Positions 1-44,876 of a stretch of 44,876 nt of DNA are shown piece by piece. The translations under genes and the position numbers were made by a program. Within the stretch, counting starts at the first letter, position 1; every line of letters starts with the position of its first letter. A model generated the notes under the pieces. The model worked only from the letters and a program-made list of their open reading frames with translations. It searched no databases and was not told the DNA's origin. Source of the DNA: a virus. The stretch covers positions 1-44,876 of IMG/VR virus record IMGVR_UViG_3300013285_000026, one strand, 5' to 3'.

Positions 1-91
1 TGTGTACATACAGATGATGATTTGCATGTTCTTGATGATGGCTAAGATGCATTTTTAAATGACTTAGTTGAAACGGGGTAGGTGCTGACAT
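1..91 (-). CDS. Partial CDS, N-terminus of an unknown His-rich protein
   Basis: An ATG at 89-91 on the minus strand is preceded by a good Shine-Dalgarno (AAAGGA, about ten bases upstream) and stays open for 30 codons to the window edge. The visible N-terminus begins MSAPTPFQLSHLK and is rich in histidine. It lies directly downstream of the holin-like gene in the same direction, with 17 bases between them, so it probably belongs to the same late transcript. I do not recognise the family and most of the protein lies outside the window. Confidence 0.6.
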   Translation of the reverse strand, partial: MSAPTPFQLSHLKMHLSHHQEHANHHLYVH

Positions 92-108
92 GTTTTATTT
101 TTCCTTTG

Positions 109-636
109 TTAGATTGCTGGTTGATCAAAGTCTGGTACAACCTTTTTACCGCTAGCTGTTGTTGCTATTGGTGTTGTCCCCCAGCTTGCTGGTGGTGTAA
201 AACTTGTGCTTGGTGCTGGCGCTGTAGGTGTGCTTCCAAAGCCACCTCCGCCAAAGCTACTTGTTGGTGCTGGAGAACCGAAGCCCCCTGCCGGTGTACC
301 AAATCCTGTCGCAGGTGCGCTAGGTGCTGTAAACCCGCTTGATGGTAATTGTGCTCCGCCATTGTTTGCTCCGCCTAATTTTTCTTGTGTGCGACCGAAT
401 GCCGCAATACCTAAAACTGCACCCATAGCAATATGGAACAATCCAGCACCTTGTAAGGTCAACGGATTCCACTGTGTAATTTGTGTATGGGTAAATGTCT
501 GCAATAGACTCCATAGAATTGGAAATATAACCATGTCCATCATACAGACGACCATGTACATCCAACCCATCATTGGACGCCATTTACTGTTCATCCAATC
601 TTCTTTCTTTTGTTCGCTCGTTACTTCATTTGCCAT
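109..636 (-). CDS. Holin-like membrane protein with FG-rich tail
   Basis: A 175-residue protein with two clear hydrophobic segments, about residues 21-45 (MMGWMYMVVCMMDM...) and 60-80 (GAGLFHIAMGAVLGIAAF). The charged N-terminus followed by a W-x-P-M-x-G-W motif resembles the phage holins annotated as 'holin of 3TMs'. Its inferred role is to permeabilise the inner membrane so that the endolysin and spanins can act. The last 90 residues are low complexity, rich in Gly, Ala, Pro, Thr and repeated FG dipeptides, which is unusual for a holin. The start is ATG at 636 with an AAGGAG Shine-Dalgarno. It is the last complete gene of the lysis cassette and has its own late-promoter-like box at 663-670. 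The lysis role is inferred from topology and neighbours. Confidence 0.7.
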   Translation of the reverse strand: MANEVTSEQKKEDWMNSKWRPMMGWMYMVVCMMDMVIFPILWSLLQTFTHTQITQWNPLTLQGAGLFHIAMGAVLGIAAFGRTQEKLGGANNGGAQLPSSGFTAPSAPATGFGTPAGGFGSPAPTSSFGGGGFGSTPTAPAPSTSFTPPASWGTTPIATTASGKKVVPDFDQPAI

Positions 637-662
637 TTGGTTCGCTCCTTGGGCTATTACTA

Positions 663-670
663 TTATTTAG
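663..670 (-). promoter_or_regulatory. Late-promoter-like box upstream of the holin gene
   Basis: On the minus strand the sequence CTAAATAA lies about 27 bases before the holin ATG and overlaps the TAA stop of the preceding small gene. It is a variant of the T4/cyanophage late box NATAAATA and is identical to the one upstream of the gene starting at 4020. Confidence 0.4.
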
Positions 671-915
671 TACATACTTGCTACATTTACCAGTGCTTCT
701 AAAGCCGCATTAACTGCTATTTTTACTTGTAAATCATGTGCTGATTCGTTAATATTCTTTTCATGGGCTAAATCTTGCAACATTTCCATAAACTCGCCCT
801 TGCTAATTTCTCTATTAATTAGGGCATTTTTTAAATCATTTGCACGGGTAGCTAGATCCTGTAAATCTGGATTGCCTGTATTGAACAGGGCTTCTAGTTG
901 TTGTTCTGCACTCAT
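667..915 (-). CDS. Small conserved-looking protein of unknown function in the lysis cassette
   Basis: An 82-residue, probably helical and cytoplasmic protein with no signal peptide, membrane segment or cysteine. Its ATG overlaps the TGA of the upstream lipoprotein gene (ATGA, 912-915), so translation is probably coupled. It sits between the lipoprotein and the holin gene, which suggests a lysis-related or regulatory job, but nothing in the sequence proves that. I do not recognise the family. Confidence 0.7.
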   Translation of the reverse strand: MSAEQQLEALFNTGNPDLQDLATRANDLKNALINREISKGEFMEMLQDLAHEKNINESAHDLQVKIAVNAALEALVNVASMY

Positions 916-1313
916 CTTGGTTTCTTCCCTATAATGTTTTGTATGGTAACAGCATTACGCTCAATACTGCTAAACTTGGTAGTACAATACATCATGCTAA
1001 CTGGCCCTGTGCCTTTATAACGGTCACTAAGTCCTTTAACAATCTCTGCTAGTTCTGCGCTCATTTTAGTAGCTTCTTCGTTGTGCGGAATACTTTGAGT
1101 ATAGTTCTTCAACTCTACAGTAGTGCGCCAGATGCTATCTACTTCCTCGACTACTTCAGGCTTACCGCATTTGGCGGCCCCTAAGTTTGCTTGGGTACGT
1201 ACACGATTGATCAACATGTATTCGTTGTTGTCAAAGCGGGCCATCATATATGCATCAATCAATGCACAACCGGAAAGGCTCCATATTGCTAAAATTACTA
1301 ATAATTTTTTCAT
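912..1313 (-). CDS. Secreted lipoprotein in the lysis cassette
   Basis: A 133-residue protein with a lysine-start signal peptide and a lipobox, LSGC, giving a lipidated Cys at residue 16. The mature part carries two further cysteines (in AAKCGKPE and MMYCTTK), which could form a disulphide in the periplasm. It overlaps both neighbours by four bases (ATGA at 1310-1313 and 912-915). A second lipoprotein beside a typical Rz1-like o-spanin is extra to the standard two-component spanin set. It could be an accessory spanin or another outer-membrane or periplasmic protein. The lipoprotein assignment is firm, the function is not. Confidence 0.75.
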   Translation of the reverse strand: MKKLLVILAIWSLSGCALIDAYMMARFDNNEYMLINRVRTQANLGAAKCGKPEVVEEVDSIWRTTVELKNYTQSIPHNEEATKMSAELAEIVKGLSDRYKGTGPVSMMYCTTKFSSIERNAVTIQNIIGKKPR

Positions 1314-1573
1314 TTGATGCCCTCAAATATTTTCTTCTGACTGTTGTACCACTGTGTCCACGCATCTATCTTAATTTTACATTCTTGATATTGGCCATAA
1401 TTTTCACTAACGCTACTGACAACTTCGCTTAGTTTAGTAGTGCCTTCGGGGATAGTTTTTAAATCTGGACAAGATGTTTTTAATTCTTCAGGAACTTGTG
1501 GAAAATTCATAGTAACTGGAACAGTACTAGCGCACCCTGATAAACATAATACTAGTGCTATAATATATTTCAT
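1310..1573 (-). CDS. Rz1-like outer-membrane spanin lipoprotein (o-spanin)
   Basis: An 87-residue protein with signal peptide and lipobox LSGC (lipidated Cys at about residue 14), then a short Pro-containing stretch (FPQVPEELK) and CPDLK. This matches the usual form of phage Rz1-like proteins: short, lipidated, and followed by a valine/proline-rich region. The established role is to pair with the inner-membrane spanin across the periplasm and fuse the two membranes at lysis. It lies just downstream of the i-spanin gene with a 4-base ATGA overlap (1570-1573), the normal Rz/Rz1 order. Residues 45-80 could form a short helix for pairing. Confidence 0.75.
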   Translation of the reverse strand: MKYIIALVLCLSGCASTVPVTMNFPQVPEELKTSCPDLKTIPEGTTKLSEVVSSVSENYGQYQECKIKIDAWTQWYNSQKKIFEGIK

Positions 1574-2022
1574 TTCTTACCTCCAGCGGCTTGATTTAAA
1601 ATGCTAATTGCACTTGAATCTACTTTACATTCTGCATCCATTTGCGCGGCCTCTTTAACAATACGCTCTTGTATAACTACTTGTACTTCTTTGACAGTTT
1701 TTACTTTGTCTCTGTATTGTGTTTGAATAACAGTGTTTGTTTCTTTAGATTTAGCCTCTGCCGCTACTACTTTTGCTTCAGCTTCTGCAACTTTGGTACG
1801 CCATGCTAGCTCTGTATCATAACCTCCACGTAACCATACACCCAATATTACTAAGGCAATACCCACTGGTTTAATAAAACCTATGTAGCGTCCGTACATA
1901 GGAATAAATTTGCCAAACCATCCGGCAAACATTCCTGTAACACCTAATGCAATAATAAACCAGTAGACCCAGTTGAGTACTGCATCTGGTATAATGCTAA
2001 ACATCCAAGTAAATTGCCCCAT
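1570..2022 (-). CDS. Rz-like inner-membrane spanin (i-spanin)
   Basis: A 150-residue protein with two hydrophobic segments in the N-terminal half (about residues 18-36 and 50-66), then a long charged Ala/Glu/Lys-rich helix (about 75-130, AEAEAKVVAAEAKSKE) typical of a periplasmic coiled coil. It lies three bases after the endolysin stop codon and overlaps the o-spanin gene. The role inferred from this order is the inner-membrane partner of the o-spanin. Having two membrane segments rather than the one of lambda Rz is a variation. The C-terminus contains one cysteine that could form a covalent dimer. Confidence 0.7.
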   Translation of the reverse strand: MGQFTWMFSIIPDAVLNWVYWFIIALGVTGMFAGWFGKFIPMYGRYIGFIKPVGIALVILGVWLRGGYDTELAWRTKVAEAEAKVVAAEAKSKETNTVIQTQYRDKVKTVKEVQVVIQERIVKEAAQMDAECKVDSSAISILNQAAGGKK

Positions 2023-2025
2023 GGC

Positions 2026-2655
2026 TTATCCTTGTAATACCTGTATTGCGTGTGCGTAATGTTTTTGACGATCTTCTAAACCAAGTGTTCCACCGTTGAT
2101 ACGTTTGGTCATTGTTAAGATGTCGCCGTTGTCGGCAAACTGATTTAAATTGTTTGCTTCCCAGAACCAAGCCGCACTTTGTACACAACCTTCAAAAGTT
2201 GTTAAGTGCTCACTTGCTTCATCTAAACTTTGTTCTGTGCTAGCCGCATAACGACTATAGTTGTCCTTGCCCGTTAACTGGATAAGTCCACGGCCGCAAA
2301 ACTTCCAACCGTCCCCTGATTCTTCTGGACCATTACCCATACGGTTTGCGTATGCTCTGTTGGCAATCTTTTCTGGTTGCTGTGCGTAAGCATTAGCAAC
2401 ATCCATGTTAGGAAAATAACGTGGCCATACTTTACAAAGACTTGCGGCCTTGTAGTTTAAATTTTCTTTAATAGCACGGAAGCCACCACTTTCATGTGCG
2501 CATTGCGCTAAAAATGCAGCCACACGCGGCACTGTATTAATATCATAGTCTGGTAGAATTTCACAAAGTGATTCATACCAATGGTCCAAGTTAGGGTTAC
2601 CTGGAATAATCTGTGCTAGTTTTTCTTTAGTAAAGTTAAATTCAAAATCCGACAT
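2026..2655 (-). CDS. Endolysin, GH19 chitinase/lysozyme-like
   Basis: From the ATG at 2655 the product has 209 residues and starts MSDFEFNFTKEKLAQIIPG. GH19-type features are visible: QCAHESGGF with the catalytic-type Glu following His, the later KFCGRGLIQLTGKDNY motif typical of phage GH19 endolysins, and TKRINGG near the end. It is expected to cut the glycan strands of peptidoglycan. I prefer this start to a longer in-frame one at 2736 because it has a GGAGAAAG Shine-Dalgarno and aligns with the family N-terminus; the longer form would overlap the previous gene by 95 bases. No signal peptide is seen, so it needs the holin for export. It is the first gene of the lysis cassette. Confidence 0.85.
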   Translation of the reverse strand: MSDFEFNFTKEKLAQIIPGNPNLDHWYESLCEILPDYDINTVPRVAAFLAQCAHESGGFRAIKENLNYKAASLCKVWPRYFPNMDVANAYAQQPEKIANRAYANRMGNGPEESGDGWKFCGRGLIQLTGKDNYSRYAASTEQSLDEASEHLTTFEGCVQSAAWFWEANNLNQFADNGDILTMTKRINGGTLGLEDRQKHYAHAIQVLQG

Positions 2656-3385
2656 GTGCTTTCTCCAATATAAGTGCATGGTTATTTTTTTCAAAGACGT
2701 ATTGATTACCGATTTTAGTGATATTAAAATCTCCAATGTACTTGGTTAAAAATAAAGACTCTGACATGTCTTTACCTTCTAATCGTATCGCTCCGGTTAT
2801 CGAATCATAAATGTCATATTTGTTTCCAAAATCGACAATTTTAAGTTCGATAGGGTCTTTGTATATACGTTTAAATTTAATGTTTTCTCCTAGTAAACTT
2901 ATGTCATCGACATAACTATCTCGGAAAAAATTACTAAAATTGTTTAACGTACTTTCTTGTACCTGCTGATCGTAACTGTTAGGATCGACAGGAATTTTAC
3001 TAGATAAATTTTCTTCTGTTGCTTCGACACTTTTGAATTCTTTGTGATAACGAAAACGTACATCTTCCATACCGGTAATCTTTTTAAGACCATCGACGAG
3101 TTCTACAATTTGTTCTGCAATATGTTTATTACGTTCTATTTCTACAAACACGCGATATTTGCCATCATCCATTTCACCGCTGGTAGCTTCTGCATCCATA
3201 ACAAATTGATAACCCATTTCGAAGAATCTTTCTAAGTCATCAGCAGGATCTTTGCTTTCCACAGTAAATGACAGCACACAGATATCTCTATCGTTGCCAA
3301 TTTTACTTTTATGCGAATCGATATCAAAAACATTTTTTACTAAATGTTTTAAATCATTAGGTCTTAATGCTTCTGAAATATTCAT
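2642..3385 (-). CDS. Conserved phage protein of unknown function
   Basis: A 247-residue soluble protein, acidic, with no signal peptide or membrane segments. The first half alternates hydrophobic and charged residues like a mixed alpha/beta domain (DICVLSFTVE, YRVFVEIER). The C-terminal third is beta-rich (IELKIVDFGNKYDIYDSI, NITKIGNQYVFEK). It starts one base inside the stop codon of the Ala/Pro/Gly-rich gene upstream and overlaps the endolysin start, so the three are probably expressed together late. Its setting beside lysis genes and a late box suggests a virion or assembly protein, but I cannot name a family. Confidence 0.7.
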   Translation of the reverse strand: MNISEALRPNDLKHLVKNVFDIDSHKSKIGNDRDICVLSFTVESKDPADDLERFFEMGYQFVMDAEATSGEMDDGKYRVFVEIERNKHIAEQIVELVDGLKKITGMEDVRFRYHKEFKSVEATEENLSSKIPVDPNSYDQQVQESTLNNFSNFFRDSYVDDISLLGENIKFKRIYKDPIELKIVDFGNKYDIYDSITGAIRLEGKDMSESLFLTKYIGDFNITKIGNQYVFEKNNHALILEKAHVGF

Positions 3386-4020
3386 TATGCTGGTGCTCCT
3401 GCTGGTGCTGGGCCTCCTGGAGGAGCTCCCATTGGTGCTCCAGCTCCACCGCCTGGAGTAGGTGCCCCACCGCTACCACCAGGTGCCCCACCCATTGGAG
3501 GTGCGCTTGGCATTGGACTAATTTGTTGAGCGGCATTTGTATCTAATGGAGTTGGGGTATTAGTTTTCAATCCATCAGCTCCCATTTCTTCACGCATCTT
3601 GTTCATGTAACCTTTGTATACATCAAACACTAATTTTTTAGGCATAGTTACTTCTACTACCCAAACTGGTTTGCGATCTAACTTGCCTTTCTTTGTACCT
3701 GGGCGAATGTCTTCCGGCTTGCGTATTTTACGTGCTTCTAACAAATGACTTTTTTGATATGTAATGCGGCATCCTAATTCTAGCAATCTTTTGCCTGCTT
3801 CTGGGTCTGGCATTTTATCTTTTGGCCACATAAACCCTGCTGTGATCCAATGACGATCAACACGCGGCCCATAGGCTAATTCACCATCGATCCAGTTTTT
3901 AAATACGTACATATCCATTTCGTCTAGCACACGCTCAAAGTCTTTTAAAGCGGCTAGATTACTATTGTTTTCGTATAGTTCTTGAACGTTTTGTATCACG
4001 TCTAATATGTCATGGTGCAT
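3385..4020 (-). CDS. Conserved phage protein with Pro/Gly/Ala-rich tail, unknown function
   Basis: A 211-residue protein in two parts. Residues 1-150 form a charged globular domain with a Trp-rich middle (KNWIDGELAYGP, DRHWITAGFMWP). The last 60 residues are almost entirely Pro, Gly, Ala, Met and Ser (GGAPGGSGGAPTPGGGAG), a probably disordered tail. It is the first gene of the leftward transcript that runs to the lysis genes and has a CTAAATAA late-type box about 25 bases upstream. I take it as a late, possibly virion-associated protein; the exact role is unknown. Confidence 0.7.
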   Translation of the reverse strand: MHHDILDVIQNVQELYENNSNLAALKDFERVLDEMDMYVFKNWIDGELAYGPRVDRHWITAGFMWPKDKMPDPEAGKRLLELGCRITYQKSHLLEARKIRKPEDIRPGTKKGKLDRKPVWVVEVTMPKKLVFDVYKGYMNKMREEMGADGLKTNTPTPLDTNAAQQISPMPSAPPMGGAPGGSGGAPTPGGGAGAPMGAPPGGPAPAGAPA

Positions 4021-4180
4021 AATGTCTTCCAGAGTTTTCTATACTTATTTAGCTGGTTCAAAACGATAACGTATTAGTTTATTATTCTGTATATTCGTTA
4101 AATAATAGTGTAGGACCTCTGTAGTTATCAAGGGCGGTCACTACAAGTCTTACTTTTTTATAAGAGTAGGAGCAAACTAG
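4021..4180. promoter_or_regulatory. Divergent intergenic region between leftward late genes and phoH
   Basis: This 160-base gap separates two divergent genes and must hold promoters for both. On the minus strand the box CTAAATAA at 4045-4052 fits a late promoter. For phoH an AGGAG Shine-Dalgarno lies eight bases before the ATG; I see no convincing TTGACA/TATAAT pair on the plus strand. No RNA gene is seen here. Confidence 0.45.
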
Positions 4181-4900
4181 ATGAGTAAACAACGAGTGAA
4201 AAAGCGTTTTACATCAGAAGTTAATATCATTGATTTTCAGCCGTATCTTCCGGCAAAAAAGCAACGTGTGAGCATTAATGCACGTAACGCTAATCAGAAA
4301 CTATATCTCAGTAAATTGTACGCAGAGCATACTAGCATAGTACTTGCTATTGGCCCTGCTGGCACGGGTAAAACCATGTTGGCTGTACAGTACGGAATTA
4401 AATTGTTTCAGGAAGGGAAAGTTGATAAGATCGTGGTAACAAGACCCGCCGTGTCCGTAGATGAGGATTTAGGCTTTTTACCAGGCGACTTAAATGAAAA
4501 AATGGCGCCATGGACAAGACCTATATTCGATGTATTGGGCGAATATTATCAGAAAAAAGAAATAGCAAATATGCTGGAGGAAGGTACTATTGAAATAAGC
4601 CCGCTCGCTTATATGCGAGGACGTACATTTAAAAACGCATACATAGTTGCAGATGAAATGCAAAATGCCACGCAGAATCAAATGAAAATGCTACTAACCC
4701 GTTTAGGAGAGGGTTCCAAAATGGTAGTGACAGGCGATCTAGCACAAGCAGACCGAGTGAGCGATAATGGTCTGATTGATTTTTGCAATCTACTCGAACA
4801 AAAGGAATATTTGGAACATATCGACATCATTCGATTTGACGCCAAGGACATCGAACGCCATAATGCCGTGAAGGAGGTGTTAGCGGTTTATGGAGAATAA
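4181..4900 (+). CDS. phoH: PhoH-like ATPase
   Basis: A 239-residue P-loop ATPase with Walker A GPAGTGKT at residues 58-65 and Walker B with following Asp-Glu (IVADEMQN, about 155-162), plus the conserved VTRPAV and MRGRTF stretches of the PhoH family. PhoH proteins are widespread in marine and other phages; in bacteria they are linked to phosphate starvation and possibly RNA metabolism, but their phage role is not settled. It is one of only three plus-strand genes in the window, has its own Shine-Dalgarno (AGGAG), and ends at a bidirectional terminator. Family assignment is certain. Confidence 0.95.
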   Translation: MSKQRVKKRFTSEVNIIDFQPYLPAKKQRVSINARNANQKLYLSKLYAEHTSIVLAIGPAGTGKTMLAVQYGIKLFQEGKVDKIVVTRPAVSVDEDLGFLPGDLNEKMAPWTRPIFDVLGEYYQKKEIANMLEEGTIEISPLAYMRGRTFKNAYIVADEMQNATQNQMKMLLTRLGEGSKMVVTGDLAQADRVSDNGLIDFCNLLEQKEYLEHIDIIRFDAKDIERHNAVKEVLAVYGE

Positions 4901-4925
4901 AGTAGCGATACTTTAGATTGTCAAC

Positions 4926-4947
4926 AAAAGGGCCTACGGGCCCTTTT
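4926..4947. terminator. Bidirectional Rho-independent terminator between phoH and the dCMP deaminase gene
   Basis: GGGCC (4930-4934) and GGCCC (4939-4943) form a stem closed by the loop TACG, a very stable UNCG-type tetraloop with C-G closing pair. AAAA before it pairs with TTTT after it, giving a nine-pair helix and a T-run in both directions. It ends phoH on the plus strand and the deaminase operon on the minus strand. The deaminase stop codon (4934-4936) lies within the hairpin and loop. Confidence 0.9.
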
Positions 4948-5386
4948 TTACTTGTGTGACTTCAATTCCCGATTTCTCGAGAAACGTAACGCCACCAGTA
5001 TCCCTATAAGCGTCACGATATAGAACGTGGCTAATACCGCTTTGGTAGATAAGTTTGGCACAGTCCAAACATGGAGCATGGGTAATAAACATAGTAGCAC
5101 CCAGACCAGATTCGTTAGACTTAGCAAGTTTCGCAATGGCGTTAGTTTCTGCATGTAATACTTCCGGTTTAGACTTTAATATAGTAATTGGCTCATCGTC
5201 GCCGTTATCTTCATAAATTTCATATTCGCAATCGTTATCCCAACCGCTTGGCATACCGTTATAACCAATACTAATAATGCGATCATCCTTGACTACAATA
5301 GCACCAACGTGCAATCGTCTGGCATGACTAAGCTCTGCGAATGTCTCCGCAGTTTTCATATAAGCATCGATTAATCGGTGTTTCAT
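4934..5386 (-). CDS. dCMP deaminase
   Basis: A 150-residue zinc-dependent deaminase that converts dCMP to dUMP and so feeds dTMP synthesis. Visible residues: GYNGMPSG at 41-48 (substrate loop), the HAE motif at 78-80 with zinc-binding His78 and catalytic Glu80, and PCxxC with zinc-binding Cys106 and Cys109. The Cys/Asp-containing insertion DNDCEYE at about 50-56 is typical of the T4-type dCMP deaminase. It is the last gene of the early operon and overlaps the clamp-loader stop by four bases. A T4 cd-type enzyme is the best match. Confidence 0.95.
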   Translation of the reverse strand: MKHRLIDAYMKTAETFAELSHARRLHVGAIVVKDDRIISIGYNGMPSGWDNDCEYEIYEDNGDDEPITILKSKPEVLHAETNAIAKLAKSNESGLGATMFITHAPCLDCAKLIYQSGISHVLYRDAYRDTGGVTFLEKSGIEVTQVKKGP

Positions 5387-6300
5387 AGATTAGCAATTCT
5401 AATAAGTGTTGCGGCCAGGTTGATTTCTGGATCAATTACTAATGTATGATCTACTAGGCCTTGTTTGATGATGATAATGGCTTTATCTTGTAGTGCAGGA
5501 TCTTTACTAACAATTTCGATATTGTCATACATCCACCGATAAATCTCGCCCATCTCTTCTGGTCTAGCTTTGTTGCATAGTAGTTTACGTGCTTCTTGAA
5601 TCTTACCTGCTTTAAACAGTTCAACCATTTCAAATTTGTAATCTAAACTACCTGCATCTTCTTTATGCGGACTGTGCAGTTGTTTACTATTGGTATTTTG
5701 TTGTAGCAAGTTGATACACTTACGCAAATCCGGATAAGTAGAACTAACATACAAGTCCAGTGTTTCTAAATCAAATTCTACTTCTTCTTCTCCCAAAATA
5801 GTTGCCGCACGAACTGTAAACTCTGTTTGATCCAATTTAGTAAAGTGAAACTGCTGACAACGACTATGTAATGCTGGAACAACCATGTTTGCATTGTTAC
5901 AAGTTAGGATAAATCTAGCGTATGCTGAATATTGTTCAATAATACCTTTCAAACTGTCCTGCGCTTGCGGGCTTAGTCGATCTGCTTCGTCTAGTAGCAC
6001 AACTTTAAATGGGCCCCATGCAATACTACTGATAAACGGAACGATTTTATTACGGATAAAATCAATACCAGTTTCCCGGCTTGCATTAACTTCCAATAAA
6101 TCGGCAGATTCGATACCAATTTCATTGACTAAAATCTTAGCCATAGTAGTTTTGCCAATACCAGGAGTACCACTTAATAGTAGATGCGGAATACTCTTTT
6201 CAGTTACCCAGCTTTCAACTTGTTTGCGCTGTGCGCTATCACGCCATACATATCCTTCCAACTTAGTTGGACGATATTTGTCTACCCATAATTCAATCAT
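5383..6300 (-). CDS. Sliding-clamp loader ATPase subunit (gp44-like, RFC small-subunit type)
   Basis: A 305-residue AAA+ ATPase. It starts with the WVDKYRPTKLEGYV motif typical of T4 gp44 and RFC small subunits, then Walker A GTPGIGKT (44-51), Walker B DEAD (104-107) and the SRC motif (146-148) that senses ATP in the neighbouring subunit. The C-terminal 100 residues form the collar domain. It loads the phage sliding clamp onto primed DNA for replication. The gp62 and gp45 homologues are not in this window. It overlaps both neighbours by four bases, so it is translationally coupled to the 74-aa protein and the deaminase. Confidence 0.95.
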   Translation of the reverse strand: MIELWVDKYRPTKLEGYVWRDSAQRKQVESWVTEKSIPHLLLSGTPGIGKTTMAKILVNEIGIESADLLEVNASRETGIDFIRNKIVPFISSIAWGPFKVVLLDEADRLSPQAQDSLKGIIEQYSAYARFILTCNNANMVVPALHSRCQQFHFTKLDQTEFTVRAATILGEEEVEFDLETLDLYVSSTYPDLRKCINLLQQNTNSKQLHSPHKEDAGSLDYKFEMVELFKAGKIQEARKLLCNKARPEEMGEIYRWMYDNIEIVSKDPALQDKAIIIIKQGLVDHTLVIDPEINLAATLIRIANL

Positions 6301-6521
6301 TGTAAATTTGGCCTTTCAAATGTTTTAACTTTATCTCTGCTTGCTGAAATGTTATCAACAATGCGATTATAATCATCTTCGCTCATTGCACTTTTGTAAA
6401 TGGTTAGTGCCTGTGCCATCATAATGGCGGCAACTTCCATAGGACTATGCTCTATGCACATGTGATCTGCGAATTCTAAAAATGTGCCGTACAATCGCTC
6501 CAATTGCGTGTCTGTATTCAT
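6297..6521 (-). CDS. Small conserved phage protein of unknown function
   Basis: A 74-residue, probably all-helical soluble protein (RLYGTFLEFADHM, MEVAAIMMAQALTIYKSAM). It has a GGAT Shine-Dalgarno and is read between the 46-aa membrane protein and the clamp loader, with an ATGA overlap to the latter. The operon context suggests a role in early DNA metabolism or replication, without further proof. I do not recognise a named family. Confidence 0.75.
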   Translation of the reverse strand: MNTDTQLERLYGTFLEFADHMCIEHSPMEVAAIMMAQALTIYKSAMSEDDYNRIVDNISASRDKVKTFERPNLQ

Positions 6522-6530
6522 TGTATATCC

Positions 6531-6671
6531 TTATAAAATACTAAGTAGTGAATGTAAATCATAGCCAACTAAACAGGCCCAAAACATAGCCCATCCAAAA
6601 CGGTACTCATCGTATTCTCGTTTGGCAAAATAAACTGCTACTAAAGTTAAAACTACGGTTAGTAAAAACAT
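6531..6671 (-). CDS. 46-residue membrane protein, first gene of the replication operon
   Basis: ATG at 6669-6671 to TAA at 6531-6533. The product starts MFLLTVVLTLVAVYFAKRE, one membrane helix followed by positive charges, then a second hydrophobic stretch (WAMFWACLVGYDL). It has a strong Shine-Dalgarno (AAAGGA, six bases before the ATG) and lies a short leader downstream of a near-consensus sigma-70 promoter (TTGACT-17-TATAAT). Nine bases separate it from the 74-aa gene. The good start signals and placement make it a real gene despite its size. It may be an early host-takeover or membrane protein; function unknown. Confidence 0.75.
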   Translation of the reverse strand: MFLLTVVLTLVAVYFAKREYDEYRFGWAMFWACLVGYDLHSLLSIL

Positions 6672-6689
6672 ATAAAGTCCTTTTTGCTT

Positions 6690-6718
6690 ATTATATAGAA
6701 AAAAATAGGGCTAGTCAA
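6690..6718 (-). promoter_or_regulatory. Sigma-70 type promoter inside a terminator
   Basis: On the minus strand, TTGACT (6713-6718) is followed after exactly 17 bases by TATAAT (6690-6695). This is 11 of 12 consensus bases. The -35 hexamer is made of the loop and one stem base of the upstream terminator hairpin. Transcription would start near 6683, just before the Shine-Dalgarno of the 46-aa gene. Confidence 0.85.
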
Positions 6719-6728
6719 TAGCCCTATT
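6704..6728 (-). terminator. Rho-independent terminator after the GroES-like gene
   Basis: AATAGGGCTA (6704-6713) and TAGCCCTATT (6719-6728) form a perfect ten-pair stem with a five-base loop. On the minus strand it is followed by a run of seven T. It lies about 20 bases past the stop of the GroES-like gene. Confidence 0.85.
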
Positions 6729-6746
6729 GCTCGAATAGTAAGAAAT

Positions 6747-7160
6747 TTACCCCCGTTGTCCTTCATACATTGGTGCTGTAAAGTCACTAGGATCATAAAC
6801 AGATCCATGATTTGCAGAAACAATTCCTACTGTGATTTCGTTTGGAGGAGCTTCTTTAGATGTCATTATAATACAGTTTGTATCTACTCGACGAATTTTT
6901 ATAATTTCTCCATCCTCGCGTTCAATTTGTACTGAACGGGTCCAACGGCCGTGCTCAATTAAAATCCAATCTCCAATTTCGACATCATGTTGTTCAGGCC
7001 CAATAGCCCAGACTCGACCCCAACGCGGTTTAATGCCTTCGCTTTTGCCATCGTCGCTTAATACAACAATGCCGCTGGCAGTGCGTTGTTCTTCAAAATT
7101 CATGTCCGTAATCAGGATATTATCTTTGATTGGTTTCAAATTGCCTTTTACTACACTCAT
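6747..7160 (-). CDS. GroES-like co-chaperonin (Cpn10 fold, gp31 analogue)
   Basis: A 137-residue protein with the GroES order of motifs: KPIKDNILI at the N-terminus, a mobile loop TASGIVVLSDDGKSEG (about residues 27-42) that would contact GroEL, then RWGRVWAIGPE and VEIGDWILIEHG for the beta-barrel. It has about 25 extra C-terminal residues compared with bacterial GroES. Phages such as T4 use gp31 in place of GroES to fold the major capsid protein in the host GroEL cage; the same job is inferred here. It is the last gene before a strong terminator and overlaps the 72-aa gene by four bases. Confidence 0.85.
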   Translation of the reverse strand: MSVVKGNLKPIKDNILITDMNFEEQRTASGIVVLSDDGKSEGIKPRWGRVWAIGPEQHDVEIGDWILIEHGRWTRSVQIEREDGEIIKIRRVDTNCIIMTSKEAPPNEITVGIVSANHGSVYDPSDFTAPMYEGQRG

Positions 7161-7375
7161 ACGCCACCTGTTGCATCGTTAGATTTTTCCCGGTCTGCGG
7201 CAAGCTGTTCCCGAGTTTTAATAATTTGCCCGCCTGGCCCTAATTGATCGCCGCGAGCATTTACTTTCATATTGCCCACAGCAACACTCATTTCATTTTG
7301 AGCAATAAGTTTGCCCATATCGATTTCTTTACCTTGCATGGTTCGATATACTTGTCTTGTTGTGTTATTTGCCAT
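7157..7375 (-). CDS. Small conserved phage protein of unknown function
   Basis: A 72-residue hydrophilic protein with a Gly- and Asn-containing middle (KVNARGDQLGPGGQII) that looks strongly conserved in style, and a charged C-terminus. It has a perfect Shine-Dalgarno (AAGGAG) and overlaps the GroES-like start by four bases. Similar short proteins occur in T4-like aquatic phages without an assigned role. The coupling to the co-chaperonin suggests a role in capsid or virion assembly, which is only an inference. Confidence 0.75.
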   Translation of the reverse strand: MANNTTRQVYRTMQGKEIDMGKLIAQNEMSVAVGNMKVNARGDQLGPGGQIIKTREQLAADREKSNDATGGV

Positions 7376-7402
7376 ATAAATCTCCTTGGATTATAGTAGT
7401 AC

Positions 7403-7915
7403 TTATCTCAAGAATTCCTGCCAGTCTAAATTATATTTGATACTGTCGATTTTATGGACACCTATCAAAAACAATATATAGCTGGCTACACTTGATCCTC
7501 TGCCAACACCCCAAACTATACCTTCAGTTCTACAAGTATCTACAAAATACTTTAACCAACGCAATAAATCTATCATGTTGCGTTCTTTGAAAGCCTCTAG
7601 TTCTTCAGTTACTCTGATATGTTGTGGATCCCATGGCGGAGTTTGCGACCAAATCCATTCTTCGATATCCAGAGTTTTATACTCGTCGGGCATATTCCAA
7701 TTGCTTTGGCAAGCCCGATCATAGTCTGCTATATCAAAATGAGTTTCGTAAGGTTCTAAGAATTTAAAACCTAATTGAGTTTCTAATTGTTTGATGGTAT
7801 CATTGCGTTGTTCAACTAGCAATGTATCGTTGGCAGAAAATTCATAGCCTTTGTACAAGGCATCAAATAAGTCTTGATCGTTAAAAACGGGATTGGAATA
7901 CTTGTCTAGGCGCAT
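7403..7915 (-). CDS. Stand-alone piece of a DNA polymerase III alpha (DnaE)-like protein
   Basis: A 170-residue protein. Its C-terminal 45 residues, with GVGRGSSVASYILFLIGV followed by KYNLDWQEFLR, match the DnaE segment (GPGRGSAAGS...KYDLLFERFLNPER) that lies just before the catalytic aspartates of the C-family polymerase. The chain stops exactly before the expected PDxDxDF active-site motif, so it cannot be a polymerase alone. The N-terminal 120 residues may match part of the preceding DnaE region. Short phage proteins of this type are sometimes annotated as 'DNA polymerase III alpha subunit'. It may be a domesticated domain for DNA or nucleotide binding. Both flanking genes run in the same direction. 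Confidence 0.75.
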   Translation of the reverse strand: MRLDKYSNPVFNDQDLFDALYKGYEFSANDTLLVEQRNDTIKQLETQLGFKFLEPYETHFDIADYDRACQSNWNMPDEYKTLDIEEWIWSQTPPWDPQHIRVTEELEAFKERNMIDLLRWLKYFVDTCRTEGIVWGVGRGSSVASYILFLIGVHKIDSIKYNLDWQEFLR

Positions 7916-7925
7916 AGCCTATAGT

Positions 7926-8156
7926 TTAACTGAGTTTAATTAAACTGTCAAGGCTTTGATTGTTCGATTTTTGTATTTCGGCTGTCTGGCGTGCCGCACG
8001 AGTCCTGGCTTCTAATCTTAAATCGTCTAACACGCCGGCCATTTGCCATTGTACATCTGGATTTCTAGTCATGAAGTACTTTTTAGTAAGATCATTAATC
8101 CTGGCATATAGCTCGGAATCTTTCAGATCAGACAAATCAGTAACTAGTGGATGCAT
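7926..8156 (-). CDS. Small conserved phage protein of unknown function
   Basis: A 76-residue helical, charged protein (HPLVTDLSDLKDSELYARI, TKKYFMTRNPDVQWQM). Its ATG overlaps the stop of the upstream fibre-like gene by one base (TAATG), so it is probably co-expressed with the fibre block. Similar short proteins occur in T4-like phages of aquatic bacteria; no function is known to me. Confidence 0.75.
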   Translation of the reverse strand: MHPLVTDLSDLKDSELYARINDLTKKYFMTRNPDVQWQMAGVLDDLRLEARTRAARQTAEIQKSNNQSLDSLIKLS

Positions 8157-9487
8157 TATTTGTATTCGCCTACATAACGCATGTAAACAGTTGTACCACC
8201 ATCGTAGCTTGATGCTTCGATAAGTTTTGGATTTCCAGTAGTGCCAGAAGTAATTGCGGCCGATGCAACTGTACTTGTACCACCACCACCGGTAAATGTA
8301 ACAGCTGGAGTAGCTGTATAGCCGTTACCACCGTATGTAACAGTAATCAAATTGACACCAAAACTTAATACTAAACGTGCGCCATACCCAACACCAATGA
8401 TTGGACTAGTATCGTAAGATCCAACAATTGGAGAACTAAATGTTCCGCCACTAGTAACAGTTAATGCACCGATGGGCCCAGTTGAACTTGCATAGGTAAT
8501 AACGTTTGCTGTAGTTGTAGCTGTACAATTTGCTGGCGTAGTATGGTCCAACGTTAGTACTAAATTAACATAGTAGCCATTAGCACCACCTGCGCTTCCT
8601 TGAACACCGGCTGAACTGATTTCAACCCCAGCTGGAATGCCCGATACAGCTGAAAGAGCTACGCCTGCACCTAAATTTAAAATATTTGAAATATTAGTTA
8701 TTGTTGCATTACCGTTAGTAGTATTGCCAGTGAATGTGAGATTCAAACTTGATACACTTAATACCACATTAGTATTGGCGTTGATAGTAATAGTGTCATT
8801 TACAGCATAGCTATTTCCAGGATATCCACCAATTACAGTTGCACTAACAACTTTATAATTTGCAGTTGCAGTTGCAGTTGTTCCAGTAGCTTGTTGACTA
8901 CCACCACTAAATCCTACTGCTACTGCGCTAGTATAACCTGAACCGGGATTGCTTACAGTAACACTGGATACTTTTTCCCCGCCAACAACAATTCCAGGTG
9001 TTACTGAATTAGGTAATGTTGGAAATGCTGTATCGTATTTTAATGTAGTTCCAGCCGCTGTCGCAAAAGCTGGTTGGCGAACACCACTGCCATCGCTGAA
9101 TACAAACACCCGAACAGTTCCGTATGAACCGCTGGCCGGCCAGTTTCTAAATGTCAGCGTAACATTGTTTGATAGATATACTGACTGAACAGCACCTAAT
9201 TGTAAATTAATGTCCTGATTGGTGCTAACAGTACCAAGCGATGTAAACGTTCCGTAGAATTGATTAAAAATTGCGTTGGTAAGCGTATTACCCCCGAAGT
9301 TATTAGGAGCATTTACAAACGCGGCATTCTGCTGTAGTGCTGTAATTTCAGTACTAGCTTGGCCCAGTCCTGATTTTATGGATCCAAAATTATCTCGGAA
9401 TCCTTGGCTATTGTTATCCTGCCCTGCAACAGGGTATGTGGCGTCAATTGAGCCGAAATTAATTAAACTTGATGTTGGGTTTGTCAT
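8156..9487 (-). CDS. Tail-fibre-like structural protein
   Basis: A 443-residue protein rich in Gly, Thr, Ser, Asn and Val, with a beta-structured composition and almost no Cys. The N-terminal 50 residues (GFRDNFGSIKSGLGQASTEI) look like a distant form of the module that begins the three neighbouring fibre genes. The middle has GSGYTSAVAVGFSGG and GGNGYTATPAVTFTGGG, two copies of a short glycine-rich repeat also seen in bacterial and phage adhesins. It ends in a small beta domain. It overlaps the peroxidase gene stop by four bases and has a GATAAATA late box 31-38 bases upstream. A virion fibre or fibre-associated role is inferred. Confidence 0.8.
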   Translation of the reverse strand: MTNPTSSLINFGSIDATYPVAGQDNNSQGFRDNFGSIKSGLGQASTEITALQQNAAFVNAPNNFGGNTLTNAIFNQFYGTFTSLGTVSTNQDINLQLGAVQSVYLSNNVTLTFRNWPASGSYGTVRVFVFSDGSGVRQPAFATAAGTTLKYDTAFPTLPNSVTPGIVVGGEKVSSVTVSNPGSGYTSAVAVGFSGGSQQATGTTATATANYKVVSATVIGGYPGNSYAVNDTITINANTNVVLSVSSLNLTFTGNTTNGNATITNISNILNLGAGVALSAVSGIPAGVEISSAGVQGSAGGANGYYVNLVLTLDHTTPANCTATTTANVITYASSTGPIGALTVTSGGTFSSPIVGSYDTSPIIGVGYGARLVLSFGVNLITVTYGGNGYTATPAVTFTGGGGTSTVASAAITSGTTGNPKLIEASSYDGGTTVYMRYVGEYK

Positions 9488-12400
9488 ACGGTTATCCTAT
9501 CGTTTTTGAACACTAGATATTTATCGTTTGAATATCCGTCCACAGAATCTATTATGTAGCGGTCCACTGTATAATCCAGTGTTCTAAAGTCAAAACCGCT
9601 GTGTTTTATGTTCAAAATTATGCTATCCGCAGTACCGGGTTTACAGTAACATAGCGGAACAGCTAATTTGAATCCTAGTTGTTGTTTTTCTCCCGGTTGA
9701 ATAGTTCGCATCCAAGCCGGCAAATAGTTACGTTCAGAAAGGCCTATACCTTCAATATTACGTTGCCAGTTGGTGATACTGCTGGGATAGAATATATTCG
9801 TACCAGTATTGCTTACTTGAAACGCATTGCTATCTACAGTAACATTATCAATAGGGCGATCTAACCAAGATTCTGCAAGATTCATCGTTGCAAGATTGGT
9901 AGCAAGTTCGTCAGGAGTATTTCCTACCGCGGCTACTTGTATGGCATTACTGATGTCTGCGGTAGTTTTTACACTTCGCGAGGTATTATACTTGATGCTA
10001 TGCGGCAAGGAATTACCATTAGCCTCCAACGGGTCTATCATTTCAATATAAATTACTTCATAGGCAGTGGTATTGTTTATCTTAGCCACAGCTTTTTTTA
10101 CAGATCCAAAATGGAATCTTTTATTTTTATGGTTTAGACCCATTGCTCCTATGTATACCGCCGCTTGTTTAGTTTCGATGCCGGCATACACCAACATACC
10201 TAAATCTGTTCTTGTTCCAAAGTTTGGATCAGCTGGTCTATATATACTATTAATTGAAAATATAGTAGGATCGTTAATAAACGTTGTCCATGCACTACGT
10301 TGTGTGGGTTTTAAATATGGCTGAGTTCTAATATTAGAGTATAATATTTGATTAGGGGTACTTACTTCTAATTGAAACTGTTGTTTACTCACAGCAAAGC
10401 CATACTGGTCAGTCGCTTGAACGGTAAATTTATAAATTCTATCAAAGGAAGTGCGGCCGCTGTCGATATTAAAACCTGTATCTTGATCAAATAATATTAA
10501 TCCTCTTGGCCCAACAATATCATATTGATGGTTGGTATCTATAGTTGTAAACTTCCTATCTAAATACCAATTACCGTTTTCAAAAGTAGTTACTCGATGA
10601 ATACTTTGTACACCGAATTGATTAACTTTTCCTGTAATTTCTCCGCTTACATCTAAGCTCAACCCTGGCGGCAATCCAATTTCTGAAGGCTGTTTTGATA
10701 GACTGTAAATTAGTATGACATTCGGATCTTGAGCAGTAGCCTGTACACTTAAATTACTATTATAATTTGCTGGAATAGATCCTAAATTAAAATTAGTAAT
10801 CCACGAAATAGTATTATTAATTTCTCCAATAACTGTTACTGTAAAAACTTTTTTAGTAATTGCTGGTTGTATATCTGCACCAACTCTAGTTCCAAGTATA
10901 GCAAACGTATATGTTTTACTAATATTTGTTTGGAAGGGAATATAGCCTGCCAGGTACACAACGGATCCTACGGGAGAAAATGCCAAACCAGGCGGTAACG
11001 CTTGCTTGACCCAGTAAGTGATATTATTAACTATTGCATTAAATGTACCGGATGATTTATGTGCAGTAGTACATATATAAATTGATCCAAGATATGTAAC
11101 AGCGATATCTACGGTATATTGAGTAAGGGCAGTCCATGCCGGAGCAGAATTTAAAATACTAAAAGTAGGACTAACTGTTGTACTACTTGTAAATGTATTA
11201 ATTTCAAGAGTGATATAATTATTAGCTCTGACAATGCTTAAATTGCTATCGGTAGAAAATAACGGCGCTTCGAGCGGAGTAACGTCAGCTGTGAATATTG
11301 TGGTATCGTCGGAGATAGCCGCGTCGTCTGCTGTTAGTAATTCGGGACTTACAACAAAAATACCAAACATTCGTTTTATAGTTTTATTTCCAGCTACCGC
11401 AGTGACAATAAATTCATATCGTTGATTAATACTTTTCGGAGGTAATGTTGGTGTACTAAAATCAAATGTTTGTTGATCGTATATATAGGAATCGTAACCG
11501 TTAGTTGGCCTACTGGCGAAATCATAAAATCCACTGTCATACAAATCTTGGTCAAATGCTCCTACTCCGGTAACTGCTTCTGTTATAGCTAACACTGGGT
11601 TTACAAATCCAGTTAATGTGCCGCCGGCGGTTAACCTCACGCCTGGCGGCAGATCACCATCGCCGCTGGCAATATAATATGTAACTGGTAAATTGTCTAA
11701 ATCTTTAGCAACTAACTGGTAATTGATAAAACTGTTGTTTAGTATATAACGCTGATTATGTACACCTATCGGCAATAGTCCGCCGTCTGTTTGCCATACA
11801 GGCGGCCCGCCTGTAGCTACTTTAATATTGAATGTACGGTCAGCAATGTCTTTTCCATCACTTGCTCTTATACAAAATGTATAGGTCGTATCTCGTACTA
11901 CACCGTACGGGATTCCTTTTATGGTATTGCCGACAACGGCCAATCCTGGAGGAAGTGCGCCCGAGATTAGTGAAAAGGTTATTGGATTTATTGGTGCAGG
12001 AGGTTGTGCAGGAGGTGTAGGATATGTTCTAGCAGTTATAGATGCAACTGTTCCGTTGTAAAGATCGGCACGTTCTACAGCTACAAACGCATCAGGTTGC
12101 ATAGCTTGTGTAGATGTATTGCGCAGTATCATGTCGGACAATGTGACACCATGCAACCATAACAAATCCTCAGGACTCCATAGTTTATTTTCCCACCACA
12201 AAGCATCACCGTCTCGTACTTTAGTTAATTGGTCGATCATTATGGCTCGGAAGGTAGGTCCGACCATAGCACCGTTAATTGGATCTTCTGCCAGTCCACC
12301 TATCCATAAATCTATATCATTTATATTAGTATAAGCCGCTTTTAACCCAGCAACTACTGTGGCATCTATAGTAATTTGTTCAAAACTAGTATAAGCAAAT

Positions 12401-13770
12401 AATCCTAATATTTGTCTCATTTGATTTAAACTAGGTAAACCTAAATCACGACCACGTTGAATATTTGTTGCGGCAAGATCCATTGCGGCAGGCGGGTCGT
12501 TAAGTAGATTACGTAAATCTTCAATAATATGTGCATCTAGTTTGTTAGATCTATCGCTGGCCAATTTTCTTAAGAATCCATCAGCACCGCCATTACGTTC
12601 GTATTGTGCAGGAGTTAAGAAAAATGCTTGTCCTAGTGTTACCGATTCTGTGATGTTGCCTTGTTCATCCACCCGATCCTGTGCGCCCGACACAATGCTA
12701 TGGCCAAATCGCATGGCGGCTGCGGCTAACTCTATTCTTATAGTAGCATCTATGTTGTCTTTAAATCCTGTATATGCAGGAATCGCTCCGGCACCGACGA
12801 CTTTTGGCACCCACTCTTTATATGTAATAATTTGTTCTTCGGCAATAACTAATGCACGGGCACGTTGATATAATTGTTCGCCTGTCCAAGTCGGATACTG
12901 CGTAGTTAATCTAGCAACATGCCAATTATGTTCTCTAATGAGTAATGTTTGTACACTGGTCAGATCTGGGTTTTCTGTTCCTCTAGGATCTCCAAATATA
13001 AACATGCCGGTGCTAGGATCGATAGGTCCATACAAACCGCCGCTAGACGTTAGTAGTTTTCCTGTAGTAGCATTGATGCCGCCTTCGCGTAAATTAACTG
13101 GATTTTGAAATACAGTAGTACCTTGGGGAATACCGGGAGGATAAGTAAGTCCGTAAATCACGGTGCCATCGATCCAGCCAGTAGTATCGTTGATAAAATT
13201 TGCTACTATTCCATTACGTCCAGTACCCGGCGCAAGCAATAATCTGTTAACTGGAATATGACTGCCTGGTGTTAAGAAAGCATCATTCGGTGGAACTATG
13301 ACGTCGATATTTTGTGTACCAGCACGAGCAAACTCTATTTCGTGTGTTATAAACTGTCCCCAAGCGTACATAAATCCGCTGTAGCCATTGGGGTCGGGTT
13401 GATTTCCTTGACTAACAGGATCATATACTACTAGATTACTTACAGTTCGAGGGTTAGGCAAATCAGTACGCATTTTCCATATACCATCGACATAACTGTT
13501 TATCGGATATCTAGTAAAAGGTGTTCCTGCGGCATTTCTTAATGGGGCTGTAGGATGATGACCAGTACCGTCGTAGGGTACTGAATTAGTTGCGGTAGGC
13601 GCTGTAGTAGGAAGAATTACAGGTAATGGTAACAATACACTAATTCGTTCTACAATAGGGCCAACATCAAATATTGTACGTTGCTGATCAAAATAGGTCG
13701 TACCGCCATCAAATCCAAACTGATTAGTTGACCAAGTATATCCTGAAGGTTTTGTCCAGATATTAAGCAT
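9484..13770 (-). CDS. Giant tail protein with an animal-type haem peroxidase domain and Ig-like repeats
   Basis: A 1428-residue protein. Residues about 80-570 match the animal haem peroxidase (myeloperoxidase) family along the whole domain: WGQFITHE with distal His143 and Gln139; a calcium loop TTGWIDGTVIYG (196-207); GDPRGTEN with catalytic Arg263 and haem-ester Glu266; RFGHSIV with proximal His357; NIQRGRDLGLP with Asn436; WIGGLAEDP and VRDGDALWWEN near the end. The Asp that forms the second haem ester in myeloperoxidase is Thr142 here. Then follow several Ig-like repeats with LPPGL or LPPGV motifs (He_PIG type), a possible carbohydrate-binding segment (about 876-907), and a C-terminal domain typical of phage tail proteins. 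It has no signal peptide. It overlaps the 443-aa fibre gene and follows the fibre gene ending at 13793. The location is inferred to be the virion; haem incorporation is not proven. Confidence 0.9.
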   Translation of the reverse strand: MLNIWTKPSGYTWSTNQFGFDGGTTYFDQQRTIFDVGPIVERISVLLPLPVILPTTAPTATNSVPYDGTGHHPTAPLRNAAGTPFTRYPINSYVDGIWKMRTDLPNPRTVSNLVVYDPVSQGNQPDPNGYSGFMYAWGQFITHEIEFARAGTQNIDVIVPPNDAFLTPGSHIPVNRLLLAPGTGRNGIVANFINDTTGWIDGTVIYGLTYPPGIPQGTTVFQNPVNLREGGINATTGKLLTSSGGLYGPIDPSTGMFIFGDPRGTENPDLTSVQTLLIREHNWHVARLTTQYPTWTGEQLYQRARALVIAEEQIITYKEWVPKVVGAGAIPAYTGFKDNIDATIRIELAAAAMRFGHSIVSGAQDRVDEQGNITESVTLGQAFFLTPAQYERNGGADGFLRKLASDRSNKLDAHIIEDLRNLLNDPPAAMDLAATNIQRGRDLGLPSLNQMRQILGLFAYTSFEQITIDATVVAGLKAAYTNINDIDLWIGGLAEDPINGAMVGPTFRAIMIDQLTKVRDGDALWWENKLWSPEDLLWLHGVTLSDMILRNTSTQAMQPDAFVAVERADLYNGTVASITARTYPTPPAQPPAPINPITFSLISGALPPGLAVVGNTIKGIPYGVVRDTTYTFCIRASDGKDIADRTFNIKVATGGPPVWQTDGGLLPIGVHNQRYILNNSFINYQLVAKDLDNLPVTYYIASGDGDLPPGVRLTAGGTLTGFVNPVLAITEAVTGVGAFDQDLYDSGFYDFASRPTNGYDSYIYDQQTFDFSTPTLPPKSINQRYEFIVTAVAGNKTIKRMFGIFVVSPELLTADDAAISDDTTIFTADVTPLEAPLFSTDSNLSIVRANNYITLEINTFTSSTTVSPTFSILNSAPAWTALTQYTVDIAVTYLGSIYICTTAHKSSGTFNAIVNNITYWVKQALPPGLAFSPVGSVVYLAGYIPFQTNISKTYTFAILGTRVGADIQPAITKKVFTVTVIGEINNTISWITNFNLGSIPANYNSNLSVQATAQDPNVILIYSLSKQPSEIGLPPGLSLDVSGEITGKVNQFGVQSIHRVTTFENGNWYLDRKFTTIDTNHQYDIVGPRGLILFDQDTGFNIDSGRTSFDRIYKFTVQATDQYGFAVSKQQFQLEVSTPNQILYSNIRTQPYLKPTQRSAWTTFINDPTIFSINSIYRPADPNFGTRTDLGMLVYAGIETKQAAVYIGAMGLNHKNKRFHFGSVKKAVAKINNTTAYEVIYIEMIDPLEANGNSLPHSIKYNTSRSVKTTADISNAIQVAAVGNTPDELATNLATMNLAESWLDRPIDNVTVDSNAFQVSNTGTNIFYPSSITNWQRNIEGIGLSERNYLPAWMRTIQPGEKQQLGFKLAVPLCYCKPGTADSIILNIKHSGFDFRTLDYTVDRYIIDSVDGYSNDKYLVFKNDRITV
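9518..9525 (-). promoter_or_regulatory. Late-promoter-like box upstream of the 443-aa fibre gene
   Basis: GATAAATA on the minus strand, 31-38 bases before the ATG at 9487 and inside the 3' end of the peroxidase gene. The gene also has an AGGAT Shine-Dalgarno. It fits the T4/cyanophage late box NATAAATA. Confidence 0.5.
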
Positions 13771-13792
13771 TTGTTAATCCGTTATACTTAGA

Positions 13793-14584
13793 TTATACTG
13801 ACGATAAACGGCCAAAGTCTAATCCATTTGAAATTGGTGAATTGATGTAACTCATATCTAAATTGATAGTAGAATAATTACCAACAATACGCCCCATGTC
13901 AATCGTAAACGAGGTATTCTGCAATAACAATCCAACTAAGGCATTTAATACATCAACACGTATGCCATATACCGTAGATTGCACATCGCCGGTGTTATTA
14001 TCCCCACGGATGATATGTCCGTTCAATAATAAATCTCCACCTAATCGGGGAGCAGTATCATTAACCAGACCTAGTCCGCTTTTGAAATCAATAGTACCGT
14101 CGGTGTTAGGAACGATATTAATACTATTGTCACTACTTTTAATACTGTTAAATTCTAATATATTTGTATTTTTATCAGCAAAAATTCCAACACTGTTACT
14201 AATAATCACTGGAGTAGTTAGTGCAAATACTCCAGGGTTATATGGATAGGCTAGTGTAATAGTTGCGCCGTTGCTTGCAGTACAATAAAAATGTCCGTTG
14301 TATGCAGGTACTGAACAACCAGTTACATAGTAATATTGATTAATAGCTGGCACAACAGTTAATACAGCAAATGCAAATGTTACAAGATATGTTTGGCCAT
14401 TCGCCACTGGCGAATTAGCATTGGTAACTGTAATGGTTTTTGTTGCTAAATTTGTTGCTTCTGCAACAGGGATATCTGTGCCTAAAAGCGCAAAATTATA
14501 ATTAATTTTTGTAAATGCACTACGTAGGTCATCGCCAGATCCGTCGTTTGCGTACTGCCCAATATTGATTGTTTTAATTGCCAT
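13793..14584 (-). CDS. Tail-fibre-like protein with the shared N-terminal module
   Basis: A 263-residue protein. Its first 35 residues (INIGQYANDGSGDDLRSAF, then KINYNF) form the module also found at the start of the next two upstream fibre genes, suggesting a common attachment point in the virion. The middle (residues about 75-130) carries one copy of the repeat with YNG and a later NPGVF or DPG turn that is repeated six times in the giant 4821-aa protein. The C-terminus is beta-rich. It has a CATAAATA late box 20-27 bases before the ATG and a GAGAG Shine-Dalgarno. A fibre or fibre-adaptor role is inferred. Confidence 0.8.
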   Translation of the reverse strand: MAIKTINIGQYANDGSGDDLRSAFTKINYNFALLGTDIPVAEATNLATKTITVTNANSPVANGQTYLVTFAFAVLTVVPAINQYYYVTGCSVPAYNGHFYCTASNGATITLAYPYNPGVFALTTPVIISNSVGIFADKNTNILEFNSIKSSDNSINIVPNTDGTIDFKSGLGLVNDTAPRLGGDLLLNGHIIRGDNNTGDVQSTVYGIRVDVLNALVGLLLQNTSFTIDMGRIVGNYSTINLDMSYINSPISNGLDFGRLSSV

Positions 14585-14603
14585 GGTTTGCGCTCTCTTT
14601 ATG

Positions 14604-14611
14604 TATTTATG
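14604..14611 (-). promoter_or_regulatory. Late-promoter-like box upstream of the 263-aa fibre gene
   Basis: CATAAATA on the minus strand in the 28-base gap between two fibre genes, 20-27 bases before the ATG at 14584. It matches the late-gene box NATAAATA of T4-like phages. Confidence 0.6.
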
Positions 14612-14612
14612 G

Positions 14613-15242
14613 TTAACTCAATGCTACTGCCATTGCAATAGTGAATCCCTTGCTGGCTCCGGCAGTCTTTTGTACAGTTCCATCTGGGAATTTTAAACTA
14701 CCATCTGTATTGAAAGACCAACTTTGTGCAGATATTGTTATTTTTATAGGCTTGCTCTGGGTATACAACTGCATACCATCCCCGCCACCTGTGCTATATC
14801 TAATCTGAGGGTAGACACTATCACCAGCATCTGGAAAGTAAAGTGTTTTATTAAGGGCATCTAAAGCCCACGCATATGCCGCATCACCATCAACGCCCGA
14901 AAAAATAACGCCATTGCCTGTTTGCAATCTGATAGATAGTGGGTTAATCTTAAAGGTGGTATTGACTGTGGGGCCGGGCGAGCTGTTGGAAAGATTTACT
15001 GTTAGCGAATTACCCGTGGGTATAGTAATGCTTTGACCAGTAGTAGTGGTAGCGTCAGGGAATGTTAAGTTACCATTTGCTCCAAGGGTAAGTGTATATG
15101 CACCGTTGGTCAGCTGTGTCTCATCTGCGCCCCCAGCATATAGTTCAGTGAAGTTGGCATTTATTTTAGTAAACGCCGTGCGCAACGGATCTCCGTTCTT
15201 GGCATTGGCCGCGGTACCGATATTGATTACTTGTTTTGTCAT
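14613..15242 (-). CDS. Tail-fibre-like protein with the shared N-terminal module
   Basis: A 209-residue protein. Residues 1-37 (VINIGTAANAKNGDPLRTAF, KINANFTELY) are the shared N-terminal module. Residues about 45-110 are threonine- and glycine-rich beta strands (GAYTLTLGANGNLTFPD, repeated as WSFNTDGSLKFPDGTVQ near the C-terminus), a pattern common in phage fibre tips. Its ATG overlaps the TAA of the giant gene by one base, so the two are translationally linked. The C-terminal ASKGFTIAMAVALS lacks a recognised chaperone domain. The role in host recognition is an inference. Confidence 0.8.
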   Translation of the reverse strand: MTKQVINIGTAANAKNGDPLRTAFTKINANFTELYAGGADETQLTNGAYTLTLGANGNLTFPDATTTTGQSITIPTGNSLTVNLSNSSPGPTVNTTFKINPLSIRLQTGNGVIFSGVDGDAAYAWALDALNKTLYFPDAGDSVYPQIRYSTGGGDGMQLYTQSKPIKITISAQSWSFNTDGSLKFPDGTVQKTAGASKGFTIAMAVALS

Positions 15243-18200
15243 TACATTCTCCCTACGGCAACTTCAACAGTGCCAAACCCTGGATCTGTCTTATCTGCCA
15301 ATGCTTTACCAATAATTGTACCAAATTGCGGATTTACTGCTTTGCATCCGTAACCTGCTACACTTGCTGTAGTAATTAAGTCACCTTTTTTGATTGTTCC
15401 CAATACTCGAACTGGAGTACGACCTGCCAGCGCAATACAAGCTCTAGTACCAGTTAATCCGTCGTTCATAGTGTATGCTGGATTAGTTGTAACTACACCT
15501 GCCACACGACTATCACCAAATTCAGTTGTAGTTGTAGTTTCAGCTTCGCCACCAAATACCAATACAGTACCTGGAATATATTCTGCATCGGAAGTGTACC
15601 ATTCGGCTAAGTCAGCATAGGTAGCTTGCAATTTACTAGCACCGGTTAGGGTATAAGTACCTTGCATTGTACAACCGCCGCCGTCTGTACCATCTGTAAT
15701 AATGGATTTTACTTTTAATGTGTTAGAATTAGTGTTTAAATCAAAACTACTATTAGCACTTAATCTCCATGAACCACTTAATGTCCCACTTGTTGTATTG
15801 TTTGCTGAACTGGTTCGTAAATCAGTTATTAAAACAATACTAGATTGAACAGCAAAATCTTGTAGTCCGTAGTGTACTACGTTTGATCTCGTGTTTCCAC
15901 TATCATAAGTAGCAGTCATAAACTTCTGACTTGAGCCGCTATTTGGAGTATAGAAACTTAATAGTGTACTTGAACTATCTATCATGTTTCCAACACTTGG
16001 CAAGCTGGCAAATTTAATACCTTTAATGTCAATATTACCAGAACCGTCAGTTTTAACTAGGCTATTATTAGCACCTGTAGTTGTAATTGCTGTCACATCG
16101 TATACTGCTGTTGGGCTAGCTTGTGTACGAATAATTGCACCGGTTGTACTAGTACTTGTTGGAATATCCTGATTACGTATACCGTCACCGTTAGCAACTA
16201 ACGCTTGTGTAGTAACTACGGCAATGGCGCCAGGAGCACTGGCAGTAATATTTGCCAATGCACTGTTAGCAGGAATCCATTGCAATTTGCTTGGAGGAAT
16301 ACCATCAACACCTGTGGTAGTAGCAGAACCAGTAGCACTACCATCTTTAAGGGTTACCCAGCCGTTGTTAACAGTGAATATGTAAGAGCTATAACTGCTT
16401 AAACCATTGTTGGCTTGGATGCTGTCTAGTTCTGTCACACTACCTGTACCAGTACCTGCACCAGTCGCCTGGAATATTAAACCGCCGGTATTGCTTGCGG
16501 CTCCAATTAATGTAAAATCTGTGCTGCCAACAGTTGATATTACATAACGTTTACCTGCAACAATGCTACCTGGGCTTAACAGATTATAAGTAGGCGCAGT
16601 ATATCCGTTAGTAGTAGCCATCGTCATTGCTAGTTTACTTTGCTGTATAGCCGCATATTTGTAAACCTTGTTATTAATGACAACACCATCTCGTGTAAAT
16701 GTTAATATACCGTTTGGTGTGGTATCTGGATCAGCACTTATTGTTAAAATAACAGTATTGACAATGTTAACAACTTTTTGTGAACTTGTAAATCCGATAC
16801 CGGTAATAGTCATACCTGGAATAATTCCAGTTGTACTACTAACTGTTAGTTGTTTAGTACCACTATTATAACCAACATAGGTTGGAGTAATAATAGCACC
16901 TTGTAAAGTACTGGTTAATGTAGTACCGTCGTAAGTAATCAATACGTCGCTAAACGCTGAACCTGAAACACCTTGAGAGAAAACAGCATTATTCCATTTG
17001 CTTGTAGTACTGTTATAAACTAATAAACTTTGGTTAACAGGATTATTAACAGCAACATCACCAAGTTTTGATAAAGCATTAACTCCGCTGACTGTATTAT
17101 CTACATAACCCTTTGTTGAAGCATCGGTGGCAAGTAACGGACTTCCTAAACTACCAATAGTGTAGCCGCCCATTGACATATTGCCTTTCATTGGCAATGT
17201 ACCTTTAAGCTCCATGTAACCGTTACCAATCAATGCTGTTGCTGGAGTTGTAGAACCTGATTGTTGTACACCCAATCGATTATCGATATATCCACGAACT
17301 GCACTTTGTGTTGGAACAGTATCCGACGCATCGTTAGTCATTGTAGAGTCTGTTGAAAATTCAGCAATAACCACACCGCGTTTAAATCCAAGACCGTTCA
17401 AGTTACTCAACGCAATACTAGCTGAGAATGTAACTGTACCAGTACCTTGGTCAACTGTAAAGTAACGTCCTACACGGAAAATACCATTTTGATCAGTGGT
17501 TACATAGAATACACGACCGACTGTTTCTTCTTTAATTTCTTTGGTTTGATCCGCTTTGATAAACGGATTACCGTAAATTTGATAAGGATAGTTGGTTGTA
17601 TTATAACCACCAGTGCCGATATCTAATAAATCGTGTGCCGAACAACGACAAGTACTAATACGTGTGGTAATTTGTGCAAAACTATTTGCTTGGTATCCAG
17701 CTTGTAACGCACTTGAAACAGCACTGTTCATCGGTTTACTAATACCGCTAACATTGTTAGTAAACGATGTTGTACCAGTTCCATATGGAACAGTAAATGT
17801 AATATTACCTGTTGGAGTTCCAGCTGGGCTTGCACTGATAGTTAGTGTTAAACCATCTGTGCCCACACTAGACACAGTTTGTCCAGCAAAGAAACCTCCA
17901 GCTCCTCCACCGCGTATAACCATGCCTGCTACTATGCCAGTAGTACTAGAAACTTTTAATGTAGTACCACTTGATCCTGATGGAACGTATGTTACTACAA
18001 CTGTACTCTCTGGATCTGTTTGATATGCAAGAGTAATAGTGCTGGTTGTGCTTGCAGTTGCTTGAACCCAACCGTTGTATTTGTTATTGCTATTACCTGT
18101 TACATTATAATATACGTCAACTGTAGGAGCAGTTGCTTGTGTAGCAAATGTGAATGTTGTATAGTACGGGCCAGATGCATTACCCAATGCTGTGAATCCT

Positions 18201-21200
18201 AATACTCCAAACGGTGTACTATTTGGTGGAGCACTTAATGTAATTACAGTAGTTGGTGCACCGCTAGCACTTGGAACAGCAGATATAACGGTTTGCCCGC
18301 TAGTAAATCCATTGCCAAATACAGTCATAGGTGTACCGGCACTAACAATAGATGTAATGTACTGAGTCCTATCATTAGTGTACACAACCATAGTTGTGCT
18401 TAATGTAGTAGATTGTATAAATGAGCTAGCGGCAGTTGCACTTGCAGGAGCACTCATTACTAACGTGTTTGCAGTATAAGTAAAAGTCCACCCTGACTGG
18501 ACACCAGTTGCCGCATTGTTTAATGTAATAGTTTGACTACCGGCATCAAATGCGGCCACTGTGGTTGATCCTGGAATTGGACTGCTATTGCCGCCGCCGA
18601 TTGGTGTACCTACTACAATATAAGTAAACACTGTTGCAGGAACACCTGTTAATACTTTAGAAGGTGTAAATGTATTTCCAAATGTAAATGTTCTATCGCT
18701 AAGACCAGCTGTGGTAGTTACTGGTGTTGATCCGCCCTGAGTAGTTACCAAAGACAATGTGGTTGTTGTTGGCGCTGGAGTTGATGCAACATAGTAAGTA
18801 CCCGAGGCGATGTATGCATTGGTTCCGCCTGATACTACAATCTGTGTACCTGGTGGAAGAGGAACGGTAGTTGATGAAAATCCATTAAGTGCTCCGCTTG
18901 CGGCAACTGTTATAGTACCAAGCAGAGTTGTGTTACCATTTGTATTAGTATTAGCAGTAAATGTTCCGCCAGTATTCGTACTGAGGATATAATTGTCAGT
19001 TCTGCCTGTAATAGAACCGGTGGCAGTTGACACTGGAATAGCAGTGGTATTATAACCGTTATACAAATAGCTTGAATTAGAACCGTATGCATTTAATATA
19101 ATCTGCGTAGAACTCAATACTTGTTTAATGTAATAAGTGCTACTATTAGTTAATCCGCCAAAACTTGCTCCACTGGTAGGATCAAAAGTTAAAGTATTAC
19201 CAGCAACAATGGTTCCTGCTGTCGGGTTACTAATTGTTACAATATTATTTGTACCAGTGATAGTTGTTGAAGCAACAGCAAGGTTAGTACTTGTTTGCCA
19301 AGTAGATCCGTTACCACTACCTGATATGTTAGCAGTAATATATGTAGGACCACTACTTGATACAAAGCCGTATTGCTTAAATGTTAATGAACCACTTGGA
19401 GTACTATCGGCAAACCCGCCGTTAGTTCCGCCAGTGATTGTAAAGCTAGTACTATTGATGATACTTGCAACAGTCTGGCCTGAAGTGAAACCAGTTCCGG
19501 TAATAGTCATACCAACTGCAATAGTTCCACCTGATGCACCGGATATAGTTACAGTTGTACTTGACACGCCGCCTGATACGTATGTGGCTGTTACGGCTGT
19601 TATTGCACCAACTGTTGCATTGGTATAAGCAAAAGTTGTAATAGTTGGACTTGGACTTGCCAATACAGTAGCAGTTTGATTATATCCTGTTGGAGTTAAT
19701 CCGCTAATTGTAACAGTACTGCCAGCAACATACGGGATACCGGCAACACTGGTCCATGTACCGCTAGCACTAGTTACTCCTTGAATACTGCTGCCGTAAC
19801 CTGTACTTACAGTAATTTGATTTGTTCCTGTATTAACACTTAAAATATAATAAGTTGCACCTGAAGTAATTCCGCCCAATGATGCTCCTGCGGTTACAAC
19901 ACTTGATCCACTAGTAGTTGTTACTACAAAGTTACTAGTGCCACCATATGCACTTACTACGCTGAAGCTAGTAGCATTGATAACTTCACTTATGTAATAA
20001 GTTGTACCTGTGGCTAAGTTACCTAATGCAGTACCAAATGTTACCGGTTCTCCTATTACCAATCCTGCTGTACTTCCAACAGTGATTGAATTTGTTGTTG
20101 CAGTAATAGTTATAGGCCCAATTGGCACTGAATGATTTTGACTGACAATCCAAGTTGACCCAGAACCTGAAACAATATATGTTCCGGCCAGTACACCAAC
20201 ACCAGTTAACTGCTGTCCAATCGCTGCCGCACCTGCTCCAACAGTTAATTGGAAACCGCTAATTGAACTGGTAGTAAGACTAACAGAAGAATTAACAGTT
20301 CCAGTAGCGGTTGTAGATTGTTGTACAGTAGTAAACACTATCTGTTGATTAACTGCTATGCCGGTTGTACTACTCAAGGTTAAGTATGAACCTGCTTGTG
20401 TTGTACCTAGTAAAGTTGGTGTTGGGGTGACCAATGTCATTGTAGCAGTGGTACCATTACCGCTAGTACCACTAATTGCATTGGTTTGTGCTACTACAAC
20501 GTTTGGCCCAGTTAATTGCATACCGACTGCAACAGTTCCACTTGAAACAGTTCCAACGGTTAATACACCTGCTGAGCTAATTACACTACTAGTAGTTACC
20601 GCAATATTTTGCGTGGTAGTTGTTGCACTTACTACAACTTGTCCCGGAATACCTGCACCAGTAATAGTGGCACCTTGACCAATATTAGTTAAACTACTAA
20701 TATTAATAATGTTTGTGCTACCATTTGTAGTGTTGCCGTAAAAGCTAACTGTTGGGAAGTAGGTAGCTACCACTTGTCCTCTGCTCTGTTGAGCTATAAA
20801 TGGAACGGTAGTTGTTGAACCACCACCGCCGGCAATAGTATATTTGATACTGCCTAGTGTGATATAAGGAGTAGTTGAATAACTAAAAATTAATGTACCA
20901 CTAGGAGTGCTATTTGGTGATGCGCTTATGATCAATGTGGTTGAATTGCTAACACTGGAAATAGTTTGTCCTGATGTAAAACCAGTTCCTGTAATAATCA
21001 TACCGGCAAACATACCGCTGGTTCCGCCGTATGTAATTGATAATCCTACAGTAGTTGCAGTCGCTGCCGCACTCAATGTTAGTGAATTGGTACTTAAATT
21101 AATACTAACAATAGTTGTACCAGCTTGTATTCCACTAACTGCACTTAGTATTTCTCCAACTACCAGTCCAGTGAAACTAGAAACATTCGTGACACTTGTT

Positions 21201-24200
21201 TGGTTATTTGCAATATTGGCTGTAAATGTGCCGCCAACAACAAGAGTGGTACCTGTACTACCTGTTGGATTGTATCCTGTGTAATAAGTAGTTGTTACCG
21301 GAGGAGTATAGCTAGCAATCGTATGTACTCTACCGCCCCACGCAAATGCGTATGTGCCTTTATTAACTTGGTCGATATAACTTTGTGGGCCAAATGTGGT
21401 AACAGCAATACGAGTATCGCCGGGAGTAGCACCCATTGTTTTTGATCCGCCATCAATTGGATCAGTTTTAGTAATTGAACCGGTGTCTGCTTGGAAAATA
21501 TAATAAGCAAACGATTGATCTGTACTCAACACAGCCACGTGATTAGGTAATATTTCGTTGGTTGCTTCAGTTAAATTATATGCCAATACACGATAGATGC
21601 TTGACAAATTGTCATTGAACTGTGCGGCAGTACTTGGTCGTGTTGGATTAACGTTGTTGACATTGTAGAATTTAAAGTTTTGTAATGTACGGATTTGTAT
21701 CATTTGTCCGTCGTACAACGGAGCTGCCAAACCTGTACTCGAGTAACCGCTTGAACCTGAACTTGTACTTAGGTTTAGTGCTAGAACGTTTTGTCCGCCT
21801 AAATTAACGGAAGAATAATTACCAGCAGTTAAAACAATATTAAAATAGGCATACTGGCCAGTACTACTACTTGAAGTGGCTACAATGTTAGAATATGTGG
21901 CGCTTCCACCGTATGCTCCATTACCTGAATATGTAAATGTACTAACAGCACTATTAATCAATGTTTGTATATAGATTGTAATATCATTACTACTGTTTGT
22001 GGTATAGGTATTTCCAGCACCAGTTGCAGTTGCCGCATTGTTTAGAATAATTTGGTTGTTAGTGTATGTTGCTAATGCAGTAGATCCAAAAGGTAATCCA
22101 AATCCACGGATAGTAGATCCCATGAAGGTTACGGTAGTTGTACCGCTACCATATGCTCCGGGGTCTGTTACATATCTCAATGTAACGCTAGTCACAGTGC
22201 TTGCCGTAGAAACATACAACCCGTTATAACTTGTGTTACTATTTCCAGCAACAGTATAGTATCCGCCTACTAATGGAGGAACAGATTGTGTTGGTATTGT
22301 TAATGTAACTAATACACTTGGAGCACTGCCAGTTTTACTACTACCGCTTACTGTAAATCCAGGTTGCATAATAACTGCACTAGTAGCTTGACTAAATGTG
22401 CCAGGGTCGGTCGCATAGCGTATTGTGATAGTGTTTAACGAACTAGCTGATACTGTAGCACTTCCGTTGTAGGCTGTTGTGGTTGCACCATATACTGTAT
22501 ATCCGGCAGATACTGCGGGTTGTGCAGATTGAGTTGGAATATTAAACACAACATCATATATGGTTCCACTTACTAATGTTTTAGTTACATAACCTGTCGT
22601 ACTATAAGGAATAATTAATAATGCATTACTTGGAGTAACAGCAGATAATGTGCTAACGCTTGTTATTACATTACTACCGATAACTGCATTAGCAGTTAAT
22701 GATCCATCTTTTCCGCCTAATAAACTACCCGAAATAGTAATAGTATCGCCAATGTACAATGTTCCGCTAGGTGTACTATCAGGAGCCGCATCTAATATTA
22801 AACTTATTCCGTCAGCTAAAACAGTTACGACCTGTTGCGCAGAAATAAATCCTGTGCCTTTTACAGTCATTCCTGCTACAATACCTGTAGTACTTGAAAC
22901 AACAAGTGTTGTACCGCTAGATCCACTAGCAGTATATGTAACTGCATTAACAGCATAACCTGTACCTACACTTCCTGTTGGTACATAAATTGTAGTATGA
23001 CTTATACTATTAACTTGATAACGTCCAATACCTTTACCAGCTAATGAATGGTCAATTTCTAATTCACTAATATTAGTTGGATAGTAATCGTAATTTATAA
23101 TATACAAGGTAGTCGCACCTGTATTCATACTATTATAAAATGCGTTATTTGTTTGACTCTGTGGTAATGTTGGTGGGTTATAAATCTTAGCAGTTTGTGC
23201 CAAGTTATTGGCTAAATTAACACTATCGGGTAATTCAGTTACGTCGTAACCCGATGCACGTAAAGCATATTGACCGTGTGCGCTTGAGCTACCAATAGAA
23301 CGAATCTGTCCGCCGTTCAGCGCCCAGAAGCTTGTCCAACAATAGTATGTAAAGGTCGAAACTTGTTCTGTAATGCCGCCGTTAGTTGCCAAAATAGCAT
23401 AGCCCAAATCATTAACTTGAGCATAGTCGTTAGCCAACATAGACTTATTACCACCCATCTCGATATTAATTGCTTGCCCAGTACCGCCGGTCCAGGGTGT
23501 TGATGTTGCCATTGAAAATATTACAGTACCACCGATAACATTTGAGTTAACATCGAACAGTTGTGAATAGCTGGTAATAGCATTAATTTGATAACGATTA
23601 CCAGTTACATAAAATGCACAAGGTGCTTGAGGAGCACGTACATCTAAACCGCTACCAGCATTGCCAGTAACAGTAACAGTAAGACCGTCTGGAGTTGAAC
23701 CAGTAATTGTTCCGAACAATCGTCCAGTAAATCCGTCGACAAATTGTCCGCCAGCAAATGTTTGTTTATTAATACTGCGTGAAAAACTTGTACATACTTG
23801 TCCGTAAGGTGATTTAGATTTAATCTGACCTTCTGGGTCAAGCACCATCATAAAGCCGCCGTGCCCTTGACCGGTTAAGTTACTAATACGGACTGCATCA
23901 TTACACAAGAACATATCAATTTCTTTATTGTTCAATGCTGTATTAGTTGAACTTTCTAATTGTGTTGGATCTTTTAAGTAATGACGTCCGTAGTTGTTTG
24001 TTGTATATAAATGCCAAGCACCTGCATTAATACTTGCTAGTACCACACTACTAACTGTTGCAGTTGCACCGCTAGATGATCCAACAACAGTATTACTTGT
24101 GACAAATGTACCAGTAGTTGGGGTATAAGAAATACTTCCACTTAACACGCTAGTAATAATACCCACAGCACCAGTGCTGGCCTGACTAATAGTTTCATTT

Positions 24201-27200
24201 ACTTGGAAACTACCGATAACGTTAGTGATTGTAAGTGTTCCTGGAATAGCGAACGGATAAATTACAGTACAATTCATGAAGTTACCAGACACGCTATTAA
24301 CAACAGCCTGTCCTGGTTTACCGTATGAATCTACTGCGTCTGATTGGAACACATATCCTAACCAACTAACATTGGCCTGCGTATTTCCGCCAAGGGTAAT
24401 TGTGATACTACCGCTTGAACCGCTTAATGCCGCACTAACTAAATTGTTAATGGTTGTAATTGTACTAGTACCATAAGTGCCAGGATCGCTTGGATATATT
24501 AATGTAATACTTCCACTTGAACTAGCATACGCAGAAAACGTACCATTATAACTTAAATTGGTATTTCCACTAATAGTATATTGTAAAGCTGTGTTAGCCA
24601 CACCATAAGCTGTTGGGATAGCAAACGTAACTCTGTATGTACTACCAGAACCTGCGGTCTTAGTAGTATAACTTGATATATTGACAGTTGGGGAATAATC
24701 AGTTGCACCTATTCCGTTATTAATTGGTCCAATTTGTAAACCGTCGATAATACTATCGCGATAGAAGAATAAACTACGCCACGGGCTTTGACTAACGCGA
24801 TCTAATGGACGTACAATAGTTCTACGGAATTCGTCACCCCGCACTGATACGTTAGCTGCCACACGAATTGGGTAATCTTCGTAATAGATACCAGCTTCAA
24901 CCATGATGGTAATTTGTTGATTACCCACACTTTCTGCATATTCCAATTGCTCAGCAAATGTTATAGTACCGCTTCCAGTAGTAACATTGGCTATTAAATT
25001 TGCACTTAGTGTAATAGAAGCGCCGTTGACTCCAGTTACAGTCACTCCGGCTGGAATACCAGACACACCGGATACTCCCATACCTATCTGAATAGTAGTT
25101 AATCCATTTCCTATGGTTGTTCCAGAAGCAGTAGTTACTGTTAATGTATTAGTTCCACTAGTACCAGTAGCAGTAGTGGTAACGATTTGCCAGAAGCCAG
25201 GACTTGTTTGTCTTAAAGTTACATTGTCGTTACTGTTGGTTCCGCCTTGTGTGTAAGCAATAATAGTACCAGTCACACCGCTAGTGATACCTCGAATGAT
25301 CTTACCAGCAAGAATTTTAATGTCGCCAGTCTGTCCTTGATCAACATAACCGTTACCGCCGTTGCCAAACGATAGGGTATATATGCCAGTTCCAAAACTT
25401 GGAGTAGGAGCCGCACTTACACCACTCTTAACAATGTTTAACATTGTAGCATAATTGTTTGTAAATGTTGAAACAGCAGTTATTGTAAATGTTAAGGTAC
25501 CGCTTGGAGTACTATCAGAGCTGGTACTTAATGTAATGGTATTGCCGTTAACCGCAGTAACAATTTGTCCACTGGTGAAACCGGAGCCTGTTACGACCAT
25601 ACCGGTTTGTATTGTCCCGCTTACTGAGTTTACAGTTAAAGTTTTACTTGAAACAGAAACATAAGATGCTGTGGCCACATAACCAGTATTAGGATTTTTA
25701 TTACTATTATAAGTAGTTTGGGTTACCAATGTTTGATAACGATTACCGCTTTGCTGATTTAATACTTGTAGTGATAAGTCTCGAGCAAATGCTATAGCAT
25801 CTAATGTTTGTTTATTTTGCGTACCAATAGCAACTGTTTTAGCACTTGAATTTTTATAGTAACTCTTACCAGCATTAATGCTTTGATATGTGCCACCGGT
25901 TAACAAGTCAATTGCCATTGCATCCACAATGTAACCGACGTCTCTGTAACAAGTTGCTTGATTATATGCAAACCCACCAGTGTAGGTTGCATTTAGATAA
26001 GCAGTTACCGCTTGAGAAATAGGAGTAGCATTATTTAGAATAACACCCCTAACAGTGGTATATCCACTACTCGAGAATACACTATTAGTCAAATCAGGTG
26101 ATGTTATAACCTGAACAGCATTAGTAGCGATAACACTGGTCATCATGTTCCATAACGCAGTAATTAAACCACTCACTGTGGTATTTGTATTATCTGCATC
26201 TTTTGTTGGATAGTTATAAGTATCGATAAACTGAGCAATGATATAATTAGTAGGAGTAGCATTACTCCATGTACCTGGATCGGCAGCATAACTTATGGTA
26301 ATACTAGTAGTTGTACTGGCTACAACACTATTAGTAGCATTATAACTTGTGTTTGATTGCCCTTGTAATGTTACGAGTGTTCCAATTGGTATTGGAATCA
26401 CACGGGCAGTTGCTAAGTTTAAAGTTACAAGATACGGCCCAGTTCCGGTTTTACTACTGTAAGTTACATAGTTTGTTACACGGTCTTGATATACGGCACC
26501 AGGGCCGTTGTTGGTTGCAATATTTCCAATTAAAGTCTGTAAGTAAGCAAACGCTTGCGATTTAATACTTGATTCCGATGTGTCAATAGTGCTTGTAAGA
26601 TTATTGTTGCTGTTAAGGTACCAGTATTGACTAGCCGCTGTATAACAACCGCTGTTGCCACCATACAACATATCGTAAGCAGTAGCTTCCATTAGTAGTT
26701 GTATATCTTTGGCAAATTGTTGTTGACCGTCAGCGGCCACGTAAGTGAAAGAACTTGATAGATTTTTAACCCAACCAATAATTTCTGCTTGTGCAAATGC
26801 ATAATTTTTTGTTATCAACGTTGCAGAGTTTGCAATGTTGGCCGCTAAACTACTCGGCGCTGTGAATGTAAAGTTAGGTCTGTTTCCTAAACCTCCATTT
26901 AATACATCAGTTACAGTTTTAAATTTATTAGTCAGCCCTGTAATAGCGTTGCTGTTATTAATATACGGATATTGTATATTTAGATAGCTAATGGTGTTGT
27001 TAATAAATCCAGCAAATGTTGTACCATTACCGATACCACTCGAGCCGTAAACAAGTTGTCTTGCAGTAGGGCCGTTTGAAGTTGTTGGTGATACTAAATT
27101 AGGAGGTGTATTTGCAACTATTAAACCTTGAACTGTTCCTGTGATAATAACTGCGGCATTGGCTAATGCTACGTTATTTCCGCCAGGGCTACCAGAAATT

Positions 27201-29707
27201 GTAAATGTTGTTGTGTTAACAATACTATTGATATAGTATGTTTGACCACCTGTGATATTTCCTAAGAATGGAACAACAGTGGTAGTACCAGTACCATATA
27301 CACCAGGGTTACTTGCAAATGTAAAAGAAATACTAGATTTGGTACTAGTTGAACATGTAAAGACGCCGTTATAAGCTGTATTGCTATTACCTGCAATGGT
27401 ATATGATATAGCCGTTGTAGGTGCAGTGGTTTGTGTTGGAATTGCAAATGTAACAGTATAAGGCCCGGATCCGGCAATGGTCTGGAATCCAGATACTGTG
27501 ATAGCTATCGGAGTTCCGAATGTAATTGGCATACCCACTGACAATGATTTAGTGCTTGCAGTAGTAATATATGCATTCGAACTTGCAGTTGCAGTAACAA
27601 CAACACTTGTACCACTAATAATTGCAATAAGATTTGCAATAGTTGATGATTGAACCGAGCCACTAGGATAACTCAAATTCTGATATTGTATGACAGACGA
27701 CTGATAAACTTGTGCAGGCGATTGATTTTGAATAGCCGCTTGCATCATGACTCCTAAATAGGCCATTGCTGCCGCAGTTGCGGTTACTTCAGTCGAAGCA
27801 ATTTGTTGGATGCTATTATACCAGTAGCGTTGGCCAGCATAAATTGTTCTGCTGTTACCGCCGTACAATTGATCGTAGGCAACGGCTTCAACAATGTATC
27901 CAACGTCTCGCTTGCAAGTAGCAGAGCTGAACGAAAGTTTGGGATAAGTTGCACCTAAATAGGCAATAACTTCTGCTTGGAAAAACGAAATATTGTTCAA
28001 CAATAAAATAGTAGCAGAATTAACACCAACCGGAGTTGTATAGACACTAGAATTTAATGCTGGCAAACTTACAGTAGGAGAATTACTACCTTGTACAATA
28101 CTGATAATTATGTTGATATTATTCTTAATAAGTGTTTGTACTGCATTGTTACTGTTAACAATGGATAGTGCATTAATTTGTGTGTACAAATAATTTAATG
28201 CGGCAACCATTTCAACTACAGTTACACCGGTATTGGCATTTGGATAATAACGACCAATGATTATACTTTGATAATTGCTACCAAACAACATGTCGTAATT
28301 TACAGCATTAATAACACTAGTTAGATAACTGGTTAAATTATTTGTATTGTATGCAAAACTTAATACTTGTGATTTAGCTTGGTTAATACCGTCGATAGTT
28401 TGAACCAACTGATTGCTGATAACATTAGCTGATTGTGGATTAAAATATGCAGTGCCTATTTGTAAACTTTTAAAGTTAGTGCTTAACACCAAGTCTTCAC
28501 TAGTTGCTCTTAAAATACCAACTACATTGCTTTGAAATAATGCTTGATCGTAAGTAAATGCGTTAACATATTTGTTGTTAACATACGCAATAGTTTCTGA
28601 TTGTATAAATGTTTTATTTGTTTCTAACAAATATGCGGCATCGAGGAATCCTTGTGATGCATAATTACCGCCGGATAAGCTAAGGCCAGTGATTGAACTG
28701 TAGTATTGATTAGGACTAATTGTATAAGCAATACGTTGACGGTAAGGGCCAGGTTCTGCATTAGATAAATTAATTAATGTTTCTGCTTGAAGAGCAGCCG
28801 CGCCGATGGTCTTATAAGCATAATTCCAGAATCTTCCTTCGCTACCCGATGGAGTTTTAAGTTGTGTATCATCTCCTGAGCTAGTTGAAACATATAAGTT
28901 AATACCCGATACAAATGTTTTATTATCTACATAAAATTTAGTTGCAGCCTGTCGGTCATCAGAGCCGTTTGGAGTACCTTGTCCAGCTGACGAACCTGGG
29001 TGATCGCTTAATGTTAGCTTACCAGTCATCGTATCGCCACCGCGATAAACTACGTGCTTACGTTGTACAGCTTCAGTGGCTAACAAATTGCCTGTCAATG
29101 TTGGATCGTAACTAGTGCTTGCTGGATTTAACGGACTGTCGATATCGGTAATATTTGGTGTTACTGGTTCTTCTCTTAAACGAATAGGACCGTTGACATT
29201 TTGTCCGTTGGCCGCTGCCAAATAATGGCTATCGGCATAACCTTTGCTTATAGGTAATCCTGCAAGGGTAGTACTGGCAAGTCCGGCAAAGGTAGAATTA
29301 AATTGTGTAACAATAGCATCAGACGGATCTGGAATATTTCCAATTGGTTGGAAATTTGCATCCATAGGATAACCTAAACGTGGCTGTTTATCGTTGGCCA
29401 AGTTAGATAATTGTCCGATAATTTTAAGTTGTGTTGGGCTACTATTATCGATAGTAATACCAGTTTGTCCAACAATATCCTTGGCTAAAATACGTTTTAG
29501 TCCGTTTACCGTACCTGCAACAAACGTTTGCCCTACAGCATAACTTCCCGGAGCATCGCTTAAGGCTGTGAACGGAATAGTTCCACCGGAGCCAAAAACA
29601 GCATATATTTCGTTAAAATTAGCATTAACTTTACGGAACGAATCGCGAATACTATCGCCAGTACCGTCATTACCTTGTACGCCGATATCAATTATTTGTT
29701 GTGACAT
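15242..29707 (-). CDS. 4821-residue giant fibre/adhesin-like protein
   Basis: One uninterrupted frame of 14.5 kb, a third of the window. It begins with the shared module (IIDIGVQGNDGTGDSIRDSF, KVNANFNEIY). Residues about 380-1500 hold helical-looking units with RDVGYIVEA and YDxLYGGN. Residues about 1583-1670 (EAGIYYEDYPIRV, VSVRGDEFRRTIVRP, IIDGLQIG) look like a right-handed beta-helix of the pectate-lyase type. From 750 to 4340 there are at least six YNG repeats and seven STPSGTL repeats, all Thr/Ser/Gly/Val-rich beta units. The last 130 residues (YADLAEWYTSDAEYIPGTV, VAGVVTTNPAY) match a C-terminal domain common in marine phage fibres. ATG at 29707 has a GGAG Shine-Dalgarno. Probably a very long fibre or tail spike that binds surface glycans. 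The exact role is unknown. Confidence 0.85.
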   Translation of the reverse strand: MSQQIIDIGVQGNDGTGDSIRDSFRKVNANFNEIYAVFGSGGTIPFTALSDAPGSYAVGQTFVAGTVNGLKRILAKDIVGQTGITIDNSSPTQLKIIGQLSNLANDKQPRLGYPMDANFQPIGNIPDPSDAIVTQFNSTFAGLASTTLAGLPISKGYADSHYLAAANGQNVNGPIRLREEPVTPNITDIDSPLNPASTSYDPTLTGNLLATEAVQRKHVVYRGGDTMTGKLTLSDHPGSSAGQGTPNGSDDRQAATKFYVDNKTFVSGINLYVSTSSGDDTQLKTPSGSEGRFWNYAYKTIGAAALQAETLINLSNAEPGPYRQRIAYTISPNQYYSSITGLSLSGGNYASQGFLDAAYLLETNKTFIQSETIAYVNNKYVNAFTYDQALFQSNVVGILRATSEDLVLSTNFKSLQIGTAYFNPQSANVISNQLVQTIDGINQAKSQVLSFAYNTNNLTSYLTSVINAVNYDMLFGSNYQSIIIGRYYPNANTGVTVVEMVAALNYLYTQINALSIVNSNNAVQTLIKNNINIIISIVQGSNSPTVSLPALNSSVYTTPVGVNSATILLLNNISFFQAEVIAYLGATYPKLSFSSATCKRDVGYIVEAVAYDQLYGGNSRTIYAGQRYWYNSIQQIASTEVTATAAAMAYLGVMMQAAIQNQSPAQVYQSSVIQYQNLSYPSGSVQSSTIANLIAIISGTSVVVTATASSNAYITTASTKSLSVGMPITFGTPIAITVSGFQTIAGSGPYTVTFAIPTQTTAPTTAISYTIAGNSNTAYNGVFTCSTSTKSSISFTFASNPGVYGTGTTTVVPFLGNITGGQTYYINSIVNTTTFTISGSPGGNNVALANAAVIITGTVQGLIVANTPPNLVSPTTSNGPTARQLVYGSSGIGNGTTFAGFINNTISYLNIQYPYINNSNAITGLTNKFKTVTDVLNGGLGNRPNFTFTAPSSLAANIANSATLITKNYAFAQAEIIGWVKNLSSSFTYVAADGQQQFAKDIQLLMEATAYDMLYGGNSGCYTAASQYWYLNSNNNLTSTIDTSESSIKSQAFAYLQTLIGNIATNNGPGAVYQDRVTNYVTYSSKTGTGPYLVTLNLATARVIPIPIGTLVTLQGQSNTSYNATNSVVASTTTSITISYAADPGTWSNATPTNYIIAQFIDTYNYPTKDADNTNTTVSGLITALWNMMTSVIATNAVQVITSPDLTNSVFSSSGYTTVRGVILNNATPISQAVTAYLNATYTGGFAYNQATCYRDVGYIVDAMAIDLLTGGTYQSINAGKSYYKNSSAKTVAIGTQNKQTLDAIAFARDLSLQVLNQQSGNRYQTLVTQTTYNSNKNPNTGYVATASYVSVSSKTLTVNSVSGTIQTGMVVTGSGFTSGQIVTAVNGNTITLSTSSDSTPSGTLTFTITAVSTFTNNYATMLNIVKSGVSAAPTPSFGTGIYTLSFGNGGNGYVDQGQTGDIKILAGKIIRGITSGVTGTIIAYTQGGTNSNDNVTLRQTSPGFWQIVTTTATGTSGTNTLTVTTASGTTIGNGLTTIQIGMGVSGVSGIPAGVTVTGVNGASITLSANLIANVTTGSGTITFAEQLEYAESVGNQQITIMVEAGIYYEDYPIRVAANVSVRGDEFRRTIVRPLDRVSQSPWRSLFFYRDSIIDGLQIGPINNGIGATDYSPTVNISSYTTKTAGSGSTYRVTFAIPTAYGVANTALQYTISGNTNLSYNGTFSAYASSSGSITLIYPSDPGTYGTSTITTINNLVSAALSGSSGSITITLGGNTQANVSWLGYVFQSDAVDSYGKPGQAVVNSVSGNFMNCTVIYPFAIPGTLTITNVIGSFQVNETISQASTGAVGIITSVLSGSISYTPTTGTFVTSNTVVGSSSGATATVSSVVLASINAGAWHLYTTNNYGRHYLKDPTQLESSTNTALNNKEIDMFLCNDAVRISNLTGQGHGGFMMVLDPEGQIKSKSPYGQVCTSFSRSINKQTFAGGQFVDGFTGRLFGTITGSTPDGLTVTVTGNAGSGLDVRAPQAPCAFYVTGNRYQINAITSYSQLFDVNSNVIGGTVIFSMATSTPWTGGTGQAINIEMGGNKSMLANDYAQVNDLGYAILATNGGITEQVSTFTYYCWTSFWALNGGQIRSIGSSSAHGQYALRASGYDVTELPDSVNLANNLAQTAKIYNPPTLPQSQTNNAFYNSMNTGATTLYIINYDYYPTNISELEIDHSLAGKGIGRYQVNSISHTTIYVPTGSVGTGYAVNAVTYTASGSSGTTLVVSSTTGIVAGMTVKGTGFISAQQVVTVLADGISLILDAAPDSTPSGTLYIGDTITISGSLLGGKDGSLTANAVIGSNVITSVSTLSAVTPSNALLIIPYSTTGYVTKTLVSGTIYDVVFNIPTQSAQPAVSAGYTVYGATTTAYNGSATVSASSLNTITIRYATDPGTFSQATSAVIMQPGFTVSGSSKTGSAPSVLVTLTIPTQSVPPLVGGYYTVAGNSNTSYNGLYVSTASTVTSVTLRYVTDPGAYGSGTTTVTFMGSTIRGFGLPFGSTALATYTNNQIILNNAATATGAGNTYTTNSSNDITIYIQTLINSAVSTFTYSGNGAYGGSATYSNIVATSSSSTGQYAYFNIVLTAGNYSSVNLGGQNVLALNLSTSSGSSGYSSTGLAAPLYDGQMIQIRTLQNFKFYNVNNVNPTRPSTAAQFNDNLSSIYRVLAYNLTEATNEILPNHVAVLSTDQSFAYYIFQADTGSITKTDPIDGGSKTMGATPGDTRIAVTTFGPQSYIDQVNKGTYAFAWGGRVHTIASYTPPVTTTYYTGYNPTGSTGTTLVVGGTFTANIANNQTSVTNVSSFTGLVVGEILSAVSGIQAGTTIVSINLSTNSLTLSAAATATTVGLSITYGGTSGMFAGMIITGTGFTSGQTISSVSNSTTLIISASPNSTPSGTLIFSYSTTPYITLGSIKYTIAGGGGSTTTVPFIAQQSRGQVVATYFPTVSFYGNTTNGSTNIINISSLTNIGQGATITGAGIPGQVVVSATTTTQNIAVTTSSVISSAGVLTVGTVSSGTVAVGMQLTGPNVVVAQTNAISGTSGNGTTATMTLVTPTPTLLGTTQAGSYLTLSSTTGIAVNQQIVFTTVQQSTTATGTVNSSVSLTTSSISGFQLTVGAGAAAIGQQLTGVGVLAGTYIVSGSGSTWIVSQNHSVPIGPITITATTNSITVGSTAGLVIGEPVTFGTALGNLATGTTYYISEVINATSFSVVSAYGGTSNFVVTTTSGSSVVTAGASLGGITSGATYYILSVNTGTNQITVSTGYGSSIQGVTSASGTWTSVAGIPYVAGSTVTISGLTPTGYNQTATVLASPSPTITTFAYTNATVGAITAVTATYVSGGVSSTTVTISGASGGTIAVGMTITGTGFTSGQTVASIINSTSFTITGGTNGGFADSTPSGSLTFKQYGFVSSSGPTYITANISGSGNGSTWQTSTNLAVASTTITGTNNIVTISNPTAGTIVAGNTLTFDPTSGASFGGLTNSSTYYIKQVLSSTQIILNAYGSNSSYLYNGYNTTAIPVSTATGSITGRTDNYILSTNTGGTFTANTNTNGNTTLLGTITVAASGALNGFSSTTVPLPPGTQIVVSGGTNAYIASGTYYVASTPAPTTTTLSLVTTQGGSTPVTTTAGLSDRTFTFGNTFTPSKVLTGVPATVFTYIVVGTPIGGGNSSPIPGSTTVAAFDAGSQTITLNNAATGVQSGWTFTYTANTLVMSAPASATAASSFIQSTTLSTTMVVYTNDRTQYITSIVSAGTPMTVFGNGFTSGQTVISAVPSASGAPTTVITLSAPPNSTPFGVLGFTALGNASGPYYTTFTFATQATAPTVDVYYNVTGNSNNKYNGWVQATASTTSTITLAYQTDPESTVVVTYVPSGSSGTTLKVSSTTGIVAGMVIRGGGAGGFFAGQTVSSVGTDGLTLTISASPAGTPTGNITFTVPYGTGTTSFTNNVSGISKPMNSAVSSALQAGYQANSFAQITTRISTCRCSAHDLLDIGTGGYNTTNYPYQIYGNPFIKADQTKEIKEETVGRVFYVTTDQNGIFRVGRYFTVDQGTGTVTFSASIALSNLNGLGFKRGVVIAEFSTDSTMTNDASDTVPTQSAVRGYIDNRLGVQQSGSTTPATALIGNGYMELKGTLPMKGNMSMGGYTIGSLGSPLLATDASTKGYVDNTVSGVNALSKLGDVAVNNPVNQSLLVYNSTTSKWNNAVFSQGVSGSAFSDVLITYDGTTLTSTLQGAIITPTYVGYNSGTKQLTVSSTTGIIPGMTITGIGFTSSQKVVNIVNTVILTISADPDTTPNGILTFTRDGVVINNKVYKYAAIQQSKLAMTMATTNGYTAPTYNLLSPGSIVAGKRYVISTVGSTDFTLIGAASNTGGLIFQATGAGTGTGSVTELDSIQANNGLSSYSSYIFTVNNGWVTLKDGSATGSATTTGVDGIPPSKLQWIPANSALANITASAPGAIAVVTTQALVANGDGIRNQDIPTSTSTTGAIIRTQASPTAVYDVTAITTTGANNSLVKTDGSGNIDIKGIKFASLPSVGNMIDSSSTLLSFYTPNSGSSQKFMTATYDSGNTRSNVVHYGLQDFAVQSSIVLITDLRTSSANNTTSGTLSGSWRLSANSSFDLNTNSNTLKVKSIITDGTDGGGCTMQGTYTLTGASKLQATYADLAEWYTSDAEYIPGTVLVFGGEAETTTTTEFGDSRVAGVVTTNPAYTMNDGLTGTRACIALAGRTPVRVLGTIKKGDLITTASVAGYGCKAVNPQFGTIIGKALADKTDPGFGTVEVAVGRM

Positions 29708-29712
29708 TTATA

Positions 29713-30036
29713 TTAAACTCCGAAACTTGATCCGCAACCGCACGTTGTTTGTGCGTTGGGATTCTTTATTGTAAAACTGCTACCCATTAAATCTTCTTTG
29801 TAATCTATCTCAGCACCTGTAAGATATTGCATACTCATGCTATCTACAAGTACTTTGAATTCGTCTAAGGGGATTTCAAAATCGTCTTCGTTCGCGATTT
29901 CGTCAAAAGTAAAGCCATAGCTGAATCCGCTACAACCTCCTCCTTGTACAAAAGTACGCAATGCTAAGTTAGGATTACCCTCTTCATAGAGTAAATCTTT
30001 AATTTTTGTCTTTGCTGATTCAGAAATTGTGATCAC
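29713..30036 (-). CDS. A-type Fe-S cluster carrier (IscA/ErpA/HesB family)
   Basis: A 107-residue protein of the HesB/IscA family, with the three conserved cysteines: Cys35 in [11 protein letters not shown] and Cys99 and Cys101 in TTCGCGSSF. It carries Fe-S clusters to target enzymes. The start is GTG at 30036, with GAGGG as Shine-Dalgarno and a late box (GATAAATA) just upstream. It ends only five bases before the giant fibre gene, so it is expressed with late structural genes. HesB-like genes are known in other marine phages. Here it may also serve the four phage radical SAM enzymes, which is an inference. Confidence 0.95.
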
Positions 30037-30054
30037 AGTCGGCCCTCGATATGA

Positions 30055-30062
30055 TATTTATC
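30055..30062 (-). promoter_or_regulatory. Late-promoter-like box upstream of the IscA-like gene and the giant fibre gene
   Basis: GATAAATA on the minus strand, 19-26 bases before the GTG start at 30036. It is probably the promoter for the IscA-like gene and the giant fibre gene that follows it. The gap to 30096 on the other side carries a TATAAT (30073-30078) pointing rightward. Confidence 0.6.
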
Positions 30063-30095
30063 AAACCTATTTTATAATCTTAATGTAAATAGTTG

Positions 30096-30383
30096 ATGTT
30101 CTTAACCACTGAATTTAGAGAAAACCACTATGTGCGGGTCAGCAAGAAAGGTAAGACGCATACTTATAGTCGTAAAAAGACTGTACTAGTCATGAGATGT
30201 GATTGCTGTCAGGAAGTGTTTCAACGAGATAAAGGACAGATGGATCCGCATCGATTGACCAATAGTGTTTATCATGTATGCGGTAATTGTGATGCTAAAA
30301 AGTTTGCCCAGGAAAAGGGTGTTGAAGCACGTAAGGTTTGGGATATGCCAGTTAGCAGTCTTAAATCAATCAGCCAGCTGTAG
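30096..30383 (+). CDS. Small zinc-finger-like protein
   Basis: A 95-residue basic protein from the ATG at 30096 (a TTG at 30093 is also in frame). It has two CxxC pairs, CDCC at about residues 36-39 and CGNC at about 72-75, separated by a His-containing stretch (MDPHRLTNSVYHVC), which fits a zinc ribbon. The N-terminus is rich in Lys and Arg, so nucleic-acid binding is plausible. No Shine-Dalgarno is visible; a TATAAT lies only about 18 bases upstream, so the message could be nearly leaderless. Its 3' end overlaps the convergent superoxide dismutase gene by 14 bases. Role unknown. Confidence 0.7.
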   Translation: MFLTTEFRENHYVRVSKKGKTHTYSRKKTVLVMRCDCCQEVFQRDKGQMDPHRLTNSVYHVCGNCDAKKFAQEKGVEARKVWDMPVSSLKSISQL

Positions 30384-30930
30384 GAACACGGCCGTTAATA
30401 ATAGCCCAGTCCATAATTTTCCACTGATTTTCAAGATACTTTTTCTTATCTGCTTGATAATCTAATGCCCAAGCATGTTCCCACCAATCCACAAGTATAA
30501 CTATATCGTGTTTGATCTGATGGTTTGTAATGGTTTTTATTTCTCCATTGCGGGCTAGATAGACCCAGCCACTACCTTGCACAGACATTGCTTCCTTTTG
30601 AAATTTATCTTTAAAATTATCAAAAGTTTTGAAATGTTTTGTAATGAATTCGTCTATTACACCGGTAGGTTGATTTGATCCAGCAGGTTTTTTAAATTGA
30701 GTGAACCAAATGTTGTGTAAAAATGCTCCTGCCTCATTGAAGTCGGCATTGCCTTCTCCGTCGTTGAATCTAGTAACGTACCCTTTGTATAACTTGCCGT
30801 AATGATAGTTTATAGTTTCTTCGCTCATGCTGGGCTCTAGATCATCCTTGGCATAGGGCAATCTCGTTTGTGTTAACGTTTTAGGTGTCTTACCCTCGTT
30901 TAGGGTGATATGCTTAATAAAGTTGTACAT
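30370..30930 (-). CDS. Fe/Mn-type superoxide dismutase
   Basis: A 186-residue enzyme of the Fe/Mn family that converts superoxide to oxygen and hydrogen peroxide. The four metal ligands are present: His43 in INYHYGK, His72 in AFLHNIWF, and Asp148 and His152 in VDWWEHAW. The N-terminal LPYAKDDLEPSMSEET and the GSGWVYL segment are also typical. The residues that decide between iron and manganese are not clear enough to choose. It has no signal peptide, so it acts in the cytoplasm of the infected cell. The ATG at 30930 has no visible Shine-Dalgarno and only a GATAAATATC box immediately before it. It converges on the zinc-finger gene. Confidence 0.93.
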   Translation of the reverse strand: MYNFIKHITLNEGKTPKTLTQTRLPYAKDDLEPSMSEETINYHYGKLYKGYVTRFNDGEGNADFNEAGAFLHNIWFTQFKKPAGSNQPTGVIDEFITKHFKTFDNFKDKFQKEAMSVQGSGWVYLARNGEIKTITNHQIKHDIVILVDWWEHAWALDYQADKKKYLENQWKIMDWAIINGRVPTAG

Positions 30931-30970
30931 AATGATATTTATCGCTAAATATTCAACAGGAGATTTAACT
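30931..30970. promoter_or_regulatory. Compact divergent promoter region with two late-like boxes
   Basis: The 40 bases between the divergent SOD and AAKK genes hold GATAAATATC on the minus strand (30934-30943) and CTAAATAT on the plus strand (30945-30952), back to back. The plus box lies 19-26 bases before the ATG at 30971, with an AGGAG Shine-Dalgarno in between. The minus box is three bases from the SOD ATG, too close for a normal leader. Confidence 0.5.
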
Positions 30971-31192
30971 ATGTTACATCACATTAAAAAACTATTTGGT
31001 ATTAAGCCTAAGGCAGTAGAAGCGGAAGTTCCGTACAAAATTGAAACACCGGCTGTTAGTCCAGTTGCTGAACAAGCTACTCAAGCAGTTGTTGAATCAA
31101 TGGTACCAGCTAAAAAGCCAGCAGCCAAGAAAACTGCGGCTAAGAAAGCTCCAGCTGCCAAAAAGCCTCGCACACCAAAAGCGGCAAAATAA
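30971..31192 (+). CDS. Ala/Lys-rich histone-like basic protein
   Basis: A 73-residue protein from the ATG at 30971, which has an AGGAG Shine-Dalgarno eight bases upstream; a longer in-frame start at 30905 lacks one. The first 20 residues (MLHHIKKLFGIKPK) could form an amphipathic helix. The C-terminal 30 residues are nearly pure Ala, Lys and Pro, with several AAKK repeats, like the tail of eukaryotic histone H1 or bacterial H1-like proteins. Binding of DNA or RNA is the likely property. It is transcribed rightward from its own late-like box and ends at a hairpin. Confidence 0.75.
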   Translation: MLHHIKKLFGIKPKAVEAEVPYKIETPAVSPVAEQATQAVVESMVPAKKPAAKKTAAKKAPAAKKPRTPKAAK

Positions 31193-31217
31193 TATAAGGG
31201 CCTTGTGCCCTTATATT
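31191..31217. terminator. Hairpin between converging genes
   Basis: AATATAAGGGC (31191-31201) and GCCCTTATATT (31207-31217) form a perfect eleven-pair stem with loop CTTGT. It begins at the stop codon of the AAKK gene and overlaps the stop of the convergent 69-aa gene (31216). T-runs after it are weak on both sides, so it may end transcription or protect 3' ends. Confidence 0.65.
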
Positions 31218-31425
31218 AAAACTTGTTTAACTGCTCAGAGTATCGAGCCATATCCCCTTGTATCTGAACCTTTCGATGTTCGCTGATACCGGGGTTTTCT
31301 TCTAGCTCTTCCCTAAGAGTCTCCAACCTAAATATCAGTTGTTCTCGAGATAGCTTTGGATTTGATTGGCGAGTAGTTTGCCGTTGTGTATTGTGTTGAC
31401 CCTTTCTAGGATTGTTATTGCCCAT
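31216..31425 (-). CDS. Small protein of unknown function
   Basis: A 69-residue hydrophilic protein. The first 25 residues are rich in Asn, Gln, Arg and Thr and look disordered; the rest (LSREQLIFRLETLREELEENP) is a charged helix, maybe a coiled coil. It follows the UV endonuclease gene by 18 bases in the same direction. An AAGGA lies about 15 bases before the ATG, a long spacing. I do not recognise the family. Confidence 0.55.
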   Translation of the reverse strand: MGNNNPRKGQHNTQRQTTRQSNPKLSREQLIFRLETLREELEENPGISEHRKVQIQGDMARYSEQLNKF

Positions 31426-31443
31426 TGATTTGTTTAATTGTCC

Positions 31444-32466
31444 TTATACCAATTTCAGTTCCACGGCCCTGTTGTATACTTGACCACTGGATAGGTTCTT
31501 GCCCTTGCTTTCGCACATGATGTCAAACTGATCCCAGAAGCTGAGAGCCCAATCAGTCACAGGTTGATTCCAATACCAGTCACTGTGTGCCCGCATCTTT
31601 TGTTTCTTGTAACCTGCGGCCAGCAATTGTGCATGATCCGGCATAACATCAACGGGATGATCCACCAACACATCTTCACGGCTCACGGAGTAATGCATAG
31701 TAGGGCGAACACCACGCCATGAATCAAGTATGCGTTTGACTCTATCATCTGTGGGCTGAATGTATTCTCCAGTTCGGATCCAGTGATGGTGAATGTCCAG
31801 TACCAGCGCACAATGATCCACCAGTTCAATACTGCTATCAACACCCCACGAGTTCTCATCATTCTCAATAGTGATGCAGTTGCGAGCCTCAGGGCTCAGC
31901 TTCTTCAGTGTTTCTTTGATGCCTTCTGGACCACGTTTGCCTGAAATATGCACGTTAATCTTCATGTCCTGGAAGGTTTTACCAAAGCCCATCCAGCGAG
32001 CCATGTCAGCATGATATTCGAATTCTTCAATTGATCGTTCCACAATGCCGGGATTTTCACTGCTTAGAACACAGAACTGTCCAGGATGAAAGCTGATACG
32101 TACATCATGTTTTCTAGCGGCTTCGCCTACCGGAGCAAATATCCGCTCGCAATGACTTTGTTGATCTGGATGTTGCCACCATTTGATCCAATCTTTTTCA
32201 GTATAACCACTCAGCATTTCTGAACCAATACGCATCATTCTGCGCTCAGCCGGCAGTTGTGCCACACGCTCAATCTGTTTAACAGCGGCGACGGTGTTGT
32301 GATTCATTAGGTCATATTGACGTTGTTCAGCTTCCAACGGGTGTTCACGGAGCCATCGCATAGTTGTTGAGCGACCATTCAGCTCTCTATTAGCGGCATT
32401 GACCTTCATGCCTCTCACTTCACTAGCATCATCTAACCATTTGCAAGCATAGCCTATACGTTTCAT
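31444..32466 (-). CDS. uvdE: UV-damage endonuclease (UvdE/UVDE family)
   Basis: A 340-residue TIM-barrel DNA-repair nuclease. Family signatures in order: IGYACKW at the N-terminus, MRIGSEML (78-85), SFHPGQFCVLSS (125-136), NVHISGKRG (171-179), IENDENSWG (200-208), and DIHHHW (224-229), which hold most of the metal-binding His, Glu and Asp residues. UVDE cuts DNA 5' of UV photoproducts and other lesions, starting an alternative repair pathway that does not need photolyase or UvrABC. ATG at 32466 has an AAAGG Shine-Dalgarno six bases upstream. It is the third gene of the transcript led by the QueD-like gene. Full family length, no key residue missing. Confidence 0.93.
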   Translation of the reverse strand: MKRIGYACKWLDDASEVRGMKVNAANRELNGRSTTMRWLREHPLEAEQRQYDLMNHNTVAAVKQIERVAQLPAERRMMRIGSEMLSGYTEKDWIKWWQHPDQQSHCERIFAPVGEAARKHDVRISFHPGQFCVLSSENPGIVERSIEEFEYHADMARWMGFGKTFQDMKINVHISGKRGPEGIKETLKKLSPEARNCITIENDENSWGVDSSIELVDHCALVLDIHHHWIRTGEYIQPTDDRVKRILDSWRGVRPTMHYSVSREDVLVDHPVDVMPDHAQLLAAGYKKQKMRAHSDWYWNQPVTDWALSFWDQFDIMCESKGKNLSSGQVYNRAVELKLV

Positions 32467-32474
32467 TTGTGCCT

Positions 32475-32675
32475 TTACCAGTGTCGTAGGACACCTAAGA
32501 TTATAAAAAAGTTTGTAAGCACATATGATAACACAATTACAGTCCTAATGCAAGCAATTCGATCCGATTCCTCGTCCGAACTGCCTGATTTTTCGCCTAA
32601 TGCTTTTGCCCAAAGGCGCCAGCAAATTTTAGCCTTCGTACGTAGCCGAATTAGCACCATGTTCAAATACTTCAA
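32475..32675 (-). CDS. Small membrane protein, start uncertain
   Basis: A reading frame ending with TAA at 32475, eight bases before the UVDE ATG. The C-terminal part is a membrane helix (TVIVLSYVLTNFFIILGVL) preceded by an acidic patch (SGSSDEESDR) and a basic N-terminus (RLRTKAKICWRLWAKAL). A TTG start at 32675 has a correctly spaced AAGGAT; an ATG at 32660 has a poor one. Either start overlaps the end of the QueD-like gene. The tight fit between the two neighbours and the sensible topology support a real gene. Function unknown. Confidence 0.6.
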   Translation of the reverse strand: MKYLNMVLIRLRTKAKICWRLWAKALGEKSGSSDEESDRIACIRTVIVLSYVLTNFFIILGVLRHW

Positions 32676-33144
32676 CTGATTTGATCCTTACAGTTGGATT
32701 GATTGGATAGCGCATATCTCCGCTAGCCAATAGTTTAGCCATTTGATCATAAGACATTTTGGCAAACATTTCACAGCCTACTCCTGGTACAATACGCAAA
32801 TCGCATATGGCACCACGTTCGTGTGGCAGTTTGCTTAGATGATCTTTACTTTCAATGTCTACCATTTCATTCATGTGTTTGAAAAATTCCAGCATTGGGT
32901 CATCTTCAGCCACTACCAAAGTGTGATCAAACATGTGATCTGCCCATGCTTTGAATTCTTTCAAGCCGCCAAAGTCCATGCACCAGTTTTTGTCATCCAG
33001 TGTGTCACATTCAAATATCAGTTTGATACCAATTGAGTAACCATGTATTGTTGAGCAGTGGCTGTGTGTGGCACGCCATTGTCTAAAACAGCATGATAAA
33101 CCTCTGTCGTTTCCGTAAGTCTTTGTTGAGTAAAATTTTGCCAT
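32629..33144 (-). CDS. QueD-like 6-pyruvoyl/6-carboxy-tetrahydropterin synthase family protein
   Basis: A 171-residue protein of the QueD/PTPS fold. Recognisable: RATHSHCSTIHGY (24-36) with the catalytic-type Cys30 and zinc-ligand His34; CMDFGGLKEF (55-64); MFDHTLV with the Asp73-His74 pair; and VFEHGANSAT with Glu161. The zinc motif is HGY instead of the usual HGH, so one zinc ligand would be Tyr36, though His27 or His29 could compensate. QueD makes the pterin precursor of 7-deazaguanines, which some phages put into DNA to resist restriction. No QueC, QueE, FolE or DpdA homologue is visible in this window, so the pathway is unproven. It is led by a consensus sigma-70 promoter and has an AAGGAG Shine-Dalgarno. 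Confidence 0.8.
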   Translation of the reverse strand: MAKFYSTKTYGNDRGLSCCFRQWRATHSHCSTIHGYSIGIKLIFECDTLDDKNWCMDFGGLKEFKAWADHMFDHTLVVAEDDPMLEFFKHMNEMVDIESKDHLSKLPHERGAICDLRIVPGVGCEMFAKMSYDQMAKLLASGDMRYPINPTVRIKSVEVFEHGANSATYEG

Positions 33145-33210
33145 TGTAATCTCCTTGATTAAGCAATGGCATGCAGAGTTTATATTGCGGGATGAATGCC
33201 TGAGTCCGCA
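33145..33210 (-). promoter_or_regulatory. Leader of the QueD-like gene with a short hairpin
   Basis: About 66 bases of untranslated leader are expected downstream of the promoter at 33218-33245. It contains the arms TGCGG and CCGCA, separated by 15 bases, followed by an A/T-rich stretch and then the Shine-Dalgarno AAGGAG. It could be an mRNA stabiliser or a small regulatory element. I could not fit it to the known preQ1 riboswitch consensus. Confidence 0.35.
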
Positions 33211-33217
33211 TAATGTA

Positions 33218-33245
33218 ATTATATACTCTTATGTATTTTTGTCAA
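33218..33245 (-). promoter_or_regulatory. Consensus sigma-70 promoter of the queD-uvdE operon
   Basis: TTGACA (33240-33245) and TATAAT (33218-33223) on the minus strand, both perfect, 16 bases apart. It overlaps the last codons of the membrane protein gene that ends at 33229. It suits host RNA polymerase and so early expression. Confidence 0.85.
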
Positions 33246-33567
33246 TGGTATTGGTAACTATTTTTAAATCCGGTTTACCACCATTTTGTATACGAAGCTC
33301 TTCCAATTTACGAGCTACTTCTTCAAAGTGATCATCGGTGTCTTTCATAATAGCCAACATAGTAACCATCGTACTTAAACTCCAATGCCACCAAGTAATA
33401 CAAGAAAATCCCAAAACAACTAATCCAGTAAAGAAGATAGTTTGAAAATCTGTACCGTAGTGTAAGTAAAATAATGCCGAGACGGCGCAAAAAATTGCCG
33501 GAGCAATGACTGAGTAGATTCTCCAACCTTTGATTTGTTTGTATAATTCTGTAGTAATAGGTCCCAT
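33229..33567 (-). CDS. Membrane protein with two transmembrane helices
   Basis: A 112-residue protein with hydrophobic segments at about residues 16-36 (IYSVIAPAIFCAVSALFYL) and 43-64 (TIFFTGLVVLGFSCITW), followed by a charged helical tail (DTDDHFEEVARKLEELRIQ). It has a perfect TATAAATA late box upstream and an AAAGG Shine-Dalgarno, so it is probably a late gene. The layout of two helices and a charged tail would suit a holin, antiholin or superinfection-exclusion protein, but the holin-like gene at 109 is a better candidate. Function unknown. Confidence 0.75.
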   Translation of the reverse strand: MGPITTELYKQIKGWRIYSVIAPAIFCAVSALFYLHYGTDFQTIFFTGLVVLGFSCITWWHWSLSTMVTMLAIMKDTDDHFEEVARKLEELRIQNGGKPDLKIVTNTIDKNT

Positions 33568-33587
33568 TATATTCGCCTTTGAGCAAA

Positions 33588-33595
33588 TATTTATA
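33588..33595 (-). promoter_or_regulatory. Perfect T4-type late promoter box
   Basis: TATAAATA on the minus strand, 21-28 bases before the ATG at 33567. It is identical to the T4 late -10 consensus and is the clearest of the series in this window. Confidence 0.7.
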
Positions 33596-33623
33596 ATGGA
33601 ATTAAGAACTATAAAGCTCTAGC

Positions 33624-35087
33624 TTAATTGATAAGACCGAACGGTGCCCACTGTCCAGGAGTGCCAGATACAATGCAAACCCAACCCATATATCCACCAA
33701 CAGTTGGTTCAGTGTTCCAACATGTATCGCCTTTGTTAAACAAACCGCTTGTGGGTGCGGCATCTGCTGTTATAAATTTACGTCCGGCAAAACCAATGTT
33801 ACCAGCAACTTGTAAACTTAAAGTTGGATCCGGTGTGTTTATATTAATACTTAAATTACCAAATACTTTAACAGACTTTGCACTAGCTTGTGCATTGCCG
33901 ATGGAAATAGCATGTTCGTTAATTTCCAATGCTGTAGTATTGTTAATACTTATAGATAAATTGTCAGAATTTATACTAGACAAACTAACAGAATTAACTG
34001 TCAGTTCGGTTGTATGTATAGCTTGTGCTGTGACTGTCGCAAGATTACTTGATCCCAATACTGTTAAATTATCCAATGTGCCAAGTACGCTTAAATTACT
34101 AGATGTAATACTAGAACCTAATGCTGTTTCGGATAGCATTAACTGGTCGTTAATTTTGTAACTTTTTCCGGGGCTTAAATTAATATCTTCACTACTCCAT
34201 AATGTAGAGCCAGTCATTATCAAATGTTTGTTACTGCGAACATCTGTCCATACTAATCCTGTATCAGCAGTGTTAAATTCTACATTATTAGTTGTTTTTG
34301 TATTAGTTATAATCTCATTAGCATAAACAGTACCATGTACATATAAATTAGTAGCTGTTTGGATTTTTGAACCAATATGTATTTCGCCTGTACGTATAGT
34401 AATACGGGGAATGTTGTCGGAAACAATAACCAAATCATTATTAGTAAAAGATCCAATCGCCGCCGCGCCGTTAAGAGATCCTAGTATAACTTCCACATTA
34501 TCTGCCACCACACCAAATACCGCATTGGGGTTTTCAGTGTTAATACCAACCCTAGATGTATCGCTAGCAACAACTAACACATCACCTAAATTTGTGTCGC
34601 CTACGACAGTTAAATTGTTTAACGGAGCAAGTTGTCGCAAACTACTTTTTATTACGCTTGAACCGAGTGCATTGGATGTAAGTACATCTAAATTGTTGAT
34701 TTGGTAGGTGTTGCCCGGAGCCAAATCAAAATTCATATTAGTCCATAGACGTCCACCCGTTCTATAAGCCAATTGTGTTTCTACATTTAAAGTTCCCCAA
34801 GCTATACCTTGCCCGTTAAGCTCTTCTTCTGTCGCGGCTAAAAATTTAGTAGACCCATTAGCGCCGTTATTGGTTAAATTATTATTAATAATTTGATTGG
34901 CTTGTATAACGTCGACTATAAGTTTTCTCTGTACAGTAACGTCCCCGGTAATAGTTATATCGCCGTTGACAGTTTCAGTTCCGTTAATCGTTAACGAACC
35001 TGTGTGCGTAACGTCGCCTTCTAGACTGGTTAAATCTAGTTTATTAATAACAATTTTGTCGTCTTGTATGCTGAATAGTTGGCTCAT
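33624..35087 (-). CDS. Tail-fibre-like structural protein
   Basis: A 487-residue protein rich in Asn, Thr, Ser, Leu, Val and Ile. The N-terminal 60 residues form short beta repeats (THTGSLTINGTETVNGDITITGD), as in beta-solenoid or trimeric fibre shafts. Later sections resemble each other: residues around 110-155 (WTNMNFDLAPGNTYQINNLDVL..ALGSSVI) and 290-340 (WSSEDINLSPGKSYKINDQLML..ALGSSIT), an internal duplication. The end, GLFNKGDTCWNTEPTVGGYMGWVCIVSG, is similar to C-terminal domains of many phage fibres. It has an AATAAATA late box and an AAAGGA Shine-Dalgarno. A fibre role is likely, the receptor unknown. Confidence 0.82.
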   Translation of the reverse strand: MSQLFSIQDDKIVINKLDLTSLEGDVTHTGSLTINGTETVNGDITITGDVTVQRKLIVDVIQANQIINNNLTNNGANGSTKFLAATEEELNGQGIAWGTLNVETQLAYRTGGRLWTNMNFDLAPGNTYQINNLDVLTSNALGSSVIKSSLRQLAPLNNLTVVGDTNLGDVLVVASDTSRVGINTENPNAVFGVVADNVEVILGSLNGAAAIGSFTNNDLVIVSDNIPRITIRTGEIHIGSKIQTATNLYVHGTVYANEIITNTKTTNNVEFNTADTGLVWTDVRSNKHLIMTGSTLWSSEDINLSPGKSYKINDQLMLSETALGSSITSSNLSVLGTLDNLTVLGSSNLATVTAQAIHTTELTVNSVSLSSINSDNLSISINNTTALEINEHAISIGNAQASAKSVKVFGNLSININTPDPTLSLQVAGNIGFAGRKFITADAAPTSGLFNKGDTCWNTEPTVGGYMGWVCIVSGTPGQWAPFGLIN

Positions 35088-35105
35088 GTACCTGGTCCTT
35101 TTGTA

Positions 35106-35113
35106 TATTTATT
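35106..35113 (-). promoter_or_regulatory. Late-promoter-like box upstream of the 487-aa fibre gene
   Basis: AATAAATA on the minus strand, 19-26 bases before the ATG at 35087. It fits the late box NATAAATA and lies just after the terminator of the upstream gene. Confidence 0.6.
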
Positions 35114-35142
35114 CAAAGGAACCCTGAAGCTTCAGCCAAAAT

Positions 35143-35164
35143 AATACCCGCCTTAGCGGGTATT
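35143..35164 (-). terminator. Rho-independent terminator after the 401-aa conserved gene
   Basis: AATACCCGC (35143-35151) and GCGGGTATT (35156-35164) form a nine-pair stem with loop CTTA. On the minus strand it is followed by a short T-rich stretch. It lies 11 bases past the stop of the gene that ends at 35176. Confidence 0.8.
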
Positions 35165-35175
35165 AAATGCTAGTA

Positions 35176-36381
35176 TTAAGCTACTTTAAGTAGAATAGTG
35201 TCTTCATTAATACGACCATTCATCTTAGTATCTGTAGCATTAATATCTTCTAAGAACTTACGCAACTGTACTTTGCCTGCCGATTTAAATTCTTTAAGCT
35301 TCTCTTCGGGTTTACGTACAGTTTTTTGTACACTCTTAAACTCGTCAAAACCCGTAATCGTAGTACCTTTAACTCCTAAGGTTTGGAATTCGGCGGCTAC
35401 ATACTTGCCCAATTTACGAGTCTTAGTGTTAAAGATCCAAAGTTCACCAACTCCAATGATGTCAGTTGGGTTAATGGATACTAATTTTAGTGGCTCATTA
35501 GTCTTCATGTACTTGAGTTTAGCAACGATCTTTTCAGCCGGAACAGCCTTCTTGGCACGTGGTGTACGATTGACTTTGGCTTCTTGTGCCAACATGTCAC
35601 ATGCACTCATAATTTCTTGATAGAACGCAATTAAGTTCTTAATTTGTTTCTTTGTACGGTGGCTATAGCCCTCACGTAGCTGTTCGTCAGCATTACCGGA
35701 TGCCAACTCCTCCAGTTCGGACAAGTCCTTGCTATAGAACCCTTTAATGATCCTTGCATGAGCGGCTTTAACTTCTTTGCCTTTGAGCAAGTTAAGCATC
35801 TTAAATGCTTTTGGATCAAAGTTTTCTGGGTCAGTTTGGAAACCTTCGATAGCATCTTCAATTTCTTCGGTCATTCTATAAGCGGCTTCTTTGACACGCT
35901 CTTGGATTGAAGGAGTATATACCGCAGGCTTTGTCGCTTCAGCCGCCCTGGCTTCGTCTGGATCAATATCGTTTTTACCTTCAGAAATAACTTTAACAAT
36001 TTCAGCACGGAGCCAAGCCGCTGTGTCACGACCTTGATTAAAGTCTGCACGTAACGGAGTCATGCCGCGATTCAAACAGCAAGCAACTGCACCCATTGTA
36101 GTACCAACACGCGAATCTTTTACTTTTTTGAACGCTGTAATGTCAGCTTTGGTGCATCCAACACTTTCCATCCATTTGGCAACAGCAGGCTTGTAAGTTT
36201 TGATGTCACTTTCCAAACGGTAATAGTCCATAGACTTCTTAAAAAAGCGATGGAAAGTATCGGCATCCCAAGTTTCACAACCTTCCCAAACTGGGCTATG
36301 ATCTTTAACTGCACGGGTCCGATGTGCTGTTACTTGCTTCTTAGTAATACGTGACTTTTTTGCGGGTGCTTTAGTAGCCAT
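35176..36381 (-). CDS. Conserved phage protein of unknown function, basic N-terminus
   Basis: A 401-residue, highly charged, largely helical protein. The N-terminus is Lys/Ala/Arg-rich (MATKAPAKKSRITKKQ), like a DNA-binding tail. The middle has long helices (IQERVKEAAYRMTEEIEDAIEG) and the C-terminal 120 residues look like a separate alpha/beta domain (IIGVGELWIFNTKTRKLGKYV). It has its own perfect sigma-70 promoter, a GGAG Shine-Dalgarno and a terminator, so it is expressed alone and early. This suits an abundant DNA-binding or host-takeover protein; no family is recognised. Confidence 0.8.
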   Translation of the reverse strand: MATKAPAKKSRITKKQVTAHRTRAVKDHSPVWEGCETWDADTFHRFFKKSMDYYRLESDIKTYKPAVAKWMESVGCTKADITAFKKVKDSRVGTTMGAVACCLNRGMTPLRADFNQGRDTAAWLRAEIVKVISEGKNDIDPDEARAAEATKPAVYTPSIQERVKEAAYRMTEEIEDAIEGFQTDPENFDPKAFKMLNLLKGKEVKAAHARIIKGFYSKDLSELEELASGNADEQLREGYSHRTKKQIKNLIAFYQEIMSACDMLAQEAKVNRTPRAKKAVPAEKIVAKLKYMKTNEPLKLVSINPTDIIGVGELWIFNTKTRKLGKYVAAEFQTLGVKGTTITGFDEFKSVQKTVRKPEEKLKEFKSAGKVQLRKFLEDINATDTKMNGRINEDTILLKVA

Positions 36382-36410
36382 TTCTGCTCCTGTTGTTTAA
36401 CAATGTATAT

Positions 36411-36439
36411 ATTATAGTGTCATTTGGTTAACTTGTCAA
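36411..36439 (-). promoter_or_regulatory. Perfect consensus sigma-70 promoter
   Basis: TTGACA (36434-36439) and TATAAT (36411-36416) on the minus strand, with the optimal 17-base spacer. The -35 lies inside the 3' end of the SGNH-like gene. It drives the gene starting at 36381, with a leader of about 23 bases. Confidence 0.9.
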
Positions 36440-37124
36440 CCGCTGGAATAACAACTTTCTCGGCCCAAAATCTATGTCCAATTTCACTATAGTGTCCGTT
36501 GTCCTGTACGGATTCTGGACAGTTGTCATTGAGATAATTTGAATAAATTTCTCCAATGTAAGTACCTACTAACGTTGGTGTATTATCTCGCATATTAATT
36601 ATTTGATTTAAGATATCCACAGGCATTTTGGATAACTCTGTATCAAATTCGAAATACTCTATTAAATATCTATCAAAAAACCATACTACCTTTTTATTAC
36701 TAAGCAGACGCATAATACTATAAAAATGGATAAACCAAAGTCTACGCCAATGATTGTCGCCCGTAAGGGTGCCTAGAAACCCGTGTAAAGCCCTAGTGTG
36801 TTCTTGCCCGGTGTGTACTAAGCTATCAGGATTTATTATGTTGTAGGGCTTGTTATCAGGTGTGATAAGTTTGAACCAAGTTGGGTTAGTGCTTACTTGC
36901 AAAATAATTACATCATCTTCTTCAAAATTTGTTGACAATATATCTGCATGAATTTGATCCATACTGTTTCCGCATTTTGCCAAATTAATATGTTCTACGC
37001 CAAAATATTCAGCAGTAATATTGGCATATGAAAATTTACTTAAAGTATCGTAATTTGGATTATCCTTTACATCAGGTAATCCATAGCCGACTGAATGACT
37101 GCTTCCAAAAGTGATAATTCTCAT
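36420..37124 (-). CDS. SGNH-hydrolase-like protein
   Basis: A 234-residue protein with the signatures of the SGNH/GDSL fold: block I as IITFGSSHSVGYG (nucleophile Ser8 or Ser9), a block with Gly and Asn in LAKCGNSMDQIHADI, a strand VIILQVSTNPTW, and the C-terminal DNGHYSEIGHRFWAE with the Asp-x-x-His type pair. Such enzymes usually remove acetyl or acyl groups from sugars or lipids. It overlaps the next upstream SGNH-like gene by four bases and follows the four radical SAM genes. No signal peptide, so it would act in the cell or as part of the virion. Substrate unknown. Confidence 0.7.
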   Translation of the reverse strand: MRIITFGSSHSVGYGLPDVKDNPNYDTLSKFSYANITAEYFGVEHINLAKCGNSMDQIHADILSTNFEEDDVIILQVSTNPTWFKLITPDNKPYNIINPDSLVHTGQEHTRALHGFLGTLTGDNHWRRLWFIHFYSIMRLLSNKKVVWFFDRYLIEYFEFDTELSKMPVDILNQIINMRDNTPTLVGTYIGEIYSNYLNDNCPESVQDNGHYSEIGHRFWAEKVVIPAVDKLTK

Positions 37125-37645
37125 AGTAGTTTATTCAAATGCATACCAATAACAAGATTACCTTCCTGTGACATGTGATTTATATTTCCTTTGTGCCACA
37201 CATACGTAAATCTATATTCAGTATCTTCAAAAAAGTTTAAATGAATACTGTTAGGAACACGTTTTAAATCGTATTCTAGTAGTTTATATTGGTCGTAAAA
37301 GTATGTATCATCCCAGATAGTTTTAAGTATATTGATGAATTTTGTTTCTTGTTTATGTTGTATGTCTGATAAAATTATATCGCAAAATACATGACTGGGC
37401 AATAATCTACTTAACAAATCCGTTACTGTATTTTTTAAAAATACACGACTGTAGCTGGTATGACAAAAAATTATTTTGTCTTCTGGTTTAATATCTACTT
37501 TAGCTTGTTGATATGATTTCCATATTCGGTATTCGCTACTGCCATTACTGGCACAATTTATTACTCGTCCATTCAGCAATTTTGTCCAAGAGTGCTTGTG
37601 TTTACTTGCGGCAAAACTATCTCCAAAGATCCAAATTCTATTCAT
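37121..37645 (-). CDS. Second SGNH-hydrolase-like protein
   Basis: From the ATG at 37645 a 174-residue protein starting MNRIWIFGDSFAAS, with the GDS block I of the SGNH family. A block with Gly-Ser (NCASNGSSEYRIW) and a C-terminal NINHMSQEGN (possible catalytic His) follow. A TTG start 24 bases further upstream is also in frame but would overlap the radical SAM gene more. The ATG overlaps the end of the radical SAM gene by eight bases. It is shorter than most SGNH enzymes. It may modify glycans together with the neighbouring gene. Confidence 0.65.
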   Translation of the reverse strand: MNRIWIFGDSFAASKHKHSWTKLLNGRVINCASNGSSEYRIWKSYQQAKVDIKPEDKIIFCHTSYSRVFLKNTVTDLLSRLLPSHVFCDIILSDIQHKQETKFINILKTIWDDTYFYDQYKLLEYDLKRVPNSIHLNFFEDTEYRFTYVWHKGNINHMSQEGNLVIGMHLNKLL

Positions 37646-38837
37646 AATAAGGTCTAATCTCTTCCACAATGTCGTCTGGCAAAATATCTAACAAATTTTC
37701 ATTACGTACAGTATCATGCTGTTTAAATATTTTGTATGCTTGTTTAATTTCATCGTCACTGGGTTGTTGGCTATACATCAAACTGACAATACCTGCGATG
37801 TCGTTTTTATATGCTCCCCAGTCATATGTAGCCCATTTGTCACGAATACGATTTTTCAGGGTAGCTGGAATCATGTACACTGCCATATGTGACGGATAAT
37901 GTATGATATTATTCCATATCTTAAACTCGTCCATGTTTTCTTTAATGAATGTATGAAATTCTGGTAACTCCCAAGAGTTAATCCAACCTATAGTATGACT
38001 AATGCTAGGCCCAATCTGTCTACGATTAATAGTTTTAATCATGTCGTTATAGGCAAACATATTAGTCTTAACTTCCTCCCAATCGCCGGGATGCCTTAAG
38101 TAGTTGTATACCTTACCCATGCCATCAATACTGAGACCAAGACCGATATGTCTAAAATTATTAACTAAATCTTCAACAATATCTCCGGCATAGATAGTGC
38201 AATTGGTACTGATATCCATATTGATATTTTTAGCTAGATCTTGTTCGATAAATTCTTGCCATAGAATCTTCCATCGATTAATATAAAACGGTTCTCCGCC
38301 TACTATTTCTAATCTAGCAACACTGGGCATCCACTCACTGCGTTTGTTCCACAATACGCTGTTATTTTCACCGCTTTGACCTTCGGGCATTTTATAACCA
38401 GTATCGCCCCAAATAACTTTATGTTCAGCTTGCCATAAACTACTATGGCTTGGGGTACAGCTACGGCACTTTAAATTACAGGCATTACTAAGTATCATTT
38501 GATACTCTACTGGAAATTCTGGTTCTTTATTATAGTCGGGTAAAAAATAAAAGTCGCCTTCGATATGACGTTGACGTTTGCTAGTGTAGTTGTTTTGCTC
38601 ATCTACAATACAAGTTTCGCACTCCTTGGGCTGTGCTCCTTGTCTAAACGATTCACGCAAATTCTTCATGTACTTGCTGGCAAAGATTTCCTTAACACTA
38701 TGAGTCTGTACATACATTTCCTTGCCTGTTTCGTCTTTAATGAAACCTTTGTATAAACAACAAGGTCGTGCTTTGCCGTCTGGATCATTACTAAACCCAG
38801 TCCACGGGAGTTTGCAATACCAATTAGATGCTGTCAT
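37638..38837 (-). CDS. Radical SAM protein 1 with N-terminal cysteine module (twitch-like)
   Basis: A 399-residue radical SAM enzyme. CxxxCxxC is at Cys120, Cys124 and Cys127 (NACNLKCRSC) for the [4Fe-4S] cluster that cleaves S-adenosylmethionine, and GGEP is at 180-183. Before the barrel are extra cysteines at 8, 26, 27, 73 and 76 (PCCLY, CETC), enough for a second cluster; this fits the family annotated as twitch-domain radical SAM protein. It is the most diverged of the four. It overlaps the previous radical SAM gene by 14 bases and the SGNH-like gene by eight. The substrate is unknown; a peptide or carbohydrate are both possible. Confidence 0.85.
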   Translation of the reverse strand: MTASNWYCKLPWTGFSNDPDGKARPCCLYKGFIKDETGKEMYVQTHSVKEIFASKYMKNLRESFRQGAQPKECETCIVDEQNNYTSKRQRHIEGDFYFLPDYNKEPEFPVEYQMILSNACNLKCRSCTPSHSSLWQAEHKVIWGDTGYKMPEGQSGENNSVLWNKRSEWMPSVARLEIVGGEPFYINRWKILWQEFIEQDLAKNINMDISTNCTIYAGDIVEDLVNNFRHIGLGLSIDGMGKVYNYLRHPGDWEEVKTNMFAYNDMIKTINRRQIGPSISHTIGWINSWELPEFHTFIKENMDEFKIWNNIIHYPSHMAVYMIPATLKNRIRDKWATYDWGAYKNDIAGIVSLMYSQQPSDDEIKQAYKIFKQHDTVRNENLLDILPDDIVEEIRPYYE

Positions 38838-40029
38838 ACCACTCTATAAATCCTTTGTCTAAACTCTTTTTATAGTTTTTATTTCTACGTTGATCATACT
38901 GTGCAACAAAACTTTTTAAATCAATTAACAAATCGTAATCAGCTTCTTGAATAGGAGAGTTAGACAATAAGTTAACAAGACGTTCTATGTGTTGCTGTTC
39001 TACTTCGCTAAACATATCTTTAAATGGGCTATACACTTTATTAATACGTCCGGCAATTGACTGCTGATAAAATTGAGGAATTATTCCTATATTCATAAAC
39101 TTTGGATACTGCACAAAGTTGCAACTAGTTTCTACTTTGTTTCCATATTTAAGTTTTAAATCTATCGCTATTTTTAAATACTCATCAAAACTCCAAACAG
39201 ACAAATTATTAATAGCAGTACTAAGATTAACTATGATACGTTTTGTGCTTAAAACTTTTTCAACATTACCGATCCAAGTTTTTTCTACAAAACCATCTCT
39301 AACATATTCTGCTTGTTTAAAACTACTTTCTATACTAGTATGTATGCGTAAATCAATGTGTTGTGTTTTTTCTAATAATCTTTCTATCTCGTCTTTGTGA
39401 CATATTAGATTACTATTAACAATAAGGGTGCCCCTAAATCCATCTAGCATATACAAAAATTTCCAAAAGTTTGGACTCATTAAAGGTTCGCCACCGGTAA
39501 TTCTTAACGTATTAATTTTAATTTTTAATTCAGGCCACCACGAAAAGAACGCATCGACATAAGGATTATCTTCAGGAAGTATGCTAGTATCTTGATATCT
39601 ACTATCTGTCTTTAATTTATAAAGACCATTCTTTTTAATTTCATTAGACCACTTACTACTAAAACTAGGACTACAATATGCGCAGGCAAGATTACAAGTG
39701 CGTTCAAATGCTATTTCTAATATTTGAGGATCGGCCGCCAAGTTTTGATAATCAACAAAATGTAATCGTTCTGTTTTAATTGTCCGGTCACTTATTTGCC
39801 CGCGATCTTCTGCTTCCCAACAATAACTACATCCTGGCGGACGTTTGCCAACGAGCATTGCAATACGCTCTTCTAACTTTTCAGGAGTATTATAAATGCT
39901 ACTAGGCGTAGAAGGGTACAGCGTTATTTTATGAAATGGGTTATGGTGACAGCTAGCAGTAGTACCTTGGTATAACCAGATAGTGCCTTCAGCCCATTTA
40001 GCACGACATAGTGTATTAGATGCTATCAT
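38824..40029 (-). CDS. Radical SAM protein 2 with N-terminal cysteine module (twitch-like)
   Basis: A 401-residue radical SAM enzyme. The cluster motif CNLACAYC has Cys112, Cys116 and Cys119, and TGGEPLMS follows in the barrel. The N-terminal module has Cys8, Cys27 (SCHHNPFH), Cys67 and Cys70 (GCSYCW), placed as in the next two proteins. The C-terminus YDQRRNKNYKKSL and EWYDSI is nearly the same as in protein 3. It starts MIASN inside the stop region of gene 3 with a 14-base overlap, and the same kind of overlap joins it to gene 1. It looks like a tandem duplicate. Substrate unknown. Confidence 0.88.
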   Translation of the reverse strand: MIASNTLCRAKWAEGTIWLYQGTTASCHHNPFHKITLYPSTPSSIYNTPEKLEERIAMLVGKRPPGCSYCWEAEDRGQISDRTIKTERLHFVDYQNLAADPQILEIAFERTCNLACAYCSPSFSSKWSNEIKKNGLYKLKTDSRYQDTSILPEDNPYVDAFFSWWPELKIKINTLRITGGEPLMSPNFWKFLYMLDGFRGTLIVNSNLICHKDEIERLLEKTQHIDLRIHTSIESSFKQAEYVRDGFVEKTWIGNVEKVLSTKRIIVNLSTAINNLSVWSFDEYLKIAIDLKLKYGNKVETSCNFVQYPKFMNIGIIPQFYQQSIAGRINKVYSPFKDMFSEVEQQHIERLVNLLSNSPIQEADYDLLIDLKSFVAQYDQRRNKNYKKSLDKGFIEWYDSI

Positions 40030-41371
40030 ACCACTCTACAAGTATAGGACTAAATGTTTTGCGGAAGTTTTTACCTCTGCGTTGATCATATTGTTCATAA
40101 AACTTTTTAAAGTCTTTCTGTGCAGTAGCCTGTACATAGCCTTCGCCGTGCGGAGTTTTAACAATGTCCAAGTAGTCTATTAGACGTTCTATGTTACTCT
40201 TTTCAAAATTGTTCAAATCTGGATTAGACTTGTTAGTTGCATACCAATCACTGAGACGTTTGTTATAATGTTGTCTAATATGGTCTGGTAGTGTTAATGC
40301 ACTTTGGAAACTTGGGAAACGTAATATATTAAGGCTAAAATTGATGTGCCATTGCCCATAAGTTTTCTTCCATGCCATAACCTGATCCAACATTTTAGGC
40401 AAACTCTCAAGACACAACGCATTGATAGTCATCATAATGCTTAGCCGCATACGTTCTGCCTTGAGCAAATGCTCCATATTGCTAAACCATTGATTCCAGT
40501 CTAAGCCATCTCGAATATATTCAGCGTGTGATCCTATACTTTCATTACTAGTGTATAACATCATCTTGACGCCTTCGGTACTGTCTAACATACGATCAAC
40601 AACGTCTTGACTAAATCCTAAATTACTATTAAGTGCTAGTTGGCAATTGCTTTTGTTCTTGTTTGCTTTAAACCAATCAAACAATTTCCAAGTGTGCCCA
40701 CTCATTAACGGCTCGCCGCCTGTGATACGTAACTCTGTCAGTGTGCGATACAAATCACTTTCCCACCATGCAAAGAAAGCTTCGATGTAAGGGTTGGTTT
40801 CGTGGAAGTCGTATAGTTGGTCGTGTTCGTGTACATGGGTAAAATGTCCACGGCCATCTGTAACTAAATTGATATAAGGTCCGTTCTTTTTAATGTCTTT
40901 AACCCATGTTGTACTAAACGCTGGATTACAGTAACTACAGGCAAACTGACAAGTGCGGTCAAATGCAATTTCCAATGTACGTAAATCAACATCGTCCTCT
41001 ATTGGAGTATGTGTTGCCAACAACAAATCTGCTTCGGTGTAAGTCATACTTTTATACGGCCGATCACTTACTGCATCCACACCCATGTCTTCAATCTTCC
41101 AGCAGTATTCGCATCCTGCAGGTCGCTCACCGGTTAACATTTTACGGCGGTCTTCTTTCTTTTGAGGAGTGTTATGAATTGCTTTAGGATTAAATTTAAT
41201 TATTTGTATGTCTGCTTTATGCGCAGGTGGGTGATGGCAACTGGTTGTTTGACCAGAACCTAACCATATAGTAGCATTATACCACTTGGCTCCGCAAAAG
41301 CTAGGGCTAATAGCATCTAGCACACGCTTCTTATATTCTAAATCAGTTTCGTTAGGTCTTTTCACATTCAA
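40016..41371 (-). CDS. Radical SAM protein 3 with N-terminal cysteine module (twitch-like)
   Basis: A 451-residue radical SAM enzyme. Cluster cysteines are Cys141, Cys145 and Cys148 (CQFACSYC), with ITGGEPLMSG later. The N-terminal module is SFCGAKW (Cys26), SCHHPPAHK (Cys45) and CEYCW (Cys87, Cys90). It has a short N-terminal extension before this module and ends with YDQRRGKNFRKTF and EWYDSI. It overlaps gene 4 by 20 bases and gene 2 by 14. It belongs to the same family as its neighbours and is probably expressed from one long message. Substrate unknown. Confidence 0.88.
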   Translation of the reverse strand: MNVKRPNETDLEYKKRVLDAISPSFCGAKWYNATIWLGSGQTTSCHHPPAHKADIQIIKFNPKAIHNTPQKKEDRRKMLTGERPAGCEYCWKIEDMGVDAVSDRPYKSMTYTEADLLLATHTPIEDDVDLRTLEIAFDRTCQFACSYCNPAFSTTWVKDIKKNGPYINLVTDGRGHFTHVHEHDQLYDFHETNPYIEAFFAWWESDLYRTLTELRITGGEPLMSGHTWKLFDWFKANKNKSNCQLALNSNLGFSQDVVDRMLDSTEGVKMMLYTSNESIGSHAEYIRDGLDWNQWFSNMEHLLKAERMRLSIMMTINALCLESLPKMLDQVMAWKKTYGQWHINFSLNILRFPSFQSALTLPDHIRQHYNKRLSDWYATNKSNPDLNNFEKSNIERLIDYLDIVKTPHGEGYVQATAQKDFKKFYEQYDQRRGKNFRKTFSPILVEWYDSI

Positions 41372-42749
41372 TCCAAAAGTTTTCTAGTTCGGGGAATGTA
41401 TTTAAAAAATTAGTTCCCCTGCGTTCATCATGCTGGCTAAAGAACAGGTAAAAGTCCTTCATGGATTTTTTCTTATCAAAATCAGTATCGCTTTTAATCC
41501 AATCGATTAATCGTTGGACTTTACTTATTTCAAAGTCCTTAAATCCTTTAAAACGAGTAGCATCTGTTTCTTTATTGTTGTCCATATACTTGATCGCTTC
41601 GTCTAATTCTATAATCAGTTCGGGCAACAGTTTAGGGTTTAACCACATGGGATCATTAAGCATGGGTATATCAAACCAAATAAGTTGTCTGTTTGTACAA
41701 TACTCGTTACGCAGTTTGTGTATATTCTTGATATATTTTACAAAGCCTGAATAACTCAATGCATTAAATGTAATAATAAATGTAAGACTATGTTTTTGAC
41801 TTACCCGTAGGTACTCAGTTATATTAGTGTATAAAGTACAAAAATCTAAACCATTACGAATATACTCTGCCTGGATACCCCATGAGTCTAAACTACAGAA
41901 CAACATAAAGTGATCCACTGCATCGGCATCTGTGACTTGTTTTAAACTGATTAAAAACTTTGCCCATTGCTCTCCCGGCGGACAGCAATTACTGGTAATA
42001 CTTAACTGTAATTTAGGATGTGGATGTTCTTTGACATAGTCGAACATACGGAATGTATTTTTATCCATCAAGGGCTCGCCGCCAGTCATACGAAATGTTT
42101 GTAGAGTAGGATATATCTGCGGTAACCATTCCCAGAACGCTAACAAGTAAGGATTGTCCAAACCATTATCAGGTACCATGTTTTGGTTACGCATCCATTG
42201 TGTGTCGTTATGTTTGCCCTCACTAAGTTGATACGGGCCAAGTCTATCAACTTCTTTGTTCCATTCTGTACTTAAATGCGGACTGCAATAACTACATTTA
42301 AAATTACAAGCCTGGTTAAAGTTTACTTCTACATAGCGTGGGTTTGGCTTATTAGTGGTTAATGCCTCTTCTATCAAGCCAGGCTCGTATACGTCTTTGC
42401 TACGATATGCACGATCGCTTAACTGTGAGCCACTATCCTCTATTTGCCAACAAAATCCGCACTCGACCGGACGTTCACCTTTGAGCATTAGTTTACGCTG
42501 TTCTTGTTTGTGTTTTGTATTGTGCAATGCACTTATATCAACAGCAATTTCTTTTAAAGGTATCGTATGAGTAGGTGGATGATAACAACTGTGTGTACGA
42601 CCCGTAGGTATGTGTATGCTTACATTATACCACTTGGCAAGACAAAAGCTAGGACTGACTGCATTAAGGGCAGAAAAGACCGACTCGGAATCATTTAGAT
42701 ATTTTGATTCGAATCGGCCGTTTATCTTGCGAACTTCATCGCCTTTCAT
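41352..42749 (-). CDS. Radical SAM protein 4 with N-terminal cysteine module (twitch-like)
   Basis: A 465-residue radical SAM enzyme, the first in the array. Cluster cysteines are Cys148, Cys152 and Cys155 (CNFKCSYC), with MTGGEPLMDK later. The N-terminal module is SFCLAKW (Cys36), SCYHPPTH (Cys55) and CGFCW (Cys97, Cys100). The C-terminus has HDERRGTNFLNTF, a weaker form of the ending in proteins 2 and 3. Its ATG overlaps the TAA of the 279-aa gene by one base. A pair of cysteines in the barrel (NCCPP) is special to this copy. Substrate unknown. Confidence 0.88.
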   Translation of the reverse strand: MKGDEVRKINGRFESKYLNDSESVFSALNAVSPSFCLAKWYNVSIHIPTGRTHSCYHPPTHTIPLKEIAVDISALHNTKHKQEQRKLMLKGERPVECGFCWQIEDSGSQLSDRAYRSKDVYEPGLIEEALTTNKPNPRYVEVNFNQACNFKCSYCSPHLSTEWNKEVDRLGPYQLSEGKHNDTQWMRNQNMVPDNGLDNPYLLAFWEWLPQIYPTLQTFRMTGGEPLMDKNTFRMFDYVKEHPHPKLQLSITSNCCPPGEQWAKFLISLKQVTDADAVDHFMLFCSLDSWGIQAEYIRNGLDFCTLYTNITEYLRVSQKHSLTFIITFNALSYSGFVKYIKNIHKLRNEYCTNRQLIWFDIPMLNDPMWLNPKLLPELIIELDEAIKYMDNNKETDATRFKGFKDFEISKVQRLIDWIKSDTDFDKKKSMKDFYLFFSQHDERRGTNFLNTFPELENFWIECEKT

Positions 42750-43588
42750 TAGGTCCAGAGACTTTGTCTAATTTTGATAAGACGAATCATCATTTCTTCA
42801 TCTTCCTTTTCATATGCCTTTTCAATTTTGTTCAAAAGTTTATGAGACTTATCACTGGCTTTCTTATCTTCAGGATCTTTGCTGTTTAGGCTAGAAAAGA
42901 AACTGCCAGGATACTTTACACGCATGGCATCACAGTACGCACTCCAGCCACTTGCTTCATACGGATCTGGTCGATTACGATAGGTAACAGTCCACCAAGT
43001 GTAAAGCTCGATAATTTCTTTAGCGGCTTTGGCTTGGTAGGTAGGTTCGCCATAACCTTTTTCACTAGGATTAGACCCCATGTTTTCGTCTACTACAAGT
43101 CCGCTTGCCCACTTGAGGTATTCCATACCAGCTTCTGGACTTCTCCATGTACGTAGTCGTAACCAACCACTGCGCCACCAAGGAACTTCAAATTCAGTTT
43201 TAGCATCATCACTCCACATACAGTGATGCCATGCTTGTTCTATTTCAACAAAATCCACAAGCTCATTGAACATACAAGGAAGAAAGCGATTGCCAACATC
43301 ACTCCAACTACCCGGTTTGATGTCTCGAGGATGTGCGGTAAGAGCGTGGCTGTGAGAAACCCAGCGATTGTTAATATAATAGCGTATGTCATTTAGTTTG
43401 TCCGGAATGTAGTAAACGAATTTTTGAACATAATCTATTCCTTCTTCGGCCAACCAATAACGGAAATTATGTTTCATTTGTGCGGCAGTAGTCCAGTCGT
43501 CCCATTCTTCAGCCGTCCCGGCACTAAGTTTGTTAGTACCACGAACCCAATCTGCAAACTTGCTACATGTCCAATAATGTGATCTCAT
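42749..43588 (-). CDS. Conserved phage protein of unknown function, Trp-rich
   Basis: A 279-residue soluble protein with an unusually high number of Trp and Tyr (SHYWTCSKFADWVRG, DDWTTAAQ, AELYTWWTV style segments, VPWWRSGWLRLRTW). No signal peptide or membrane segment. The C-terminal 50 residues are charged helix. It overlaps the 44-aa ORF upstream (ATGA) and the first radical SAM gene downstream (TAATG), so it is part of the same transcript. Proteins of this type occur in T4-like phages without known role. It may be a DNA-metabolism protein or a partner of the radical SAM enzymes. Confidence 0.75.
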   Translation of the reverse strand: MRSHYWTCSKFADWVRGTNKLSAGTAEEWDDWTTAAQMKHNFRYWLAEEGIDYVQKFVYYIPDKLNDIRYYINNRWVSHSHALTAHPRDIKPGSWSDVGNRFLPCMFNELVDFVEIEQAWHHCMWSDDAKTEFEVPWWRSGWLRLRTWRSPEAGMEYLKWASGLVVDENMGSNPSEKGYGEPTYQAKAAKEIIELYTWWTVTYRNRPDPYEASGWSAYCDAMRVKYPGSFFSSLNSKDPEDKKASDKSHKLLNKIEKAYEKEDEEMMIRLIKIRQSLWT

Positions 43589-43719
43589 TCTTTTACCCTA
43601 TCTAATGTGTGAAAACTTTGAAAAGGAATACTGTAAACAGAGTACAATAATGCTTCGCTTAGTGTTTCAAATGTTTTTGATACTAGCCTTTTATGTATCC
43701 AATATCTTAATTTATACAT
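43585..43719 (-). CDS. Possible 44-residue basic peptide gene
   Basis: ATG at 43717-43719 to TGA at 43585-43587. The product starts MYKLRYWIHKRLVSKTF and is basic at the N-terminus, with Tyr, Trp, His and Ser/Thr later. Its start overlaps the stop of the MazG-like gene, and its TGA overlaps the ATG of the 279-aa gene, the same close packing as seen between real genes here. The Shine-Dalgarno is weak (AAAGA). It fills a gap that would otherwise be empty. Function unknown. Confidence 0.5.
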   Translation of the reverse strand: MYKLRYWIHKRLVSKTFETLSEALLYSVYSIPFQSFHTLDRVKE

Positions 43720-44086
43720 TTTTCTTTATAAATGGTTCCAAATTAGGAGGAACCCATCCTGTTGGTTTTAGGACCTTACCGTCCTCACGTTTGCGTACTT
43801 TACCAGTGTCGTGATCAATCTTGGCAAAATTAGTCATCATAACTTCTTTCCATGCACCTTCTGCATCAAATCCTGCACTATGCATAGCTCCGATGATAAC
43901 AACTATCATATCAACTAGTGCATCTAATGTTTCTACTTTGTCTTCATCATGTAATGCAATTGACAGTTCTTTTGCTTCTTCTTCTATTAACTTTAAATAC
44001 ATGCTAAACTGTGCCTGATTCCAGATACCCACAGTTTGATCACATGCTTTCATAAACTTTTCTTGGTCTCTAAATGCGTTTGTCAT
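43712..44086 (-). CDS. MazG-like nucleotide pyrophosphohydrolase
   Basis: A 124-residue all-helical protein with the metal-binding pattern of the MazG/dUTPase-2 superfamily: EEEAKEL (35-41) and ETLDALVDM (52-60), which bind magnesium and the triphosphate. The C-terminal NFAKID..TGKVRKREDGKVLKPTGW is typical of phage members. MazG proteins hydrolyse nucleoside triphosphates to monophosphates and are common in marine phages, where they may alter nucleotide or alarmone pools. It overlaps its upstream neighbour by four bases. Exact nucleotide unknown. Confidence 0.85.
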   Translation of the reverse strand: MTNAFRDQEKFMKACDQTVGIWNQAQFSMYLKLIEEEAKELSIALHDEDKVETLDALVDMIVVIIGAMHSAGFDAEGAWKEVMMTNFAKIDHDTGKVRKREDGKVLKPTGWVPPNLEPFIKKNV

Positions 44087-44331
44087 ATTATCTCTTTTTT
44101 ATAAGTTAATGTACTTTCTTTTTTAAATGCATGGTCTTCGCATTGAATAGGAATTCCCTTCGAATCTAACAGCATAGTTCCCCATACTGTATGGTCTTGT
44201 TTAAAAGTTACAAACAGGCTTCCGTATGCACAAAACACTTCAGTATGAGTCGTTGACTCATCATTTATTAAATAAAGTGCTCCAGTTATTATTGTAACAG
44301 AAATAATAGCTGTTCGCAATAGTTCATACAT
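44083..44331 (-). CDS. Small membrane-anchored protein of unknown function
   Basis: An 82-residue protein with one N-terminal hydrophobic segment (TAIISVTIITGALYLI, about 7-22) and a polar C-terminal part with two cysteines (VFCAYGS, IQCEDHAF) that could pair outside the membrane. It starts right after the ligase stop codon with a GGAGAAG Shine-Dalgarno and overlaps the MazG-like start. I do not recognise it. Confidence 0.7.
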   Translation of the reverse strand: MYELLRTAIISVTIITGALYLINDESTTHTEVFCAYGSLFVTFKQDHTVWGTMLLDSKGIPIQCEDHAFKKESTLTYKKEII

Positions 44332-44876
44332 TTATATCTTCTCTCCGGGAGCAAACCCTCTAAATCCTTTGAAGCGTGGAAATCGTAAACTGTACGTTCC
44401 GTCTTGATTTTGTGTAATAGCATCGGCACGTACTTCTACAATGTTGCCGATCAATTCATCTGCGGCTTCCCAAAAGCATTCACGCATATTATCAGTTAGT
44501 CCAGAACCTACGTTAGTTCTGATAGCTTTACCATCATCAATGCCTTCGACAATAAATGCACCTAGTTTACCTACATTTTTGCCTGTACCTTCTTCAACAC
44601 CAACTACAGCAAGACTAACTTCGATAAACGGTTTGAGCTTTAACCATGCTACACTACGCTTACATTCGTAACCAGCAAGAGGATCTTTAAGCATGATGCC
44701 TTCGTATCCACCGGCAATCGCTAGAGCATTAATTTCTTTGTAACGAACTTGTCCTTCGTCTGTGTCCAAATCTACAAGTTCATTGGCAACATAAGTTACA
44801 TTAGGTAGCAAGTCTTGGTTTTGTTCAACCCAGAACTTAACCATGCTACTGCGAGTAGTTTGGTCCTTATCGTAAA
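44332..44876 (-). CDS. ATP-dependent DNA ligase, C-terminal part (partial)
   Basis: The frame stays open from the window edge at 44876 down to TAA at 44332, so about 180 C-terminal residues are visible. EGIMLKDP matches ligase motif IV and WLKLKP motif V, followed by the OB-fold domain (VGVEEGTGKNVGKLGAFIVEG, GNIVEVRADAI, LRFPRFKGFR). The catalytic Lys motif I is beyond the edge. It joins nicks in replication and repair, like T4 gp30. An internal ATG at 44844 is not the true start since the coding sequence continues upstream. Confidence 0.92.
   Translation of the reverse strand, partial: YDKDQTTRSSMVKFWVEQNQDLLPNVTYVANELVDLDTDEGQVRYKEINALAIAGGYEGIMLKDPLAGYECKRSVAWLKLKPFIEVSLAVVGVEEGTGKNVGKLGAFIVEGIDDGKAIRTNVGSGLTDNMRECFWEAADELIGNIVEVRADAITQNQDGTYSLRFPRFKGFRGFAPGEKI

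Follow-up and report, generated by a model that had tools for sequence, protein, structure and literature searches.

An ordered array of four N-terminal-twitch radical SAM genes in a T4-like phage fragment: a possible role in glycan tailoring

Introduction

The closest described systems come from T4-like phages of aquatic environments. In the available part of its published account, the marine genome TARA_ERS488813_N000010 is reported to carry 12 radical SAM genes (PMC5332604), and the corresponding part of the pelagimyophage account describes host-recognition clusters in which radical SAM cassettes occur with glycosyltransferases (PMC7029224). Radical SAM genes are also prevalent in phages from the Tasman Sea (PMC7150976). 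As for the enzymes, published work describes SPASM and twitch domains as extensions of the C-terminus in which auxiliary clusters are bound (PMC9012708).

The window analysed here is the whole of a 44.9 kb virus record, which carries T4-like phage genes as judged by profile searches and contains four successive radical SAM genes. The preliminary description of this DNA regarded phage twitch radical SAM proteins as mostly unexplained genes. This was right as far as it went, although the family (NF033640) and, in the accessible parts of two accounts, its multi-copy occurrence in T4-like phages are already on record (PMC5332604; PMC7029224). A literature search found no paper on N-terminal twitch arrays; the present analysis adds the ordered-paralogue array and its association with SGNH and GT-A genes, for which we found no description in the literature.

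Results and Discussion

Organisation of the array

The four genes, named R4 to R1 with R4 first in transcription, occupy positions 37638-42749 on the minus strand. R4 (41352-42749), which leads the radical SAM genes of the array, encodes a protein of 465 aa that scores 310.7 bits against the NCBIfam model NF033640. It is followed by the N-terminal-twitch radical SAM proteins R3 (40016-41371, 451 aa, 299.4 bits), R2 (38824-40029, 401 aa, 246.0 bits) and R1 (37638-38837, 399 aa, 278.1 bits). The start of R3 in the list of open reading frames is a TTG, and its true start is uncertain. The overlaps R4/R3, R3/R2 and R2/R1 measure 20, 14 and 14 bases, and a motif scan found CxxxCxxC and GGEP in every copy. 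The preliminary description of four overlapping genes with these motifs, each with four cysteines ahead of the barrel in a common order, is therefore borne out for R1-R4, but its operon of four genes was drawn too narrowly.

Directly upstream, and sharing one base with R4, is a gene for a 279-aa protein (42749-43588, minus strand) with no match in Pfam, PHROG or NCBIfam. Downstream, R1 is overlapped by the gene for an SGNH-hydrolase-like protein of 182 aa with a conserved GDS block, N and H (37121-37669, minus strand; an ATG start at 37645 is more likely), which in turn shares 4 bases with the gene for a second SGNH-hydrolase-like protein, of 234 aa (36420-37124, minus strand). Because of these successive overlaps, all seven genes are closely packed into a single unit. 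Beyond a 38-base gap, downstream of the operon and still on the minus strand, lie genes for a conserved phage protein of 401 aa (35176-36381; phrog_11903, E 1e-66) and a tail-fibre-like structural protein of 487 aa (33624-35087) with PHROG matches to short tail fibre and virion structural proteins.

Three other minus-strand features of the window deserve mention in their own right. The gene at 9484-13770 encodes a 1428-aa protein whose residues 66-562 match animal haem peroxidase (PF03098, E 2.5e-110), followed by Ig-like and CBM5/12 matches; it adjoins baseplate- and fibre-like genes, its PDB matches include lactoperoxidase and peroxinectin, and the peroxidase part is present in 24 viral loci. 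An iron/manganese superoxide dismutase gene lies at 30370-30930 (PF02777, E 5.4e-22; PF00081), and an open reading frame of 4821 aa at 15242-29707 has no Pfam match and a single PHROG match, near its C-terminus.

Family membership and the N-terminal cysteine module

All four proteins match NF033640 (N_Twi_rSAM) across nearly the whole model, at 246-311 bits against a curated whole-protein cut-off of 170 bits, a margin wide enough that the family match is not due to chance. Since R1 additionally matches Pfam SPASM over residues 8-76, the N-terminal cysteine module can be identified as the known N-terminal twitch domain. The module is thus present in all four proteins, as first described, but it already has a name as a twitch/SPASM domain and is not new. 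Pfam PF04055 matches R1-R4 at E 8.5e-6 to 9.3e-5, below its cut-off score. Membership of two other groups was rejected: R1-R4 reach 25-29 bits with the viperin model NF038283, whose cut-off is 180, and their MoaA scores lie far under the cut-off of that model.

The twitch spacing consensus is CX9-15GX4C. R1 carries the arrangement C8-x12-G-x4-C26 ... C73xxC76, with equivalents in R2-R4; in R4 the twitch cysteines are residues 36, 55, 97 and 100, the SAM-cluster cysteines are 148, 152 and 155, and GGEP occupies 223-226. Two details of the preliminary description require correction: its first spacer, C-x18-C, is found in R2, R3 and R4 and is x17 in R1, and the SCxHPP motif is replaced in R2 by SCHHNP. 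In an alignment of 82 diverse members, most of them 16-66% identical to R4, the four twitch cysteines and the three of CxxxCxxC are 100% invariant. The N-terminal cysteines, whose absence from homologues had been named as evidence against the original proposal, are therefore conserved. The strict twitch spacing occurs in 558 of 637 full-length phage members and a loose form in 625. Among deposited phages, no relative of R4 was found, and R1 gave only distant matches, in two Vibrio phages.

Predicted structure of R4

The AF2 model of R4 has a pLDDT of 95.8 and a pTM of 0.93. Its best fold match in the PDB is SuiB, a SPASM peptide cyclase, followed by viperin, NifB and MoaA; the fold search returned no solved structure of the same overall arrangement. 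Since the query TM-scores do not exceed 0.36, these matches concern mainly the barrel. A sequence-profile search of the PDB likewise matched the barrel only, with MoaA as the sole family at E < 0.001.

These matches bear on two explanations of what the array does. SPASM peptide maturases form cross-links, epimerise residues or oxidise side chains, and R1-R4 could act in the same way on tail fibres or a peptide, with one fibre site per copy. The rank of SuiB favours this possibility, while the largely barrel-level nature of the match tells against it; the gene neighbourhoods discussed below carry further evidence on both sides.

MoaA, NifB and viperin, on the other hand, make or alter small molecules. 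Their place among the next fold matches, that of MoaA in the profile search, and the presence of QueD-like and nucleotide pyrophosphohydrolase genes within the window would suit enzymes that make or alter a cofactor, a nucleotide or a lipid, whether for the phage's own use or drawn from the host. However, the matches to all three fall on the shared barrel, the MoaA and viperin models exclude R1-R4 by a wide distance, T4-like phages commonly carry nucleotide genes, and the array's neighbours in relatives are SGNH and glycosyltransferase genes. We regard a small-molecule substrate as improbable.

Phylogeny and array order

Pairwise identity among R1-R4 is only 19-38%. In both trees that were built, a FastTree phylogeny of 308 representatives and an IQ-TREE phylogeny of 58, each of the four falls in its own clade together with sequences of other phages. 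R1 is the most divergent, with a well-supported branch between it and R2-R4, and sequences from Bdellovibrionota lie between and within the larger groups. A recent tandem duplication is ruled out by the low identity and the separate, supported clades. Because the copies branch far apart, with bacterial sequences between their clades, R1-R4 represent old paralogues or several acquisitions and no recent expansion. Independent acquisition of distantly branching copies had been put forward as the outcome that would speak against a multi-step system; the branches are indeed far apart, with bacterial sequences between them, yet the four are inherited together, in order, as one array.

This order is evident from the distribution of the clades over 158 loci, where the counts are biased by the two search queries used and include some loci on the same contig. 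The R4 clade is represented in 142 of them, nearly always first in the array; R3 directly follows R4 in 46, and R1-type members come later. The R2 slot is the rarest among relatives (12 loci), and exact R4-R3-R2-R1 runs occur in several contigs. Separate clades common to other phages and a conserved order fit distinct jobs for the four enzymes, and the original suggestion of specialised copies is supported.

The alternative is that the copies are diversifying or partly redundant spares, the product of gene dosage or drift in a hypervariable island, with no defined pathway. Large virus records do carry 4 to 10 family members each, R2 diverges fast, and in related phages the region is hypervariable according to the part of the account concerned with it (PMC7029224). 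Yet clade membership and order are kept over distant phages, every clade retains the catalytic cysteines without exception, and no internal stop was present among the radical SAM matches listed from the large virus records. Spare copies are accordingly a very improbable explanation.

Gene neighbourhoods in phages

Across the relatives, glycosyltransferase or sugar-modifying genes are recurrently adjacent to the array; in the window, the SGNH-like genes are the only ones of this kind. Of 190 SGNH-like genes, 147 are no more than two genes away from a radical SAM gene, compared with 30% of all non-radical-SAM genes, although such counts are not independent because the phages are related and some loci share one contig. 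The same proximity is seen for the family of the 37121-37669 gene in 26 of 32 loci and for that of the 36420-37124 gene in all seven of its loci. Neither SGNH-like gene of the window has a Pfam or PHROG match, and a weak GDSL match appears in one relative. The first family conserves the GDS block, G, N and H, with the GDS block, N and H invariant in nine relatives, and close relatives of the second keep a GSSH block and a terminal GHY..xxGH, with its SGNH blocks weaker.

A second frequent partner, cluster 2, is at most three genes away from the array in 124 of the 158 loci, in most relatives just before R4. Pfam and PHROGs gave little across the partner clusters, and cluster 2 has no match in either. 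Its proteins, however, share an invariant DxD, and a confident structural model matches mainly GT-A glycosyltransferases in the PDB, that of the PBCV-1 capsid first; the motif and fold search together point to a GT-A-like glycosyltransferase. Cluster 2 is absent from the window fragment and from a relative of 171 kb in which the array is present, while in a close relative it lies on the same contig, away from the array. One cluster 2 protein, of 760 aa (L113:7717-9999), has several degenerate repeats ahead of the GT-A-like domain.

Other sugar-related genes recur less widely: carbamoyltransferases adjoin some arrays, and some loci hold genes for a DegT (sugar) aminotransferase, an NDP-sugar epimerase or a UDP-sugar dehydrogenase. 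Vibrio phage K566, a named phage with related genes, has several radical SAM genes related to the family; among those tested, two score above the cut-off. One of its family-related genes is overlapped by a GT8 gene resembling LPS 3-alpha-galactosyltransferase, and a gene annotated PagP lies near this pair. Two contigs binned as Neomarinimicrobiota (L173 and L177) show the phage gene order (clusters 4, 3, 5, 1, 6, 2, radical SAM); they resemble phage sequence placed in a bacterial bin.

Modification of fibre proteins, the main rival to glycan tailoring, draws support from the position of the array, which lies downstream of fibre-like genes (clusters 3, 4 or 57), on the same strand and within 10 kb, in 88 of the 90 loci that have them; some of these upstream fibres carry an S74 domain. 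Against it, the partner genes are mainly sugar enzymes, no phage-locus ORF of at least 50 aa matches a PqqD-type recognition domain, the sole RRE type searched, and the overlapping operon leaves no space for a RiPP precursor gene. On these last two grounds, with the PqqD-type domain as the RRE considered, a RiPP cluster in the phage was rejected. The earlier remark that SPASM and twitch enzymes often modify peptides finds no support in the phage loci, whose neighbours point more to glycans. Overall, we consider protein modification possible but doubtful.

Bacterial relatives

Of 144 Bdellovibrionota genomes, 41 contain the family, and some of these have 11 copies or more. Contexts vary, and most copies lie in other, unexplained ones. 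In several Bacteriovoracaceae, members adjoin GT1 glycosyltransferases and ABC-2 exporters, a setting compatible with glycan export. In four Bacteriovoracaceae-type loci, by contrast, the neighbours of a member are a PqqD-type protein and a small one bearing the S74 fibre-chaperone domain, and this context is the strongest support for a peptide or protein substrate.

The four loci (L169:8939-9698, L172:15131-15977, L253:10888-11749 and L254:15965-16755) place the PqqD-type and small proteins beside the N-terminal-twitch radical SAM gene and an ABC-2 exporter; the small protein has a conserved stretch of about ESIYLDVFAGSD leading into the S74 domain. They possibly constitute an undescribed modified-protein system. 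A separate Bacteriovoracaceae contig, L167, has seven family radical SAM genes grouped on one strand, plus an eighth on the opposite strand; one of these members falls inside the phage R4 clade.

A model for glycan tailoring

To our knowledge, no reaction is known for this family of radical enzymes, of which some aquatic T4-like phages, as well as predatory bacteria and their relatives, have many copies. To the directly observed family, seven invariant cysteines, four distinct old clades, array order and neighbours, the model presented here adds a substrate, a reaction, a division of labour and a benefit, all of which we infer. We tentatively favour a reading in which R1-R4 oxidatively tailor a surface or virion glycan in successive steps, at somewhat short of even chances, because many phages have similar ordered arrays next to genes for handling sugars.

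Each enzyme would cleave SAM at its CxxxCxxC cluster, and the resulting 5'-deoxyadenosyl radical would abstract a hydrogen from the substrate; the twitch cluster may then accept an electron, in line with proposals for SPASM and twitch oxidoreductases. Judging by the neighbours, the substrate would be a sugar chain, either a host surface polysaccharide or LPS or a tail-fibre glycan, with each copy oxidising or rearranging a distinct sugar or position. The same chain could be acylated or deacylated by the SGNH-like enzymes and, in relatives, may be built by the glycosyltransferases adjoining the array. The likely benefit would be a receptor changed during infection, leading to superinfection exclusion, or altered binding by the fibre.

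A more specific proposal, which we consider unlikely as it stands, is a phage radical assembly line, in which four non-redundant enzymes, in order, would act one after another on a single glycan or fibre, of the virion or the host surface, by a radical chemistry without a known counterpart in cells. If surface glycans are indeed tailored, radical chemistry would serve phage-host recognition or superinfection exclusion. The ordered array and its sugar partners in any case provide a definite substrate class to test.

Comparison with known systems

The available parts of the accounts of TARA_ERS488813_N000010 and the pelagimyophages make no mention of the N-terminal twitch family, of ordered paralogue clades or of a link to SGNH genes. 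Compared by description, however, these phages resemble the window in having multi-copy radical SAM genes in a T4-like aquatic phage, located in an island alongside fibre and sugar genes. At the level of the protein, R1-R4 have the same domain order as NF033640 N_Twi_rSAM, and nothing tested sets them apart from this family, whose model name assigns no reaction. Viperin and the prokaryotic viperins are like R1-R4 in barrel fold and through weak HMM scores, but the added twitch domain of R1-R4 lies outside the match. Finally, the SPASM and twitch enzymes SuiB, BtrN, MoaA and PqqE likewise combine a radical SAM barrel with an auxiliary Fe-S domain of CX9-15GX4C spacing, yet in R1-R4, unlike in these enzymes, the auxiliary domain comes before the barrel.
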